Source: Granulicella sp. L46 (lineage in GTDB: Bacteria; Acidobacteriota; Terriglobia; Terriglobales; Acidobacteriaceae). From it: a DNA stretch of 64,000 bases. The notes below the pieces were generated by a model. The model had not been told where the DNA came from, did not search any database, and worked only from the letters and a program-made list of their open reading frames with translations. Below are positions 1 through 64,000 of the stretch, piece after piece. The stretch covers positions 194,212 to 258,211 of the forward strand of contig NZ_LMUT01000016.1 of the NCBI RefSeq assembly GCF_009765785.1. Reading direction: 5' to 3'. Both the position numbers and the translations under genes were made by a program. Within the stretch, counting starts at the first letter, position 1, and each line of letters starts with the position of its first letter.

Positions 1-1
1 A

Positions 2-670
2 CGCTGGCACATGACGCTCACCCACTACATCATGGATTACATCTACGCTCCGATACAACTACGCGTCAGCCGAAGCCGATTGAACGCGGGCAAGAAGATA
101 TCAAAGAAGGCAACGGCGACGCCTGAAGGGTTTTTGCATATGGTGGCGTGGCCAATGATGCTTACGATGTTTCTTGCCGGAGTGTGGCACGGGGCGGGCA
201 GGCAATTTCTGGTCTTTGGTCTGCTGCATGGGACGTACCTGGTGATCGCCCACGCCTGGCGTATCTTCGTGCCAAACGATAGTAAGCTGCAGAAGCCCCT
301 AGTCCGGCCGGTAAGCATCGGCATCACCTACCTCGCAGTTGTTGTTGCAGAAGTCTTCTTTCGGGCTAACTCGGTGCACGCCGCACTGTCGGTACTCTCC
401 AGCATGACAGGGCGAAGCGGATTCGATCACTTGACCGGCCATACAACCCAGATCCTCATCCTTGTGTGGTTGTACGCGGTTATCTGGCTGATGCCGAACA
501 CGCAGGAGCTGCTTGGCGAAGAGCAGAAGAACGACTCACCCAATTGGTCGATCCTGCCGCACATTCGCTGGCGTCCGAACCTCCCCTGGTGGGCGGCCAT
601 TAGTACGGCCTTCATGATCAGCATGTTTTACTCGACGGCTGGTTCGACGTTTCTGTATTTCCAGTTCTGA
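2..670 (+). CDS. MBOAT family O-acyltransferase, C-terminal part
   Basis: The reading frame is open to the left edge, so this is only the last 222 or so residues. The first visible residues (RWHMTLTHYIMDY) match the conserved FWRRWH.S....RDY stretch of membrane-bound O-acyltransferases of the AlgI/DltB type. The segment GVWHGAGRQFLVFGLLHGTYL carries the family's conserved WHG and second catalytic-region histidine. Several hydrophobic membrane spans follow. AlgI-like proteins acylate cell-surface polysaccharides at the inner membrane; the substrate here cannot be told. The gene is convergent with the NHL protein gene. The family call is firm; the substrate is unknown. Confidence 0.88.
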   Translation, partial: RWHMTLTHYIMDYIYAPIQLRVSRSRLNAGKKISKKATATPEGFLHMVAWPMMLTMFLAGVWHGAGRQFLVFGLLHGTYLVIAHAWRIFVPNDSKLQKPLVRPVSIGITYLAVVVAEVFFRANSVHAALSVLSSMTGRSGFDHLTGHTTQILILVWLYAVIWLMPNTQELLGEEQKNDSPNWSILPHIRWRPNLPWWAAISTAFMISMFYSTAGSTFLYFQF

Positions 671-809
671 TAGCGTCCCACGCAAAATGGGTATTTGTCG
701 TCCTGGGCCTTCCTTCGCGTCTGGTGAAAGCTGATCGGGGACCGGGCCATTTCGAAGGATGAAACTCAAACTGATCCGATCGGTTGGCGTAACAACGCTT
801 GTCAAATCT

Positions 810-3140
810 TTATTGCACCGACAACGTGACGTTCACGGTGTGTTGCAGGGAATACCCTCCGGATCCTAGAGCGGTGGCTGTGATCAGGACGGTGTAGTTG
901 TGCTGACGCCTGGGGAAAATGGCGGTGCGGGTTCCGCATCCCGTGATACTGCCAAGGGTGGCCGCGCATGCCAGCAACGCAACTGTCAGCTTGATGGGGC
1001 GGGGCATCTTCCTCTGCCGCATACGCCACGGCAAGCGACGCTTGAAAGGCAGCAGTAATAGAGCGATCGCCACGGTCCCGCCGCCGAAGGTTCCTTTAAG
1101 ATGGTTCAAACCTTGATTGACCGCGGTTTGCACGGTCATGGTGAGGAGCGTGGCAGCGGCACCAGGGGTGGCCGTCTGTGGCGAGAAGGTGACGGTTGCT
1201 CCCGGTGGCAATCCTGTAGCGCTCAGCGTGATAGGAAAATTGAAGGGGCCTACCAGCGGTGTCAGGATAGCGTCGAAGGTGGCGGCGTTGCCGGGAACGA
1301 CGGTTTGGCCGGTAGAGCCTGCTGGGTTCGTCGGCTGCTGTGTAAGGTTGATGCTAAAGTCCTCAACGACCTGGGCCAGCATGGTCGAGGTGCTGCCGGT
1401 AAACTTCGGATCGCCGGAATAGACGGCGAGGATGATGGACATCCCTGTGGGTCGCACGTGGGCACCGGATAGAGTTGTTGCACTTCCAGGAGCGAGCGCC
1501 TGAGTGTTGAAGGCGATGGCCCCTGCATCGAAGGCGACTGTTCCCGTTGGCGTTCCAAGTCCGATTGGGTTTACTACGGCAGTGTAGGTGATAGGTTGGC
1601 CAGCGAGCGCCGGGTTTACGTTTGCGGTCAGTGCGACGGTGGTCGGTGCCTGGGTTGCGGTACCTGTGAGTAAGATGGTTTGCGGCACGACACCTGTGCC
1701 GTTGAAGATGATTGCCCCCCCTGCAGAACCCGCAGCTATGGGAAGAAATTCAATGTTTTCCGTGCAGCTTCCACCCGCGGAGAGCGTTATGGGCAGAGCG
1801 GAGCAACTGCCGCCGGTCGCCAGGGTGAAGTTGGTGACGAGGGTGATTGCCGAGACGGTGATGGATTTCGTGCCAGTGTTGGTCAAAGTTACTGACTGAG
1901 TTGGGCTGGGGAGGCCGACGTCCTCGCTCGGGAAAGTCAGGATTGGAAGCATGCCGGAGCGTATGCGCTGGTTGAGCCTGTCGGCGATGGAGAGGTTGCC
2001 GTAGGCGTCAGGGGCGACCGACCGCGGGGAGTTGAGGTTGGCTGCGGTTGAGAGGCCTGCGTCTCCGCCGTAGTCTTGCGAGCCGGAGCCTTCGATGGTG
2101 GCAATCACGCGGGTGGCAATCGCGCCGCCGCCCACTTCGCGGATACGCTGGTTGTCGGTGTCGGCGATGTAGACGTTGCTGGCTGCGTCAACGCTGACGC
2201 CACTCGGCTTGGCGAGGGTAGCGGCGGAGGCCGGCGCGCCGTCGCCGGAGAAGCTTCCCGAGAAGCCCGCCGTACTGGTGCCGGCGATGGTGGTGATGAT
2301 GCCGTTGCTGACCTGGCGGATGCGCTGGTTGAGGCGATCGGCGATGTAGACATTGTCGCTCGAATCGACCGCAACGCTGGTGGGGGAGTCGAGCGCAGCT
2401 GCCTTGGCGGCTGCTTTGTCGCCTGCGTAGAGTTCCTCGCCATCGCCTGCGATGGTGGTGATGATGCCGTTGGTTATCTCGCGGATGCGGTGGTTGTTGG
2501 TGTCGGCGATATAGACGTTGCCGCTTTTGTCGACTGCTACGCCGCCGGGAAGCGAGAGTTGAGCGGCGGTCGCGGCCGCGTTGTCGCCGGAGAAGCCGGG
2601 AGTTCCGGTTCCGGCGATGGTGGTGATAATGCCGTTGCTTATCTCACGAATGCGGTGGTTGTGTGAGTCGGCGATGTAGACGTTGCCGCTAGAGTCGACG
2701 GCAACTCCGGTGGGCGTGTCGAGCTGCGCGGAGGTGGCTGCGGCTCCGTCGCCGGAATAGCCTTCGATACCGGTTCCGGCGAGGGTGATGATGATGCCGG
2801 TGGTTGAGATCTCTCGGATGACGTCGTTGTTGGCGTCGGCGAGATATAAATTTCCGGTTGCATCGTAGGCTACGGCTGCGGGGTTGGCCAAGGTGGCCGC
2901 GGTTGCCGGGTCAGTGTTGTCCGCATAGCCTACGGCGCCGGTTCCGGCAGTGGTCTTGGCCGTGCGAGTTGGATCAACCGTTAGAATTCCTTGCGCCTGC
3001 AACGAAATGGAGAGGGCAAAGAGAAGAGCCGTTGCTATGGCGAGGGAGAGGGCAGGGGGAAAACCCTCGCTTCTCCCTGGTTTTGCCGGATGGATGGATG
3101 CGACGGTTGCAGAAATGACTGATGCTCGCGCTGTGATCAT
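810..3140 (-). CDS. Secreted NHL-repeat protein with Ig-like domains
   Basis: A protein of about 776 aa. I chose the ATG at 3140 because AAAGGAAG sits about 8 nt upstream; the frame extends 18 codons further but without a ribosome site. A signal-like hydrophobic segment (ALSLAIATALLFALSISLQAQ) is followed by at least five NHL beta-propeller repeats, recognisable as VAVDSSGNVYIADS.N.RIRE with GDG.PA..A.L. A choice-of-anchor-type domain and a second Ig-like domain (TLTANVNPA...GSATT) come next. The C-terminus has a hydrophobic stretch, an RRLPWRMRQ basic patch, a second hydrophobic stretch ending in GCG and a beta tail, a layout frequent in Acidobacteria. It lies 69 nt downstream of the collagen-like gene and may be co-transcribed. 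A cell-surface or secreted role is likely; the ligand is unknown. Confidence 0.85.
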   Translation of the reverse strand: MITARASVISATVASIHPAKPGRSEGFPPALSLAIATALLFALSISLQAQGILTVDPTRTAKTTAGTGAVGYADNTDPATAATLANPAAVAYDATGNLYLADANNDVIREISTTGIIITLAGTGIEGYSGDGAAATSAQLDTPTGVAVDSSGNVYIADSHNHRIREISNGIITTIAGTGTPGFSGDNAAATAAQLSLPGGVAVDKSGNVYIADTNNHRIREITNGIITTIAGDGEELYAGDKAAAKAAALDSPTSVAVDSSDNVYIADRLNQRIRQVSNGIITTIAGTSTAGFSGSFSGDGAPASAATLAKPSGVSVDAASNVYIADTDNQRIREVGGGAIATRVIATIEGSGSQDYGGDAGLSTAANLNSPRSVAPDAYGNLSIADRLNQRIRSGMLPILTFPSEDVGLPSPTQSVTLTNTGTKSITVSAITLVTNFTLATGGSCSALPITLSAGGSCTENIEFLPIAAGSAGGAIIFNGTGVVPQTILLTGTATQAPTTVALTANVNPALAGQPITYTAVVNPIGLGTPTGTVAFDAGAIAFNTQALAPGSATTLSGAHVRPTGMSIILAVYSGDPKFTGSTSTMLAQVVEDFSINLTQQPTNPAGSTGQTVVPGNAATFDAILTPLVGPFNFPITLSATGLPPGATVTFSPQTATPGAAATLLTMTVQTAVNQGLNHLKGTFGGGTVAIALLLLPFKRRLPWRMRQRKMPRPIKLTVALLACAATLGSITGCGTRTAIFPRRQHNYTVLITATALGSGGYSLQHTVNVTLSVQ

Positions 3141-3209
3141 CGTCTGCTTCCTTTCGGGGTAGCGTTCTGTATTGCCGGTTCTGCGCTTATGCATGGGGAC
3201 TCGATAGCG

Positions 3210-5585
3210 TTACTGAATCTGGCAAGTCAGCGTCGTGCCTACTTGGGCGAACGTGCCGAGCGTTGGGGGAAAGAACTGAGTCAATGAATATTGAATCTCG
3301 TCCCCCGCGTTGACGCTGAACGTGTTTGTGGAAATGCAACTAGATGCGGGGAGGAATCCCGGCAGACTGGGCTCTAGTTGACAAGACATCGAGGTATTGG
3401 TCCCATTGTCTTGCGCCGTCACAATGATTTGGTCCGGAGGGAATGGAAGACCAACTTCGGCCGCATAGACCTGGAGGCTGGTGGCGGTACATGCCACTGG
3501 GGCGAATGCGAATTCGGGTAGCTGGGTCTCAGATGTGGGTACGATGCCGACGGCACCGGTGAGGGGATTGATGTTATCCGGTCCTCGATCGGTGGAAGCC
3601 TGGAACGAGGTCGTCCAGACGAAGCCGGCGCTGCTACCGCTGCTGGCTGGGAAGTTGATGTTGATCGTTGGGGTGGTTGCGGTGCCGCCGATGCCGACTG
3701 TGCCGGTAGATCCCGAGGTGGTAACCGTACCCACTGCAATCGAGCCGACTGTTCCAGTACCGATTGCGCCCGTGAGGCCATTGACTCCGGGAACGCCTTG
3801 CGGCCCCTGAGGTCCGGTTGCGCCCGAGGTTCCGGCGGTGTTGGCGACGAGGCTGAAGGCGGCAATGTTCTGGAAGGTGGCGATGGCATACAAGGTCAGG
3901 GCTGCGGCTGAGCCGTCGCTGATTAGCCCGACCACATCTCCGGCGTTCAGCGCAATCTGGCCGTGGCCAATGATCTGTGTTGTGCCGGTCGACCGACCGA
4001 AGCTCGTGCCGGGGATAAAAATGCCATTGTCCGTCAGGGCCAGAACTCCCGGTTCGTCGACCGAGACGTCGTAGTCGTAGGTGTAGGTTCCGGCAGCGGC
4101 CACGGTCACAGTTCCGGTGGTGCTGTTGAAGATAAAGCCGGAGTTCGAGGCGACAAGAGGAGAAGGAGCAGACGTAACGGCAAAGACCTCTGCTCCGATC
4201 GCGACGGTAGCGGAGGCGACCGTCTCGGACACATCGATATAGCTGGCCGGAGAGGTGCTTCCGGATGCGCTGCCCGTGGTTGCGACCCAGTAGGCGCTGT
4301 TGGATCCTGGGGTAATGGTGGTGGTGGAGGGACCGTTGGTCTGGACAGCGAGGTAGGTGGAGAGGCTATAGTCGACGACGGAACCGGCCGGATAGTTGAT
4401 GGAGTTGGAGTAGATGCCGCCGACAAAGGGTCCGATGGCTCCTGCGACACCGGTAGTTCCGGTGGCTCCAACCGCACCTGCGACTCCCGGTATACCTCCC
4501 GTACCAGTGGCTCCGATAGCGCCTGTTGCCCCGGTAGCTCCAACTGCACCTGCGACTCCGGGTGTGCCCGCTACTCCAGTAGGTCCGATAGTGCCTATTG
4601 CCCCGGTCGCTCCGACCGGACCTGCGACTCCGGGTATACCTGCTGCTCCAGTGGCTCCAGCGGTACCTGCGACTCCGGGAATACCCGCTGTTCCAGTATC
4701 TCCGATGGTGCCTGCCGCACCGTTGGCTCCGATGGGGCCTGTTGCTCCGGTGGGTCCAATCGCACCCGCGACTCCGATAGCGCCTGCTGCACCCGTTGCT
4801 CCAATGGGACCCGTTACTCCGGTGGGCCCGACCACGCCTGCGACTCCTGGAGTACCTGCTGTTCCGGTGGCTCCAATGGGGCCTGTTGCTCCGGTGGCTC
4901 CGGCTGCACCTGCAGGGCCGGTTGCGCCTATCAGGCCAAGGGAGCCAGCGAGACCCTGCGGTCCCATGAGTCCCGCCGATCCCTGAATCCCTTGTGGACC
5001 TTGAACGCCCTGTGAACCTGCGGCGCCCTCGGAGGTGATGGTGATATCCAGCGAGGCCGCGTGTCCGGTCTCGTCGTTCTCCTTGCTATCGAGCAGAAGG
5101 TTGGCGCTGGTGGAGTTCAGGGCGAAGCCGAAGTCGGTGGCCGGGGTGGTGACCCAGCCCTGCACAATGGTGGTGACATCGAGTGTAACGAACTGCCCGG
5201 CCGTCGAAGCTGTGAAGGTGCCTGAAGGCGGGCCGATCGTGGGGATTGTCTCGTCGGTGATGGCGGATTCGGTCCAGGAGGCGGTGACGGGGGAGAGCGT
5301 CACCAATCCGGATGCGTTGACACGATTGACGAAGACAGTCAGGGTAGCGTGCGCGATCTGGCTGGCGGTGGTGCCCGTGGGCAACGTGCCGAGATCGAAT
5401 CGCAGGAACGCCGTGCTGCCATTGCCAATGTAGAGATTGGATAGGCCACCGAAGTTAGTCGATGAGCGCGCGCTGCTCACGCTGGCGTCGGCGATCAAAG
5501 CTGCCTGCGTAGCGTGAAGGGTTGCAGTAGCCCCAAGAGCGATCAAGACGAGAGACAACAGACGAGTAGATAGACGTGAGTTCAA
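3210..5585 (-). CDS. Collagen-like surface protein with DNRLRE domain
   Basis: 791 aa, starting at a TTG preceded by AGGAG at good spacing. Residues 1-26 are a signal peptide ending LHATQA. Residues about 28-185 match a DNRLRE-type domain (ADASVSS...NFG.L, FLRFDLGTLP, VT..W.E, LDVTTIVQGW). About 190 residues of Gly-X-Y collagen-like repeats rich in GATG/GAAG/GVAG follow, then a beta-rich domain resembling the C1q/TNF-like heads of bacterial collagen proteins (GTYTYDYDVSVDEPG, GHGQIALNAGDVVGL). A second short collagen run and a C-terminal beta domain end the protein. Probably an exported trimeric fibrous protein. It is upstream of the NHL gene on the same strand. The repeat tract makes large antisense open frames that are not genes. 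Confidence 0.85.
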   Translation of the reverse strand: MNSRLSTRLLSLVLIALGATATLHATQAALIADASVSSARSSTNFGGLSNLYIGNGSTAFLRFDLGTLPTGTTASQIAHATLTVFVNRVNASGLVTLSPVTASWTESAITDETIPTIGPPSGTFTASTAGQFVTLDVTTIVQGWVTTPATDFGFALNSTSANLLLDSKENDETGHAASLDITITSEGAAGSQGVQGPQGIQGSAGLMGPQGLAGSLGLIGATGPAGAAGATGATGPIGATGTAGTPGVAGVVGPTGVTGPIGATGAAGAIGVAGAIGPTGATGPIGANGAAGTIGDTGTAGIPGVAGTAGATGAAGIPGVAGPVGATGAIGTIGPTGVAGTPGVAGAVGATGATGAIGATGTGGIPGVAGAVGATGTTGVAGAIGPFVGGIYSNSINYPAGSVVDYSLSTYLAVQTNGPSTTTITPGSNSAYWVATTGSASGSTSPASYIDVSETVASATVAIGAEVFAVTSAPSPLVASNSGFIFNSTTGTVTVAAAGTYTYDYDVSVDEPGVLALTDNGIFIPGTSFGRSTGTTQIIGHGQIALNAGDVVGLISDGSAAALTLYAIATFQNIAAFSLVANTAGTSGATGPQGPQGVPGVNGLTGAIGTGTVGSIAVGTVTTSGSTGTVGIGGTATTPTININFPASSGSSAGFVWTTSFQASTDRGPDNINPLTGAVGIVPTSETQLPEFAFAPVACTATSLQVYAAEVGLPFPPDQIIVTAQDNGTNTSMSCQLEPSLPGFLPASSCISTNTFSVNAGDEIQYSLTQFFPPTLGTFAQVGTTLTCQIQ

Positions 5586-6099
5586 GGAACGCTCCTGTGA
5601 GGTGCGTACGCTCTACACCGTGCAGAAGTGTTCTTCTCTTCGCGAATTGAAACTCAAGGGTGTGGGAAAGGAAAACTTGGCATTAGCAATTGTCAAATTG
5701 CATAACCTTTACCCAGTTTTTGAATTTCAGTGAGTTGTCGCTTTCAAAAGATTTGCTCACATCTGGCGGTATGGGGCTTCACTATGTCTATCGACACCAA
5801 AGATGTAACCTTTAGCGTTATCTGAAATTTTTGATGATTGTGTTTCAGAGGATTGTGCTCTGCGCGATCTTTTGTGCCATCGATAACGGATAAGGCGCTG
5901 TCAGATGGAGGATCTAGCTTTCCCGTACTAAGTACAGGATGTTCGTCCGCAGACGGAAAGGTCTTCAGAAAGTTGGAACTGCTCGCAACCGTGCGGGGTG
6001 CAATTCAAGTGGCTTTCGGATGGTTGCGATCATTGAAGATGTCGCGTCGATTAGTCCGTTGCGCGATTGTGATTGTCGATCTGTAACCATTGAAAATGG
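5586..6099. other. Intergenic region before the island
   Basis: About 514 nt with no convincing coding frame. It holds the promoter side of the collagen-like gene and is rather AT-rich around 5650-5850. If the island boundary is right, this is the DNA that lay immediately downstream of ssrA before integration. A short perfect palindrome AACCATT-ttc-AATGGTT sits about 10 nt left of the attachment core (6085-6101) and could be part of the original end of the tmRNA transcription unit. Confidence 0.6.
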
Positions 6100-6114
6100 T
6101 TGGTGGAGGCGGCG
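6100..6114 (+). repeat. attL core, direct repeat of ssrA 3' end
   Basis: TTGGTGGAGGCGGCG is identical and co-oriented with 46257-46271, which contains the tmRNA 3' CCA and acceptor strand. Similarity continues weakly past the core (TCGAA at the same offset on both sides), as expected for a displaced copy of a tmRNA T-arm region. Read as the left boundary of the island. Confidence 0.8.
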
Positions 6115-6177
6115 TCTATCGAATAATGGCCTCAACTGTTTGACAACAAAAGATATTACTGAGTCAAACAAAATAGG

Positions 6178-6196
6178 TTGCCCCCATAGTTGCCCC
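6178..6196 (+). promoter_or_regulatory. Putative integrase arm-type sites, left end
   Basis: Two direct TTGCCCC repeats at 6178-6184 and 6190-6196, 12 nt apart, about 65-80 nt inside the left core. The same heptamer is present three times in the same orientation near the right core. Arm-type binding sites of this layout are typical for tyrosine integrases; the assignment is inferred from symmetry of placement. Confidence 0.6.
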
Positions 6197-6259
6197 AAGA
6201 TCGAGTGCGTTGGTCTGAGGCGGATTTGAGCTCACCAGCGTGAGGCGGGTCGAGGTTCA

Positions 6260-6495
6260 CTGCTGATCGAGCACGTCATCATCGCCCGATCCGGCCGCGT
6301 GATCGCGATCGCCATCGAAGGCGACACCCAATTATCCCAGCTGGTCGAGCGCGTCATCGACATCCCCAAAACCCGCTTGCTCCTTCCCCCCATCCTCGAA
6401 GTAGTCCCCTCCTGCTCCCGCCTACCACATAGCCGTCCGCCGAGGCTGCGACGTAGACCAACCCAGAAACCTACCAAAGCGTCACGGTGGAATGA
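6260..6495 (+). pseudogene. glmS: Remnant of glmS 3' end, frameshifted
   Basis: Translation from 6260 gives IIARSGRVIAIAIEGD and then [18 protein letters not shown], which matches the second SIS domain of glucosamine-fructose-6-phosphate aminotransferase near its end. A small deletion after LEVVP shifts the frame; the next frame gives [16 protein letters not shown], the GlmS C-terminal signature. Another indel follows and the stop comes right after VTVE at 6493-6495, exactly where intact GlmS ends. Only about the last 80 codons exist, with no start and at least two indels, so this is a relic. It sits 150 nt inside the left end of the island. Confidence 0.85.
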
Positions 6496-6503
6496 GACCT
6501 AGG

Positions 6504-8306
6504 TTAGCTCGGCCACCTTTCAGCAACCCATTCGCTGAGGTCTTTGGAGCGCCTCTCAATCTCATCCGGCCCCCAAACTGAGAACTCTTTTGCAAATTCG
6601 CGAGCCGCTTTATACATCGAGTCAAACTCGTATGTCTTACGTTTAGATTGGTAATCCGTGTTTCCCAATCCTTGATTCATTGGTTGACTCAGGGGGAGCA
6701 AATTCGCAAGTCTATCTTTGAGAGCGTCGTGCTGTTTTTCGGAAAATAGCAATTTCCAGCCGTCCGAAATCGTGTCGGGAAGCACATGTTCAATCCAGGG
6801 AATTGTGCCCGGAACGTCTCCACCAAGGCTTCTGTTCCATTCGACCAAGAGAAAGTTGGTTATGCCCGACCCGTAGAGCTGACGGGTCATTGCACATGCC
6901 TTGACCTCCTCAGTCGCAGGCCAGGCGACCGTTTTGTGAGCTCGAATGCCTGCTTCAGCTTTTTCCGCCGTGGGAGAGCCTCCGCAGTCATCCCACAAGC
7001 CTTTGAAAACGGCGTGCAGGCCGGTTGGTTCATGGCCGCAAATCGCTCTTCGAACAAGGAACGACTCCAAGAGGCCAAGTACATTAAGGCCGTCCACCTC
7101 CGCAATTTCCAGCGACGCGAGCCCTCTCAACAACCGCATGAGAAAAGGATAGGTAGACGTCGGAGCAATGATCGACATGCGCCCGACCGCTTGCGAGAGT
7201 GGCTTTGATAGATCTTCCAAATTGTTCCCGCGTTCGATATCAAGGAAGGCCTGCTGATAGGTGGCCAAATCCTGGATGATCGCAGCGGGACTTTTCTCGT
7301 CTTTCCATAGATTGCGAAGATGAGCGTAGACGTCCGACTTTTTCAGATTCGGGTCCTTTATCAACCCGAAAGGGAAGAAGTAATCATCAAATGAAGAATG
7401 TTCCGGAGTCGACTTGAACTTTTCGTAAAAGGGTTGCCAGTGCTGTTCATCCAGACTTTCGACCTCGGCAGAGGCATGAGACGCCACACGAGAGAATATC
7501 TCGTTCCTCACCAAATCGCCGGTAGTCATCGGTTCTTGTCGCGAATTCAAGCTGTCGAAAATTTTTGGCCCATTAATTGGGTCAAACACGTCGATTTGCA
7601 CCACAGAAACTTGACCAAGAAGTGCGGTATAGATTGCCCGCAGACGGTCGAGCGACTCCAATTTCACCTGGCTGGCCAGAAACCGTAGTATTGCTCGATA
7701 ATTATTTGAAAGACGACCTTTTTCACTTCCCGCCGCAGGGAGCGGCTTGAAAGCGAAGGGCGTTAGCTTTCCAGCAAACGTCACGTCCTTCGTAAGGTCC
7801 TGCATTACAAAATTGAGTTGCTTTCGATCGTCCTTGCCCGACTGAAGCTTTGCGTTGGTAATGAGGCTTGTTTGGCGGTTTATCACAAGATATTTGAGGA
7901 ATAGGCTGACCGCTTCGTCATATTCACCGCACTTACAGAGCGTTCTCACGATCGCGCAGAGATATAGATAGACCGTTGTGATTCTCTGTTGGCCGTCAAT
8001 TACCTCGTAGACCCTCGGGTCAGCGGGATTGCTCGATCTCCCATGAATGATGATTGCGCCGAGAAAGTGGTTGTCAGCTGCACCGTCAACCAACTGCAAG
8101 ATGTCTCCTTCGAGCTGCTGCAGACGTTCCGGCTTCCACTTATAGGGGCGTTGGAAATATGGAATAGTAAACACCGAGTCGCCCGACAAAACAGAACCGA
8201 GGCTAGTTTCGTCCGATACTATTTGTAAGCTTCTGCCATTTCGCCATAATCGACCTCGGCAATGATTGTACGAGATGAAACTACGTGGTAGTCGCGCGAC
8301 CGCCAT
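6504..8306 (-). CDS. GmrSD-type DUF262/DUF1524 restriction-like protein
   Basis: Up to 600 aa. The N-terminal DUF262 domain (ParB/Srx-like fold) shows [10 protein letters not shown] and [15 protein letters not shown], the hallmark GmrS motifs. The C-terminus shows IEHVLP followed by [18 protein letters not shown]...K...Y and a terminal Trp-Pro, the layout of DUF1524 with an HNH-like histidine. Such fused proteins are type IV restriction or phage-defence nucleases that act on modified DNA; the target here is not known. The first 25-30 residues look unlike the family, so the real start is uncertain or a small frameshift lies near 8220. It begins 10 nt after the small upstream gene, so the two are likely co-transcribed. 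Confidence 0.85.
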
Positions 8307-8315
8307 CGTTTCGCC

Positions 8316-8537
8316 TCATTCCGTTTTCGTCGATTGCATCCTGTCTGCAAACTGCGACCACGTGAGCTGGGTCTCACCCTTCTTTCCAGCTCTTCTGTTT
8401 TTGGGTCGCCAATCGATGGTTCCTTTACTGATCGTGAGAGTGCCCAACAATGCTCCATCTTGTCTTGCAATAATCACCAAATCGCTGTGAAGGACTTCGA
8501 TCCCCTTTGGAATCGTTAAGGATATTTCGTAGGCCAT
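8316..8537 (-). CDS. Small conserved mobile-element protein
   Basis: 73 aa starting at an ATG with GGGAGA upstream. The sequence (MAYEISLTIPKGIEVLHSDL, then GTLTISKGTIDWRP and a closing LTWSQFADRM) resembles small beta-rich proteins often found in phages and islands, with a GTL.ISKG..DW core and a basic linker. No enzymatic motif is visible. It ends 10 nt before the DUF262 gene on the same strand, which suggests a shared transcript and perhaps an accessory role to the restriction-like protein. The function is unknown. Confidence 0.65.
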   Translation of the reverse strand: MAYEISLTIPKGIEVLHSDLVIIARQDGALLGTLTISKGTIDWRPKNRRAGKKGETQLTWSQFADRMQSTKTE

Positions 8538-8683
8538 AGGTCTCCCTGTCGCCTTTCGGCGACCATAAATTTTGCTTCTGGGGAATAATACACATCTGAG
8601 CGGAACTTAAATATTGGGGGCAATATCGAAATCGCGAATGGGCTGAAGAGACGGTACAACGCGCAATCGATCACGCCTCCATA

Positions 8684-9853
8684 TCATCCTTTGGCCGGTG
8701 GCGGAACAAGCGTCTTCCTCTTGCGCCTCCTGTCTTTTTTCATTTTGTCTTGGCATTGGCGGTTGCAGAACGTTTTCTCTTTATGCGCTTCTATCTCGAA
8801 TAACTTATCGCAAGCGGGACACTTCCCAACCCGGACACCGGCCACACGCTCCGCATAGATGGCGGCAGCAATTGCTTCCAACGCGCAGCGAGCATAGATA
8901 ACCAGAACGGGCAGTAATTCCTCTTGATCTATGAGGTAGTCGAGCAATGCACCTCCGCGTTGCATGTTGCGCTCAAGGTCTGGATTAGGCTTCTTGGGGA
9001 CGAATTCGATGGAGTACGCCGAAGGCGGAGGAGCGTAAAACCAATGCTCTAACTCTTGCTGACGCTGATGCCTAATTGCAGCACCTTTCTTCATCTGGGC
9101 TAATGTTTCCTGGTACTTTTCGGCGGCCTGGCGGGGCGTCTCTGAAGTTATTCCTGTAACGCGGCGAAGCTGCTCTAGGTCGTGCTGAGATGGTGGCGGA
9201 GCGGAATCACCGAAGTAGGTATGCGGATAGATGCCGGTCAACATGAGGAGCAATTGCTTGAGCTCATCTGTGGGGTCGGTGTCGTTCTTAGGACGACCCG
9301 CAAATATGGCTTTGCTAGCCGAACTCAACGTGTCCCGCTCGATCACCATCTCTGCGCACCTTTGCCAGCGTTTGAAATCGGTCCATGAAATCTGCTGGTC
9401 GTAAGGCAGGAATTCGCCGTTTTCGCGCAGAAAATCCAGCGCTTGCCGCTCCGTCGTTACCTTTAGAAATTCGTCTCGTACGTTGTATGCATCGCAGGGG
9501 CGATGTGCCCAGCCCTCGATTCGACCCACATCGGTGTTGCCTTCCGTCGCGTCCCTGAATATTTCATCGACAAATCGTCCGCTGGTGCTCTGAAAGACAA
9601 CTTCGCCCGATTGCTCAATTTGCCGGACACGGGGAATCTTGGCGTAATAGCTAACTGCTATGGGCATCGCTGAGATGTTCCGCTGCTTAGTGCCGTACAG
9701 CGCAGCTGTGGCTTGTTCCGGGCCTGTTGGCGGCTCTACCATTCTGTCGCAGTAGAACTTCAATTGCGCCTCTGACAGTGTCCCACTCCCGATCGAGACC
9801 CGGCGGTCCAGCTTTTCGAGTGTTATTGTTTTCGCCGTCATCTTTTTTTTCAT
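8684..9853 (-). CDS. Unknown protein with CGNR-like zinc finger
   Basis: 389 aa. The first 290 residues show no motif I recognise. The C-terminus has a Cys4-type zinc site: VGKCPACDKLFEI, then KTFCNRQCQDKMKKDRRRKRK, which resembles CGNR zinc-finger proteins, where C-N-R near the C-terminus binds nucleic acid. The basic tail fits DNA or RNA binding. Two ATGs are possible (9853, and residue 5 at 9841). The gene is divergent from the AlpA module across a 103-nt region with G/C-run palindromes. Probably a regulator or mobile-element accessory protein; confident as a gene, weak on role. Confidence 0.7.
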   Translation of the reverse strand: MKKKMTAKTITLEKLDRRVSIGSGTLSEAQLKFYCDRMVEPPTGPEQATAALYGTKQRNISAMPIAVSYYAKIPRVRQIEQSGEVVFQSTSGRFVDEIFRDATEGNTDVGRIEGWAHRPCDAYNVRDEFLKVTTERQALDFLRENGEFLPYDQQISWTDFKRWQRCAEMVIERDTLSSASKAIFAGRPKNDTDPTDELKQLLLMLTGIYPHTYFGDSAPPPSQHDLEQLRRVTGITSETPRQAAEKYQETLAQMKKGAAIRHQRQQELEHWFYAPPPSAYSIEFVPKKPNPDLERNMQRGGALLDYLIDQEELLPVLVIYARCALEAIAAAIYAERVAGVRVGKCPACDKLFEIEAHKEKTFCNRQCQDKMKKDRRRKRKTLVPPPAKG

Positions 9854-9868
9854 GCATCCCCCTATGTG

Positions 9869-9895
9869 CCCCCTAGACGGGGGATAAGACCCCCG
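9869..9895. promoter_or_regulatory. Overlapping palindromes between divergent genes
   Basis: CCCCC-tagac-GGGGG (9869-9883) overlaps CGGGGG-ataaga-CCCCCG (9878-9895). The two share the central G-run, so they are mutually exclusive as hairpins or alternative operator half-sites. They lie in the divergent promoter region of the CGNR-like gene and the alpA-like gene, a plausible binding place for the AlpA-type regulator. Binding is inferred only from position. Confidence 0.45.
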
Positions 9896-9956
9896 ATTAG
9901 GATCGCCGCAGACGCAATGCTACATCATCCAGCGAAAGCAAACCTTAGGGATAACG

Positions 9957-10157
9957 ATGGCAGAGAACCTGATACGGCTTTCGGAAGTAATGAAGCGAGT
10001 ACCTTACTCTCGCAGCACCATATATCTAAAGGTTGCCCGGAACGAATTTCCGCAACCTGTCAGCCTGGGCGCACGCGCTGTGGCATGGGTGGAGTCTGAG
10101 GTCGACGGCTGGATAGCAAAGCGGATTCTCGGTGGGTGGCGTGGGGAGGAAGAGTAA
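9957..10157 (+). CDS. AlpA family phage-type transcriptional regulator
   Basis: 66 aa winged helix-turn-helix of the MerR/AlpA excisionase type: LIRLSEVMKRVPYSRSTIYLKVARNEFPQPVSLGARAVAWVESEVDGWI follows the AlpA pattern almost position for position (start near position 6, S.STIY, FP.P..LG.R...W...EV..W). AlpA proteins activate integrase or excision genes of P4/CP4-57-type elements, and CP4-57 also sits in ssrA. The stop overlaps the next start (TAATG), so it leads a tightly packed operon. Role: control of island excision or replication genes. Confidence 0.88.
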   Translation: MAENLIRLSEVMKRVPYSRSTIYLKVARNEFPQPVSLGARAVAWVESEVDGWIAKRILGGWRGEEE

Positions 10158-10486
10158 TGCGCGCTCACGGACCTCTTTTCGATTTGGCCGCTGACGAGTC
10201 CGCAAAGGAGGCTGGGCGGTCGAGGGCGGCGGCGAAGTGCCGTGACTATCTCTTAGCTTTTGTGCGTGACGCCGTGCGAAGGGCGGCGTTATCTAGGCTG
10301 GATCGGCTGGCGACCTCCGATGATGCTTACTCATTCATGGCGGATGTGGGGAAGGATGCGGCGGAACTGGGCAACGCGGAGGGGGCGATCTTCAGTGGGG
10401 ATGAGTGGGAGGCGGCGGGTTGGAAACCCTCCAAACGCAAATCAAACCATGCCCGCGTGATCCGAGAGTGGAGGCTGCGCGGGTGA
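10157..10486 (+). CDS. Unknown phage-module protein
   Basis: 109 aa from the ATG at 10157, which overlaps the alpA-like stop codon and has GGGAGGAAG just upstream; a start seven codons earlier lacks this. The protein is helical and basic at the end (EWEAAGWKPSKRKSNHARVIREWRLRG), which looks like a small DNA-associated phage protein. The next gene starts at an overlapping GTGA. I do not recognise a family. Its position suggests a replication or partner role. Confidence 0.65.
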   Translation: MRAHGPLFDLAADESAKEAGRSRAAAKCRDYLLAFVRDAVRRAALSRLDRLATSDDAYSFMADVGKDAAELGNAEGAIFSGDEWEAAGWKPSKRKSNHARVIREWRLRG

Positions 10487-11478
10487 GTCGATATCGCAAA
10501 GTGGAGGTCCGGACCTGGGGAGATGAGAAGTTCCGCAAGCTGTCGCCTATGCCGTCTTGCGGTCAAGGGCTATGGCTGTACCTGATGACGGGGCCGCATA
10601 CCACCTCTGTTCCTGGACTGTTTCGAGCGGGTAGAGCGGCGCTGGCGGAGGCGCTTGGCTGGTCGCAGGATGCCTTTGACAAAGCCTTTGAGGAAGTCTT
10701 TCGGGAAGGCATGGCGAAAGCCGACTGGCATCACCGTGTCGTATGGATTCCGAACGCGATAAAGCACAACCAACCGGCAAACCCAAACGTCGTCAAGTCC
10801 TGGTGGGCGGAGCTTGATCTGATACCAGAATGTGAGCTGAAAGTGGTGGGCGTTGCTGGGATCGCTGCGGGGCTGGCGGCGATGAATCCAGTATTTTCAG
10901 AGGCGTTTGCTTTGTTGAAGCAACCGTCGAAGACTTCCGGAAAGCCTTCCGCAAAGCATTTGGGTAAGGTTATGGCGAATCAGGAACAGCAACAGGAACA
11001 GGAACAGCAAGAGACTCTCGCGCTCACCGCTGTTGCTGTTGTCAACGGCCCCATGAGCGCCGACCAGGTGGAGCGAGTGTATGCGGCTTATCCACGACAC
11101 GTAGGCAAGGCAAAGGCGATTGAGGCTATTCGCAAGGCAGTGGTCCGCCTTGGAACGGGCAAAGACTTTCCTGCGATGGATTGTGCAACGGCCCTGGTGT
11201 TTCTTCTTGAGGCGGTCGTGCGGTTTGCGGGGACTCCAGCGGGCAATGCTGGAAAATTCACGCCATACGGAGCAACGTGGTTCAACCAAGCAAGGTACTT
11301 TGACAATGAAAAAGAGTGGCTACATGGAACCAATACGGGATATTCGGCAGGAAATGGCGCTGGTGCCCTCGCCTCACGCGCTCTCGCAGCACGCGAACAG
11401 GCAAGAGCGGCAATCGAAAACGGTGGATCTGTTGACAGCGCTTGGAATGGCGAGGCGGCAGGTGCTCGAAGGTGTTGA
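10483..11478 (+). CDS. Putative replication initiator-like protein
   Basis: About 331 aa from the GTG at 10483, which overlaps the previous stop (GTGA) and has GGAGG upstream. The N-terminus (SRYRKVEVRTWGDEKFRKLS...LWLYLMTGPHTTSVPGLFRAG.A.LAEALGWS) looks like the winged-helix N-terminal domain of phage replisome organisers. A Gln/Glu-rich linker (EQQQEQEQQE) and a helical C-terminal domain follow. Together with the AlpA-like regulator this suggests a P4-like replication module, although no helicase or primase is encoded beside it. The replication role is inferred from architecture. Confidence 0.6.
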   Translation: MSRYRKVEVRTWGDEKFRKLSPMPSCGQGLWLYLMTGPHTTSVPGLFRAGRAALAEALGWSQDAFDKAFEEVFREGMAKADWHHRVVWIPNAIKHNQPANPNVVKSWWAELDLIPECELKVVGVAGIAAGLAAMNPVFSEAFALLKQPSKTSGKPSAKHLGKVMANQEQQQEQEQQETLALTAVAVVNGPMSADQVERVYAAYPRHVGKAKAIEAIRKAVVRLGTGKDFPAMDCATALVFLLEAVVRFAGTPAGNAGKFTPYGATWFNQARYFDNEKEWLHGTNTGYSAGNGAGALASRALAAREQARAAIENGGSVDSAWNGEAAGARRC

Positions 11479-11776
11479 GTTGCTGATGTACTCGAAGGCG
11501 CTCGAAGAATTTCCTGATGAGGCAATCGCGCTGGTGTTAACGCGGCTGGCGAAGTCAAAGCGCGGGGAATACGAGCCACGAATCCCTGAGCTAGGGGACC
11601 TGATTGATATGGTGCGGAAGGAAGCGCGGCGAATGGATCGACCACACGACTGCGTGATTTGTGGAAACTCGCGACAGGTGGTGGTTGAACTAGGTGGAGA
11701 GCGCTGGGTGAAGCCGTGCCAGTGCATCATCGAACGGAACGAGCGCCGGAAGGGGGTGGGGGGATCAAATCTCTAA
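11306..11776 (+). CDS. Unknown zinc-ribbon-like protein of the replication module
   Basis: 156 aa from the ATG at 11306 (150 aa from the alternative ATG at 11324), overlapping the previous gene by about 170 nt in another frame. The helical body (VEGVELLMYSKALEEFPDE.IALVLTRLAKSKRGEYEPRIPELGDLIDMV) resembles helicase-loader-type phage proteins. The C-terminal HDCVICGN...WVKPCQCIIERNERRK gives a CxxC...CxC zinc-ribbon-like site. It could act with the initiator-like protein upstream. The long overlap supports a compact phage-derived operon. No firm family. Confidence 0.6.
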   Translation: MKKSGYMEPIRDIRQEMALVPSPHALSQHANRQERQSKTVDLLTALGMARRQVLEGVELLMYSKALEEFPDEAIALVLTRLAKSKRGEYEPRIPELGDLIDMVRKEARRMDRPHDCVICGNSRQVVVELGGERWVKPCQCIIERNERRKGVGGSNL

Positions 11777-12293
11777 GGCAATCGTCTCCCTAGACCGTAC
11801 GTTAGGCACACTTACGTTTCCACAAAATGAATGTTTTTGGATTTCAACTAGGAATAATGGGACACCTTTTTCCGGTCAATCAGTCCTTCGGACACTGTGT
11901 GGACCCTGTGCAGGCGGGGAGAGACTATTCAGAAACGTGCCGCTTCTCGACTCAAGCGCATTTGTTATGCAAGGTCCCCAATCAGTTTGTCATTTGTAGC
12001 AAAGCGTGCGTCTTCAGAAAGTTGGGGCATGTTTGAGAAAGTTGGAAGTTGCCGAAACGCTGGTTCAGACAACAACACGATCTATAGCATATATTTACAG
12101 CCAATACGCCGCCCTTCGGGTAGTTGTGGGCCTCGCTGAGTGAATCGGCGATCTCGCACTCATCGAGAATCATTACTGACTACAAGAGCGTTTCCCATTA
12201 CCTATGTTCTTCCGAGGTAAACAACTCTCATTTCGCGAGTTGACCATGGGCGTCAACTGAGTGGCGCCCACGATAATCAAATACTGTCGAGGT
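11777..12293. other. Non-coding stretch after the replication module
   Basis: About 517 nt between the plus-strand module and the minus-strand genes. Short frames exist but none has a good ribosome site or a recognisable protein. A GAAAGTTGG motif occurs twice (12017-12025 and 12036-12044). No tRNA or terminator hairpin with a U-tract is obvious. Confidence 0.5.
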
Positions 12294-13151
12294 TCATTCA
12301 GGCAAATTCCCGGACTTGAACCATGATGGAAGCAAATTCGATGCAGACGAAGGCGCATCCGGAACGTTGAATGATCCAGAGGCAGACGTCCGAACCGCAG
12401 TGGTCGCCACTGAGGAAAAGTCTTGATCGATTATTCGGTATCTGACATCCATCCCGGACCACAACGTGGTCGCGGTTCTCCCCTGATACTCAGCATTGTG
12501 CAAGATTTCCACCGAGAGTTTCTCAATCTGCGCCCAAAAGTCCTGCAGCGAACTACACACTCGGAAGAAGTCATCTCGCAACTGAGCCTCGACAGGCACG
12601 AAGTCTGAGAGATCCCGATCGAACATCACTTTTGTCCAGGGGTTGTATTTATCTATTTTGTCTCTCGTGGGAATGAGGCGAATCTCGTTCGCATCCTTCA
12701 GAGTTGCCAAGACAGGATGGTGCAAACGATTCCTGTACACCTTTACGGTTGTCTCCGCGCTATCGAGCCGCTCGGTGTTGATTCTGGCTTCTTTTCGGGT
12801 GCAACCGCGGTAAAAGTTGGAAAAAGCTTTGGCGGCCTTGAGTGCCACCGCAACGGCCCGCTGGAGATTTGCCGAGATCTCTTCGGAAAACTTGAAATCG
12901 TCTGCCTTGCTCTCGATCTTCCTCCAAGCGCGTGCCATGTTTACATACGCTGTGTAGTTGTTCATCGCGAATGTTTCTATATTGGGGTCGATGCCACGCC
13001 GCAAATAGATAGACCCGGGAGCCCTGAGCGGAACAACATGCATCCGCCAAACCACCTCGTATTTCGACAAGTATTGCTGAAGTTGCGGCCATGTTTCCGT
13101 TTCCAACTCGTCGCCGTCGCGAAGCAGCGAAATTCCCTGATTTGGCTCCAT
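12294..13151 (-). CDS. Unknown protein, third gene of FRG cluster
   Basis: About 285 aa from the ATG at 13151, which has GGAGGG just upstream; an ATG 16 codons earlier (13199) is possible but lacks a ribosome site. The middle is helical and charged (YTAYVNMARAWRKIESKADDFKFSEEISANLQRAVAVALKAAKAF...) with YRNRLHHPVLAT, followed by a segment with many aromatics. The C-terminal 40 residues are Ser-rich. I do not recognise the family; a HEPN- or four-helix-like fold is conceivable from the helix plus RNRLHHP pattern but not shown. It follows two other minus-strand genes and may share their role. Confidence 0.6.
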   Translation of the reverse strand: MEPNQGISLLRDGDELETETWPQLQQYLSKYEVVWRMHVVPLRAPGSIYLRRGIDPNIETFAMNNYTAYVNMARAWRKIESKADDFKFSEEISANLQRAVAVALKAAKAFSNFYRGCTRKEARINTERLDSAETTVKVYRNRLHHPVLATLKDANEIRLIPTRDKIDKYNPWTKVMFDRDLSDFVPVEAQLRDDFFRVCSSLQDFWAQIEKLSVEILHNAEYQGRTATTLWSGMDVRYRIIDQDFSSVATTAVRTSASGSFNVPDAPSSASNLLPSWFKSGNLPE

Positions 13152-13287
13152 ATTCCCTCCAAAGAACAGCATGACGTTCTTTGACTGAAAGTCGATCATA
13201 GTTCAAGTTGATTTGCTGGCGGGTGGCATAGTTTATCGGTGCTTAATACGCCTGGTAAGGAACGCCGGCTTCCTGATTAGGACTTGG

Positions 13288-15331
13288 TTACGGGTTCACT
13301 GTTTCAGTGGTAGCCCAGTAGTTGAACGCGAATCCGAGCTCAAGTATGGGCGTGGCCGCGTCACCACAGAAAAAGCTGCATGGGCAAGTGAGGTAACTGT
13401 CGCCACAATTCGAACATGTTGTTGAAGCCACCTTGAACGCGCGCCGCGTCTCCAGACCGGTCTCGTTCCCGTCCGCGGTTGCAGTTGGTGAATCGGCCGA
13501 ATCGGATAATGCGGCCTCACCACCTTCAGTCGAGGCTGCGCGTTGCGGCGCCACCTTCCGTCGCGGATATAGATTTAGATTCTCTGGATGGACATACTCC
13601 AAAGCAGTATCTACGCCCTCCTCGAATGACGCGATACTCTCCGCCGCTTCCCGGACCCAGTCCGCAACGGATTCTGCAGGCGGAAAAGGTTGATCCCGGT
13701 TTAGCCAATCCAACACCTCGGTGCATCTTCCAAAGACCGAAACCGAGATTGCGTATTCGGGGAGTGCAAGGGAGAGATTAATCAAAAGCGGAGAAGCAGG
13801 GTCTTCCTTCTTCACTTCGGACGCGAGCTCCCGGTAAGCCTGAATCGTTTGGTCGAGTGCTTCTCGAGTGCGATGCATCACGATGGGCATCTGCAAATAG
13901 TTGTCTTCGAAAACCATGAAGCGGGCGTTGGCTGGAAAGATCAGGCGACGGCCATCCCGCCCCAAAATCTTCATCAGTTCCAGGGTACGCAAATCGAAGA
14001 GAGAATATTCCGCTTTTTCGCCTCTCGCCCATACGTAAGGAAACGCGATGGGTTCTTCCGCAATATTTTCTAGGAGAGCAGGTAGATGCGTCACGGACAT
14101 GCGGAACGATCTCGCGTCAACGCATGCCCAGGGAACTCGTCTGTCGGGATTGAGCTCCTTCGGAAACACATCCGTCTTTTCCAATTCCTCGCGGACATCG
14201 GCTTCGGACTTCTGGCTCCCGAAGTATTCGGAAACCAAAACGTTGTCACGGAAGTGATTATGGATTAGGCTCTTCCAACGTCCGATCTCGATGGCGCCAT
14301 CGACACGCCAAAGCTTTGTGTATTCCGTCTGGCGGCCGGCGCGCTTGAGATCCACATCGAGCCGGGTGATCATCTCTTCCGGCGTATAGGCGCGTATCGA
14401 GCCGTCGAGATGTCCGATCCGGTTCGTGGTGGCGTCGATCACGCTGTGGACGTAACGGCAAAGTAGCTTCGTCCGATCGGCACCGCTTTCGCTGTCGCGC
14501 AACTCCTCGGCTTCAAGGATGAGCTCCGCGCTCGTTTCTTTCGTTCTTCGTTGCCACCAGAATTCGGTGCGGTAGATTCGATGGAAGAACTGCTGACGTT
14601 CGTCCGCCGTGTGCGCGGTTACTCCGGTCTGAAGCGATGAGAGGTCTTCATTGAACTTCGGCCCATACCAGTAATCCAGCTCCATCGTGTGAGTCGCCGT
14701 ATCGGCCAATCCCACCATGTCCGGGTCGAGCCTCACTCTCACATTCACGGTTGCATCCTGCGCCATTCGGTGGAGTGTCCCCAGGAGCTCTTCGTTGAAG
14801 CGATTGAGGGGGCTTTCCGAGCGCCGCATGAATTGATGTGCAAACACACAAAGCTCCGATCTGGAATACGCCTGGTCGAACCATCGTGAGAGCCGTGAAT
14901 GCGACGAGACCGTCCTTGTCCGCCTGCTCGAAGATTTCCGGGAATGCTCTTTGTGCGAGACCTGCTGCTCGCAGAGCATGAGCTCCCGAATCCCAGGGGA
15001 TCTCAGAGCCTGTGAGCACGTCCGGACCTAGAAGATCTTTCAGACGGTCTGTGGACTGTTGAGGTACACCAAGAATTGTGGAGGCGATGAACTTCTTCCA
15101 TCGCTGCTTTATCTGCCCAAAGTCCTCGTCTGTTTCGGGCTCCATGACATGCGCGAGAACACGGGTGAGACCAGGCTCGAGGTAGACCGCGGCGGGAACA
15201 ACCCATCCCACCGGTCTGTGACGATCATGGCTGACGAGCTGGGGCATCCCGACGTCAGAGAGATTCTTCATAGAGTCGTAGAGGGCGCCGGTATCCATCC
15301 TCATGGACTTCCGATTGACTGAATCGCTCAT
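13288..15331 (-). pseudogene. Unknown gene interrupted by a frameshift
   Basis: Two adjacent frames read as one protein of about 680 aa. The first part runs from the ATG at 15331 (a GTG at 15382 is also possible) through AFTALTMVRPGVFQI; the second continues as ELCVFAHQFMRRSESPLNRFNEELL to 13288. The switch lies near 14855-14870 and corresponds to one extra base, since skipping one nucleotide restores the frame. The C-terminus is Cys-rich (STTCSNCGDSYLTCPCSFFCGD). No known domain is seen. Either a true mutation or a sequence error; codon use on both sides looks normal, which favours a recent event. It lies between the FRG gene and a gene of unknown function. Confidence 0.65.
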
Positions 15332-15687
15332 GATCGCTGCAATCTTAGTTTTCACGGAGGTTCTCGACTTGCGTGCAATCACCCTGCATCAAGGGTTATA
15401 GTGATGATAAGTCGGCCTATCGAAAGAAATCCGCCCGGACGTTCTCAATTGTCGAGAACAGGACAATGCACGTTTCCAGACCCGTGAAGGCTCGAAACGC
15501 GCAGTGGCGATTTGGCACAAAGGCAAGCATGCAGCCGGCTTACCAAGCAAAAACGCCTATAGCAGGACCAATCTTGGTTCGAGTTCCGACATTGCCAAAG
15601 TATTTATGAGGTCCTGCATTTGCGAGATGCAAAGAAGAATAATGCGTACCCATCGAAAAGACTCTGATAGCTCGATCGTATCGGCCT
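15332..15687. other. Gap in the FRG cluster
   Basis: About 356 nt between the FRG-domain gene and the frameshifted gene, both on the minus strand. No convincing coding frame. A GATTGAAAG-like AT-rich stretch near 15400-15430 could hold the promoter of the frameshifted gene. Nothing else is seen. Confidence 0.45.
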
Positions 15688-17649
15688 TCAACGCGGCTGA
15701 CAGATGTATTCAACAATCCTCGAAAAGAAGCTCGCGTATGGCCCAGATGCGTATCGCTTCTTGAGATCAAGCATGTAACCGTAGACATGATCTTCTGTGG
15801 AATTCGGGAACAGTCCGGCGAACGTCAATCCGCTGCTCCATTTTCCCGGCTTGAGGCGCAGGATGCATATCAGAGCTTCAGCCAGGCGGTTCGTGCCCGC
15901 GCCCTGCCCTCCGGTAAAAAAATGTGCCTTTTGGCGTGCGGCTCTCAGGGCATCCACTCCCAGTTGGCCGAGGGGATTGATGTGTCGGATCGACGATTCC
16001 AGGGTAGAGGTGAGAGGGCAGAACACATAAATCACTGGCCATGATTCCCTGGGGGTTTGCCGGTGCTGGTCCGATAGCTCTTCATACCAGGCCTTGGCAC
16101 CGTCGGTCGCGCAATATTTGTTCGTCGCAAACCAGAGTGCGACCTTCCAGGATTCGGTTATGTCCAAGCCATGCGTCGGGATTCCATAGTGTTGTGCGAT
16201 CGCCATAACTCCGATATCCCACGAACTCGCCGCACCCGTCGCCAGCCGCTTCCAAGCATAGTTAGTCGACAGCAGATTGTCCTCCCCGTTCACGGCATAC
16301 ATATGGTCCTGCAGCAGAAACTGGAGGACGGGATGGAAATCTTCGTAGTTCAATTTCGCCCGTGCATCCGCGGTCTGCAAAGATGGCTCGCGTGTCTCGT
16401 CCGCACCAAACAATAGCTGCCGAATGGCGGCTTCTCGTGCGACCCAGTAGGGCTTGGTCTGCCCGCGAAAGAACAAGGGCCGGTGGGTCGCCTCAGCAAG
16501 ACTTTGGATCACATGATCGGCGGCAGCGACTTCGTCCACATCGATAATCGGTATCGAATAGTGCCGCACTCGTTCGCGTCCGGACATTTTTTGTTCCGCC
16601 AACCAGGTTTTCGTTTGATCGCGGAAGACCGGGTTCGGAGAAAAACCGTACCACCCGTGGGGGGCGATGGAGCAAGCTTCAAATGCTGCGAAGTAATTCT
16701 TGTCTAAGAGCAAGCCCGTGTGGCCATCACTGACTGGGGTGGGCGTTTCAGTAGTCAACCAGAGTTCCAATCCAGACAATGAACCAGGTTCGATAGGAGC
16801 GATCCACTGGGGAGGATTATAGGGATGATACTCATTTCGAGGCAGTTCGTTCAGATCGTAGTTCGATGCACCGGGATATTGTGGTTCCGACAGGAATTGC
16901 AGAATCCACGCTTTAATTCCCAGGATGTCGCTTTTCTGCAAAATCGTGGCGTCAGCCTCGGTGTACCCCATGGATATTAGACCTTCAATGTTTTTCGCAG
17001 AATCCGATTTCGAGGGATGGGCCGCCTGTTCGAGGACATAGAGAGGAGTTGTGTAGTAACCGGAAAAGAATGTCCCACGGTCTATGTAAAGGGCATGCCA
17101 GCGCGTTGGCCATGAACGGGAGCCGGTGCCAGCTGCCTTCACTCCCGCGGGCATATCAGTGTTTTTTTTCAAAGCTACGCGAAGAGAAGCTAAATAGAGC
17201 TCTGCGAAAATTTCAAGCGGAAACCAGAGGCCGCAAGGCCACGGGTGCGCTGACTGCCAATCCATGACGAATATGTCCTCATTTTCCAACTTGCTCGGCA
17301 CGATTTCGAATGTGCTCGCGTGAGTCGGACTGCACTTTGGAAGTTGGAAGCCACATACGCCATAGATTCGAGATACGAACGTGTCTTCAAACAGCGACTC
17401 ATCTATGTCTTCCTGTTTCATGTTGTAAAGCTGGAACTTCAACGCAGCGACCAAGGCCTCGGCGACCTGACGGTCTCTTCCGAGATAGACACCGCCACGG
17501 TAATCAAAAAGCATGGGTGGCACAGTCTTCGTCTCATCGTCGACAGCCAAATGGGAATAGCCGTTGTGGCGACCTGCGTTGTAGGTCAATCCGAGTAGAT
17601 CAACCCAATATGGCGAGAGAGCATAATACGACGTAAAAACGTTGGACAT
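15688..17649 (-). CDS. FRG domain protein
   Basis: 653 aa, ATG preceded by GAGGTCAGC. The C-terminal half has an FRG domain: RPLFFRGQTKPYW, then AIAQHYGIPTHGLDITESWKVALWFATNKY, the family's FRGQ and QH.G.PT..LD.T..p..ALwFA motifs. The N-terminal 380 residues are unfamiliar and rich in aromatic residues. FRG domains occur in uncharacterised bacterial proteins, often in defence or mobile islands; the name comes from a conserved FRG motif and no activity is firmly established. It leads a set of three minus-strand genes with gaps of 305 and about 135 nt, so co-expression is possible but not tight. Confidence 0.8.
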   Translation of the reverse strand: MSNVFTSYYALSPYWVDLLGLTYNAGRHNGYSHLAVDDETKTVPPMLFDYRGGVYLGRDRQVAEALVAALKFQLYNMKQEDIDESLFEDTFVSRIYGVCGFQLPKCSPTHASTFEIVPSKLENEDIFVMDWQSAHPWPCGLWFPLEIFAELYLASLRVALKKNTDMPAGVKAAGTGSRSWPTRWHALYIDRGTFFSGYYTTPLYVLEQAAHPSKSDSAKNIEGLISMGYTEADATILQKSDILGIKAWILQFLSEPQYPGASNYDLNELPRNEYHPYNPPQWIAPIEPGSLSGLELWLTTETPTPVSDGHTGLLLDKNYFAAFEACSIAPHGWYGFSPNPVFRDQTKTWLAEQKMSGRERVRHYSIPIIDVDEVAAADHVIQSLAEATHRPLFFRGQTKPYWVAREAAIRQLLFGADETREPSLQTADARAKLNYEDFHPVLQFLLQDHMYAVNGEDNLLSTNYAWKRLATGAASSWDIGVMAIAQHYGIPTHGLDITESWKVALWFATNKYCATDGAKAWYEELSDQHRQTPRESWPVIYVFCPLTSTLESSIRHINPLGQLGVDALRAARQKAHFFTGGQGAGTNRLAEALICILRLKPGKWSSGLTFAGLFPNSTEDHVYGYMLDLKKRYASGPYASFFSRIVEYICQPR

Positions 17650-17842
17650 GCTGACCTCAATCTTAAGTTGTTTGCCAATCGTCTGATTTCAGTTCAAGAC
17701 TGCTGCGGTTCTGTAGGGGCTAATTTTATTGAAAGAAATCGCGAACAGGTGCCTAACGACTGTTTAGTCGAGCTGAAGATGGAAACAAACGCATGAGAAT
17801 ACACCCTTCGAAGCAGTTCATCGGCCCACCCTAAGGGTGCAC

Positions 17843-20800
17843 TCAGATGTTGACGTAGTGCATGTAAGTTCTCCGTGAATTCGGACTGGCGCTTGGCTCT
17901 CGGAGAATGCCATCCGACTCACCGGGTAGCATCCATTCCGACTCTTCGATCAGGATGCGGAATTCATGCAGCAACATTGACCCTGGCAGCTCCAGGTCAC
18001 GTGTGTAGGTGGAAAGCCCCTGATCGTCGGGTGTACCTGGCTTGAAAGCACTAAGTTTGGAAACAGGGCGCCATTGCATATCCCGTGTAAGTCCATGCCA
18101 TCCCTGTTCCACCGAGCACGTCAGGCGCACAGGATTTGCGGCGTCGTTGGGGAAAACGCCTGTCACTGCAAGCGAAATATGGTGATGGTCTGTCCGCGAG
18201 ACGGAAACCCACCTGTCGGAGCGAATCTGGATGAAGTCCGCCATGACGACTTGAGAAGCTAAGCAGTCAGGCAGCGAGTCGGGTTGCCAGCGCGCCAGAG
18301 CCAGACGCACGAAGGCCGAAGCCACCTTGCTGGTGGCCAGGGGAAGATCGCAGAACCAGAGCCCTCTTTGGTCATGAAAGTCCACGTTGAAGGGAAGGAC
18401 CGTTGCCGTCCCGCCTTCGTCCATCGAAAAGTCTTGCGGAGTCCAGTGTTTGCGCTTCTTTGTAGTCGGATCAGCCGCTTCGGAGGGATTTTCTTGGGTG
18501 ATGAAGTCCGTGGGCTTCATCTTATAATCGGCGATGCCACGCGGGCTATTGACGATGGGGTCTCCGCCCCAAGTAGAGACCAGTTTTTGAGCGGCGGAGG
18601 ACGGGTTGGGAGAGTCTTTGTAGAAAACCACTCCAATTGTTTCGCGGTTGCCACTGACGCGGAACGGACGCGCAAGATAGACCCTGAGCGCCATGGTGCG
18701 CCCACGCTGCGACATGCCGTTCACCGTGCACTCTCTCCAAGAGAAGACAGGGATGACGTATAGGATAGCCGGAGCCGGTGGTCGTACCGAACTACAGACA
18801 GTGACCTGGCAGGGGTCTCCTAGCCGCGAGAATTTATCGATGTCGCTGTTGGGGTCACCGGGGAAAAATTCGCGAAAACGCGTGAATGCCGAAAGTGAAT
18901 ACGTCACAACATGGGCACGCGTATCTCGGAATTGGTGCATTCCTAGGTTGCTGTTGATGTTGCGCCATGGGGTAGCTGGCGAGCCATCATTTGTTAGCTC
19001 GCCGGCCACCTCGCTAGTTGTACGGTCCTTCGGTCCCGGCTGTGTCAGGTCGTCGACGCTGTCAACCCACGTAGCGTGGACCGTGATCTTGCTCGTGCTC
19101 TGCCAATGCGCGGAAATTTGTCCGGACATTGCAGCAGCAGATTGTCCCGGTTGCCGCGTTACTGGAAAATGAGCGGGCTTGAATTTCGGTGGGTGGGCCG
19201 GGTTGCTGTCGGCGGTGCCGGGTTCGAATTTTGGCGGGTCGACCGGCTTGCTGACAGCGTGAACAAGCGTAATCCGTACTGGAGGTGTCGTCTGGTGAGA
19301 GCTGCCGTCTACAAAGACAGCCGCGGGAATCATATCGATGATGGCCGTGAAGGTGTCCGTGGCGTGCTGGGACGGAGCTGCCGGAGGAGGTGGCGGTACA
19401 ACACTGGGCGGCGGCGCTCCGACAGGGGGCGTCGTCGGGTTGGATGCCGCCGGGTGCTGTTGGTGCAAATCCAAGATCTCAGCAACGGCGTCTCCTAGGA
19501 GAAACTCTCCACCCAAAGGGGCTGGCGGCGTTGCTGTTGGATTTGCTGCGGGAGTCGGATTTGAGGCGGGCGCCGCAGGGGCAACCCTCTGCTTCAGCCT
19601 GGCGCTGAGCTGTTGAAGATTGTTGAACAGGCTAAGCGTTGCTCCGGCCGGTAAGACGTGGGGTGGTGCCGCTGTCGCTTGATCATCTTCAGGGGTGACT
19701 CTGTAGCGAAGGAGCGAAGGCAAGCCACAGCCTCCCGAGCCGCTCTCCCTATTGAACGGTGAGGTTGCCGTTGGCATGGAGGAACTTGTGATCTGTAGCA
19801 ATACTGTTTGCCCCGGTGGAAGTTCGACAAGAATGGCCGGCACCTTGCTGGGCGTCATGTCTGCGAGCGGCACCGGATCTAGCTTGATGTCCAACGAATT
19901 GCCATGGCGAAGAACGATGCGCACCGGCGATGGCTGTGGCCACTCGGAGGAAGGAAAGAACGGCAAGTAGATAGCTGTACCAGGGTCTTTCGTGGTGACG
20001 GCAGGAGAGTAGGACTTTAACGATTCATCGAGCTCGTAGCTTTCAATGCGAACGAAACGCACGAGCGGGTCAGGCCAATACGGGTTGTTGGGTTGTACCG
20101 GCGCCCGCATCAGCAGATAAATCTGATCGTTTTGTGCAGAGCCTTCTTGGGGCAATCCATCACGAAGCCAATGGTTCGCAGACGCGGCAGCTAAGCTGGG
20201 AAAAGCGCCATTGTCCTGGAGTTGAGCATTTGCGAAGGCCCACCTGCCTGGGGGAAAGTTGCGGCCATCGAAGGCTCCGTGCAGTTCAACCAGAGAGAAA
20301 GGCTCACGAGGCGGCGCTAATAGCCGTGAAGCATCGCAGTTCTCGCGATCCCGAAGGACCATCACGGTGCCCTGTTCTCCGGGGCTGGTCGTACCGCTGT
20401 ATGGCTTCTCAAGTAGGACCTGAGGTCCACGCAACGGCTCATGGCGGTCGAAGAGATTGTCAGGCAGCGCATATTGTTCATCGGCTGACCAGTTGGGCGG
20501 GAGACTGTTGCCGACCAGGTCAACGTGGCGCAAGCGAAGGTCGTAACGATGATCGAAACGCAGGCGAGGGGCGGCAATTTTGGCCGGTTGTGAGTAAGCG
20601 GGCTCGATGCGGACGATCGGCGCACCATCGCCCGGGCGCATCGACCTCTTTTCATTGAAATCAAACTTCGGGCGCGGGATAGAAAGCGGCCACCCATTCC
20701 ATGTCACGAGGGTTTCGTGAGTCTTCAATTGCATGTCTTCGGGTAGCTGAGATACGCCAGATCCGAGAGTCGTGTAGCCTTCGTCGCTTGCACAGGTATA

Positions 20801-22501
20801 GGGTTCGGTAGGGTCGATCTTTTTGAGATCGATCGGTTCCGGCTTCCATCTAAGGAGGGTGCGTTTGCCCGTTGCGTCGAGAATTCTGTAGGACGACTCA
20901 CGAAGGTGGAGAGAATTCCATTGGGCGGTCCCCGTTTCGCGCACGTCTAAGCGGTAGCCCAGCGTCAGGTCCTCCAAGGCGAGCGGTTTGGCTTGTGTTC
21001 CGAGGTCATCGTCGTTGCGCGCGATCTGGCGGGCGAGAAAGTCCTTCCGGCCTTCCCATAAAAGCGAAAGTCCCTTGGTGCGCGACGAAGGGAGAGTCTG
21101 AGATGGGCGATTGTCGTTGACTGTCAAATTGACCGAGGTCGTCTTATACTCCTGACCGCGCGCTGAGGACCTCTTCTGATGGATCAACTTCTGCGCCGAT
21201 CCATCAGAGTCCTCGGTAATGACTCTGAATATGCTTCTATCGCTGATGTCCAGAAAGCGGTTCTTGTGTGTGTTGTCGGCACTGCTGGCGACAAACGAGG
21301 GGTTGATCACGCACGAGGTATAAAGCGAGACCAGATCAATGCCACTTATTTCTTTTTCTGGACCCTCGAGATGTGCTGTGAAGCCGGGTAACGTCTGCAG
21401 GGTCTGCAACGACTGATTGCCGAGATCGACGTCTTCAAAGTCCAGCGCGAGTCCAAGTGGACGCAGCAAGACTGGGTATTGGTGGAGCATGCCGAGCAAT
21501 TGGTGGAAGTCAGGTCTGTCGGGTTTCGGCAGTGTCGTCGTCGATTTCACGTGCTGGCTGGCACTATGAAAGAGCTGGAAGTTGACGTACTCGCGGATGC
21601 GCTGGAACAGGTCGTCGCTAATGGCGGTGTTGGAGTGTGATGTGAGCGGACCTGTGGAAGCATGTATGGCGGTCACAACGCCTCGCGTCGTCTCGTCGTG
21701 AGAGGAGGGAGCTACAGACGTCACGCAGTTCGTGTAGACAGCCAGCAATGCTGCCGCGGTGAGATCGTCTCCTTCGCGCTCTTCCAGGACATGGATTGAA
21801 TGGTTCACGCGGTCACTGATGAGCTTTGCTTGTGACAGCGCCCTCCAAGGAGTCTTGGCAGGATCCGGGTCTACAATCGCTTGCACCTTTTTCCGGTCCG
21901 CAAGCATCGCCTTGATCGGCACGGCCGTGCCGTCCTTCGGCGTCACCGTGGGGGAGAGATAGATATCTTGCGGCGCAACGGTCGCGGCGAAATCGGTCGC
22001 CGTATCTGCCGCAGTTTTGATGTCATTGGGTGGAGGTGCAGTGGCGTCCCTGGAATTTGCGATGATGTGGTTCTTTGCCGCCTCCGTCGAACGGTAATCT
22101 CTATGGTCGTCATGCAATTGGCCGGCTTTGACGGAGACGTGCCAGGCGTCATCGTAATCGTTGTTCAGCTTCCTTGGCTTGACGGCGAGCTTTCCGTCGA
22201 TCAGTGCTGGCCATAACTTTGGATCTGGCTTTGACGTCTTTGACGTGCAGTCAACCGAAATTTGCATCGGCCCATGATCGCTTTGCCAGGAGAGCGTGAG
22301 CTTCCAAGGTCGCTCTTTACCGGTGAGGTCGGATCTGAACTTCTCCCAGGTGACCGGCCAGTCTTGGATGGCCGCCGGCAGGGAAGCCTCAACTAACGAT
22401 GGGCTTAGCAAGGCCGTGAAGTTGACTTTGCTTCCATTGGAGCCATTGGGGAGTAAAGTGATGCGGATACTCGACGTTTGTTGAGGATTGTCCATGATCA
22501 T
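17843..22501 (-). CDS. Giant unknown protein B of a two-gene pair
   Basis: About 1552 aa. I start it at the ATG at 22501, which overlaps the stop of the upstream giant gene (ATGA); longer starts would overlap that gene. No signal peptide. The sequence is beta-rich with many Trp/Tyr, and has FHQLLGMLHQYPVLLRPLGLALDFED, then LTLGYRLDVRETG...W.SLHLRESSYRI. A long Pro/Ala linker (about residues 1000-1100, with NPTPAANPTATPPAP and PPPSVVPPPPP) precedes a second globular half with GLWFCDLPLA and VYLARPF. I do not recognise a family. Translational coupling to the 2157-aa gene implies that the two act together. Confidence 0.75.
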   Translation of the reverse strand: MIMDNPQQTSSIRITLLPNGSNGSKVNFTALLSPSLVEASLPAAIQDWPVTWEKFRSDLTGKERPWKLTLSWQSDHGPMQISVDCTSKTSKPDPKLWPALIDGKLAVKPRKLNNDYDDAWHVSVKAGQLHDDHRDYRSTEAAKNHIIANSRDATAPPPNDIKTAADTATDFAATVAPQDIYLSPTVTPKDGTAVPIKAMLADRKKVQAIVDPDPAKTPWRALSQAKLISDRVNHSIHVLEEREGDDLTAAALLAVYTNCVTSVAPSSHDETTRGVVTAIHASTGPLTSHSNTAISDDLFQRIREYVNFQLFHSASQHVKSTTTLPKPDRPDFHQLLGMLHQYPVLLRPLGLALDFEDVDLGNQSLQTLQTLPGFTAHLEGPEKEISGIDLVSLYTSCVINPSFVASSADNTHKNRFLDISDRSIFRVITEDSDGSAQKLIHQKRSSARGQEYKTTSVNLTVNDNRPSQTLPSSRTKGLSLLWEGRKDFLARQIARNDDDLGTQAKPLALEDLTLGYRLDVRETGTAQWNSLHLRESSYRILDATGKRTLLRWKPEPIDLKKIDPTEPYTCASDEGYTTLGSGVSQLPEDMQLKTHETLVTWNGWPLSIPRPKFDFNEKRSMRPGDGAPIVRIEPAYSQPAKIAAPRLRFDHRYDLRLRHVDLVGNSLPPNWSADEQYALPDNLFDRHEPLRGPQVLLEKPYSGTTSPGEQGTVMVLRDRENCDASRLLAPPREPFSLVELHGAFDGRNFPPGRWAFANAQLQDNGAFPSLAAASANHWLRDGLPQEGSAQNDQIYLLMRAPVQPNNPYWPDPLVRFVRIESYELDESLKSYSPAVTTKDPGTAIYLPFFPSSEWPQPSPVRIVLRHGNSLDIKLDPVPLADMTPSKVPAILVELPPGQTVLLQITSSSMPTATSPFNRESGSGGCGLPSLLRYRVTPEDDQATAAPPHVLPAGATLSLFNNLQQLSARLKQRVAPAAPASNPTPAANPTATPPAPLGGEFLLGDAVAEILDLHQQHPAASNPTTPPVGAPPPSVVPPPPPAAPSQHATDTFTAIIDMIPAAVFVDGSSHQTTPPVRITLVHAVSKPVDPPKFEPGTADSNPAHPPKFKPAHFPVTRQPGQSAAAMSGQISAHWQSTSKITVHATWVDSVDDLTQPGPKDRTTSEVAGELTNDGSPATPWRNINSNLGMHQFRDTRAHVVTYSLSAFTRFREFFPGDPNSDIDKFSRLGDPCQVTVCSSVRPPAPAILYVIPVFSWRECTVNGMSQRGRTMALRVYLARPFRVSGNRETIGVVFYKDSPNPSSAAQKLVSTWGGDPIVNSPRGIADYKMKPTDFITQENPSEAADPTTKKRKHWTPQDFSMDEGGTATVLPFNVDFHDQRGLWFCDLPLATSKVASAFVRLALARWQPDSLPDCLASQVVMADFIQIRSDRWVSVSRTDHHHISLAVTGVFPNDAANPVRLTCSVEQGWHGLTRDMQWRPVSKLSAFKPGTPDDQGLSTYTRDLELPGSMLLHEFRILIEESEWMLPGESDGILREPSASPNSRRTYMHYVNI

Positions 22502-25500
22502 GTGCAAACCGCAAACACCTGCTGGTATTCCTTCCACTCTCGATCGGTAAACCAGCGTTCGTCGGCGCTGGGTAAGAACTGTTCGTCTGCCAGCATCCAT
22601 GGATCCTCGTGATGAAGCTCGGCGCTTTGATTGCTCTGATTGCTGCTGGCCCCAGCCGATCCAATGAAGTCATACTCCGCGTGCATATGGAAGTCTGCGC
22701 TGAAGAAGAGGATGTGCACCGAAACCGAGAAGTCGGCGAAACCATGCACACGATTCGGATTGCTCATGTAGCAGAGGGTGACATAGAGATCGATGTCGAG
22801 CGAGATGATCCCGAAGATATCCATGTGCCCGTGCGCATGGAGGAAACCGCACACGATCGCCTGGTCGCCGCCTACGTGGAAGTAGATGCCGGCCATCACG
22901 TAGCCGTATCCGCCCACCGGGCCGATGGAGATTGCGGCGCAGACGCCAAATTCGAGTGCGCCTTCCAGCACTTGCACGCCATCCAGCCCCAGCTGTAATT
23001 GCAGGAAGCCACCCCCGCCATAAATTCCCGAGCTGAGGAGGAATGGGTGGTTCTCGTCGGAAATGCCGATCTGACAGCGGAGTGGAGTGCCATCGAACGA
23101 CAGCGAGACCGCAACCTCGATCGCCAGTTGAAAGATGTTGAAGGCGCCGACCGATTTGAACGGCATCGCGAAGCGGAAACCCGCACGCAGGCCGAGGCCC
23201 GTGAATTCGACGAAGGGACCTGTCTTGGGATCAAGCAACGCTGCCAGTTCGGCCACAAAACCCATCGCCTGGCCGAATTCAACGTGATCCAGCGTGAGTC
23301 GGCAGTCAGGCTTGTTTCCGTTCGTCGAGGTGAACACCAGCGACTTGACATGCAGCAGCAGGAAGCTGGGAGAGCCGATCAAGTTGATTGTGAACTGTTT
23401 TAGCGTCGCGGTGATGCTGGTTTGCGGCGGTGTACGCGCTAGCAGGTCCGTCTGGAAGCTGGCTTTCACAACGAAGTCCGCGCCGGACTCCAGCACAAAG
23501 ATCGGCTCTACACTCTTGATTTCCGGGTGCCAGTCGTAGGACAGCGAGACCTTGTCCGGGATGGGAAAGTTCGCGAGAAGCAAGGGAATCAGGTTTCTTG
23601 CCTGCAGCAGGCTCTCTGCATTGGCGCCGATATGTCGGGCGGAATCTCTAGCCTTTGCCATAAAAAGATCCAACTGCGCGAGCATGACGCGGCTGTCGTC
23701 GATCAACTCGGAAAGAGTGGCATTGGCAGGCGGCTTCTGCAGCTTGCCAAGAGGTGCGCTGATATCCGCAAACAGGATGTAGAGAATTCCGGCGGGCTTA
23801 GCGGCGCTTGCCTTCTGGCCCTGGATGAGCTGATAGATATTGTTGCCGCTGCCTGCCACGGTGGTCAGAAGGCCAGCATAGGCCATGAGCGCCTTGGCAT
23901 CCGCCCCGGTGAGAGCGTCAAGTAGCGACTTGACCGAGGTAAGGTCGGGAGCATCGAGGACATAGCTTTGCCAGGAGACTACCGTTGTGAGCACCCCGAT
24001 ATAACGCACGGTTCCGTCAAACACGCGTAGCCGTGCGGCTGCTTGTGCGGGCAGCACAGCGTTGAAAGCATCGATTCTGTTCTGCATCGACGCGCCCTGC
24101 GTTTGCAACGTCTGGTCAGCATCAAAAATGGCTTTGGCCGTGTGCGCCGAGATAGTGTCCATGTCGCCGTTGATGCCCGCAACGAGCTCACTGAATTGTG
24201 CCTGTAGAATGATGTTCACCGAACTGGCAGAAGCCAGTGGTGTGGCCATAATCGTGAGGAGCGGCGACTGCTGTTGAGCAGCTGGTAGCGTCAGGCCGGT
24301 TCGCATAATTCCGAAGCAGCCGATGACTTCCGTGAAAGACTGATTCTGCGCCACAGCCGAACCGATGCCATACAACGCCTTGAGCAAGGCAATAGCCGCT
24401 GCCTGAATGGCCACAGACTCGTTCGCCATGGCCGTAAGCGCAGCCGTCTCCAGCGCGTGAATGCTAACGAGGACCTGGCGCTGCAAGCGAATGAATTGTT
24501 GCAGCAGCCGGTGAGTTTGCGCAGGAGAAGGCACGTTATTGAATTTTGCGAAGGTATCGAAATAGAGCTTCAACCTATCGAGACAGCGTTGCACCTGGCG
24601 GAAGTTCTGGAGTGTACTCACACCATCGCTGTTCCCGGGCAGCGATGCGAGGTGGTACACGGCCGTTTGCAATTCCTGGACAGCGGCCTCCAGCTGAGCC
24701 GCGTCCGTCTTCACGTCAAAGAACGTCGTCCGGAGGTCCTCCTCGGCCTTTTGTGCATTCTGAATAAATTGTTTGATGTCGCCAACCGCCGAGGTATCGA
24801 GGCCGAGAGGAGCGAGCGCCTGACAGATCGAGAGCAGGTTTTGTGAGATGGCAGGCAGCTGCTGCACGGCTCCAGCGGGATTACCGCTCTTGATATTGGC
24901 CTTCGCTGTGTCAATAGAGACCGCGAGATCTTTCGCCGGCTGCACGGCGTTGACTAGGGCAACGAGCTCTGGCGCCAATTCGCGCAGCGTCAAGGTTGCG
25001 CGCGAGATATCGTCGCCGGACGGGAGCTGTACTTGGAGAGGGTCTTTCGGTAACGCCGTATCCAGCAGGCTTACCAGCTTATTCAGCACACCGGTCACCG
25101 CACTGTCGATGGCTTGCCGTGCCGGCGCGAGTGCCGTGAGAATTTCGTTCATCGCGCCGTTGAGCTGGTTTTGAAGCGCGGTCAACTCAGGACTCTGAAG
25201 GAGGCTTTCGATGATTTCGTTGCAGGCCTCTTCCCCTAACGCGGCAGGATCGTTTAGCAGGGAGGAAAGCTGGTCGATGTACGCTGCAATGCTGCTGATG
25301 AGGGCCGAGTGGGCCAGCGCCGCAGTAAGGTCATCGTCAAGCGAGCGGCTCGCGTCGGCCGTTGCCTGCGCCGACAGCATCGCACTGTAATTGCTGTCGA
25401 TGATCCTCGCCTCCGGGGCCATGTGCCGTGCGATGACGTTGACGTCAGGAAGCAGGTTTTGGAAGCCGTCAATGGCCCTAACGGCTGGTCCTTCGTAAGT

Positions 25501-28500
25501 CTTTAGCGTGTCCTCCACTGTGTGGAGGGCCTGCTCGATCATCTGCGGCGCCTTGCCGAGATTGCTCGAAACGCCGCCCAGCAGTGGAGCAATGATGTCA
25601 CCCAGCTTGACCACTCCTAGAAGCTTGGACGAGGTCAGCGCTCCAAAGAAGTCTGTCGGATCGAATTTGCCGGTGGAGAAGGTCGAGAGCGAAGCATGTG
25701 GCGTATTAGTGCCAACATCCTTGCTGGCCAAGCCTGCATTTCCACCGACCGGTCCGGCTCTACGCGAAAAGCCGACGACCAGAGTGTCGGGACTGACAAA
25801 CCCGCCAGCCTGGTCTGTTTTTCCAGAGGAACTGAAGCTAAGCGACGGCGCCTGCGACGTGTCCACTTGCAGCAGGACTTCGCCGGCATTGGCTTTCGCA
25901 TCGAAGCCGCTTGTCAGGTATGGGCCGAACATGGTGACCCATGTCGGCGGGGCTTTGCCGGTAATGCGCTGGAGTGCAGCCGAGGTCACCTGGGCGCAAT
26001 CCATGACGGGATAGAAAAACGGCAGGTCGTTCTGGAACAGTAGATTCGTCGTGTCAGTATCGGTGACAGGATTGATCTGCCACCGGATGTACTGGGTGGC
26101 AAACTTTGTATCGCCTGATTTCTGGGGGGGACCATAGGAAATGGGCTGATCGTTGAAGGGTGTGCAGAGATAGCTCTCTCTGCTGTTCACTGCAGTATCG
26201 CGGCTGTTGCGATTGGAGTCGTCGGTATTTCCAGTAGGAAGTGTCGGGTTTCCCATATTGTAGAGCTGGGCAACTTTGGGAATGAAAGTCGGATCCTGTG
26301 CCTTATCCGCGGTGATAAAGACAACTGGCAGCGATGCCTCCGCTTGGATATTGTTTTCCATGCTCCAGAAGTGAAAGCGGAACAGAAATGCCGCCCCATT
26401 GACCATCGGCCAGAAGTTGGAGGAGTCGTTGTGCGTCATTGGGTCGAGATCTGAAGTTTGTGTCGTCAGCACATCGACCCTCTTGAACGGGAAGCTTCGG
26501 CCCTGATTTGGCTGCTGTGGCAATGGAAAGGTACGCACAGGGTTGTGGACCGAGATGTACCAGCGTTGATGCAGCACGGCGAACCACGGACCATTCTTTG
26601 CCCGTTGCGAAAGGACACGCTCTGAGATTGTGACCAGCGAAGCCCTATGACCGAACGGGGCCAAATATCCCTTGTGAACAACCCGGACGTAATGATCGCG
26701 CCCAAGTGTCGTGATCTCGTTCAGCTGCTCCAGGAGCATTTGTGTGCTGTGGTTCGTATAGTCCAGTCCGGGTGGATCCCAGGCCCCGACGCCTTTTAGG
26801 TAGCCGCCTTGTGAGCTCAGCATGAGGTGCGTCAGCTGAAGTGGATCTGGCGTCCACGCCTCACCTTTAGGATTTTTGAGCGAGAAATCACTGGTGAGAT
26901 GAACTAATTCCTGGCGATCGCGAACACCGACTGGGAATAACGGCGCCGGTTTGGATGGATCCTGCAAAGGAGCCAAATGCTCTGAATCCAGTTCCTTATC
27001 CGGCGTAAAGATAGCCCGCGCAGTGCGGTGCTTGTCGTCTGTCTCATCGATGTGCCAATTCGCCTCGTCCTTATCCTTCACCCGCGACGACAGTCGCGTA
27101 TGCCAAAGCTCCAATCCTTCGCCGCGCTGCATTGGCGTCGCGCTCTCGTGGGCCCATCCACTGTTTTCATCTGGAGAAAGGTAGACCCGAAAAGGCAACT
27201 CAATGTGCGTCTTAGACGCGATCTCGTCGAGCGACTGCGGCAGCTTCGTGTGGAGCGTTGCGGTTGACTTCGCCACTTCCGCCACTCGTGCCGTCCACTT
27301 CGACCAGTCCAGCAGGTGATCCAAATGAAACGGGATCGGCTCGAAGGTCGCGCCCATGTCAAAGGCGAGAGTGGATTCCCCCGAAAACGCCCATACAGGA
27401 GGGTTCGGGTCCGGCGTATTGCTGATAATGGTGGGGCCGGGCTCATTGGGTTCGAGCGTGCCGTGATTCTCGGGCGTGTTGTCGTCTGAATGGAAAAACG
27501 CCTGCTCCTGTACATGTTGTGGGGGAAATACGACCCTGAACCAGGGGGCCGTCGCCGGGGGAGGTTGTGAGGGTCTGATCTCCGGTGCGGGACCGGAATG
27601 GAGGGTGACCCCGTCAAAGTGAAAGTCCAGCACCATCATGTCGGATGGGCGCAGGATCGTGAGGGTGTCCTTGCTGTTCAGCTCAAACTCAAGCGTGTGC
27701 TCCCAGGGCAGCAGATGCAGATAGCCGAGAAAACGCTCCACGGGACGCATGATTACGCCCCAGCTAAAGTAGAGCGGCTTCGCTGTGTCGAAGTTCACGC
27801 GCATGCAGGTCGATGCATAGCTCGGTATCTGGATGGCCGAGACCGCCGGTGTAGCGGAAGGCGTTCCGGCTTGGTCATGTGCGTCGGCTAGTTCAAAGGG
27901 CGGATCGTCCTCGTGTGGATCGAAGGAGAGACTGAGGTGCTCTGTATGGGCCCAGGTCGTTTGTGGTTCGAAGTCGGCGAGCAGTACGGAGTGCGGTTCT
28001 TCTCTCGATAACGTGAAGGCAAGTCGAGCGGAGCGCAATTTGAAGTGAAAGGGCTCGCGGCTGATGTCCATTAGGCCGCCACCCGGGAAGAAATGCAGGG
28101 GCGCCTCGTTGTCCGCCGCCTGCGTAAGCAGCGCGGCGTGGCGTGGTCTTCCCGTTGCGCTCGTGGCCTCTAGTCGCAGCTCATCGAAGACCTCTGCCTC
28201 AGACCCGTGCGCCAGCCTCCAACCATGTTCTGCTGCTGCGCGCTCCAGTCGCACATCCCACATCTTGTCTTCGCGCCCGAACAACAGGCTCGTCCTCGGC
28301 GCATCGCGATCGCCCTCAAGCAGAGGCTCAGAATGGTCGAGCCTCATTACCCAGCTATGCGCATCGAGAGTTCTTTGTAGCGGATCGAGGGAGATGGCCG
28401 TATCGCCGACAAAACTAAACACCCAATCTGGCGCAAACTGTAGGCGGGCTCCATGCGCGAGCGTCAGTAGGGTATCGGTCAGAGGGCGCAGGCGCGCCGC

Positions 28501-28971
28501 ACGGAAAGTACCTTGTGCCTTGCACGTGCCTTCGAGCCAGTTGAGCCAAGTTGCCTGCACCTCTCCACCAAAGGAGAAGCTGAGCTTCATGCTCCATTCG
28601 CCGGCCGACCGCAACAGGTCGCAGACGAAATCCGCCGGGAGGGATGTGCCGGGGAATAGCGCATCTTCAAGTGCAATGCGGATGGCGCTTTGTTTACGGT
28701 CGACGACAAGGTTCGGAGAGCCGTCAAAGCGTGCGGCGTCGATTGTCCAGCGCACAGTGTCGCCGGTGAGCGCGCGCACCCGGTTTCCTTCGCGGAGCAG
28801 CGAAAAGCCATCACCTAGGAAAAGCGGATGAACTGCGGTGGCAGCCAGGCTTGCGCTCGACAAGCTCAGAAAGCTACGACGTGTAAGAACTGGGCCGCAC
28901 ACTGCCTCGGGCTTGGGAGGGAGCGCGCGGCGACGCAGAAAACGTAGGTCAAAGGGAGAACGATGTGACAT
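22498..28971 (-). CDS. Giant Tat-signal protein A, unknown function
   Basis: 2157 aa, start at 28971. Residues 30-52 (TRRSFLSLSSASLAATAVHPLFL) fit a twin-arginine export signal. Residues about 60-1080 are beta-rich with repeated Trp-containing strands. About 1130-1750 is long, helical and Ala/Leu/Gln-rich (LNDPAALGEEACNEIIESLLQSPELTALQNQLNGAM...), which suggests coiled coil. The last 350 residues are beta-rich and Gly/aromatic-rich (GIYGGGGFLQLQLGLDGV, GPVGGYGYVMAGIYFHVGGDQ, DFSVSVHILFFSADFHMHAEYDF), like a repeating beta sheet or solenoid. No catalytic motif is seen. It is divergent from a Tat-exported cysteine peptidase-like gene and coupled to giant gene B. An exported structural or surface role is inferred. 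Confidence 0.75.
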   Translation of the reverse strand: MSHRSPFDLRFLRRRALPPKPEAVCGPVLTRRSFLSLSSASLAATAVHPLFLGDGFSLLREGNRVRALTGDTVRWTIDAARFDGSPNLVVDRKQSAIRIALEDALFPGTSLPADFVCDLLRSAGEWSMKLSFSFGGEVQATWLNWLEGTCKAQGTFRAARLRPLTDTLLTLAHGARLQFAPDWVFSFVGDTAISLDPLQRTLDAHSWVMRLDHSEPLLEGDRDAPRTSLLFGREDKMWDVRLERAAAEHGWRLAHGSEAEVFDELRLEATSATGRPRHAALLTQAADNEAPLHFFPGGGLMDISREPFHFKLRSARLAFTLSREEPHSVLLADFEPQTTWAHTEHLSLSFDPHEDDPPFELADAHDQAGTPSATPAVSAIQIPSYASTCMRVNFDTAKPLYFSWGVIMRPVERFLGYLHLLPWEHTLEFELNSKDTLTILRPSDMMVLDFHFDGVTLHSGPAPEIRPSQPPPATAPWFRVVFPPQHVQEQAFFHSDDNTPENHGTLEPNEPGPTIISNTPDPNPPVWAFSGESTLAFDMGATFEPIPFHLDHLLDWSKWTARVAEVAKSTATLHTKLPQSLDEIASKTHIELPFRVYLSPDENSGWAHESATPMQRGEGLELWHTRLSSRVKDKDEANWHIDETDDKHRTARAIFTPDKELDSEHLAPLQDPSKPAPLFPVGVRDRQELVHLTSDFSLKNPKGEAWTPDPLQLTHLMLSSQGGYLKGVGAWDPPGLDYTNHSTQMLLEQLNEITTLGRDHYVRVVHKGYLAPFGHRASLVTISERVLSQRAKNGPWFAVLHQRWYISVHNPVRTFPLPQQPNQGRSFPFKRVDVLTTQTSDLDPMTHNDSSNFWPMVNGAAFLFRFHFWSMENNIQAEASLPVVFITADKAQDPTFIPKVAQLYNMGNPTLPTGNTDDSNRNSRDTAVNSRESYLCTPFNDQPISYGPPQKSGDTKFATQYIRWQINPVTDTDTTNLLFQNDLPFFYPVMDCAQVTSAALQRITGKAPPTWVTMFGPYLTSGFDAKANAGEVLLQVDTSQAPSLSFSSSGKTDQAGGFVSPDTLVVGFSRRAGPVGGNAGLASKDVGTNTPHASLSTFSTGKFDPTDFFGALTSSKLLGVVKLGDIIAPLLGGVSSNLGKAPQMIEQALHTVEDTLKTYEGPAVRAIDGFQNLLPDVNVIARHMAPEARIIDSNYSAMLSAQATADASRSLDDDLTAALAHSALISSIAAYIDQLSSLLNDPAALGEEACNEIIESLLQSPELTALQNQLNGAMNEILTALAPARQAIDSAVTGVLNKLVSLLDTALPKDPLQVQLPSGDDISRATLTLRELAPELVALVNAVQPAKDLAVSIDTAKANIKSGNPAGAVQQLPAISQNLLSICQALAPLGLDTSAVGDIKQFIQNAQKAEEDLRTTFFDVKTDAAQLEAAVQELQTAVYHLASLPGNSDGVSTLQNFRQVQRCLDRLKLYFDTFAKFNNVPSPAQTHRLLQQFIRLQRQVLVSIHALETAALTAMANESVAIQAAAIALLKALYGIGSAVAQNQSFTEVIGCFGIMRTGLTLPAAQQQSPLLTIMATPLASASSVNIILQAQFSELVAGINGDMDTISAHTAKAIFDADQTLQTQGASMQNRIDAFNAVLPAQAAARLRVFDGTVRYIGVLTTVVSWQSYVLDAPDLTSVKSLLDALTGADAKALMAYAGLLTTVAGSGNNIYQLIQGQKASAAKPAGILYILFADISAPLGKLQKPPANATLSELIDDSRVMLAQLDLFMAKARDSARHIGANAESLLQARNLIPLLLANFPIPDKVSLSYDWHPEIKSVEPIFVLESGADFVVKASFQTDLLARTPPQTSITATLKQFTINLIGSPSFLLLHVKSLVFTSTNGNKPDCRLTLDHVEFGQAMGFVAELAALLDPKTGPFVEFTGLGLRAGFRFAMPFKSVGAFNIFQLAIEVAVSLSFDGTPLRCQIGISDENHPFLLSSGIYGGGGFLQLQLGLDGVQVLEGALEFGVCAAISIGPVGGYGYVMAGIYFHVGGDQAIVCGFLHAHGHMDIFGIISLDIDLYVTLCYMSNPNRVHGFADFSVSVHILFFSADFHMHAEYDFIGSAGASSNQSNQSAELHHEDPWMLADEQFLPSADERWFTDREWKEYQQVFAVCT

Positions 28972-29354
28972 TATCTGGCTTCCCGACGATCAGGCCTAAG
29001 ACAAGTAGCACGAGGCACAGGGCCGTGCGTAAGCGGTCGGCCCAATCAATGTCGGTCAGGCCGGCTCTAAGGTGAGCCGCTATCTTTGAACCGAAGCAGA
29101 AGCGTAGTGAACATCACTGATCCTCCATTCGTTCTCAAGTAGGAAGTACGTGAGGAAAACTCTACAGCGGTACGAATTCCTTGAAGGGGATGAGCCATTT
29201 ATACAAACATCTTGCAGGCCGTCAAGAGAGAATTTGTGTCTTTTTGCAAACCTAGTTGCGTTTTCGAAAAAGTTAGTAGAAACTGGGGCGCATTCTGGAT
29301 TTCTACAGGTCACTGTTTGCGCCGCGGTGAGACGCGATCAAGAAAGAGCATCGT
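28972..29354. other. Divergent promoter region of giant gene A and peptidase
   Basis: 383 nt between two divergent genes with Tat signals, likely holding both promoters. The plus-strand side near the peptidase start has AAGAAAGAG before the ATG. No coding frame of credible quality and no terminator are seen. A shared regulatory region would fit a common function for the two sides. Confidence 0.5.
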
Positions 29355-30053
29355 ATGCCGAAGCATCGATTCGCTAACGAAGTTTCTCGTCGCGATTTTC
29401 TGGTGGCCGCCGGCGCCACGCTTGTCAGCTTAAGTTCGCTGGGCGCGATAGCTCCGGACGACCCTCCACTTTCGCCGAACGCCGGCGGGCAGACCATCCT
29501 CGAGTCCGTCTTGCAGAAGGGCGATATCCTCCTCACCACAACCACGTCAACGGATGGCTGGGCCAGCGCGGCCGTCTCGGCTCTCATCCGACAGGCTACG
29601 GGAGGCGGCCCTGTCAGCCACAGTGCCGTATTTATCGGCAATGACAGCGTGATCGACGCGACCATCACCGGCGGCGTGAATGTGAATTCCTATAACGATT
29701 TTGCGCAGAAGGCCAGCGTGATCGTCGCGTTTCGATATCCATCCATAACCGCTGCTCAGCAGCAAAACATCGTGGACTTCTGCCTGTCGCAACTGGGAAA
29801 GCCATATGCTCTCATCGGCGCCGTAGCTAGCGCTCACTTCTTTTTCGGCCCCTTACTGCACCAACTCGTCGACATGGGCGGCACGGATGGAAGCTTCTAC
29901 TGCTCCAAGCTTGTGATCGACTCGTATGGCAATGCAGGCGCGAACCTGGTTACCGCTGACCCCCAGTGGCAAAGTCCCAACGACTTGATTTCACTCACCT
30001 GGTTCGGCGAACTTGGATACGTCGGGCACCTCAAATACCCCGTCGGCTCATAA
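29355..30053 (+). CDS. Tat-exported permuted NlpC/P60 (YiiX-like) protein
   Basis: 232 aa. Residues 11-33 (SRRDFLVAAGATLVSLSSLGAIA) are a clear twin-arginine signal. The mature part follows the circularly permuted papain-like pattern of YiiX/YebB proteins: GDILLT (56-61), GPVSHSAVFIG with His89, and GSFYCSKLVIDSYG with Cys183 as the probable nucleophile. In this superfamily His comes before Cys, as here. Activities include amidase, acyltransferase or peptidase on envelope or lipid substrates; the substrate here is not known. It is divergent from the giant pair, and the shared Tat signal suggests that they act in the same compartment. Confidence 0.85.
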   Translation: MPKHRFANEVSRRDFLVAAGATLVSLSSLGAIAPDDPPLSPNAGGQTILESVLQKGDILLTTTTSTDGWASAAVSALIRQATGGGPVSHSAVFIGNDSVIDATITGGVNVNSYNDFAQKASVIVAFRYPSITAAQQQNIVDFCLSQLGKPYALIGAVASAHFFFGPLLHQLVDMGGTDGSFYCSKLVIDSYGNAGANLVTADPQWQSPNDLISLTWFGELGYVGHLKYPVGS

Positions 30054-30356
30054 TTCTGCTGAATTCTTGGTGTGGCCGCAACAATGAAACTTGTTTCAAT
30101 GTCGCAGTGTGTTTTGCGTGATTCGAGTCAGAAACCTGTTACTCTTCGGCGATCGCGCTCAGATAGCGGGCACATGGCTCGCGTTGAAAGAGCGCATCGC
30201 GCACCCAAGAGATGCCGGTTTGTGACAATCGATATCTTCTGAAGTGACTTTGAAGTCCCACCTATCATGTGGCACTCGTTGGGGACTCACCAATCCAACG
30301 GTCCTTGCCGATGTGCCCGTCTTCTGCAAGGACGGATTCGACGACGGACGGTTGCG
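30054..30356. other. Gap between convergent genes
   Basis: 303 nt between the peptidase stop and the end of the LecA-like gene. A short GAAAC-tt-GTTTC palindrome occurs at about 30085-30096. No long hairpin with a U-tract and no coding frame of quality is seen. Confidence 0.45.
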
Positions 30357-31595
30357 CTATTTAAAACGGACATCGCCTTGCTTTATCTCCTTTTCTCCCG
30401 AGGACGCATTCCTGAATCCGATGCTGTAATCGCCATGCAATCCAAGCGAAGGGAAATCTACACTTGTCCACCCTCCGTGTTCGTTCTTGGACCGAAGCGT
30501 TCGGACTTCTTTCCCGTTTGCATCGTCGAACACCCAGTCGAACGCGCCGGCAGAGACAAACTCAACATCCACGCCGGCCGGTTTCTTGAACACTATTTTG
30601 TTGTTGATCCACATTTCGTTTGTAAATGACCCAAATTCAAAATGATAGTCACACTGTTCCCTGCAAGCTTTCACATAAACGACTGGACTCGCGTACCCTG
30701 ATGCCTTTGGCGGGTGGACGCCCAGCTGCACGAGGACGTCATTAATGAAATTGATGCAATTCCTTTCCAGAAGTCGGTGATACTTAGTGTTCCACTGGTC
30801 GATAAGTTGGTAAATCTGACGCCGCTGTTCCTGAGTAATAGAAAAAGTCACTGATTCGGTCGTATGCGATAGTCGTTTCGGATTACTCACGAAGTCATGT
30901 GTTGTCACTTGTGTTCCGCCTGGACCAACAATTGTGAGTCCGGCTCTCCAGACCTCAATTGTCAGCTCGCCGCTATTGGCGTTATAGAAACCGACGGGAT
31001 CATTCATCAGGATGTACAGAAGGCCATAGGATTCCGAAGTAATCACCGCATAAGAGCCAATCGGGAATACCGCGTTTCCGACTCGACCGATGAGCTTTCC
31101 AAAATACCGACCGGGTAAGGCTACGGGAAGTTCGGCTGAGGTCGGCCGCCCTGGCGTCCCATCTGCGTCGGAGCATTCTGTGGAGCCCCGGCCCCAGCAC
31201 CATCTCCCTTCAGCACTGAACGCGATTTGATCTCCAGATGCGACCTCAAATACATGATGGCCGTTAGGATCTCCGGCCGGAACGGGACCAGCTTTGCCTC
31301 GCTTTATGGGATAAAACCCAAAACAATCTTCTTTCAGCGTGGAGCTCGTCTTATCTTGAATACAAGGAAAAGCGTGTCCGATTTCAGTTCTAAGTATGTT
31401 TTCAGGGCCATAATTCCAGGCACCTTCTTCTGGAAGGAGATCCGGAGACGCCATCAGCTGGAGCTGGAAATTGGAAGCAGGCGTCGAAGTTGGCTTGGGA
31501 GTGGGCGTTGGGTCGGACTGCGACCGCGCCAATAGGGCAGACAGGCCAAAGCATAAGGCGGCTATTGCATGCCGAACGGAAGACAATCCTTGCAT
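30357..31595 (-). CDS. Secreted protein with LecA-like lectin domain
   Basis: 412 aa with a signal peptide (residues 1-25, ending LLARSQ) and a Pro/Thr linker (DPTPTPKPTSTPAS). Residues about 110-220 (VFEVASGDQIAFSAEGRW, later FGKLIGRVG, FPIGSYAVIT, LLYILMNDPVGFYNANSGELTIEVWR) match the fold pattern of PA-IL/LecA-like galactose-binding domains, including the ND...Y..N.G calcium and sugar loop. A second part contains LLERNCINFINDVLVQLGV, a conserved NC..F motif reminiscent of papain-like and LRAT-like folds. A beta domain ends the protein. Probably exported and carbohydrate-binding. It is convergent with the NlpC/P60-like gene. Confidence 0.7.
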   Translation of the reverse strand: MQGLSSVRHAIAALCFGLSALLARSQSDPTPTPKPTSTPASNFQLQLMASPDLLPEEGAWNYGPENILRTEIGHAFPCIQDKTSSTLKEDCFGFYPIKRGKAGPVPAGDPNGHHVFEVASGDQIAFSAEGRWCWGRGSTECSDADGTPGRPTSAELPVALPGRYFGKLIGRVGNAVFPIGSYAVITSESYGLLYILMNDPVGFYNANSGELTIEVWRAGLTIVGPGGTQVTTHDFVSNPKRLSHTTESVTFSITQEQRRQIYQLIDQWNTKYHRLLERNCINFINDVLVQLGVHPPKASGYASPVVYVKACREQCDYHFEFGSFTNEMWINNKIVFKKPAGVDVEFVSAGAFDWVFDDANGKEVRTLRSKNEHGGWTSVDFPSLGLHGDYSIGFRNASSGEKEIKQGDVRFK

Positions 31596-31910
31596 GACCC
31601 GAAATTCTAGCGTGCAAACGACCTCGATCGCGTATTTATTTTCCCGAACTCACTCAGGTGTCCTTACGCCTACGGCTAGGAATTCAGCGAATTGCCTGAT
31701 CTCGAAATCTCAACTGTTGCTATCAGGCCAATACACTCATCGAGAGTGCATCGACGCCTCAATTGAAAGGTGGATCTGCCAAAACTCTTAGACTCGCACG
31801 ATCTGCTATCGGACCCCAGTTGCCGGAAGGCTGACGCAGCGCCGATTTAGTGCTACTGAACCCTGTCAGCCTCCCATTTGCTAAACAAGTAACAAAACCA
31901 ACCCAAAGCA
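31596..31910. other. Non-coding region before the second integrase
   Basis: 315 nt with no credible gene. It holds the upstream side of the LecA-like gene and the lead-in to the integrase. No tRNA-like sequence is seen. It could contain an attachment site of the second recombinase, but no repeat of it could be spotted by eye elsewhere in the window. Confidence 0.45.
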
Positions 31911-31949
31911 GCGGCCACGTGTGCCACACGTGTGCCGCTTTTTTCTTTT
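31911..31949 (+). terminator. Rho-independent terminator just before integrase gene
   Basis: Stem GCGGC...GCCGC enclosing the perfect CACGTGTG-c-CACACGTG palindrome (31911-31938), followed by TTTTTTCTTTT. It ends only 12 nt before the integrase start and directly abuts its GGAGG ribosome site, so transcripts from the left should stop here and integrase transcription must begin at or within it. Could also act as a recombinase or regulator binding site. Confidence 0.7.
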
Positions 31950-31961
31950 CGGAGGCATTCT

Positions 31962-33299
31962 ATGGCCCGCAAGACCGGCCAGATTATCCGTCGTGGACCC
32001 AGCACTTGGCTGGTCCGCATTTACATTGGCCGCGATTCCGAAACCCGGAGACGCATATACCTCGGCAAATCGATTCAAGGAGGGCTGCGTACCGCGCAGG
32101 CTCACCTCAACCGCATGCTCGGCGAGCGGGACCTCGGACGCAACATTCGCTCGTCGAAGCAGAACCTAAATCAGTATCTCGATCATTGGCTGGATATCTG
32201 CGCGCGACCACGTTTGCGAGCCAAAAGCTTCCGTGATTACTCGAGCCTGCTTGCACGCTACGTCTGTCCCCATATGGGTGCGAGGCTGCTCGGGGAGCTT
32301 TCCTCGGCGGAGATTCAGACTCTATACAGTGAGCTGCTCAATCGGAAACTGTCGGCCCGCACTATTCGTTACACGCATGCCGTCCTTTTCTCTGCTCTGC
32401 GCCAGGCCGTTCGCTGGAAGCTCCTCCTCACTAACCCCGCGGAACAGATTGACTTGCCACGACAGACGCGCCGGCGCTTCACCGTCTTCGACGTTCAACA
32501 GGCAAAGCAGTTCATCGCAGCGATTTCCGGGCACGAGTATGAGGCTCTGTTCGCTCTCGCGATGACCACCGGGATGCGCCCGAGCGAGTATTTGGCGCTT
32601 ACTTGGTGTGATTTCGATCTTAAGCGTGGCACCGTCAGTGTCTCTAAAACCCTCGAACGGCGAAAAGAAGGATGGAAGTTCGAAGATACAAAACGGGAGC
32701 GCAGCCGGCGCATGATCAAGCTGCAGAACTGGATCGTGGCTCTCCTTCGCCAATTTGAGGGGACGTCTGAGACGACCGGTGCCGCGCCAGGCCCCCTCAT
32801 CTTCACGTCGAACCGCGGATGCCCGATCAACGAGAGTAAATTTGTCGGGCGCTACTTCAAGCCCTTGCTCCAGACGGCTGGTCTTCCAAACATTCGTCTA
32901 TATGACCTTCGTCACACGGCGGCCACCCTTGCTCTGGTCGCTGGAGTTTCGCCAAAAGTCGTCAGCGAACAGTTGGGGCATGCCTCTGTGGCCTTCACGC
33001 TCGAGGTTTACTCGCACGTCTTGCCTCACATGCAGGACGAAGCGGCGATGAGGGTCGAAGCACTGCTAATTGCCGCGTATCGCTCTGAGCATCCGTTCAG
33101 TACTCGGGAACGGATGCTCCGGCCTCGCGCTGCCGCTAGGCCGCGGCATTCCCGCCGCATGCGGGTTTCGAAGTGGGCGGCCTCACACGTTGAAGGGTAT
33201 ATCAGAGGCGCCTCCGAGCTTACTACTTGCATTCAACGGAGGCTGTCGTCTCAATCCGCCCATCAGGTAGGCAACACAAAATCGATCATCCTTCGCTGA
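31962..33299 (+). CDS. Tyrosine recombinase/integrase (phage type)
   Basis: About 445 aa from the ATG at 31962 with GGAGG nine nt upstream. The N-terminal arm-binding domain (TWLVRIYIGRD...RIYLGKSIQGG) is followed by a SAM-like core-binding domain (residues about 60-160) and the catalytic domain: TTGMRPSEYLALTW (first Arg), LYDLRHTAATL (Arg of the H/YxxR box, here Tyr in the first position), LGHASVAFTLEVYSHV with the Tyr nucleophile. The last 80 or so residues after ALLIA are basic and unlike the family, perhaps an extension gained by loss of a stop. It lies in the middle of the island, which suggests a nested or captured element. Confidence 0.88.
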   Translation: MARKTGQIIRRGPSTWLVRIYIGRDSETRRRIYLGKSIQGGLRTAQAHLNRMLGERDLGRNIRSSKQNLNQYLDHWLDICARPRLRAKSFRDYSSLLARYVCPHMGARLLGELSSAEIQTLYSELLNRKLSARTIRYTHAVLFSALRQAVRWKLLLTNPAEQIDLPRQTRRRFTVFDVQQAKQFIAAISGHEYEALFALAMTTGMRPSEYLALTWCDFDLKRGTVSVSKTLERRKEGWKFEDTKRERSRRMIKLQNWIVALLRQFEGTSETTGAAPGPLIFTSNRGCPINESKFVGRYFKPLLQTAGLPNIRLYDLRHTAATLALVAGVSPKVVSEQLGHASVAFTLEVYSHVLPHMQDEAAMRVEALLIAAYRSEHPFSTRERMLRPRAAARPRHSRRMRVSKWAASHVEGYIRGASELTTCIQRRLSSQSAHQVGNTKSIILR

Positions 33300-33374
33300 C
33301 AAAAGAATCCTGGTCACACTGTGCGTAACGGGGACCGGGCTTTTGCAGTAACATTGATTCTTCGTGGAACCCAT

Positions 33375-36300
33375 ATGAACGTGCCGTCCTTTTTCGACGA
33401 GAAGAATTTGGTCTCCCGCTTAACCCGCGGCCTCGTAAAGCGGCCGCGAGAAGTTGTCTTGCTTGTCGGCTCTCCGCTCTCTGTGCCTGTCTCTCTCGAT
33501 TCTCCTGGCGTGCCCGGTGTGCAGGGCATGATCGAAATGATCCAGAAGGAATTCGTCGATGATTCCAGCGAATATGAGCAGTTCAATCAGGCGTTGATAG
33601 ACGGAAGGTCGAACTCGTATCAAGCGGCATTCAATTTCCTGTTGGGCACTAGGGGCCAGTCAGTTGCAAACGAGATTGTCCGAGAGGCTGTCATCAAAGG
33701 CTTGCTCAATCCAGCTCCGACTCCGTCTGCTGATGAAGAGTGTCGCAGGCTTGAAGGAGAGACGAGCCGATGGTGGCTTAGTCCCGGGACAACAGCCATA
33801 GGAGACCTTTGCACGGCATATCCTCAACTATTCGGCAAAGCAATCTTAACGACCAATTTCGATCCAATGCTCGAAGTAAGCATTAGACGAGCCGGAGGTA
33901 CTTTTTATCGAACATCCCTGCACGCTGACGGATATCTCTCGCAAACAGAAGCTCCGGGCTGTCACGTTGTTCACCTCCATGGATACTGGTACGGAGCCGA
34001 CACCCTGCACACGGCCCGGCAGCTAATTCAAGATAGACCCCGCCTCAAAGCCTCGTTACTCAGCCTGCTCCGCGACAGGTTGCTGCTCATCAGCGGCTAT
34101 GGTGGATGGGACGATGTCTTTACATCGACGCTCCTTGAGCTCGTCAGAGATGATTCTGCAGGCTTCGAAGTTCTTTGGGCGTTCCACTCCAAACAGCCAC
34201 AAATTCCAGCAAAACTCCTCGAACAACTCGAGCCCGGAATTACCCGTGGCCGCATCTCGCTCTACTCCGACATCGACTGTAACTTACTGTTTCAGAGAAT
34301 TTTACTTGGTCTCGCCGAATCGTCCGTAAAAATTGCGACTGTCCTCCCGGAACCATTTCAACCTATAGTCGTGTCGGCTGAAATCGAGTTGCAGATTGAT
34401 AAGACTAGGGATGCTGGTAGGGTTTTGGAAGGCGACGACGAAGACCGACCGCCCCTTATTGATGTATTTGTGGGCCGAGAAACAGAATTCTCTTCGATTC
34501 TAGAGTCATCCGCATCAGTAATTTTTATTACCGGTATGGGTGGCGAAGGGAAATCTGCCGTAGCCGCGAAGTATTTCGCCGTTGCGCAGGACGAGCAACT
34601 ATATAGACTCTTTATCTGGCGCGATTGCAAGGAAGAAGGCGAACGCTTTGAAACGCAACTAGCGCAGGTGATCGAGGTTTTGTCACAAGGTGAGGTTAGC
34701 GGGCGTGATCTCGCTAATCAGGATAGTCAAGCTCTAATAGACCTTTTGCTCGCCCAATTAGCATCCGGGCCGCCCGCCCTGTTCGTTTTCGACAACGTTG
34801 ACCATTATGTCAATCTTGAGGAAAGTAGACTCGCCGGAGGAGCGGATAAGTTCGTCAAGTCCTTTCTCAACGCCGAGATCAAGGCGCGGGTCATATTCAC
34901 ATGCCGCTCAAGGGTCGCTTACGCTGGTCCCATGGCCCTAAGTATCGAGCTGGGGGGAATTCCGCTTCCGGCAGCCTACGACCTCTTCGAAAAGAGGGGG
35001 AGCAACACCTCGCGATTAGAAGTGGAGCAAGCTCATGCCGCCACTGGAGGCCATGCTTTATGGTTAGATTTGATGGCACTACAGGTCGTCAAGAGGCAGC
35101 CGCCCATCCGCTTGCAGGACTTAGTAAATGAAATCAATGCCGGAAAGGCAGAACTTCCTGACGATCCCCTTAGGTGGACCCTTTCCTCTATCTGGAGAAG
35201 TCTCAACGATCCTCAACGACTGATCCTTCGAGCCATGGCTGAGACGGTGAGACCAGAGACTGATATCGAGTTATCGGAATACCTCCGCGAGCACATGACG
35301 TTTAATAGGTTTGGCCGTTCGCTACGTGCGCTAAGGTCGCAGAATCTGATAGTCGTCAAAGAGGGTCGAAACGGCCAAGAACTGATCGAATTGCATCCGG
35401 TGGTTAGAAAATTCGTCCGGATGAGTTTCTCTCGTATTGAACGGATCGCGATCATTTCAGCGATCGTGCGTGTTTACGAAAGGATTATGGGAATATCGCA
35501 GGAGCAACTGAGAAATCGTCCCGGCCTAGCGATTCTGCAACGATGGTCGCAAGCCGCTGAACTGGACATCGAGGCCAATAACTTTGGTGCGGCGATCAAA
35601 GTATTAGCCGAGATTTCCACTGCGTTTGCGGCTAGCGCGTATATGAGGGAATACGTGCGAGTAGTCCGGCTATTGCTCAACTCCTTCGATTGGGTAAACG
35701 AAAATCGTAAACACGATGGCTTCGTCACGGTATTCGATGCACATATCGATGCGCTCTCATATCTCGGAGCATTCTCCGAGGTGGATGGTCTGCTGGACCA
35801 ATTTGAGCAAACGGTCCAGGAGAAAGATGCTAAGTTTGTTTCGTATTGCGCAATGCGTTGCCATACCGAATGGGTCAGAGGTGAATTTTCCCAAGCTGTC
35901 GAGTGGGGTCGTCGTGGCCGCGACCTAGAAAAAGCTTCAGGATCTGACGGAACTTCTGGTATAGCGCACAGGCTCGCGCTTGCCGAACGGGACGCTGGTG
36001 CACCAGAATTAGCATTGCCAGTTTTCTTAGGCGGCGTACGCCTCAGTCACGCAATCTCTCCAGGCAGTCTTGACGAAGAGCGTGATGGCGCGTTTTATGG
36101 CAACGTAGGACGCTGCCTCGATTTTATGGGACAGATCGACACTGCGTTGATCTGTTATCAAAAGTCTGCGATTCTCATCGAAAAGGACGCCCGGAACGAA
36201 CACGTTATGAACCAAGGATATATCCGTCGCTGGATCGGCGAGCTATTGCTTTCAAAGGGGGACGAAGAGCTCGGCGCGATTTTTCTTGAGGCGGCAAGAC

Positions 36301-36458
36301 GTAAGTGGGAATTCGCTTCACCTCAGCGCGCCAGCCAGATTGAGAAGCTTCAACTGGACGTGGCTCCCGCCGTACAACAGCGGCTTCATTCCTCAACTGC
36401 TAAGCCAGAAGAGGTTGTTCTGAACTGGATCAAGGGAAAGTCCAAAGACTGGCGATAG
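33375..36458 (+). CDS. SIR2-STAND-TPR defence protein (Avs5-like architecture)
   Basis: About 1027 aa from the ATG at 33375 (a GTG 18 codons earlier has no better ribosome site). Residues 25-320 are a SIR2-like NADase-type domain: VVLLVGSP, ILTTNFDPMLE (157-167) and VVHLHGYW (198-205) with the His of the active site, then LLISGYGGWDDVF. Residues about 363-700 are a STAND NTPase: FVGRETEF, Walker A GMGGEGKS (387-394), Walker B PALFVFDNVDH and RVIFTCRSR. The rest is helical TPR-like sensor repeats. Known family role: phage sensing by the C-terminal repeats, oligomerisation and NAD+ depletion. It directly follows the second integrase. Confidence 0.88.
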   Translation: MNVPSFFDEKNLVSRLTRGLVKRPREVVLLVGSPLSVPVSLDSPGVPGVQGMIEMIQKEFVDDSSEYEQFNQALIDGRSNSYQAAFNFLLGTRGQSVANEIVREAVIKGLLNPAPTPSADEECRRLEGETSRWWLSPGTTAIGDLCTAYPQLFGKAILTTNFDPMLEVSIRRAGGTFYRTSLHADGYLSQTEAPGCHVVHLHGYWYGADTLHTARQLIQDRPRLKASLLSLLRDRLLLISGYGGWDDVFTSTLLELVRDDSAGFEVLWAFHSKQPQIPAKLLEQLEPGITRGRISLYSDIDCNLLFQRILLGLAESSVKIATVLPEPFQPIVVSAEIELQIDKTRDAGRVLEGDDEDRPPLIDVFVGRETEFSSILESSASVIFITGMGGEGKSAVAAKYFAVAQDEQLYRLFIWRDCKEEGERFETQLAQVIEVLSQGEVSGRDLANQDSQALIDLLLAQLASGPPALFVFDNVDHYVNLEESRLAGGADKFVKSFLNAEIKARVIFTCRSRVAYAGPMALSIELGGIPLPAAYDLFEKRGSNTSRLEVEQAHAATGGHALWLDLMALQVVKRQPPIRLQDLVNEINAGKAELPDDPLRWTLSSIWRSLNDPQRLILRAMAETVRPETDIELSEYLREHMTFNRFGRSLRALRSQNLIVVKEGRNGQELIELHPVVRKFVRMSFSRIERIAIISAIVRVYERIMGISQEQLRNRPGLAILQRWSQAAELDIEANNFGAAIKVLAEISTAFAASAYMREYVRVVRLLLNSFDWVNENRKHDGFVTVFDAHIDALSYLGAFSEVDGLLDQFEQTVQEKDAKFVSYCAMRCHTEWVRGEFSQAVEWGRRGRDLEKASGSDGTSGIAHRLALAERDAGAPELALPVFLGGVRLSHAISPGSLDEERDGAFYGNVGRCLDFMGQIDTALICYQKSAILIEKDARNEHVMNQGYIRRWIGELLLSKGDEELGAIFLEAARRKWEFASPQRASQIEKLQLDVAPAVQQRLHSSTAKPEEVVLNWIKGKSKDWR

Positions 36459-36671
36459 CGGTATCCAATAAGTAATGAGATGTCGGGAATTGTCCACGAT
36501 TCTGACTGGGCCGCGATAGCGTAAACCTCCGGCGTTTATTAGGATCAATGATGAAGATGCCGGTCCGAAATCGGAGACTCGTGCTTGTTCCTTATGAGGG
36601 TGTGGTTGACTTCACGTCCTCTGGCGTTTCAGCTGCGCGAGGAGACATCGCTTTCGGTTTCTCCTGCACAA

Positions 36672-37100
36672 TCATCCCGCTCGTTCCATCGCGATCAACT
36701 CTTCCTGCACATCATGCCGGGGCCTGAAGAGAGAGAGTGCCCCGCGTCCTGATATAGGCTCTGAGAACCGTCTGGGCTCATCCATGAGCCACGCAAGCAG
36801 CCCGCTCTGAAATGCGTTTTGTTCGAGATGCTTGCTTCGATACTGTGTCCATCGCTCGGGCGTGAGAGGAATCACTGCCGAGAGCCGTATCGAACCGATA
36901 TAGCCTCCGCGATACAGGCCGTGATAACCAAATTGAAAATCGAGATCCGGTTTTGTCGCCAGCCCCGCGTGAAGCCAGATTCGTCCTCGATATTCGGGAG
37001 CCCACTTCCGAATTTCGATGGTTTTTTTTCCGCTGATGAGCAACTCGGCCCAAGGTTGGTGCACAGTCAGAGCCGGCCATTGGTAGATGTCTATTTCCAT
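36672..37100 (-). CDS. ASCH domain protein, last gene of CHAT/QueC operon
   Basis: 142 aa from the ATG at 37100, which has GAGG five nt upstream and starts 8 nt after the QueC-like stop; an ATG at 37124 overlapping that gene is an alternative. The sequence LTVHQPWAELLISGKKTIEIRKWAPEYRGRIWLHAG is the ASCH signature (PWA.LI..G.KT.E.R.W...YRG...IHA), followed by GGYIGSIRLSAVIPL. ASCH domains are PUA-like and bind or process modified nucleosides or RNA; some are amidohydrolases. Next to a deazaguanine-type enzyme, a role in handling a modified base is attractive but inferred. Confidence 0.85.
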   Translation of the reverse strand: MEIDIYQWPALTVHQPWAELLISGKKTIEIRKWAPEYRGRIWLHAGLATKPDLDFQFGYHGLYRGGYIGSIRLSAVIPLTPERWTQYRSKHLEQNAFQSGLLAWLMDEPRRFSEPISGRGALSLFRPRHDVQEELIAMERAG

Positions 37101-37107
37101 TTTGGCC

Positions 37108-38379
37108 TCAGAGGAATGTCTCATGAAACTCGTCGGAAAAAGTTCTCCAGAGTTGTTCGAGCGCAGAAAGTGTGGTCCAATCCCCATCGATCAAATCTAG
37201 ACCTTCGGCCGGTAGAGCCCTGCGGAACTCAGCTGTATTTACGGAGGAACGAATGGCTGAGACAAGCTCTAGATATTCCAGGAAGAAAGCGCCCAATTGA
37301 GGGTGATTCCTGACCTTGTCTACTCGCAAATCGAACGCGTATTCTTCTCCGGGCAGTGCCGACCGTCGAATGATGCACGGGATGCAGACGCCGCATTGCA
37401 GATTCACCTTCTTCTCAAAACGTCCCAGCTTGCTCACGCCAAAAGCGTGAGGTGCCGCCAAATTCCAGCAACTTTCCGTAATCGGCGTGATCTCGTTTGC
37501 CCGTTCTTTACCCACGTTGCGTATCAAGGCATCGACCGCTTGACGTTTGGTCATCGTCCACAAAGGATTGGTGACGATCCAGTCGCTCATGAATACGCTC
37601 TTCAGAAGCTGAGCGAAAAGATCGTGCAGCTTTGGGTGTGCATGTTTCGTCATTGACACAGAAGGGACTGGAGGAATGGAGCCGGCAAGGATCCCGTTTT
37701 CAAATTGCAGGATCTCGCTGGCCTGCCAGGTGTGGGCCACCGCCGCCGCCAAGGAAAGAAAAAAGAAGGATCGATAGTAAAACGAACGGCCTCGCCCTGC
37801 TCTACCTTTATGCCTCCACTGCGTTGGCGGCCCGAACTCCAGGGTCTCAGCAAGTGTGCGTTGTAGCGTTTTTTGCTTTGTGTAGTAAGAACAGAGCTGT
37901 GTCTCATACGCCGCCGTGAAATTGGAACCGAGGCCGGAGGCGCTATCGAGCCCCCCGGACAAAAGAGCAATTCGTCGAATCGGGCGCGCCTGGTCTCCGG
38001 GCGCAGGAAGGACAATGTGTTTTCTGCTTCCCTGAACGAAACGAATATTCCACTCGGTGTTTCCCAGGAAGCCGAGGATGTCCTGTAGAAGCTCTCTTGG
38101 CTTCCCGTTCCATAGATCCGGCTCCCGTACAGGCATGGTCAGGTCCCAATGGATATTGGGATTGCTCGCGCTTCGCGGCGGCAGCTGTCTCTCGATTGCG
38201 TACACCGTCGTCGCAACATCCAGAAGGTCGAACGCCGTGTTTACCATTGGGTTCGGGCCAAGGGGTCCACTGGTCGTTAGCCAACCTTCTCCGTCGGTTT
38301 CGACGATGGTCTCTTGTACTCCGAAGCGAGCTACCCTGCCATGGGCTACGCACAACGCTGCATTAGATTTTCGTCTCAT
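37108..38379 (-). CDS. QatC/QueC-like deazaguanine enzyme of a defence operon
   Basis: 423 aa. Its start overlaps the previous stop (ATGA). The N-terminal 130 residues are an extension not found in housekeeping QueC but typical of QatC-type proteins. The PP-loop SGGLDS (141-146) gives the ATP-pyrophosphatase site. A four-cysteine zinc site is complete: Cys304 (TESCW) and CGVCIPC (329-335). QueC makes 7-cyano-7-deazaguanine from carboxydeazaguanine; the related QatC and type IV CBASS enzymes are reported to attach a deazaguanine to a protein N-terminal glycine. With a Gly-starting partner gene upstream, the protein-modifying role is the better reading. No other queuosine genes are nearby. Confidence 0.85.
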   Translation of the reverse strand: MRRKSNAALCVAHGRVARFGVQETIVETDGEGWLTTSGPLGPNPMVNTAFDLLDVATTVYAIERQLPPRSASNPNIHWDLTMPVREPDLWNGKPRELLQDILGFLGNTEWNIRFVQGSRKHIVLPAPGDQARPIRRIALLSGGLDSASGLGSNFTAAYETQLCSYYTKQKTLQRTLAETLEFGPPTQWRHKGRAGRGRSFYYRSFFFLSLAAAVAHTWQASEILQFENGILAGSIPPVPSVSMTKHAHPKLHDLFAQLLKSVFMSDWIVTNPLWTMTKRQAVDALIRNVGKERANEITPITESCWNLAAPHAFGVSKLGRFEKKVNLQCGVCIPCIIRRSALPGEEYAFDLRVDKVRNHPQLGAFFLEYLELVSAIRSSVNTAEFRRALPAEGLDLIDGDWTTLSALEQLWRTFSDEFHETFL

Positions 38380-39128
38380 TTTCGAAGCTGGCTCAGGAAC
38401 CAGTCCTCCTTAAGAGCAATGCCGTCGAACAGATTGTTATAGCTGGCCTGAGTCACCTCTGTACCGAGGGCTTGGCCGCCGAACTCATGCACGAAGTTGT
38501 CGGCAATCTTCCGGGCGCGATCCTGCGCGTCGTCTCGAAGATCGCCTTTTACCTCAGGCGGCAGCGCGCGCTCTTCCGTGCGGATAACTTCATAGAGGAG
38601 GTCGCCGAGGAATTCGTTGGCCAACTGATCAAAGACTTCTGGCTGGAGGTGGGTGAGTACGTCCGCCGCGCTGCCGGAAATGAAGACATCGGTATCATCT
38701 CCGACCATGCGAATCAGCAGATTTTCTAGAGCCATGCGCACAGAGGCTCGTGACTTTTCATTCTTGTTCTTAGCTTCATGACGGCGCATCAACTCCGCGG
38801 CCAAGCGACGAAGGCAGCCCGGACCATCGTTTACACCGAGCCGGGCGGCGATCTGGTCCCAGCGACGATTCGCCCTTAAGTCCACACTGACAAGAATCAA
38901 TTCATGATGAATCTCGCGCGCCCCGCTAGTGACGAACTGCTCATGAATGTACTCTGGGCTCAGCTTCTTGAGCACCATGGAGAGCGCCTTGGCCCTGTTC
39001 TTCGGGCTCGCCCCGCTGGTCACGAGCGTGCCGGCATTAAATCGGTACCCTCCGTAGCCGCTACCGCCGCCCGAGGTGGAACCGCCGGTCCCTCCTCCTC
39101 CTCCGCCACCTGATGATCCGCTACCCAT
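38376..39128 (-). CDS. Gly-rich-N-terminus partner protein (QatB-like position)
   Basis: 250 aa, ATG preceded by GGAGGAGCG and overlapping the CHAT gene by 8 nt; its own stop overlaps the QueC-like start. Residues 2-30 are almost only Gly and Ser (MGSGSSGGGGGGGTGG then GSGYGGYRF), so after Met removal the protein begins with glycine. The remaining 220 residues are helical (SGASPKNRAKALSMVLKKLSPEY; RLAAELMRRHEAKNKNEKSRASVRMALENLL) without a known domain. Position and N-terminus parallel QatB, the partner of QatC. Sequence similarity to QatB itself cannot be claimed by eye. Likely substrate of the QueC-like enzyme. Confidence 0.75.
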   Translation of the reverse strand: MGSGSSGGGGGGGTGGSTSGGGSGYGGYRFNAGTLVTSGASPKNRAKALSMVLKKLSPEYIHEQFVTSGAREIHHELILVSVDLRANRRWDQIAARLGVNDGPGCLRRLAAELMRRHEAKNKNEKSRASVRMALENLLIRMVGDDTDVFISGSAADVLTHLQPEVFDQLANEFLGDLLYEVIRTEERALPPEVKGDLRDDAQDRARKIADNFVHEFGGQALGTEVTQASYNNLFDGIALKEDWFLSQLRK

Positions 39129-42100
39129 GAGGAACGCTCCTCCAAACCTCTTCCGGCGCCGGAAACTCCACGGACCATGGCCGTTTCAGAAAGTCGTTCC
39201 AGGCCTCTTCGCCACCGTCGCCTCTAGACAAAACGTACAACCCTGCAGCCGTGGCTGCAATACGATTTCGATCGCTTCCGGCATCGAAGCCCGGGTTTCT
39301 CCCAAGGTCCTCGAGGTTTGACCGGAGCGATCGCACAGCGACGGCCGGGTCGGCAACACGTTTTGCAATTCGAAGTCTACCGTCTACCACTGTCCGCACG
39401 GCCCATCCGTGGTTTGGAAACGCAGTCAGGTTCGCTTCAATCGGCCACCATGTCTCGAGATCAAATGCTCCGAACTTCCAAAACTTACGCGCCGCGCAAA
39501 TTGGTACCAGCATGAGGTGGCCTGACGCCAGCGCGTCGGTCCTGGCTTGATCGAGGAGCGTCGAAGCCGCTACTTGATCGCCTTCGCGCAGCGCCATCCT
39601 CGATTTTTCATATTCAATCTCGGCATAAACAGGATGCCCAGTTTCGTCTTGCAGCAAAGCTAGCGCCTGCTCAAGCATCTCTTTGGCTTGTACCCACTCC
39701 GGGTCGCCAGGCTCGTGCCCGATTCGCACGCATTCCGAGTAATTCCGGAAAACGGTAGCCAGATCAATGGCGGCATCAGTGTCGTATCGCCATTCCTCCA
39801 CCAGCTGCTCATAGACTTTCGCAGCCTCCGCGGGCTCATAGAACAGATATTGCAAAATACGGGCGCGGTCCTGCTGGTACGCCCGAAGGCGTCGCGCTTT
39901 CAGTGGAGCATCACCTGATGCAGTGTCATTCTTTAGAACCTGAACGGCGCAATCGATATCGTCGAGGGCCTCTTGACGCTCACCTCGCGCTTTGTGGATC
40001 TCCGCGTTCAAACCGTGTCGCCAAGCGTCCTCAAGCGAATCCGTCGCCGCGCTCCTCTCTAGCCACAGGTTCGCGGTTTGAATGTCCGACAACACGGTGT
40101 AAGCCCAGGCCGCGCGGATGAGGAGGTGGGAAGGAAGCTGTCGCCAGAGTTTATTGCCGGCGCGCTTCATCAAGGAAACGACTGCCTGGGGGCGGTTCGC
40201 CTCTCGGTAAGTCGAAAGCAGAATACTGACCTCGTCCCGGGCCGCTGCGATTTCTTGGGCCCCCATACAATGGCTCAATCGCCGTTCTCGAACCGCCGGC
40301 GTGTACCTGCCCGCAAAACTGATATGGCCGTAAATCTTCATGCAGCCTTTGTGCCCCTCGATCTTGGAAGGGTCATCCATCCATGCGAGGAACTGCTGCT
40401 GCGCAGAGGACGCTAGTAGGACCTCTCCCGCCTCCGTATGAACGAGAAAATTGCCAAGATGGGATGTCAACGCGGACTTATAGCCGAGGGCCTCCAAGGA
40501 TGCCTTCGGGACAGGGGCATTGAGTAAAGCTAGAGCATTGCCGACGAGCGGCGCCTCTGCATAGGCCGCAGCCAAGGTCTGTTGATTGATCGCCATGTTC
40601 GATTGCTCGATGGACCAGCCGTCGGTCATCATCTGACCGGTAACCGTCTCTCCTAGAATAATTGCAGGCATATTCCCTTGAAGCACCGGGTCCCAAAACC
40701 AGCGGTCTTTCCGATACTCAGGCGGCCGCCACAGACTGAGGAGGATGTCGCTTGCGGCACAGAGCTGTTTCCAACCCAGCTGAGGCCTGCGCCGCATGAG
40801 TTCGAGCGCACTCCGAAAGGCTTCTCCATGGGCGTTCGAGATCTCAAGCGTCTCCTGCAGCTCTTCTGCCCAAACGCTTAGACTTTGCGCCAGATCAAGA
40901 TGCGAATCCAGCTCGACAGCGACGACGTAATGATGCATAATCGTCTCGCTAGCCATCAACAAGCGGATCCAGCTTTCCCGGTCAGCAGCCATCCCGGAGG
41001 TCTTCACCCAGCAGAGTCGCGTCTTCGCGCACCGATCCGCGGAGGAAATCTCCGCGGCCGTGGAAGGGAAGTAGGGCCTGGCCTCTCGCGCCATTCGGGC
41101 GCGCCGATTTGCGATCTGGAGATGCGCGAGCTCTGACTCCGGCGTGTTCCATTGAAGATTTGCTCCGCTCAGACCCGAAGACCATACCACTGGGCAGGCC
41201 CAGTCGAGTCGGTCTCCCGAGCCCATATGCGATACGTCAAGCAAAACTGACCGCGCTCGCGCTGCAGCCATATCGAGCGAATCGCCCGACCCCAAGGCCT
41301 GAAAGACCTCTTGCGCTAAGAGGATGGCTCCTCGATCACTGATCGTGGACTGCATGGCCAGCACGCTTGCCACGCCAGCTTTCGAAAGCGAAAGATAGAA
41401 TTGCGGGCCGGGGCCGCCGCGGCTTTTTTGTGGGACTCGCCCTGTATTGCACGCCCAGAAAGCCACAAAGACCGGACGAGCGACCGCTCGCGAAAGCAGC
41501 TCCTCGATGTCTTCCGGGGATACGAACGAGCCGTCCAATAGGTAGAAACGCGGTGGATTGGTCGATGCGTGACCACTAAAGAAGAGAACATCGGCCGATT
41601 GTTGCAGCGCTTGCGTCAGTTCGTCCTTCGTTCGCGGCTGGCAGGTCGTCGGGCGGAGAATAGCGGATCGATTTGCCGCTGGCAGCGCGTCGTACACCTC
41701 CAACAGCCGTTTTGTTTCACCTTGGAGATCCAGTAGATAACGCCGCGTATGCGAACCGTCATCGCCGAGGATGCAAACCACGGACATCGGACGAGCGAAT
41801 TTGCTAGGCAGGGCATTGGGAGCTTCCGGTAGAGCTCTCACGATTGAGATATTCCTTCGCCGCGACGGGGCAACTTCTCCAATCAGGAGCTCCCATGCTC
41901 GTTCCCAAGCGCCTTCGGGAAATTTAAGCAAGAACCGCCGAAACTCACGCTCGTCGCCACCCGTTTCGGAGAGCCACGCATCCCGGAACGCCTTCGACTT
42001 TGCTAGCTTACCGAATTGCCACTGCGCGAGTCTGCCGCGGATGTCTGTCGGCATGAGCGCGTACACATACTTTGAGATTGGCAGATCTACGATCGCCGAT

Positions 42101-42165
42101 CCGCGCTTGATCCGCCAAGAAACATAAAGAAGTTCGGATGCCCACTCGACGATCAGATCAGACAT
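39121..42165 (-). CDS. CHAT protease with helical repeat sensor
   Basis: 1014 aa. Residues about 125-345 form a CHAT caspase-like protease domain: ADVLFFSGHAS with catalytic His199 and PVFVAFWACNTG with catalytic Cys239, followed by GVASVLAMQSTISDRGAILLAQEVFQAL, the usual downstream helix pattern. The N-terminal 120 residues (SDLIVEWASELLYVSWRI...) resemble an effector-associated adaptor-like segment. Residues about 350-1014 are helical and look TPR-like (AAWAYTVLSDIQTANLWLERSAATDSLEDAWRHGLNAEIHKARGERQEALDDIDCAVQVLK). CHAT proteases in bacterial immunity cut a partner such as a gasdermin on activation. It overlaps the Gly-rich gene and follows a small membrane protein by 70 nt. Confidence 0.85.
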   Translation of the reverse strand: MSDLIVEWASELLYVSWRIKRGSAIVDLPISKYVYALMPTDIRGRLAQWQFGKLAKSKAFRDAWLSETGGDEREFRRFLLKFPEGAWERAWELLIGEVAPSRRRNISIVRALPEAPNALPSKFARPMSVVCILGDDGSHTRRYLLDLQGETKRLLEVYDALPAANRSAILRPTTCQPRTKDELTQALQQSADVLFFSGHASTNPPRFYLLDGSFVSPEDIEELLSRAVARPVFVAFWACNTGRVPQKSRGGPGPQFYLSLSKAGVASVLAMQSTISDRGAILLAQEVFQALGSGDSLDMAAARARSVLLDVSHMGSGDRLDWACPVVWSSGLSGANLQWNTPESELAHLQIANRRARMAREARPYFPSTAAEISSADRCAKTRLCWVKTSGMAADRESWIRLLMASETIMHHYVVAVELDSHLDLAQSLSVWAEELQETLEISNAHGEAFRSALELMRRRPQLGWKQLCAASDILLSLWRPPEYRKDRWFWDPVLQGNMPAIILGETVTGQMMTDGWSIEQSNMAINQQTLAAAYAEAPLVGNALALLNAPVPKASLEALGYKSALTSHLGNFLVHTEAGEVLLASSAQQQFLAWMDDPSKIEGHKGCMKIYGHISFAGRYTPAVRERRLSHCMGAQEIAAARDEVSILLSTYREANRPQAVVSLMKRAGNKLWRQLPSHLLIRAAWAYTVLSDIQTANLWLERSAATDSLEDAWRHGLNAEIHKARGERQEALDDIDCAVQVLKNDTASGDAPLKARRLRAYQQDRARILQYLFYEPAEAAKVYEQLVEEWRYDTDAAIDLATVFRNYSECVRIGHEPGDPEWVQAKEMLEQALALLQDETGHPVYAEIEYEKSRMALREGDQVAASTLLDQARTDALASGHLMLVPICAARKFWKFGAFDLETWWPIEANLTAFPNHGWAVRTVVDGRLRIAKRVADPAVAVRSLRSNLEDLGRNPGFDAGSDRNRIAATAAGLYVLSRGDGGEEAWNDFLKRPWSVEFPAPEEVWRSVPHG

Positions 42166-42235
42166 GAGGAGCTCTTACACGGAAACTTTAGCCCGCGCCA
42201 TCGCGGAAACGTCGATTTGGGGCCACAGCATGGGT

Positions 42236-42565
42236 TCAGCGGAACCAGGATCGAAAGAACGGGGTCTTTCCATCGGCACCACCGCGATGGTCGCCGGCGG
42301 CTCCCTCAGTAATGCCTGCTGCTGAGATGTAGACCAGAAAGCTGTTGAAGAATCCGACAACATCTGCCTTCGGATCAGTGATTTTGTCGCAGAGGAAAAG
42401 GCCGGCCAGCATCACAAGGAGCGAAACCACAAGGCCGAGCCACTTTGCTTTCCAGCCGAACGCTTTGAACAGGCCGTTCGTTACAAACGTAGTAACAGTT
42501 ACCGATCCAAGCAGGGTCCCAAAGGTTCCGACGGTAAAGAAATCAGACGGGATCGCTGAAGCCAT
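42236..42565 (-). CDS. Small membrane protein, first gene of CHAT/QueC operon
   Basis: 109 aa, ATG with a strong GAGGAGGAAT ribosome site. Three probable membrane spans: FGTLLGSVTVTTFVTNGLF, LGLVVSLLVMLAGLFLC and VVGFFNSFLVYISAAGI, then a charged 25-residue tail (EGAAGDHRGGADGKTPFFRSWFR). The size and layout are holin-like. In front of a CHAT protease it could be a pore-forming effector kept silent until the tail is cut, by analogy to CHAT-gasdermin pairs, although it shows no gasdermin similarity. That role is inferred. A membrane anchor or sensor for the protease is the alternative. Confidence 0.75.
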   Translation of the reverse strand: MASAIPSDFFTVGTFGTLLGSVTVTTFVTNGLFKAFGWKAKWLGLVVSLLVMLAGLFLCDKITDPKADVVGFFNSFLVYISAAGITEGAAGDHRGGADGKTPFFRSWFR

Positions 42566-42624
42566 ATATTCCTCCTCGTTTTAGGGGCTTGAAGCGGTAA
42601 AGATGGGTTTTTGAACTCGAGCGG

Positions 42625-42633
42625 ATCATAGCA
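42625..42633 (-). promoter_or_regulatory. Possible extended -10 promoter of CHAT/QueC operon
   Basis: On the minus strand TGCTATGAT gives an extended -10 (TGn-TATGAT) about 60 nt upstream of the small membrane protein start. No good -35 at 17-nt spacing is visible, which is common for extended -10 promoters. The 264-nt gap to the DUF4238 gene supports a separate promoter here. Confidence 0.4.
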
Positions 42634-42829
42634 TAAATTCGATGCGTCACCGCGGCAACGCATCGCATCTGGATAGTTCCACGGAACTCTCGAAGGGACC
42701 GGTGAACTCGAATAGGCAACGACAAGTCGGTATCGCGACTGGAACCCGTTGCCCTACCTGCCAGCTGGGGCCCGAGGAGGCTCCGGGAGTGTAAGGCGTT
42801 TCCCGTTACTAACCTTCCATGAGCGGACG

Positions 42830-43777
42830 CTACCCCAGAATCCGGATTCCCTCGTCCCGCCGATTTGCGACCCTCATAGCTCGAGTTTCAGCTAATTCAC
42901 GTTGAATGTACTCGGCGTCGAAGGGTGCGTAGACAAACCGGTCGGCCTGTCGAATGAGAAACCGATTAAGTTTCTCTACTTGATCGCTTGCCAGCTGCAA
43001 CTCTGACGGTCCGGAAGAATACGTGCCGGCTAAACAATATTTCCGGCTAAGCGGGAAGCACATTTCAAACGATAGGAATCCCCGAGGCAATAGCGACGCC
43101 TTGGAAGGATCATGAACTGCCACAGGACAATCTGAAGTCACAAAAAAAGCATCATTCGCATGGATTATCATCAGGCGCATATCCATGAATTGCCGTTGAA
43201 ACAGCATCAGGGATTCAGCCATCATTCGTAAGGACCAACCTCTGCTCGCTTGCACTGCCCGAACTTTTCCCCTGCTGAGTACACGCCTAGATTCTTCGGG
43301 ATCCATTGGCTTTCCAGTCCTTTTCTCCATCTCAGCGCAATACTCGGCATGGCGCACGGGATCGTTCACCAGATCACGAATCTGCTGAACAGTGTGATCG
43401 ATAGTCGCTTGGTCGACGTTCCTCTTTCCTGCAGGCGTTCGAACTAGCGACATCGCCACATAGCCGGTGAGCGTGAAGCGATCCCGTAGTGTTGCGGGCA
43501 ACGCTCCAGCCTGTGCTGCCTTCACAACGTCGGCTGATGCTGATTCAAGATCAGCAAGGAACTTCTCTCCTATGAAGCTGCGTCCCCCGGTTTCATCCTG
43601 ATGGCAATAAAAGTAATTTTCGACGGCGCATTCTTTCGGAATCTGGCGGCGCGGAGGCTGATTGGCAGAATGTACCCAAAGAACGGGCGAGCCAGTCCTT
43701 TCGTGCGGAATAGGATCGCAGAAGGCATCCAAATATGCTCGCTGAACGTAATGCTGCGCTTTTGGCTGGCCCGGCAT
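42830..43777 (-). CDS. DUF4238 domain protein
   Basis: 315 aa. The N-terminus QHYVQRAYLDAFCDP and IPKECAVENYFYC..., the central LTGYVAMSLVRTPAGKRN, and AFFVTSDCPVAVHDPSK follow the DUF4238 pattern (QHYVP..yLr.F, v....f.s..., FitSDnPv). The function of this family is unknown; members are often single genes in islands and some carry nuclease-like features. The upstream region on this strand is the structured non-coding stretch at 43.9 kb. It may be an independent cargo gene rather than part of the CHAT operon, given the 264-nt gap. Confidence 0.8.
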   Translation of the reverse strand: MPGQPKAQHYVQRAYLDAFCDPIPHERTGSPVLWVHSANQPPRRQIPKECAVENYFYCHQDETGGRSFIGEKFLADLESASADVVKAAQAGALPATLRDRFTLTGYVAMSLVRTPAGKRNVDQATIDHTVQQIRDLVNDPVRHAEYCAEMEKRTGKPMDPEESRRVLSRGKVRAVQASRGWSLRMMAESLMLFQRQFMDMRLMIIHANDAFFVTSDCPVAVHDPSKASLLPRGFLSFEMCFPLSRKYCLAGTYSSGPSELQLASDQVEKLNRFLIRQADRFVYAPFDAEYIQRELAETRAMRVANRRDEGIRILG

Positions 43778-43915
43778 AAGAACAGCTTAAGCCTAAATAC
43801 CGCAACTCTGGTTCATGTAGTGCGGGGTGGGGTTCACTACTCATAAGTCTTAGTTCTGTATCTGGAGCGCACAACAAGACATGCGGAAGCCTCAATGCGG
43901 GCGCTTTGGATACAG

Positions 43916-44113
43916 CGACTTGAAGGAAGCCGCTGGCGTTTGCGGCGGACGCGGTTATGCTATGGGATTTGAATCGACTTTCGCCTGCAAACTGCTGACT
44001 GCTATTGGGTTAGCTGCAGAGGGCGAAAGTCGATTCAGGACGCCAGCGAAGCTCATGCTGCTCGGAGGATCGCACGCGTAGCGGCCGCCGCGCCAGCGGC
44101 TTAGTTCAAGTCG
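43916..44113. other. Large nested palindrome, ~200 nt
   Basis: Outer arms 43916-43938 and 44091-44113 pair as CGACTTGAA + AGCCGCTGGCG against CGCCAGCGGCT + TTCAAGTCG with one 3-nt internal mismatch. The stem continues inward with CGGCGG (43943-43948) to CCGCCG (44085-44090) and ACGCG (43949-43953) to CGCGT (44075-44079). An inner 15-bp perfect hairpin has GAATCGACTTTCGCC (43971-43985) against its complement at 44022-44036, with a further CTGCA/TGCAG in its loop. A competing pairing uses CGCTGGCGT (43931-43939) and ACGCCAGCG (44040-44048). No open frame fits. Candidates: structured RNA, MITE-like element, or transfer/replication origin. Confidence 0.75.
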
Positions 44114-44882
44114 GTATTGCGGAAGTTACATGACGCTTAAGGGGACCCCAGGGCAATTCGCGAACTGCCTGACAAGCTTGGCTTTTGGGAATATTCATCA
44201 GACCACGCTTAATGGAAAATACCGTTAGCGCATTACATTCTGCGTTTACGGTAGACTGACTGGCCATCAGCAGAAGCAGCTGGCGCGATACGCATCAGTC
44301 TTCCGGACGGCCAAATGCCGGTGTGCGGTCAGTGTGCGGCGCTAGCAAATCGCTCTGCTGGACAGTCTGTGGCTGAAGTGATTCCCGACCGCGTTCTACC
44401 GGATGCACGGGAGCGGCTAAACACTGGTCGACTCTGCGGCAGTGATAGGACGCGCAGTCTCAAGTTGTTTTCTAGACAGCAAAGTTGACAGTAACCACCA
44501 AAGATTTCGGGCTGTCTCCTTGGAATCAGTGGACGCGGAATCTCCGTATCGTGCACTAACGACTACATCAGGTCACAGAATGGAATCGGTGTCTCACAAC
44601 TCAAAATCCGCAGAGGGCACACACTAAGCCTTCGTGCTGCGCGCACTCCGTATCTGTTCGATCCCGCGCCAGGCGGACCCGGAAATCGCCACCTGATAAG
44701 CACTAAATAAATATGACTCAGACGATTTCGTACAACCTCGATAGTCTCGGTTGAATGCAATTCGAATCCCTTATCCGCATTCTGCTTAAGGAGGAATTTG
44801 GTATAGGAATTGAAGTGTGTGGGGAGGCAGCGCAAATCATGGTAGAGATGCGTATTGTCATATCGAACTCAACGTCCACCAG
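44114..44882. other. Non-coding stretch before the island integrase
   Basis: About 770 nt without a gene that I can support. A minus-strand frame at 44563-44835 could encode about 90 aa but has no recognisable family, so I leave it uncalled. The sequence looks degenerate and may hold decayed coding DNA. Confidence 0.45.
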
Positions 44883-46124
44883 TTAGGCCCTCTGTCTTAT
44901 CGGCATGACTTCAGGCATGGCCTTTAGAATGTCCAGATAGTCAGACCACAGTTGCATCATCTTGCGACGTTCGGGCAAGTGCGCCGTGCGGTTGTAGGCA
45001 CGTCCGTTTGGATCGCGGACGGCATGGGCTAATTGGTGCTCAATGAAATCGGGCCTGATGCCGAGCACTTCGTCAAGGATGGTTCTCGCAACCGCTCGAA
45101 AGCCGTGTCCGCTCATCTCATCCTTGGGGATGCCCATGCGTCGCAAAGCTGCGAGGATAGCATTGTCGCTCATGGGCCGGTGATTGCTTCGCGCACTAGG
45201 GAAAACAAATTGACCTCTGCCCGTAAGCGGTTGGAGTTCGCGTAAGACTTCCAGAGCCTGTTTGGAGAGAGGGACAATATGATCCGTATGCGTTTTGGTC
45301 ACTACGAAACGCCACTCCGCCCCGTCAAGGTCGATGTCTGCCCATTCAGCCTTGCGCAGTTCGCCTGGGCGAACGAATAGCATCGGCGCAAGACGCAAGG
45401 CTGAGCGCACGGTTAGCGTGCCTTCGTAGCCTTCCATTGCTCGCAAGATTTCTGCAACCCGCTTTGGATCTGTTGTCGCTGCTAAGTGTTCGCCCTTCAC
45501 TGGGGGCAGCGCTCCGCGAAGATCGGCGGCTGGATTACGCGTGGCGCGTCCAGTGGCGATGGCATAGCGGCATACCTGCCCGCAATTGCTCAAAGTGCGG
45601 TGCGCGGTTTCCAGCGCTCCTCGGCCTTCAATCCTGCGCACAACGGCCAAAATATCTGGTGCTGTTATATCGGCTATCGGACGCGAACCTATCCAAGGGA
45701 ATACATCGCGCTCCAATCGGCTTAGGATGCCCCTGCTGTGGTTGGCTACCCAGGTAGGGGAGTGTTTGGCGAACCACTCACGGGCTACCACTTCAAAACC
45801 GTTAGCCAAGCCATCTGTGCGGGCTGACTTCTGTGCTTTTCGATTTTCGCTGGGGTTGACTCCGTTGGCTAGTAGTTTTCGGGCTTGATCCCTACGGTCC
45901 CGGGCATCTTTCAGGCTGACATCTGGATAGACGCCAAGAGACAGCCGGTTTTCTTTCCCATCGAATCGGTATTTCAACCGAAACCACTTGCCCCCGGTTG
46001 GCGAGACTTCTAGATATAGTCCGTGGCTGTCGTATAGGCGGACAGATTTTTCGCGGGGCTTCGTGTTTCGGATCGAAGTATCAGTCAGAGGCAATTGGGG
46101 CAACTCTTTCCAGGTGCAATTCAC
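44883..46124 (-). CDS. P4-type tyrosine integrase of the ssrA island
   Basis: 413 aa from a GTG (a TTG ten codons later also fits the family start, LPLTDTSIRNTKP). The N-terminal DUF4102-type arm-binding domain shows LYDSHGLYLEVSPTGGKWFRLKYRF and RLSLGVYPDVSLKDARDRRDQARKLLANGVNP. The catalytic domain shows FVRPGELRKAEW (first Arg), HGFRAVARTIL (HxxR box), QLAHAV and GRAYNRTAHLPERRKMM with the Tyr nucleophile. Integrases of this P4/CP4-57 type use tRNA or tmRNA 3' ends. The start lies 134 nt from the ssrA 3' end, and TTGCCCC repeats overlap the start region, so the integrase may repress its own promoter. Confidence 0.92.
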   Translation of the reverse strand: MNCTWKELPQLPLTDTSIRNTKPREKSVRLYDSHGLYLEVSPTGGKWFRLKYRFDGKENRLSLGVYPDVSLKDARDRRDQARKLLANGVNPSENRKAQKSARTDGLANGFEVVAREWFAKHSPTWVANHSRGILSRLERDVFPWIGSRPIADITAPDILAVVRRIEGRGALETAHRTLSNCGQVCRYAIATGRATRNPAADLRGALPPVKGEHLAATTDPKRVAEILRAMEGYEGTLTVRSALRLAPMLFVRPGELRKAEWADIDLDGAEWRFVVTKTHTDHIVPLSKQALEVLRELQPLTGRGQFVFPSARSNHRPMSDNAILAALRRMGIPKDEMSGHGFRAVARTILDEVLGIRPDFIEHQLAHAVRDPNGRAYNRTAHLPERRKMMQLWSDYLDILKAMPEVMPIRQRA

Positions 46125-46153
46125 TTGCCCCTAATGTTGCCCCTAGTTGCCCC
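46097..46153 (+). promoter_or_regulatory. Putative integrase arm-type sites, right end
   Basis: Direct TTGCCCC repeats at 46125-46131, 46137-46143 and 46147-46153, plus one inverted copy at 46097-46103 inside the integrase start region. The same heptamer occurs twice near the left core. They are spaced 10-12 nt, about one helix turn, and overlap the integrase promoter and start. Best read as arm-type binding sites with autoregulation. Confidence 0.62.
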
Positions 46154-46199
46154 CGGATGTCAACCCGTCGCATCGTTCACTATCGGACGCCAGAGACGA

Positions 46200-46224
46200 C
46201 AAAACCCGCATATTTTGCGGGTTT
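46200..46224. terminator. Bidirectional terminator between ssrA and integrase
   Basis: AAAACCCGCA-tattt-TGCGGGTTTT is a perfect 10-bp stem with A/T tracts on both sides, so it can work on either strand. It lies about 34 nt beyond the tmRNA 3' end on the minus strand and likely ends ssrA transcription before it enters the integrase gene. It is inside the island, so the island appears to supply this function. Confidence 0.75.
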
Positions 46225-46256
46225 TATGTTGTTATTGGATCTCATTGGATGTTTGA

Positions 46257-46271
46257 TTGGTGGAGGCGGCG
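46257..46271 (+). repeat. attR core within the ssrA 3' end
   Basis: TTGGTGGAGGCGGCG, identical to 6100-6114 in the same orientation. It covers the encoded 3' CCA and acceptor strand of the tmRNA, so integration rebuilds a complete ssrA on the right side. Confidence 0.82.
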
Positions 46272-46609
46272 GGAGTCGAACCCGCGTCCGAAAAAACTGT
46301 CAACAGAGAGCGTTCATGCTTTTTCCGTTCGCATTTGTCTCGTAGTGAATGCTTGCAACGGACGAAGACGCATTCACCACCAGCCTGATTAATCTCGTCC
46401 TTGGCGTACAGGCGGAACCCCGCGGACCAGCCTACTGTGCGACGATCGGTACAAGCCCGTAGGCGAAGCCTGAGCGATCGGCTACTTAATTATTAAGCAG
46501 CAAGCGCGAATTGAGGTTCGGCACTTATAGTTTTGTGAGCGATTACGGGTGTCCACACCCCGGCATGCCTCTCTGCCGCAAGCAATCCCGTCGAAGCCGT
46601 GACGCCCCC
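46258..46609 (-). ncRNA. ssrA: Transfer-messenger RNA
   Basis: On the minus strand the 5' end reads GGGGGCGTCACGGCTTCGACGGG, the standard tmRNA start, and the 3' end closes with a T-arm (GCGGG-TTCGACT-CCCGC), an acceptor strand pairing with GGGGGCG, and an encoded CCA. Length is about 352 nt. The tag reading frame ends AHKTISAEPQFALAA and stops at TAA (46493-46495), matching the usual A-L-A-A degradation tag end. Function: rescue of stalled ribosomes together with SmpB. The 3' end is the attachment site of the island to its left. Confidence 0.95.
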
Positions 46610-46690
46610 ATTATTGAGACTGGCACCAACATTGCATTGGGCATTCAAAGAACTAGATGTAGTATACGTTGATCCTTCGAAACGCATATC

Positions 46691-47110
46691 TCAGGCGAAC
46701 GCAAGCAGCAAGGCGCCCGTGGTGACTAATGCCGCACCCGCGATCTTTACTGGGGACATACTTTCGCCAAAGCATAGCCAGCCTGCAACGATCACAATGG
46801 CGACGCTGAGCTTATCGATCGGTGCGACTCCGCTGACGGGCCCGATCTGCAAAGCGCGAAAATAGCAAAGCCACGAAAGTCCTGTGCATAGCCCGGAAAG
46901 AAGCAGGAACACCCAGCTTCTACGGCCAATCAGACCAATTCCACGATGGGCGTCAAGGCTTAGCGCGATTGTCCAGGTGAAGATCAGGACGACTGTTGTT
47001 CGGATGGCTGTGGCCAGGTTGCTGTCGATCCCTTCGACTCCAACCTTCGCAAGTAAAGCTGTTGCCGCAGCAAATACGGCTGAAAGTATCGCCCAAAAGA
47101 TCCAAGTCAT
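46691..47110 (-). CDS. EamA/DMT family small membrane transporter
   Basis: 139 aa with GGGAG upstream of the ATG. It has five probable membrane spans: MTWIFWAILSAVFAAATALLAKVGV, TTVVLIFTWTIALSL, WVFLLLSGLCTGLSWLCYFRAL, then VAPIDKLSVAIVIVAGWLCFGE and IAGAALVTTGALLLAF. The motif SWLCYFRALQ.G..S.VAPIDKLSV is characteristic of single-unit EamA proteins of about 140 aa. Such half-size members probably work as dimers to export small metabolites; the substrate is unknown. It ends about 80 nt upstream of ssrA on the same strand. Confidence 0.88.
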   Translation of the reverse strand: MTWIFWAILSAVFAAATALLAKVGVEGIDSNLATAIRTTVVLIFTWTIALSLDAHRGIGLIGRRSWVFLLLSGLCTGLSWLCYFRALQIGPVSGVAPIDKLSVAIVIVAGWLCFGESMSPVKIAGAALVTTGALLLAFA

Positions 47111-47483
47111 CTTATGCTCCCATGGATAGCCGGACGTCTATGTGATTACATAGACTCTTAGTCCATATACAGCCAGAATGAAACCTTTTGTTCTTCCGTT
47201 GGTAGCGATGGATTCTAACCACCATACGGCTCAATGGCTTGATCCAATTAGCCCTGCTGGAGATCGTTTTGTGAAATATCAATGTTTTGTGATGGATAGC
47301 GTGGTTGGCTCGGTCGAAAAAGCAAAAAAAAGGCGGCACGAACGGTGCTTTGTTCGTGCCGGGAGGCCAGTGACGCAACTTGCTCTCGAGTGTTTGGCAG
47401 CACTCGAGAAAACTTTCGCGAGATATGCTCTTTGGGAGAAATCTACGCTAAAAAGAATATAGCACATGCCGTCGGCGAAATGT
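47111..47483. other. Intergenic region with two hairpins
   Basis: 373 nt between EamA and the pterin dehydratase gene. It contains the terminator at 47318-47360 and a second 9-bp hairpin, TCTCGAGTG with CACTCGAGA (47384-47409). A plus-strand frame of 94 codons across it has no family match and overlaps both hairpins, so I do not call it. Confidence 0.55.
47318..47360 (-). terminator. Rho-independent terminator after the glmU-phhB unit
   Basis: On the minus strand a perfect 9-bp stem GGCACGAAC-aaagcacc-GTTCGTGCC (47335-47360) is followed by GCC and a run of eight T's. It lies about 120 nt downstream of the pterin dehydratase stop and most likely ends that transcript. Confidence 0.82.
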
Positions 47484-47786
47484 CTAGTCTTCCGGAAGCA
47501 TTTCGTAACTCTTTTTTGCGATCTCGTGCGCCATACTAATATCGTTTTGGGTAATGCCGCCGGCATCATGGGTTACCAGTGCAAGGCGAACCTTGTTATA
47601 ACGGATGTCGATATCGGGATGGTGGCCGGCTTTTTCGGCGAGATCGGCGACATGGTTTACGAACTTCATCGCCTGCTGGAAGTCCTTGAACGTGATGATT
47701 CGAACCAGCTCGCCGCGTTCGAGTTTCCATTTGGCAAGGGTTGCGAGGGACGCCTGGATCTTATTTTCATCCAAAACCTTATTCAT
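47484..47786 (-). CDS. phhB: 4a-hydroxytetrahydrobiopterin dehydratase
   Basis: 100 aa, the normal family length. ADLAEKAGHHPDIDIRYNKVRLALVTHDAGGIT contains the [EDKH]-x3-H-[HN]-P-x5-[YWF] active-site motif with the catalytic His pair and the conserved THDAGG end. It dehydrates pterin-4a-carbinolamine during recycling of tetrahydropterin cofactors and can act as a moonlighting dimerisation factor. It starts 40 nt downstream of glmU on the same strand and ends before a terminator, so the two are likely one transcript. Confidence 0.92.
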   Translation of the reverse strand: MNKVLDENKIQASLATLAKWKLERGELVRIITFKDFQQAMKFVNHVADLAEKAGHHPDIDIRYNKVRLALVTHDAGGITQNDISMAHEIAKKSYEMLPED

Positions 47787-47826
47787 AATACCTGCTATCT
47801 GGCTGCTGTGATGTGGCTTACGGCTG

Positions 47827-49251
47827 CTAGTCGCATGATGGCCGTTGGGTGCGTTTGCGATTGGATACCCAGCCGGGCTTGGTGGTCTGACGGCTGCGCC
47901 CCAGACTCAGCGCATCAGCTGGTACATCCTCTGTGATGCAGGAGGCAGCAGCGATGTAGGCCTCATCGCCAATGTTTATAGGGGCTACGAGCGTGGAGTT
48001 GGAGCCTATGAAGGCGTTGTTGCCAATTACTGTTTGGTGTTTGTGGGTTCCGTCGTAGTTGCAGGTGATGGTGCCGGCGCCTATGTTTACGCCGGAGCCA
48101 ATGGTGCTATCTCCCAGATAAGAAAGGTGGTTAGCCTTGGAGCCGCGGCCCATTTTTACTTTTTTTGTCTCGACGAAGTTGCCGATGTGGGCTTCTTCGC
48201 CGATTTCGCTTTCCGGGCGCAGATGGGCGTAAGGTCCTAACTTTGCACCACTTCCGATGGTGGATTGCAAAACGATGCAACCGTTGCGCAGGAGCACCTT
48301 GTCGCCAATCTGTGCGTCTTGAACCACGGTATAGGACGCAAATCGACAGTCTGAGCCTACTTTCGTGCTGCCCAAAATCTGGACGTAGGGTTCGATGACG
48401 GTGTCGGGACCGATCTCGACCTGGGCGTCGATGACACAGGTTTCGGGACGGAAGATGGTGACGCCCTGGGCCATGAGGCGGCGGGCGGTGGCGAGGCGCA
48501 TAGCGGCGTCGAGGTGCATCATCTCCTCGATGGTGTTGGCGCCGAGCACCTCGTCGACGGAGCCGGAGGATTTGAGGGCGACGACGCGCTGGTTGTCGGC
48601 GACGAGGAGGGCGGCGACGTCCGTGAGGTAAAACTCGCCGTGGGCGTTGGTGGTGGAGAGGGAATCGAGGTGGGTAAAGAGTGCGGAGGTGCGGAAGCAG
48701 TAGATGCCGGAGTTGATCTCCGGGGCATTCAGTTGATCGGGCTTGAGGGATTTCTGCTCTACGATCGCGGTTACTTCGGGGGCGGCGTCGGAGCTGCGGA
48801 GGACGCGGCCATAGCCGGTGGGATTTGGGGGGGTGGCGGTGAGGATGGTCATGGCGGCGCGCTGGGCGAGGTGGAAGGCGCAGAGTTCTTCGAGAGTGGA
48901 AGGTTTGATGAGCGGTACGTCGCCGGAGAGGACTAGGAGGTTTTCGGGAGGGGTCTGGCCGGTGGCGATGAAGTGCGCCTTTAGTTGCTGAAGGGCGTGG
49001 CCGGTGCCGCGCTGGTCGGCCTGAAGAACGAAGGAGACGCCGGTGGAGGCGACGGCGGCGCGGACCTGGTCGGCTTCGTGGCCGATGATGCAGAAGATCT
49101 GGCTGGCGGGTGCAATGGTTTTGGCGGCGGCGATTACGTGGAGCAGGAGGGACTGGCCGCCGATTTCGTGAAGGACTTTGGGGCGGCGGGACTTAAGGCG
49201 CGTGCCTTTGCCGGCGGCCATGATGGCAATTCCGAAGGATGAGGTTTCCAT
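47827..49251 (-). CDS. glmU: Bifunctional GlcNAc-1-P uridyltransferase / GlcN-1-P acetyltransferase
   Basis: 474 aa. The N-terminal nucleotidyltransferase domain (1-230) shows IMAAGKGTRLKSRRPKVLHEIGG, the family's LAAGxGTRMxSxxPKxLH motif, then LVLSGDVPLI and EINSGIYCF. The C-terminal left-handed beta helix (about 250-450) has hexapeptide repeats (IGPDTVIEPYVQILGSTKVGSDCR; KANHLSYLGDSTIGSGVNIGAGTITCNYDGTHKH with the acetyl-transfer His). It makes UDP-GlcNAc for peptidoglycan in two steps. It stands upstream of the pterin dehydratase gene and divergent to the TonB receptor. Confidence 0.97.
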   Translation of the reverse strand: METSSFGIAIMAAGKGTRLKSRRPKVLHEIGGQSLLLHVIAAAKTIAPASQIFCIIGHEADQVRAAVASTGVSFVLQADQRGTGHALQQLKAHFIATGQTPPENLLVLSGDVPLIKPSTLEELCAFHLAQRAAMTILTATPPNPTGYGRVLRSSDAAPEVTAIVEQKSLKPDQLNAPEINSGIYCFRTSALFTHLDSLSTTNAHGEFYLTDVAALLVADNQRVVALKSSGSVDEVLGANTIEEMMHLDAAMRLATARRLMAQGVTIFRPETCVIDAQVEIGPDTVIEPYVQILGSTKVGSDCRFASYTVVQDAQIGDKVLLRNGCIVLQSTIGSGAKLGPYAHLRPESEIGEEAHIGNFVETKKVKMGRGSKANHLSYLGDSTIGSGVNIGAGTITCNYDGTHKHQTVIGNNAFIGSNSTLVAPINIGDEAYIAAASCITEDVPADALSLGRSRQTTKPGWVSNRKRTQRPSCD

Positions 49252-49386
49252 ACGGTGATTATCGTCTCATGGGTGCGGGAAGAAGGTGCGGAAGGTGGAT
49301 GGTTTGTGGATCATCCGTGATTCTGAAGCGAAGCCCGCGCGCCCGACTTCCGACCCAAACTTTACAAATTCACAATATAGGACCAG

Positions 49387-49431
49387 ATGAGTCTGGTATT
49401 CGTTTATAGTAATTACTGATCTCGGACTCAT
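49387..49431 (+). promoter_or_regulatory. Nested palindromes upstream of TonB receptor
   Basis: ATGAGTC (49387-49393) and its perfect inverse GACTCAT (49425-49431) flank a perfect AGTAATTACT palindrome (49408-49417), about 95 nt upstream of the receptor start. This symmetrical layout is what a dimeric repressor site would look like, and iron control is expected for a siderophore receptor. It does not match the E. coli Fur box closely. Confidence 0.45.
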
Positions 49432-49526
49432 TTAGTCGGGAATAGAAGGCGTGTGCATGAGGGCCGCGCGAACCAAGGGCGACGGATGGCCGTGAGGGCG
49501 AGCCGTTCGCTTAGAAGCAAAGGAAT

Positions 49527-52166
49527 GTGAACGTGCAGAAGTTGAAGCGTGGAAGCAGCTGTGGCAAGCGGGCAAAGCTCGTCGCTATGGCTACGATGAC
49601 GGCATATGCCGCGATGAGCAGGTCAGACGCAAAGGCGCAACAAATGGTGGCAGCCGCGGCAGGGAAAGAGCCTATTCCGGCGCAGCTCCCCGTCCGGCGT
49701 TTCCGGATTGCGGAGGGGCCGCTCACTACCGCCCTTGATCAATACCGCCAGCAAAGCGGCGTAACCCTCAAGCTGGAAATCCCCCCTGAAATCCTCGCCA
49801 CCTTCACCGCCCGCGCGGTGGTAGGGCTCTATCCCAACGACTCCGCTCTGCGGCAGCTGCTGGCCGGCACCGGCCTCAACTTCACTTTCGACGGCACCGA
49901 CGCTGTGCGCATTGGCGTTCGCAACCAGGAGTCGGTCAACGTCAACGGCGGCCTTCCCGACGCCGTCAGCATGACCAAGTTCACGGAGCCCCTGCTCGAC
50001 ACTCCACAAACTGTCGTCGAGGTCCCCCAGTTTATTCTCCACGACGAACAGAATCGCTCTCTCCTCGACGCTGTCCGCAACGTTCCCGGCATCAGCATTG
50101 CGGCAGGCGAAAGCGGAGCCCAGGGCGACAACCTCACCATCCGCGGCTTCACCGCACGCAACGACATCTTCCTCGATGGCATTCGCGACTTTGGCAGCTA
50201 TTACCGCGACAGCTTTAACTTCGAGCAGGTAGAGGTCCTCGAAGGCCCCGCGGGTGTTCAGTTCGGTCGCGGATCGACGGGCGGCGTCATCAACCAGGTG
50301 AGCAAAATGCCCACTGTTGATAAGTTCATTGACGTTCAAACACAGTTCGGCACCGACGGTACCCGCCGTGTCACTGCAGACGTCAACGAACCGCTCCCCA
50401 ATTTCGCCCACGGCACTGCCGTCCGCGTCAACGCTGTAGGCTACGCAGGCGGGGTCGCCGGCCGTCCATTCGACGAGACTCGCCGTTTCGGCATTGCGCC
50501 ATCGATCTCCTTCGGCTTGAACTCCCCCACCCACCTCACGGTTAGCTACTTCCATCTCAACGACGACGACACCCCCGACTACGGTCTGCCGTGGTTCGAA
50601 AACGGCCTTGCTCACGGCGTCAACCGGCACGCCTACTTCGGTTTTCCGGATGCGAATCATCTCCGGACCAACGACAACATCGTTACCCTCAAAGCCAACC
50701 ACGCCTTCGAGGGTAGCGGCGACGTCGACCTCCACACCATCGCGCGTTGGGCAAATTATCCTCGCGACGTGCAGATCACGGAGCCACAGATCTGCTCGAA
50801 CGTCAGCGTCAGCACTCCTGTCGGCGGCTACGTTGCCGCCCTTCCGACGAACGCTCTCAACACCCATCTGCCCTGTCTTTACACACAGTCCACACCTGCC
50901 GCGGACATCACCGTCAATCGCAATCAGATCCAGATCAAGAGCGTTGAAGGCGATCTCTGGGACCAGACCGAGGTCACGGCCCACTTCAAGACCTTCGGCA
51001 TTCGCAATGACTTCGCTGGCGGCGTTGAAGGTGGCCGCGAGGTCTCCAATCCCATCAAAACCAGCTACACCGAGTTCGGCATCAACAGCGTTACGCCCAC
51101 AAATCTCGCCAACCCGAATCCCTCCGACGTTTTCGCGGGCGTGGGCTACATCGCGTCCATCACGCATGTCACCTCGGAGAGCGTCGGCCTCTATTTCGTC
51201 GACACGCTCAAGCTCGGACGTCGGGTTGAGCTGAGCGGCGGCGTTCGCTGGGACTACTTCGACACCTCCTATAACCTCTACGCTCCGACCACCAGCATCC
51301 CAGGCGCCGCTCCCACCCCGAACATCGCGCCCCTTGAACAGAAGGTGGATCAGCCTACGTATCGAGCCGCCTTCGTGTTCAAACCGAACCAGCACAGCAG
51401 CGTCTACTTCGACTACGGCACCAGCTTCAATCCATCTGCCGAAACCCTTAGCCTCAGCGTTGCCACCAGCATTCTTCCACCTGAAGAAAACGAGTCGTAC
51501 GAAATCGGCGCGAAGTACAGCCTCTTCCATCAACGTCTGCAGCTTGAGGGTGCCCTCTTTCGCACGGAGCAAGACAACGCTCGCGAGACCAGCCCGACTA
51601 ACTCGAACGTGATCGTGTTAGCGGGAAACCAGCTTGTGAAGGGCGTCCAGGCCAGCGCCGTCGGACAGCTCGGCGGCGGTACGGACTTGGTGCTGGGATA
51701 CGCTTATCTCGATAGCTCGGTGATTTTCTCCCAGGAATTCCCAACCTCCATCGGCTTTCCCTTGGCCAACGTCCCCAAGCAGACCTTCAACGCCTTCATC
51801 ACCCACAACCTTTTCTGGAAGATCAGCGGCGGCGTCGGCAGCAACTACGTTGGCAGCCGCACGGCCAGCTCGACTACACCGTACGTCGGCACCAACCACT
51901 CCGGGCCCATCACCTTTGCCCCCGGCACGGCGCCCTGCGGTGCCACCGCGACCACCTGCTATGAGGTCCTCTCAACCGCCATGAAACAAGTTCCTGGCTA
52001 CTGGGTTTTCAATCTCATGGTGAAGCGGTCGATCACGCATCGCATCGAACTGCAGGCCAACATCTACAACCTCTTCAACCGCTTCTACATCGACCAGCCA
52101 CACCCCAGCCACCTCATTCCCGGTGCCGGACTCAGCGCGCTGATCGGTGCGAACTTCAGATTCTAG
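49527..52166 (+). CDS. TonB-dependent siderophore receptor with STN domain
   Basis: 879 aa from a GTG with AGGA upstream (the next GTG at 49533 is also possible). A signal peptide ends around AKAQQ (residue about 38). Residues about 55-110 are an STN domain (FRIAEGPLTTALDQYRQQSGVTL, FTARAVVGLYPNDSALRQLL). The plug (about 150-270) shows TPQTVVEVPQFILHDE, VPGISIAAGESGAQGDNLTIRGFTARNDIFLDGIRDFGSYYRD and VEVLEGPAGVQFGRGSTGGVINQVSK, the siderophore-receptor form. The beta-barrel ends in RF. The STN domain usually signals through an anti-sigma factor, none of which is nearby. The downstream hydroxylase suggests the Fiu/PiuA catecholate type. Confidence 0.93.
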   Translation: MNVQKLKRGSSCGKRAKLVAMATMTAYAAMSRSDAKAQQMVAAAAGKEPIPAQLPVRRFRIAEGPLTTALDQYRQQSGVTLKLEIPPEILATFTARAVVGLYPNDSALRQLLAGTGLNFTFDGTDAVRIGVRNQESVNVNGGLPDAVSMTKFTEPLLDTPQTVVEVPQFILHDEQNRSLLDAVRNVPGISIAAGESGAQGDNLTIRGFTARNDIFLDGIRDFGSYYRDSFNFEQVEVLEGPAGVQFGRGSTGGVINQVSKMPTVDKFIDVQTQFGTDGTRRVTADVNEPLPNFAHGTAVRVNAVGYAGGVAGRPFDETRRFGIAPSISFGLNSPTHLTVSYFHLNDDDTPDYGLPWFENGLAHGVNRHAYFGFPDANHLRTNDNIVTLKANHAFEGSGDVDLHTIARWANYPRDVQITEPQICSNVSVSTPVGGYVAALPTNALNTHLPCLYTQSTPAADITVNRNQIQIKSVEGDLWDQTEVTAHFKTFGIRNDFAGGVEGGREVSNPIKTSYTEFGINSVTPTNLANPNPSDVFAGVGYIASITHVTSESVGLYFVDTLKLGRRVELSGGVRWDYFDTSYNLYAPTTSIPGAAPTPNIAPLEQKVDQPTYRAAFVFKPNQHSSVYFDYGTSFNPSAETLSLSVATSILPPEENESYEIGAKYSLFHQRLQLEGALFRTEQDNARETSPTNSNVIVLAGNQLVKGVQASAVGQLGGGTDLVLGYAYLDSSVIFSQEFPTSIGFPLANVPKQTFNAFITHNLFWKISGGVGSNYVGSRTASSTTPYVGTNHSGPITFAPGTAPCGATATTCYEVLSTAMKQVPGYWVFNLMVKRSITHRIELQANIYNLFNRFYIDQPHPSHLIPGAGLSALIGANFRF

Positions 52167-52193
52167 GAGTCAACACGTGCAAAGGAAGACCCT

Positions 52194-52889
52194 ATGCTAA
52201 TTACCATCGAAAAGGTCCTCACGCCTGGGCAGGTCAACGAGGCGCGACAGAAACTCGCTTCAGCGGAATGGGTAGACGGTCGCGTGACCGCCGGCTACCA
52301 GGCCCAGGAAGTAAAACGCAACGCGCAGATTCCGGAGAGCTCGCCGGCGGCGAAGGAGCTCGGCGAGATGATCCTTGCTGGGCTGGCGCGCTCTCCGCGC
52401 TTTATGTCGGCTGCGCTGCCGCTGCGCGTGTTTCCACCTATGTTCAACAGCTACGCCGGCGGCCAAACATTCGGCACGCATGTCGACACGGCGATTCGCC
52501 AGCTCGCCACCACTGGCCAGCGAATCCGCACCGACCTCAGCGCCACGCTGTTTCTTACTCCACCCAACGAGTACGACGGCGGCGAGTTGATCGTCGAAGA
52601 CAGCTACGGCGAAAAGAGCGTCAAGCTTGCTGCCGGTGACATGGTGCTCTACCCGGCCACCAGCCTTCATCGCGTCGAACCCGTCACCCGCGGCAATCGT
52701 GTTAGCTCCTTCTTCTGGATCCAAAGCATGATTCGCCAGGATGCTCACCGCGCTCTATTGTTCGAGCTCGACGCCTCCATTCAACGATTGGCCGGAAGTG
52801 ACCTGGCCCAAAGTGCACCGGTGAAGCAAAGTTCGGTGCAACTGACCGGCGTGTATCACAACCTTCTTCGACAATGGGCAGAGATGTAA
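52194..52889 (+). CDS. PKHD-type Fe(II)/2-oxoglutarate hydroxylase (PiuC/YbiX)
   Basis: 231 aa, ATG 25 nt after the receptor stop with GGAAGA upstream. [10 protein letters not shown] gives the His-x-Asp iron ligands and [19 protein letters not shown] the distal His and the 2-oxoglutarate Arg, both in the PiuC/YbiX arrangement. [16 protein letters not shown] is family specific. In E. coli and Pseudomonas ybiX/piuC genes sit beside the catecholate siderophore receptor genes fiu/piuA and are iron regulated, which is the pairing seen here. Its substrate is still unclear in the literature known to me. Confidence 0.93.
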
Positions 52890-52924
52890 GCCCAACAATT
52901 CGGCGCGACTCGAGCGCACCGAAG

Positions 52925-52954
52925 GTGCCCACGTCACCCTCATGGCGTGGGCAC
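52925..52954 (+). terminator. Likely terminator of the siderophore unit
   Basis: Perfect 9-bp stem GTGCCCACG (52925-52933) and CGTGGGCAC (52946-52954) with a 12-nt loop, 36 nt after the hydroxylase stop and before the convergent ABC/peptidase gene. The following T content is low, so termination strength is uncertain and it could serve both convergent units. Confidence 0.55.
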
Positions 52955-52999
52955 TCATTAGGTAAAAGGGGTCTTGTTGCGAGGCTTGCGTTATGCCGA

Positions 53000-55900
53000 T
53001 CAGGGTTTGGTGACGTCGATGGTGTTGTCGTCGGGGATGCGATCGATGAGCTTGTTGATCGGGTCGATGCCCGCGCGGGTTGGGAGTTCGTCGACGATGA
53101 TCTCGAAGGTGTTCTTCTCCTGCGTGATCTTTTCCTTCTTCAGGTAGAGAGCCTTCTCATGGTCCTTCTTGCCGGAGAACACACCGATGTCGACGTAGTC
53201 GGCGAGAGGCATAGGGGTTTCATTACCAGAGCCGTCTGACTTGAACTTCTTTGCCTGGACGGTGAGGGTTACCTTGTACTTCTTGTCGGGCGTCTGGACG
53301 TAGGTGGCGGTGAGGGCCTTGTTGTCGTAGAGGACGATGTTTTCGAAGGCGTCGGTGATGTAGTACTGATATTCGGGTGGGGTTTGAGCGCGGAGGGCAT
53401 CGACGAACTGACGAGTATCAGGGTAGGGCTGGTCCTGGTTGTCCGTGGCGTTAGCGTAGCGATACTGCATGAGGAAGTTATGCAGGGCGAGGTTTAGCTT
53501 GTCTTCGCCGATGAAATCCGAGAGACCATAGAGGACGAGCGAGCCCTTCTGATACCAGACGTAGGCTTCGCGCTGGACGAGGACGATGGGTGGCTCCTTG
53601 TGGGCTTCGCCAGCGCGGCCACGCAGATAGCCGTCGAGCTCGTGCTTGAGGAACTTATGCATCTGGTCGTCGCCGTACTTGTGTTGCGCGATACGGAGGG
53701 CAGAGTACTCGGCTAACGATTCGGACATCATGTTGGAGCCGGCGACGGCGCCGCCGATGAGTTGGTGGCCCCACCATTGATGGGCCAGTTCGTGCGCTGT
53801 GACGAAGTAGGTGCGGTCGATGTCCTTCTGGGGATCGAGGACGCGGCCGAGGAAGCCGGGCTCGGTGTAGGGAACTGTATTGGGGAAGGACTGGGCGAAG
53901 TTGCGATAGCGCGGGTACTCGAGGATGCGGAACTGTTTGAACTGGAAGGGACTGTAGTTCTTCTCGTAGTAGGCGAGTCCGGCTTTGGACGAAGCGATCA
54001 TATCGTCGACGTCGTAGGGGTGGTGCGGATCGTAGTAAACCTCAATGTTGATGGGGCCGTTGACGCCCTGGTAGACGTCACGCTTGACGTCGTAGCGGGC
54101 CGAGACGTAAGCGAAGAAGTCGAGGATTTTGACGTCGCCCATGCTGTAGGCGAAGTAGTGGCGGCCGTCCTGATGCCAGTCGCGCTGGAGATAGCCGGGA
54201 GCGATGGCGACCTGGGGCTTGCCTTCGGAGTCGTGATCGGAGGTGCTGACGACGGTGCTGTAGGTGATCCAGTCAGAGTCCTTGGTGAAGAGGTTGGTGC
54301 GGCTGCCAAGGGGGTCGCCGCGCTGGGGGAGATCCTGAACCGGTGCGAGGTGTTGTTCGCGACGGCGGCGGGCGTCGGTGAGCTCGAAGCCGCTGTCGTA
54401 GCCGATGGTAGGGAAGTAGCCGCTGTCGAAGAAGGTGCCGGAGTAGGCGAGCTCGGGACGTTCTCCACCGTCGCGGAAGCCATGCGAAGTGTAGCCGACG
54501 TTGAAGTTCATGTTCATCTTCTCGCCGGGAGCGAGCGGCTGATCGAGCGCGTAGATGGTGTAGAGATCGCGCTTGATGGTGGAGACTTTGTGGAAGGGGC
54601 GATCGAACTGAATGTTGGAGACGGACTGCTGGGTGTCGACGACGTGGATTTGCGAGATGGGTGAAGGCGTTTTGTTCTGGAGGACGAAGTGGCCGGTGCT
54701 GGAGAAGGAGCGGCGCTCGGGGAAGATGTCGATGTTGGCGTCGACGGCGATGATCTTGGGTTGCGGGAGGTATTGATACTTCTTGAAGTCGCGCTCGTAG
54801 TTGGCCTGGATGTCGCGCTGTTGGGGAGCGCTGAGGAATTCGTTGAGGACGTGGGTGTTGTAGAAGTACCAGACGCCGCTGCCGATGGCGATGAGCAGAA
54901 AAAGGATGCCGGCAGGCGCGAGGCGTGGGGCGCGATGGCGGAGATGGCGCAGGCGCGAGGCGAGGCCGTCGTCGGTACCGCGGACCGCGAGACCGATGGA
55001 GATGACCGCGAGTATGGCCGCGATGGCGAGCCAGTAGGTGATGGACCAGAAGAGAGCAGGAGCGAAGTGGCCGTAGCCATTCATGTCCGAGTAGATGTAG
55101 TTGGGCGTGTTGCCGAAGAGGTAGAGCGTGTTTTCCCAGCCGTGGGCTTGTAGCACGCCGAGGAGGACGAAGCTGCCGATGACGATGGCGTGGCCGATGA
55201 ACTTGTTTTTGAGAACGGTCTGCAGGAAGAGGGCGAGGAAGGTGTAGATGAGGATTTGGGGGAAGACGACGATGTAGAGCTCTTTGAAGTATTGGAGGAG
55301 CTCGAAGCGGAAGTAGCCGGCGAAGGTCTGCGAGAGGATGCCGCAGAACATCACGACGGTCAGCAGGGCGAGCTCGATGACAGCGAGGGCGGCGAGTTTG
55401 GAGAGCCAGTCGGTGGATTCGCGCATGGGGAGCGCGTCGTGGATGCCGTCGAAGTGGGTGTCGCGCTCGCGCCAGACGAGCTCGCCGGAGTAGAGCGTGG
55501 CGACGACGATGAGAAGGACGAAGGACTGGCCGCGAACGGCGTCGAGCATGAGGAAGGTAACAGGGTAGAGAGTGGCGTCGTCGACGTGGCCGGCAAAGTG
55601 GCCGCGGAGGAGGGCATACATCACGATCACAGCGAAGATGGCCCAAAACGGAAGCTCGGTGAAGATGTTCTTCACGCGGATGCGCGTGAGGGAGAGGAAT
55701 TGCTCAAAGGTGGTGGTGACGTTGAACACCTGGTGAACTACGGGGAGACGCTTGGCCACGAGGGAGCGAACGGCTTTCGCTGTGGAGGCATCGTTCTCAC
55801 GTTCGCGGGCGGCGCGGCGGCCCTGCGAGACGGAGGTGAGGGTTTCTACGGATAGGGGAAAGAGGGTGTAGACGACGAAGAGGCTAATGGCGCCGATCGC

Positions 55901-56650
55901 GGTCCAGACGAGGCGATTGTAGAGGACGACGCCGGACCAGGGGAGCTGCAGGGTGTTCTGCTCGACGGGGGTCCAGTAGCGGGTGACGGCGTCGAACATG
56001 CGGAGACCGACGGGATCGAAGATTGCGGACCAGAAGTGCTCGAGGCTACGTGTGGAGCTGAAGATGGCGTTGATGGTGAGGTAGACGACGAAGAAGACAA
56101 CGCCCTGGAGATAAACGACGAAGAGCTTGCGGGTGAGAGCGGCGATGGTGAAGAAGAGAGAGCCGAGAAAGAAGATCTGGACAACGGTAATGAGGAAGAA
56201 GGCGTGCAGGTACCAGTGGAAGGCGCCGTGGCCAATGCGAGCGTGGTCGGCCCAGGGAGCAAAGGTGCCGGTAGCTTCGCCGAGGACGAGTCCGAAGAAG
56301 ATGCAGACAGTAGTGATGAAAGAGCCAAGCCAGCGGCCGCCAAGGTAGGCGAACTTGGTGATGGGCTTGGTGAAGATGATCTGGTAGGTGTCGCGCTGGA
56401 AGTCGCGCAGGATGGAGGTGCCGAAGATGGCGGCGATGATGATGCAGCCGAAGAAGCTGAAGATGATGTAGAGAATGGAGGTCGACGAAGGACCGTTGAG
56501 GAAGACTTTGTCGTTGCCGGTGGTGAAGAAATCGTCGACGGCCATGGCCATGAAGGCGAGGGAAAAGAAGAGGGCGAAGTAGACGTAGGTAGAGAGGCTC
56601 TTCGCGCGGAGTTTGAGCTCGAATGTAAAGAATTCCCAAAACTGTGCCAT
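53000..56650 (-). CDS. ABC-2 permease fused to M1 family metallopeptidase
   Basis: 1216 aa, ATG with GGAAGGG upstream. The N-terminal half has about twelve hydrophobic spans in two blocks (MAQFWEFFTFELKLRAKSLSTYVYFALFFSLAFMAM; IFAVIVMYALLRG...), the ABC-2 permease layout with a large loop. From residue about 640 on it is an extracytoplasmic M1 aminopeptidase: VTAHELAHQWWGHQ near residue 950 with the HExxH zinc site, and SESLAEYSALRIAQ about 20 residues on with the third Glu ligand. The fusion recurs in Acidobacteria and Bacteroidetes. It works with the ATPase 57 nt upstream. Role inferred: export or release and trimming of peptides at the membrane. Confidence 0.92.
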   Translation of the reverse strand: MAQFWEFFTFELKLRAKSLSTYVYFALFFSLAFMAMAVDDFFTTGNDKVFLNGPSSTSILYIIFSFFGCIIIAAIFGTSILRDFQRDTYQIIFTKPITKFAYLGGRWLGSFITTVCIFFGLVLGEATGTFAPWADHARIGHGAFHWYLHAFFLITVVQIFFLGSLFFTIAALTRKLFVVYLQGVVFFVVYLTINAIFSSTRSLEHFWSAIFDPVGLRMFDAVTRYWTPVEQNTLQLPWSGVVLYNRLVWTAIGAISLFVVYTLFPLSVETLTSVSQGRRAARERENDASTAKAVRSLVAKRLPVVHQVFNVTTTFEQFLSLTRIRVKNIFTELPFWAIFAVIVMYALLRGHFAGHVDDATLYPVTFLMLDAVRGQSFVLLIVVATLYSGELVWRERDTHFDGIHDALPMRESTDWLSKLAALAVIELALLTVVMFCGILSQTFAGYFRFELLQYFKELYIVVFPQILIYTFLALFLQTVLKNKFIGHAIVIGSFVLLGVLQAHGWENTLYLFGNTPNYIYSDMNGYGHFAPALFWSITYWLAIAAILAVISIGLAVRGTDDGLASRLRHLRHRAPRLAPAGILFLLIAIGSGVWYFYNTHVLNEFLSAPQQRDIQANYERDFKKYQYLPQPKIIAVDANIDIFPERRSFSSTGHFVLQNKTPSPISQIHVVDTQQSVSNIQFDRPFHKVSTIKRDLYTIYALDQPLAPGEKMNMNFNVGYTSHGFRDGGERPELAYSGTFFDSGYFPTIGYDSGFELTDARRRREQHLAPVQDLPQRGDPLGSRTNLFTKDSDWITYSTVVSTSDHDSEGKPQVAIAPGYLQRDWHQDGRHYFAYSMGDVKILDFFAYVSARYDVKRDVYQGVNGPINIEVYYDPHHPYDVDDMIASSKAGLAYYEKNYSPFQFKQFRILEYPRYRNFAQSFPNTVPYTEPGFLGRVLDPQKDIDRTYFVTAHELAHQWWGHQLIGGAVAGSNMMSESLAEYSALRIAQHKYGDDQMHKFLKHELDGYLRGRAGEAHKEPPIVLVQREAYVWYQKGSLVLYGLSDFIGEDKLNLALHNFLMQYRYANATDNQDQPYPDTRQFVDALRAQTPPEYQYYITDAFENIVLYDNKALTATYVQTPDKKYKVTLTVQAKKFKSDGSGNETPMPLADYVDIGVFSGKKDHEKALYLKKEKITQEKNTFEIIVDELPTRAGIDPINKLIDRIPDDNTIDVTKP

Positions 56651-56706
56651 GTAAACCCTTCCGTTTCGCTATACGCTGTGGGTGTGTTTGCCGGTAAGAA
56701 GCGGGG

Positions 56707-57603
56707 CTAATTCACTGGGGCAGCGTTGGCGGCGTGGTTGGTTAGGTTGAGGAAGTAGACGTCCTCGAGGCCGGAGTCTACGGGCTTGAAGTCGGGGCCG
56801 GGGTTGGAGTCGGCGTAGATGCGGACTTCGTGGAGGCCACCGACTAGGTGGGTGGAGATGACATTGAAAGAAGCTTCGAGCGCACGAAGCTCGTCGTCGG
56901 TGGAGACGACCTTGGAGAAAATCTTGCCGTTGAGAGCGTCAAGGGCGGAAGCTGGAGAGCCTTCGAGGAGGACTTCGCCGCTGGCGATGATGGCCATCCG
57001 TGGGCAGAGTTCGCGGACGTCGTCGACGATGTGGGTGGAGAGGATGACGGTGACGTTGGAGCCGATGGAGCTGAGGAGATTGAGGAAGCGGTTGCGCTCG
57101 GCGGGGTCGAGGCCGGCGGTGGGCTCGTCGACGATGATGAGCTTGGGATTGGCGAGCAGGGCCTGGGCGATGCCGAAGCGCTGCTTCATGCCGCCGGAGT
57201 AAGTGCTGAGGGACTTCTTGCGGGCGGCCCAGAGGTTGGTCTGGTTGAGCAGGGCATCAACCATCTGGCTGCGCTCCGTCTTGTTGGAGATGCCCTTCAT
57301 GATGGCGAGATGGTGGAGCATGTCGAGCGCGGACATCTTGGGGTAGACACCGAATTCCTGGGGGAGATATCCGAGGACTTTGCGGACGGCGTTCTTGTCC
57401 TTGAGGACGTCGATGCCGTCGAGCGTGACGGTGCCGGAGTCGGGATCCTGGAGGGTGGCGACGGTGCGCATGAGCGAGGATTTTCCTGCGCCGTTGGGAC
57501 CGAGGAGACCGAACATTTCATTGCCGATGGTGAGGGAGAGATTCTTGAGTGCCTTGACGCCGTTGGGATAGGTCTTGGATAGACCAGAGATAGTGAGTGC
57601 CAC
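56707..57603 (-). CDS. ABC transporter ATP-binding protein
   Basis: 298 aa from the GTG at 57603, which has CGGAGGG about 10 nt upstream; longer starts add about 70 residues unlike the family. It has Walker A LLGPNGAGKSSLMRT, Q-loop GYLPQEFGVYP, signature STYSGGMKQRFGIAQALLANP, Walker B LIIVDEPTAGLDPAERNRF and the switch His region STHIVDD. It belongs to the ABC-2 (CcmA/DrrA-like) ATPases and pairs with the permease-peptidase fusion that starts 57 nt downstream on the same strand. Confidence 0.93.
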   Translation of the reverse strand: MALTISGLSKTYPNGVKALKNLSLTIGNEMFGLLGPNGAGKSSLMRTVATLQDPDSGTVTLDGIDVLKDKNAVRKVLGYLPQEFGVYPKMSALDMLHHLAIMKGISNKTERSQMVDALLNQTNLWAARKKSLSTYSGGMKQRFGIAQALLANPKLIIVDEPTAGLDPAERNRFLNLLSSIGSNVTVILSTHIVDDVRELCPRMAIIASGEVLLEGSPASALDALNGKIFSKVVSTDDELRALEASFNVISTHLVGGLHEVRIYADSNPGPDFKPVDSGLEDVYFLNLTNHAANAAPVN

Positions 57604-57751
57604 GCGCGGGTGCCCTCCGATGCGTATGAAAGCTGAATGATTGCAGTAGCCGGAATATATCACGGCGACCGTAATTTGGGATGCTGGTTGAGCGGTGCAA
57701 TCGGGGATGTCTTTGAATTCAGGGGACGACAGTTTCTGTGGGTAACGCGGT

Positions 57752-60289
57752 TCAGGCCTGGCAGAGAGTGAGGATTGTTGGGCCGAAGGTGTCGAGCTTT
57801 TCGGGGGCGACGCCACGGACGTTGCGGAGTGTCTCGAGGCTGGTCGGGGCGGCTAGCGTGATGTTGCGCAGGACCGTGTCGGAGAAGATGAAGAAGCTGG
57901 GCAAGCCGGCGGCGCGAGCGGCCTCGCGGCGCCAGTCCTTCAGGCGGTCCTCGAGGGCTAGTTGCTCGGCGGTGAGCTCTGGAGCGGGCGGTGGCGGCGG
58001 AGCTGGGCGCTTGTTGGGGTGAACAGCGGAGGTTTGGGTGTTGGCAGCGATCGAGAGCAGCGGTTGGAAAGCTTCTGAGCGCCTTGTCGGGGCGAAGTTC
58101 TTCGGGGTCCTTCGACTCCGCTCCGCTTCGCTCAGGATGACGGGCTTCTGGGTGGTGGGCTGTGGTGCGTCGCCGCGGCAGATGGCGATTAGGTCTGCGC
58201 CGTAGCGGTCTACCTTGGTTGGGCCCATGCCGGAGATCGCGTGGAGGGCGCTTAGGTTCTGGGGCGCGCTGGTGGCGATGGCGCGGAGGACAGCGTCCCC
58301 GAGGATCATGAAGGCTGGCGTCTTGGTGGGACGGGCGATCTCGGTGCGCCAGGCGCGGAGTTGGGTGAAGAGGTGGTCGGCTGCGGGGTTGAGGGCGTCA
58401 GTTTGCTGCGAACCCACCTTAGCCGAGGATGAAGCTCTCGGCGAAGATGGGGCACCCGACTTGGTGCGGGAGCGCTTTCCGGGAACGGCGGAGAGGTTGG
58501 TGCGGAGCCAGACGGTGTCTAGTGTGGCGTCGTCTGGGGTTCGGCCTTCGTGGGTGATCGCGGCTTTGCGGTACGTGATGTCGCGGCCTTCGGGCGAGGT
58601 GAAGGTGTCGTTGGTTAGGGTGATGAGGGCGGCGCGGGCCAGGCCATCGAGTAGGATGTCGAAGTCCTTGCGGTCCTTCATTAGGTGGAGATCGGTGAAG
58701 AGCTTGCCCGTGGACGTGCTGCGGTGCTCGAGGGCGGAGAGGATCTCGCGGAGCCAGGTGCGTTCCTGCGCTGTAGGTTGATGCGCGGTCTGCGCGGAGC
58801 CTGTGTCGCCAGGGTTGCAGATGTCGCAGAGGCCGCAGGTGGTGGCCTTGTCGCTGGTGTCGCCGAAGTGCTGGACTAGCGCGTGCATGCGGCAGTCGGT
58901 GGATTCGGCGAAGGCGATCATGCCATCGATCTGGGCACGGCGGACGGCGACTTGCGTCTCGTAGGCGGATTGCCAACGCGGGGCAGCAGTGGAATCCCGG
59001 GTCCCAGAATCGGGACGCGGGGCACCCGAGTTTTCGTCGGCGAGGCGGACGTCGCCGTTCATGTCCATGAGGGCTACGCCGGCGACGAGGAGCTTCTCGA
59101 TGGTGCGGTCGAGGGTGTCGCGATCGATTGGCGTGCGTTTCTTGAGGATTGCGTTGTGGAGCACGTCGACTTGCGTGAAGTCTGCGGGAAGGCAGATGGC
59201 TACGCGCTCCAGGTCGGAGGTTGGCGGGTAATTTTTTTCGAGGAAGAATTCTTGTAATCGGCGGTCGGCGAAGCCGTGGAGGAGGATGGTGCGCGAGGGG
59301 AGGCCATCGCGACCGGCGCGGCCGATCTCCTGGTAGTAGGCTTCGACGGAGCCGGGTAGCGCTACGTGGATTACTGTGCGGACGTCGGCCTTGTCTACTC
59401 CCATGCCGAAGGCTACTGTGGCGACGACTACGTCTAATTTGCCGGAGAGGAACGCTCGCTGGACTCGGTCGCGGGTTGTCGGGTCGAGGCCTGCGTGGTA
59501 TGCGGCTGTTGGGAAATGCTTGTGGAGCGTGGTCGCGAACTCTTCGGCTTGCTTGCGCGAGCCGGCGTAGATGATCGCGGGGCGCGCGTTTGGTTGCTGC
59601 AAGATGTTCAGCGCGAAGTCTGCGCGTTGCGGCTTGGAGAGCTCGATGGCCTGAATGGCGAGGTTGTGACGTCGGAATCCCGTGATGAAGATGGCTGGAT
59701 TTTGCAGGTCGAGTTGTAGGGCTATGTCGCGCTGGACTGTGGGTGTTGCTGTCGCGGTTAGAGCGATGATCGGTGCAGGCCGCAGGGCTGGGAGGTACTG
59801 GCCCAGCGTTCGGTAGTCGGGGCGGAAGTCGTGGCCCCAGGCCGAGATGCAGTGGGCTTCGTCGATGGCGACGAGGACCGGTTTGCGCTTGGCGAGCATC
59901 TCGGGGAAGCCGGGGACGCGCATGCGCTCGGGGGCGATGAAGAGGAAATCCAAGTTGCCGGCCAGGTAGTCGCGGCAGGCTTCGCGGGCGTCGTCGCGGG
60001 AGAGGCCGGAGTGGACCCGGGCGACGCGGAGGCCGAGGGCGGTTAGCTTGGCAGCCTGGTCGTCCATGAGGGCGATTAGCGGCGAGATGACCAGTGCTGT
60101 GCCGCCGCGAGCCAGGGCTGGGAGCTGGTAGCAAAGGCTCTTGCCCGCTCCTGTGGGCATGACGAGGAGGACGTCACGACCGGAGGCGGCGGCCTCGCAG
60201 ACCACTTGCTGGTGGGCGCGGAAGTCGCCGTGACCGAAGACGCGGTGGAGGAGCTCGGATAGGGTCTCGGTTGGTTGCAGCGTGGGCAT
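57752..60289 (-). CDS. recQ: ATP-dependent DNA helicase RecQ
   Basis: 845 aa. Helicase motifs: RAHQQ, MPTGAGKSLCYQLPAL (Walker A), VAIDEAHCISAWGHDFRPDY (DEAH-type box with the RecQ-specific SxWGHDFR), IALTATAT, VATVAFGMGVDKADVRTVIH and YYQEIGRAGRDGLPS (motif VI). A zinc-binding RQC region has CRMHALVQHFGD...CGLCDIC. Two HRDC domains follow, at about 630-700 and about 765-845, joined by a linker that contains a repeat element (separate entry). RecQ resolves recombination intermediates and restarts forks. No strong ribosome site is seen at the ATG. Confidence 0.95.
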   Translation of the reverse strand: MPTLQPTETLSELLHRVFGHGDFRAHQQVVCEAAASGRDVLLVMPTGAGKSLCYQLPALARGGTALVISPLIALMDDQAAKLTALGLRVARVHSGLSRDDAREACRDYLAGNLDFLFIAPERMRVPGFPEMLAKRKPVLVAIDEAHCISAWGHDFRPDYRTLGQYLPALRPAPIIALTATATPTVQRDIALQLDLQNPAIFITGFRRHNLAIQAIELSKPQRADFALNILQQPNARPAIIYAGSRKQAEEFATTLHKHFPTAAYHAGLDPTTRDRVQRAFLSGKLDVVVATVAFGMGVDKADVRTVIHVALPGSVEAYYQEIGRAGRDGLPSRTILLHGFADRRLQEFFLEKNYPPTSDLERVAICLPADFTQVDVLHNAILKKRTPIDRDTLDRTIEKLLVAGVALMDMNGDVRLADENSGAPRPDSGTRDSTAAPRWQSAYETQVAVRRAQIDGMIAFAESTDCRMHALVQHFGDTSDKATTCGLCDICNPGDTGSAQTAHQPTAQERTWLREILSALEHRSTSTGKLFTDLHLMKDRKDFDILLDGLARAALITLTNDTFTSPEGRDITYRKAAITHEGRTPDDATLDTVWLRTNLSAVPGKRSRTKSGAPSSPRASSSAKVGSQQTDALNPAADHLFTQLRAWRTEIARPTKTPAFMILGDAVLRAIATSAPQNLSALHAISGMGPTKVDRYGADLIAICRGDAPQPTTQKPVILSEAERSRRTPKNFAPTRRSEAFQPLLSIAANTQTSAVHPNKRPAPPPPPAPELTAEQLALEDRLKDWRREAARAAGLPSFFIFSDTVLRNITLAAPTSLETLRNVRGVAPEKLDTFGPTILTLCQA
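58103..58145 (+). repeat. Dispersed repeat inserted in frame in recQ
   Basis: GGTCCTTCGACTCCGCTCCG followed by CTTCGCTCAGGATGACGGG is a REP-like sequence that, from memory, is common in intergenic DNA of Acidobacteria and other bacteria. Here it is translated on the minus strand as VILSEAERSRRTPKNF (about residues 714-729) in the linker between the two HRDC domains of RecQ. The frame is kept, so the insertion is tolerated. Only one copy is seen in this window. Confidence 0.55.
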
Positions 60290-60369
60290 TGCTGGGTTTA
60301 TCTTCGCATATTGTTTGCCTACAGTCGGTGGAAGGCCGCACCGGTGTTCGAGGGGGTACCCCCCTCCCC

Positions 60370-60455
60370 CCTGCCGGGTAGTACTTGCTGGGCAAGTAGT
60401 TGATATGAGATGGCTTAAGTGGCGAAGTATCCCCGGCAGGAGGGGATACTTCGCC
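60370..60455. repeat. Structured intergenic element upstream of recQ
   Basis: A perfect 14-bp hairpin GGCGAAGTATCCCC-ggcagga-GGGGATACTTCGCC (60421-60455) overlaps a competing 9-bp pairing CCTGCCGGG (60370-60378) with CCCGGCAGG (60432-60440). Inside lies a third stem TACTTGC-tgg-GCAAGTA (60382-60398). The pairings are mutually exclusive, as in attenuators or in degenerate REP/BIME-type repeats. It lies 80-165 nt upstream of the recQ start. The rest of the gap to 60865 has no gene and no other clear structure. Confidence 0.6.
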
Positions 60456-60865
60456 TGTAAAGTAGGGCAAGCATTGGGGTTATGCGAAAAGTATCGCGGC
60501 CATTGGAGTTTTCGCTAAAAAGCACCCCAGGGCTCGCCTCAGGCTGATATGTGTCGGGCTGGCGGCTCTTAAGTACGTGTGGGGCGAGAGTGGAGGGGCT
60601 TATTTAATTGTACGTGGGTGGTGGGGTAAGTATGCCAAAGTCTGGAGAGAGAAATCGTCAATGGGGGCGGGGGTTTTGTGGGTTTAGAGGGTGCTTGGGG
60701 GGTTGACACGCGGATTTTGGGTTGTTTTTGAGGGTGGTTCTGGAGATTTATTTTGTGCTGCGTGGACGGCGAGAGTTTCCTGCGGGGCGGAATGGACGGG
60801 TCGGTCGCGCGCGTTAGGCAGAGTCCCACTCATGACGATGAGCCCGTTAAGCATGGGGCACCTGG

Positions 60866-61525
60866 CTAGTGTTTGGACGTGCGGTTTTTGAGGCGGTCCA
60901 GTTGGGAATTCATGAAATGGAGGCACTCTAATTCTCGTTCGCGGGTAGGGTGGTGGGTTGTTGCGTAGTCCGGAAGGGGTGGAAGGGCTGCGAACGAATT
61001 GACGAGTTCGACGAATAAAGGTGGAGGATGGTTTGAGATATTCGTGACTCGATTGGTTTTCCCGTGGAAGGTGAGTGTGAGCTGATCAAGATTTCCATCT
61101 GAAGTGGGGTGGGTTGGCTGGTAGAACTCACAGAGGCGACAGAATCCTCCGTCCCGTGCCTTGGAGATAAGCGCGATGGCTTGGTCGGGAGGGATCTTAA
61201 GGTGCTTGTCGACATCGTGAAGAGGACAGCCGGAAGTGAAGCCAGGGATTAACGTGGCTACCGCATCGCGCTCTACGCGACCGTCGCCGTAGATGCGCAC
61301 CGTGTACGGAGTGCCTGGCATGCCGTCGAAGGTGGCGAATTCGAGGGAGTCGGTGGCTTGGACTGGAGCTTTGCTGAGCGGCTTGATCAAGGCGAGAAGT
61401 GGGCAGTTGAGTCTGGGGCGATTGGGCAGGTTGATGTGGGGACTGAAGTAGAAGTACGCAAGGACTAGAAGTCCGGAGAGGAACCAGATGCTGACCTTGC
61501 GCAAAAATCCGGCGCGGACGTTCAT
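60866..61525 (-). CDS. DUF6438 domain lipoprotein-like protein
   Basis: 219 aa from the ATG at 61525, which overlaps the previous stop (ATGA); a longer frame would read through the neighbour out of frame. An N-terminal membrane segment is present (FLRKVSIWFLSGLLVLAYFYF). The DUF6438 pattern follows: LEFATFDGMPGTPYTVRIYGDGRVERD, then IPPDQAIALISKARDGGFCRLCEFY and SDGNLDQLTLTFHGKTNRVTNISN. The family is uncharacterised and usually periplasmic or anchored in Acidobacteria and Bacteroidetes. It is co-transcribed with the DUF1761 gene. Confidence 0.82.
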   Translation of the reverse strand: MNVRAGFLRKVSIWFLSGLLVLAYFYFSPHINLPNRPRLNCPLLALIKPLSKAPVQATDSLEFATFDGMPGTPYTVRIYGDGRVERDAVATLIPGFTSGCPLHDVDKHLKIPPDQAIALISKARDGGFCRLCEFYQPTHPTSDGNLDQLTLTFHGKTNRVTNISNHPPPLFVELVNSFAALPPLPDYATTHHPTRERELECLHFMNSQLDRLKNRTSKH

Positions 61526-61950
61526 GCCTTGCGCTTGCCCTTCCAGGCGCCGACGATGGCGCCCATGAGGAGCAGGTCGCAGAGGCCGTAGCCTGCGTTG
61601 ATGGCGTAGAGGGAGAGGGGGCGGATTTCGAAGATGTAGTCCTTGGCGAAGGTGGTGGCGATGAAGCCGAGCCAGAGGACGGCGCCTACCTTGATGCCGC
61701 GGAAGAGGGTTTGTTCGCCGGAGGCCTGGATGCAGACGGAGAGGACGGCTGCGGTGACGAAGGAGCAGAGGAGGGCGACGGCGTACTGGATGGGAGGCGT
61801 GATGTGGGGTTGGCTCATGAGCCATTCCATGGAGCGGTCGATGCCGGCTAGCCAGGGTTTGAGGAAGAAGCTGAACCAGCCGGCTTCGAAGAGGAAGGAT
61901 GCAAGCATCGCGACGACGAGGGCTGGCCAGTAGAGACGGATGGGACGCAT
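61522..61950 (-). CDS. DUF1761 membrane protein
   Basis: 142 aa from the ATG at 61950, which has GGAGG upstream; the frame runs 83 codons further but without family similarity. The N-terminus MRPIRLYWPALVVAMLASFLFEAGWFSFFLKPWLAGI matches the DUF1761 start (a Trp-Tyr..F...W segment). Three more membrane spans follow, including YAVALLCSFVTAAVLSVCIQ and VGAVLWLGFIATTFAKDYIFE. Function unknown; an inner-membrane protein. Its stop overlaps the DUF6438 start. Confidence 0.85.
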   Translation of the reverse strand: MRPIRLYWPALVVAMLASFLFEAGWFSFFLKPWLAGIDRSMEWLMSQPHITPPIQYAVALLCSFVTAAVLSVCIQASGEQTLFRGIKVGAVLWLGFIATTFAKDYIFEIRPLSLYAINAGYGLCDLLLMGAIVGAWKGKRKA

Positions 61951-62152
61951 GGGGACCTCCGGTGGATTCAGCGACTTTGTATCATCCTGGTGGACCGGTG
62001 GGAAGGAAAATGATTGCGTCAGGCACGGTGGCGGAGATTTTTTGTTTGGTGGAGAGACTTGGGATGTGGGTGGTTCGTCTATGCTCGTACCACCGGTAAT
62101 CAATACATAGAGGCAAAAACAGCTGGCAGTTGTTTTGCTTCGGAGGAAGAAC

Positions 62153-63775
62153 TTGAACGCTACGGCAGGGAGTTTTCTTACAGCGAAGCAACTACGCATC
62201 GCGCGGCAATGGACGGCGGTTTCGGCGTTGGTCTTGACGGCAACGATGGCGTTTGGGCAGGAGACGCGGCCGCCTCGGCGTCCGGGAGAGCCTGCTAGCG
62301 AGAGCGCTGGGGCCGCGGAGCCGGATGCGAAGAAGGACGGCGCGCTGCCTATACCGGCGGAGACTAAGGTCGAAACGAAGCATGACTGGACGGCGGGCGC
62401 GCGGGCGGTGCATTACACGGCTACCGCTGGGACGCTGCAGATCAAGGATGACGAAGAGAAGGTCATCGGCGTGATGTTTTATGTGGCGTATACCGAGGAT
62501 GGTGTGGCGCCGGGATCGCGGCCGGTGACGTTTTTGTATAACGGCGGGCCGGGGTCGGCTAGCTTGTGGCTGCACATGGGGTCGGTTGGGCCGGTGCGGG
62601 TGGTGACGGAGAGCCCGAAGGCTACGGGGCCGGCGCCGTTTGGGGTGGTGCCGAATCAGTACAGCTTGTTGGATAAGTCGGACCTGGTGTTTATTGATGC
62701 GCCGATGACGGGATTTTCGCGCGCGGCGGGTAAGGGGACGGCGAAGGATTTTGCTGGCGTCGATCAGGATGTGAAGGCGTTTGAGAAATTCATTACGCGG
62801 TACATCACGATTAATAACCGGTGGAACTCGCCGAAGTTTTTGTTTGGCGAGAGTTATGGGACGCCACGCTCTGCTGCGCTCGTGGCAGCGCTGAATAATG
62901 ATGGGATTCAGTTCAATGGGGTGGTGCTGCTGTCGTCGATATTGAATTATGCGGTGCGCGATCCGGGATATGACACGGATGCGAAGACGTATCTTCCGAG
63001 CTATGCAGCGATTGCCTGGTACTACAACAAGGTGCCGCATACCGGGACGATGAAGGAGTTTGTGCAAAAGGCGCGAGAGTTTTCGCGGGGTCCGTATGCG
63101 GCGGCGCTGGAGCAAGGCGATCGCCTGCCGCCGGCGGAGTTCGATGCGATTGCGCAGCAGGTGGCGGCGTTCACAGGGCTGAGTGTGGAGTATGTGAAGG
63201 ACTCGAAGCTGAGGATCTCGGCGACGCGGTATCGCAAAGAATTGTTCCGGGGAGACGATCAGATTTTGGGGCGGTACGATGCTCGGTTTCAGGCGTTTGA
63301 TGTGGATGCGGCGGGGGAGAATCCCGGGTTCGATCCTTCGGATACAGGGATTTCAGGCGTGTTTGTTGGGGCGTTCCATAACTACCTGCAGAACGAGCTG
63401 AAGTATACGGAGTCGGAGACATATAACTTGCAGGGGCCGGGGATTAATGAGAACTGGGATTGGAAGCATCGGGCGTCGGGCGGTGGCGGGTTTGGGCGCG
63501 GGCAGCAGTTGCAGCCGGATACGGTGATCGATTTGGGCGATGCGATGCGGAAGAATCCCAAGCTGAAAGTGTTTTCGGCGAATGGATGGTTTGATCTGGC
63601 TACGCCGTTCTTTGGGACTGAGCACGATATTGCGCAGATGATGCTGCCGCCGGGGATCGCTTCAAATGTATCGTTTGGATATTATCCGGCGGGGCATATG
63701 GTGTATCTGAATGTGGACGCGCTGAAGGAGATGCATGCGGATTTGGAGGGGTGGTATCCGACGGCTGTGAAGTAA
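62153..63775 (+). CDS. S10 family serine carboxypeptidase-like protein
   Basis: 540 aa from the TTG at 62153, which has GGAGGAAG five nt upstream; there is no ATG nearby and another TTG six codons before lacks this spacing. A signal peptide is present (TAVSALVLTATMAFGQ). Catalytic signatures: PVTFLYNGGPGSASLWLHMGSVGP (oxyanion region), FLFGESYGTPR with the nucleophile Ser in GESYG (residues about 232-236), the Asp region VFSANGWFDLATPF, and the His near YYPAGHMVY. These are the S10 order. Secreted or periplasmic peptidase; the substrate is unknown. It ends before a clear terminator. Confidence 0.92.
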   Translation: MNATAGSFLTAKQLRIARQWTAVSALVLTATMAFGQETRPPRRPGEPASESAGAAEPDAKKDGALPIPAETKVETKHDWTAGARAVHYTATAGTLQIKDDEEKVIGVMFYVAYTEDGVAPGSRPVTFLYNGGPGSASLWLHMGSVGPVRVVTESPKATGPAPFGVVPNQYSLLDKSDLVFIDAPMTGFSRAAGKGTAKDFAGVDQDVKAFEKFITRYITINNRWNSPKFLFGESYGTPRSAALVAALNNDGIQFNGVVLLSSILNYAVRDPGYDTDAKTYLPSYAAIAWYYNKVPHTGTMKEFVQKAREFSRGPYAAALEQGDRLPPAEFDAIAQQVAAFTGLSVEYVKDSKLRISATRYRKELFRGDDQILGRYDARFQAFDVDAAGENPGFDPSDTGISGVFVGAFHNYLQNELKYTESETYNLQGPGINENWDWKHRASGGGGFGRGQQLQPDTVIDLGDAMRKNPKLKVFSANGWFDLATPFFGTEHDIAQMMLPPGIASNVSFGYYPAGHMVYLNVDALKEMHADLEGWYPTAVK

Positions 63776-63811
63776 GGGCGTTGTCCGTTCTTAGTTGTTA
63801 GTTCTCAGTTG

Positions 63812-63847
63812 GAGGCGCTTCGCTGCGGCGGGGCGCTTCTTTTTTTT
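63812..63847 (+). terminator. Rho-independent terminator after the S10 gene
   Basis: GAGGCGC (63812-63818) pairs with GCGCTTC (63833-63839) with one G-U, closing an inner CGC/GCG stem, followed by eight T's. It is 37 nt after the carboxypeptidase stop. Confidence 0.78.
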
Positions 63848-63875
63848 GGAGAGTGGGAACGATAGACTGGTTGGG

Positions 63876-64000
63876 ATGAGCGATGAATCTGTGAAGCATG
63901 ATGGGTCGTTGAATTCCTTGAGCCGGGCTGCCTCGGCGTATTTGCGCTCGGCGCAGCATCAGCCGATTGAGTGGAATGAGTGGGGGGCGGAGGCGTTCGA
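63876..64000 (+). CDS. DUF255 thioredoxin-like protein, N-terminal fragment
   Basis: An ATG at 63876 opens a frame that runs off the window. The 41 visible residues contain LSRAASAYLRSAQHQPIEWNEWGAEAF, which matches the start of DUF255/YyaL-type proteins (N.L..E.SPYL..H..NPVDW..WG.EAF). These large proteins have an N-terminal thioredoxin-like domain and a C-terminal alpha-barrel; the function is poorly known. Only the beginning is here, so the call rests on the opening motif. Confidence 0.75.
   Translation, partial: MSDESVKHDGSLNSLSRAASAYLRSAQHQPIEWNEWGAEAF

Follow-up and report, generated by a model that had tools for sequence, protein, structure and literature searches.

A widespread two-gene unit of giant proteins in Granulicella sp. 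L46, with candidate Tat co-export in part of the family

The Tat pathway moves folded proteins. The closest described systems to the locus reported here are complexes in which a signal-less partner is exported on a signal-bearing subunit, a mode established for HybOC and PaoABC according to the accessible part of the source (PMC4273604). The pair of giant proteins analysed here, A and B, resembles them in having the same split, with a Tat-type motif on one subunit and none on its partner (compared with the accessible part of PMC4273604), and a twin-arginine motif on A, a coupled B lacking a signal and a host Tat translocase were all found. PaoABC, as described in that part, is a 135 kDa cofactor enzyme, whereas the A-B pair amounts to about 406 kDa and matched no cofactor family; unlike HybOC and PaoABC, some copies of the pair also bring a tatA gene with them. 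The working mode proposed below, Tat co-export, is already known, while no member of known function was found for the A and B families in our searches.

The window, that is, the whole stretch of 64,000 nucleotides that was analysed, belongs to a genome of 5.48 Mb, where it occupies positions 194,212 to 258,211 of contig NZ_LMUT01000016.1, and its features are collected in Table 1. The original prediction of two proteins of 2157 and about 1552 residues with an ATGA overlap was confirmed by the open reading frames and by the sequence at the junction. The open frame of B reaches further upstream (17843-22600, minus strand) and encodes 1585 residues counted from its first start and 1552 from the ATG at 22501-22499; the latter start was chosen as the best fit, by eye, to the N-termini of homologues. 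Both frames are considered coding because homologues keep both, in unchanged order. The extra N-terminal domain of A (residues 56-393) aligns in the A protein of a genome of the same family and is missing from that of a genome of the same genus, and more than 300 residues precede the core in 26 of 74 aligned A rows (the window and relatives from the best 80 of 315). The long insert in the window comprises 635 residues; in the A alignment, the spacer at this position measures 722 residues in the window versus a median of 75 and a maximum of 146 in the other 73 rows. A gap of roughly 550-960 residues at the same position of A was seen in L057 and in five alphaproteobacterial plasmid copies.

Table 1. 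Features of the window discussed in the text, with the basis of each assignment
Feature	Coordinates	Strand	Basis or remark
Imperfect 27-base copy of the tmRNA 3' end	6097-6123		81%; other side of the pair
Giant B, 1552 aa, 171 kDa, without Tat motif	17843..22501	-	ORF, mass, homologues
B C-terminal third, predicted Ig/fibronectin-III-like modules	17846..19255	-	transferred from a homologue's model
Giant A, 2157 aa, 235 kDa	22498..28971	-	ORF, computed mass, homologues
ATGA overlap, stop of A and start of B	22498..22501	-	sequence
A residues 1793-2156, predicted C-terminal beta-meander	22504..23595	-	homologue model, profile match, mapping
A residues 1158-1792, long Ala/Leu-rich insert, probably helical, rare in the family	23596..25500	-	alignment, profile
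A residues 394-1157, conserved beta-rich core with GRDHYVRVV.GYL.PFGH region	25501..27792	-	profile match 4e-182; homologue model
A residues 56-393, extra N-terminal domain (long form)	27793..28806	-	homologue alignment
A residues 1-55, N region and twin-arginine motif LTRRSFLSLSSASLAATAVHPLFLG	28807..28971	-	motif and hydropathy; Tat profiles without match
Peptidase_C92 (YaeF/YiiX-like, permuted NlpC/P60), 232 aa	29355..30053	+	Pfam cut-off; divergent neighbour, judged outside the module
Integrase adjoining the tmRNA gene	44883-46124		one side of the pair
tmRNA gene	46258-46609		

A genome of the same genus holds the pair at about 30% identity; gene order is unchanged there and 12 bases separate the two genes. 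Within the genus, B was present in 2 of 28 genomes, the own genome counted. The A query matched 3 genomes among 200 sampled from the family, and the A profile 17 among 396 sampled from the phylum. Among 72,556 plasmid records, 14 matched A, from Rhizobium, Sinorhizobium, Agrobacterium, Streptomyces, Cupriavidus, Diaphorobacter and Ruegeria; B lay downstream of A in all of the first five fetched (L040-L044, phmmer), and a large unnamed gene, putatively B, follows A in five more (L140-L144). First single-sequence scans of genomes and viral contigs returned no relative, the patterns probably being too specific. An 11-row A profile was then run over one genome per species, and 315 of its 351 pattern matches encode a relative, of which the 80 best were retained. 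All 80 contain A and a B match sits beside it in 77, some of which end at a contig end, so that the search for homologous pairs proposed with the original prediction did find the pair recurring. The three exceptions are L105, which stops just past A, and L110 and L120, which have no B nearby. The gap between the two genes, measured in 76 loci from the best 80 of 315 (L109 was excluded, as its A and B matches sit in overlapping open frames), has a median of 13 bases, is at most 60 bases in 67 loci and reaches 309 bases at most. Flanks of 700 bases were covered on both sides in 52 of the 80 kept loci and on at least one side in 73.

Alignment of 73 of the 80 new A sequences with that of the window (alignment A5, from which L075, L085, L091, L095, L109, L117 and L134 were excluded) gave 74 rows from at least 15 named phyla, the labels being submitters' titles and many entries metagenome bins; alignment A6 holds 64 of the 77 new B loci and the window. 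Distance matrices of A and B were correlated at r = 0.936 over the 62 loci common to both alignments, the window included, and none of 2000 permutations was as high (best permuted value 0.17, in a control that ignores relatedness). The two proteins had the same nearest neighbour in 43 of the 62 loci. For adjacent genes, such co-divergence is a sign of common inheritance, not of contact. Phylum labels were clustered yet scattered on the A tree, with 29 changes versus a minimum of 14 and a shuffled mean of 46, a pattern that is consistent with horizontal transfer, short of proof. The A protein of the window forms the longest terminal branch in the FastTree tree, and its precise placement is unsure. 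Gene order, coupling, co-divergence and wide distribution show a two-gene unit, and we further infer that A and B form a physical complex and that the pair has spread by horizontal transfer.

Neither A nor B of the window matched Pfam or NCBIfam above cut-off, nor PHROGs or PADLOC, and profiles of the two families matched no PDB chain by sequence. Scans of A and B homologues against Pfam and NCBIfam gave matches below cut-off only, the nearest being TTR-52 (24.5 vs 24.9 bits) in the added N-terminal domain of L131. Among the matches listed in open-licence literature, as far as their text was accessible, no paper naming the pair was found. DUF6603, a domain which we take to resemble the C-terminus of A, was rejected as a relative, since it gave no Pfam match in the 11 profile members or the other A proteins scanned, and no paper was found among the matches listed in the same literature, within its accessible text. 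The view that no known family covers the giants was therefore borne out for Pfam, NCBIfam and PHROGs. A and B are a self-standing, co-diverging and widespread two-gene unit for which the libraries scanned hold no known relative. As the unit spans at least 15 named phyla and the searches gave neither a curated family nor a sequence relative of solved structure, this is an annotation gap that concerns hundreds of genomes. One A query was without a match among 50,697 phage records; with the A profile, a relative (L148) was encoded in one of 40 pattern-matched stretches of viral contigs, and its contig of 16.7 kb also carries a terminase-like open frame by eye.

At its N-terminus, A of the window carries the motif LTRRSFL and then an uncharged stretch (residues 29-53), recognised by motif and hydropathy only. 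Tat profiles in the Pfam and NCBIfam scans did not match it and no clear AxA cleavage site was seen by eye, so the motif could be an anchor. The original prediction had placed twin-arginine signals on both A and the peptidase; that of the peptidase matches TIGR01409 just above its cut-off (17.4 vs 16.7 bits), and that of A stands by motif and hydropathy and not by Tat profiles. Across the family, a twin-arginine motif followed by an uncharged hydrophobic stretch was detected on 35 of the 74 aligned A rows (the best 80 of 315 and the window). Its distribution is uneven: all 35, the window included, belong to the 45 rows that lie outside one clade, where ten rows had no motif detected, and none is among the 29 rows inside that clade, which was taken from the FastTree tree with a branch support of 88. 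An initial count under stricter criteria gave 23 of 72 for A, 0 of 69 for B and 10 of 571 for flanking proteins, after exclusion of the duplicates L070, L095 and L100 and of the partial A of L071, L075, L091, L117 and L134. Furthermore, the motif was found on A in five of the six alphaproteobacterial plasmid copies fetched (L044 and L140-L143), the sixth (L040) having A split into two open frames with no Tat motif found. The five signals are Ala-rich, and in most of them an apparent AxA site can be seen by eye.

The second line of evidence comes from tatA. Among 106 related loci, a set that counts three duplicate contigs (L070, L095 and L100, identical to L047, L052 and L048), four carry a tatA gene directly beside the pair. 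It lies behind B in L044, a Sinorhizobium meliloti plasmid on which the gene is annotated as tatA too, and in L072 (Symbiobacteriaceae), and ahead of A in L102 (Armatimonadetes) and L113 (unclassified). All four products exceed the Pfam TatA cut-off, and A has a Tat motif in all four loci, although in L102 and L113 the motif lies in a reading-frame fragment immediately upstream, with a run of N there in L102. The motif scan that detected them, which can miss divergent tatA genes, gave seven matches, of which these four were accepted and Pfam-confirmed; the candidates in L045 and L047/L070 (one contig) were judged by eye to be chance. At about two genes per genome, fewer than one chance tatA neighbour would be expected in about 200 positions, as an estimate and not a computed test. 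The same scan of the window detected no tatA, and the own genome has one TatC gene and two TatA/B genes, all on other contigs.

On balance, we favour the reading that A and B form a giant complex of two subunits and that, in signal-bearing members, A takes B across the membrane by Tat, with B probably hitchhiking on A and a linked TatA perhaps serving the pair. Both proteins would be made from one message by coupled translation, and folding and pairing would take place in the cytoplasm. The complex would then cross via the Tat translocase with B riding on A, by analogy with the known hitchhiker complexes, and the own TatA of some copies might plausibly serve this outsized cargo, judging from the association in four loci. 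Outside the cytoplasm, A-B would be a beta-rich assembly of the surface or envelope. The large exported assembly envisaged in the original prediction is thus upheld for part of the family, by the motif in 35 of 45 A rows and tatA in 4 of 106 loci, and not for the 29 of 74 rows in the clade devoid of the motif; nothing was found in favour of an attack on the envelope.

Given that 29 of 74 aligned A rows form a clade without the Tat motif, export is not a general feature of the family, and the shared ancestral role may be intracellular. This leads to an alternative that we consider unlikely but give real weight, in which the pair is a scaffold in the cell or at the inner membrane and the Tat-like N-terminus is a late addition, acting as an anchor only or not translocating. 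It draws on the absence of the motif from 29 of 29 rows of that clade and of a clear AxA site, by eye, from A of the window, and on two signal-less copies, L097 (subtilase) and L107 (trypsin-like, below the Pfam cut-off), which adjoin protease-like genes lacking an obvious signal by eye. The tatA genes adjoining the pair in four loci speak against it, as do the Ala-rich signals, mostly with an apparent AxA site by eye, of the five alphaproteobacterial plasmid copies. In either case, the signal-less clade provides a natural comparison within the same family.

Cargo size bears on both readings. According to the accessible part of a review, Tat cargo ranges up to 150 kDa (PMC6708511), a stated limit exceeded by A of the window (235 kDa) and by A and B together (171 kDa being contributed by B, about 406 kDa in all). 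That A lies above this stated range (same part of PMC6708511) also favours the intracellular alternative. Computed masses of four alphaproteobacterial plasmid A proteins range from 328.5 to 362.7 kDa, and B amounts to 192 kDa in L044 and 209 kDa in L141 (Ruegeria); the pair of L072 is smaller (A 158 kDa, B 141 kDa). Under the Tat co-export that we favour, we tentatively suggest, as a doubtful extension, that pre-folded complexes of about 300-570 kDa (A alone up to 363 kDa) cross and that the module-borne TatA is an adaptation for wider opening. If signal-bearing members are Tat-exported, the cargo would be far above the stated Tat size; how Tat adjusts to cargo size would become directly testable, with the module-linked TatA proteins as natural tools.

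Structure prediction was carried out on homologues. For a compact A homologue (L062, 997 aa, 74 rows), the AlphaFold2 model reached a mean pLDDT of 84.9 and a pTM of 0.69, and for a B homologue (L087, 1200 aa, 65 rows) the model reached a pLDDT of 88.6 and a pTM of 0.72. Whole-model fold matches of both were poor (TM about 0.1); for the A model, the Foldseek matches to SlpA, LptD, P47 and apolipoprotein B were weak over the whole model, and only weak ones of this kind were obtained among viral structures. Residues 777-981 of the A model aligned with CymA (Z 12.9, rmsd 9.6 over 199) and OmpG (Z 12.7, rmsd 5.6 over 184), and residues 760-1200 of the B model with fibronectin-III arrays (Z up to 9.9, rmsd 9-19). 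Transferred to the window, these regions correspond to A 1913-2135 (barrel-like strands) and B 1116-1585 (Ig/FnIII). Because the Z scores of B come with such large rmsd values, its Ig-like modules are individually likely and their arrangement is not. The match is to fibronectin-III/Ig arrays by model and not by sequence, and this is a common fold from which function is not implied; the predicted array would suit binding.

The predicted long beta-meander of A resembles that of the OmpG, CymA and LptD barrels, and the alignment of the L062 region with outer-membrane barrels at Z up to 12.9 raises the idea that A is an outer-membrane beta-barrel presenting B at the cell surface. We regard this as very improbable: OmpG, CymA and LptD have a Sec signal, whereas A has a Tat motif or none and is found in monoderms too, full length in Paenibacillus, Streptomyces and Nonomuraea. 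Since the C-terminal domain is common to Paenibacillus and actinomycetes, an outer-membrane barrel is unlikely as the common role. Moreover, no Tat-exported pre-folded protein is known to insert as a barrel. Going by the model, the C-terminus of A may instead be a membrane- or lipid-facing sheet, its amphipathic meander being suited to packing on membrane, lipid or a partner.

In Granulicella sp. L46, between the integrase and the copy of the tmRNA end lie, besides the pair, GmrSD, FRG (PDC-S15), SIR2/NB-ARC, CHAT and QueC-like genes (the QueC-like match being below its cut-off) and a second integrase. In seven stretches from relatives, not all of them long, DNA homology ends at the tmRNA 3' end, and the left flank of the window is absent at that end in all seven, with no empty site shown. 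As homology stops there and the left flank is unmatched, an island is likely, with a putative left end. This company of GmrSD, FRG, SIR2/NB-ARC and CHAT/QueC-like genes and integrases, together with copies of the pair near dpdE (Agrobacterium), an N-6 DNA methylase (Sinorhizobium) and HsdR (Rhizobium), would fit a defence module, with the pair as defence-island cargo against phage or mobile elements. We consider this improbable, as PADLOC matched neither A nor B of the window, nor A of L062 or B of L097, and the flanks of the 80 kept loci (best 80 of 315) vary with no common defence partner apparent.

The divergent neighbour of the pair is a YaeF/YiiX-type permuted NlpC/P60 peptidase by the Pfam cut-off (compared with the accessible part of the structure paper PMC3142127). 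Five neighbours in the window, namely the peptidase, a 412-aa PA-IL-like protein, the FRG protein, a 244-aa open frame and the integrase, had no homologue in the 106 related loci, which were searched in six-frame translation with E up to 0.01, and the peptidase type showed no link to the giant pair there. The original prediction had grouped the three genes around a shared divergent promoter; the divergent gene order stands, and a scan of 28900-29420 for sigma-70-like sites, the one promoter type searched, found none, with the peptidase unlinked in the 106 loci. As to whether a cysteine peptidase is always nearby, no homologue was found in any of the 106 related loci; the co-occurrence proposed for all three genes holds for the giants (77 of 80 loci, best 80 of 315) and fails for the peptidase (0 of 106). 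A contact or attack system made of A, B and the Tat-exported peptidase, suggested by adjacency and Tat motifs in the window, is therefore largely refuted and hardly credible, and the peptidase was ruled out as a third component.

Flanking genes vary from locus to locus. Clustering of 1129 flanking open frames gave, besides tatA, synteny among Aminicenantes-like genomes, small groups, and families of common occurrence, with ABC transporters and sigma factors as examples recognised by eye. One group is common to the Ignavibacteria-like loci L076, L110, L112, L120 and L128. Hydrolase-like neighbours picked by hand, for which no association with the pair is claimed, include a papain in L097 and L114 (Paenibacillus), a subtilase in L097, a patatin in L040 and a phospholipase C in L141, with a trypsin-like protein in L107 and a GH19 in L063 as hand-picked matches below cut-off.

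Giant A and giant B, the two genes that overlap by ATGA, may lie within an island of approximately 40 kb in the tmRNA gene, extending over positions 6097-46280 of the window. The signs of an island in this interval are the integrase adjacent to the tmRNA gene and the defence-like cargo, and an imperfect 27-base repeat of the tmRNA 3' end was found at 6097-6123. Furthermore, additional exact copies of this 3' end, 23-27 bases in length, were present in 3 of the 28 genomes of the genus (G116, G208, and G209). Several defence-like genes of the window are listed in the table together with other features, and the run of three genes that includes a CHAT-domain protein possibly represents an uncharacterised defence unit linked to a protease.

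Defence-like and other features of the window and of the related Ignavibacteria locus L128
Feature	Location	Details
FRG-domain protein, 653 aa	window 15688-17649	match to PADLOC candidate PDC-S15; immediately downstream of giant B
412-aa protein	window 30357-31595	PA-IL lectin-like stretch (sub-threshold) and PPPDE-like stretch
SIR2_2 protein, 1045 aa	window 33321-36458	weak AAA/NB-ARC matches; integrase adjoining
Run of three genes	window 37108-42165	QueC-like trace (below cut-off), 250-aa gene, CHAT-domain protein (1014 aa)
Recurring flanking proteins with 'PPPNQLKVADLW'-like motif	L128 4516-6390 and 18137-20236	

The neighbours of the pair were also inspected in related loci holding homologues of both giants. 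At two acidobacterial loci, L008 (5700-19894) and L060, the pair was accompanied by 2OG-Fe(II) oxygenase and glycosyltransferase-like genes, and L008 additionally encoded Pro/Ser-rich repeat proteins with a similar Cys-rich/Ala-Thr-rich tail at their ends. These surroundings look like a modified-glycoprotein locus. A papain-family gene adjoined the Paenibacillus copies in L097 and L114, and in L097 a subtilase gene did so as well (neighbouring regions 7444-9952 of L097 and 7487-8446 of L114). The Ignavibacteria copies (L128, L076, and L112) had recurring proteins on their flanks, about 315-700 aa long and carrying a 'PPPNQLKVADLW'-like motif. In L148, which came from a viral-contig collection, giant A and a B-like ORF lay close to a gene judged by eye to be terminase-like, and this record is perhaps a prophage edge.

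At the left end of the window, two genes of ~790 aa contained several tandem-like direct repeats, within 1959-4903.
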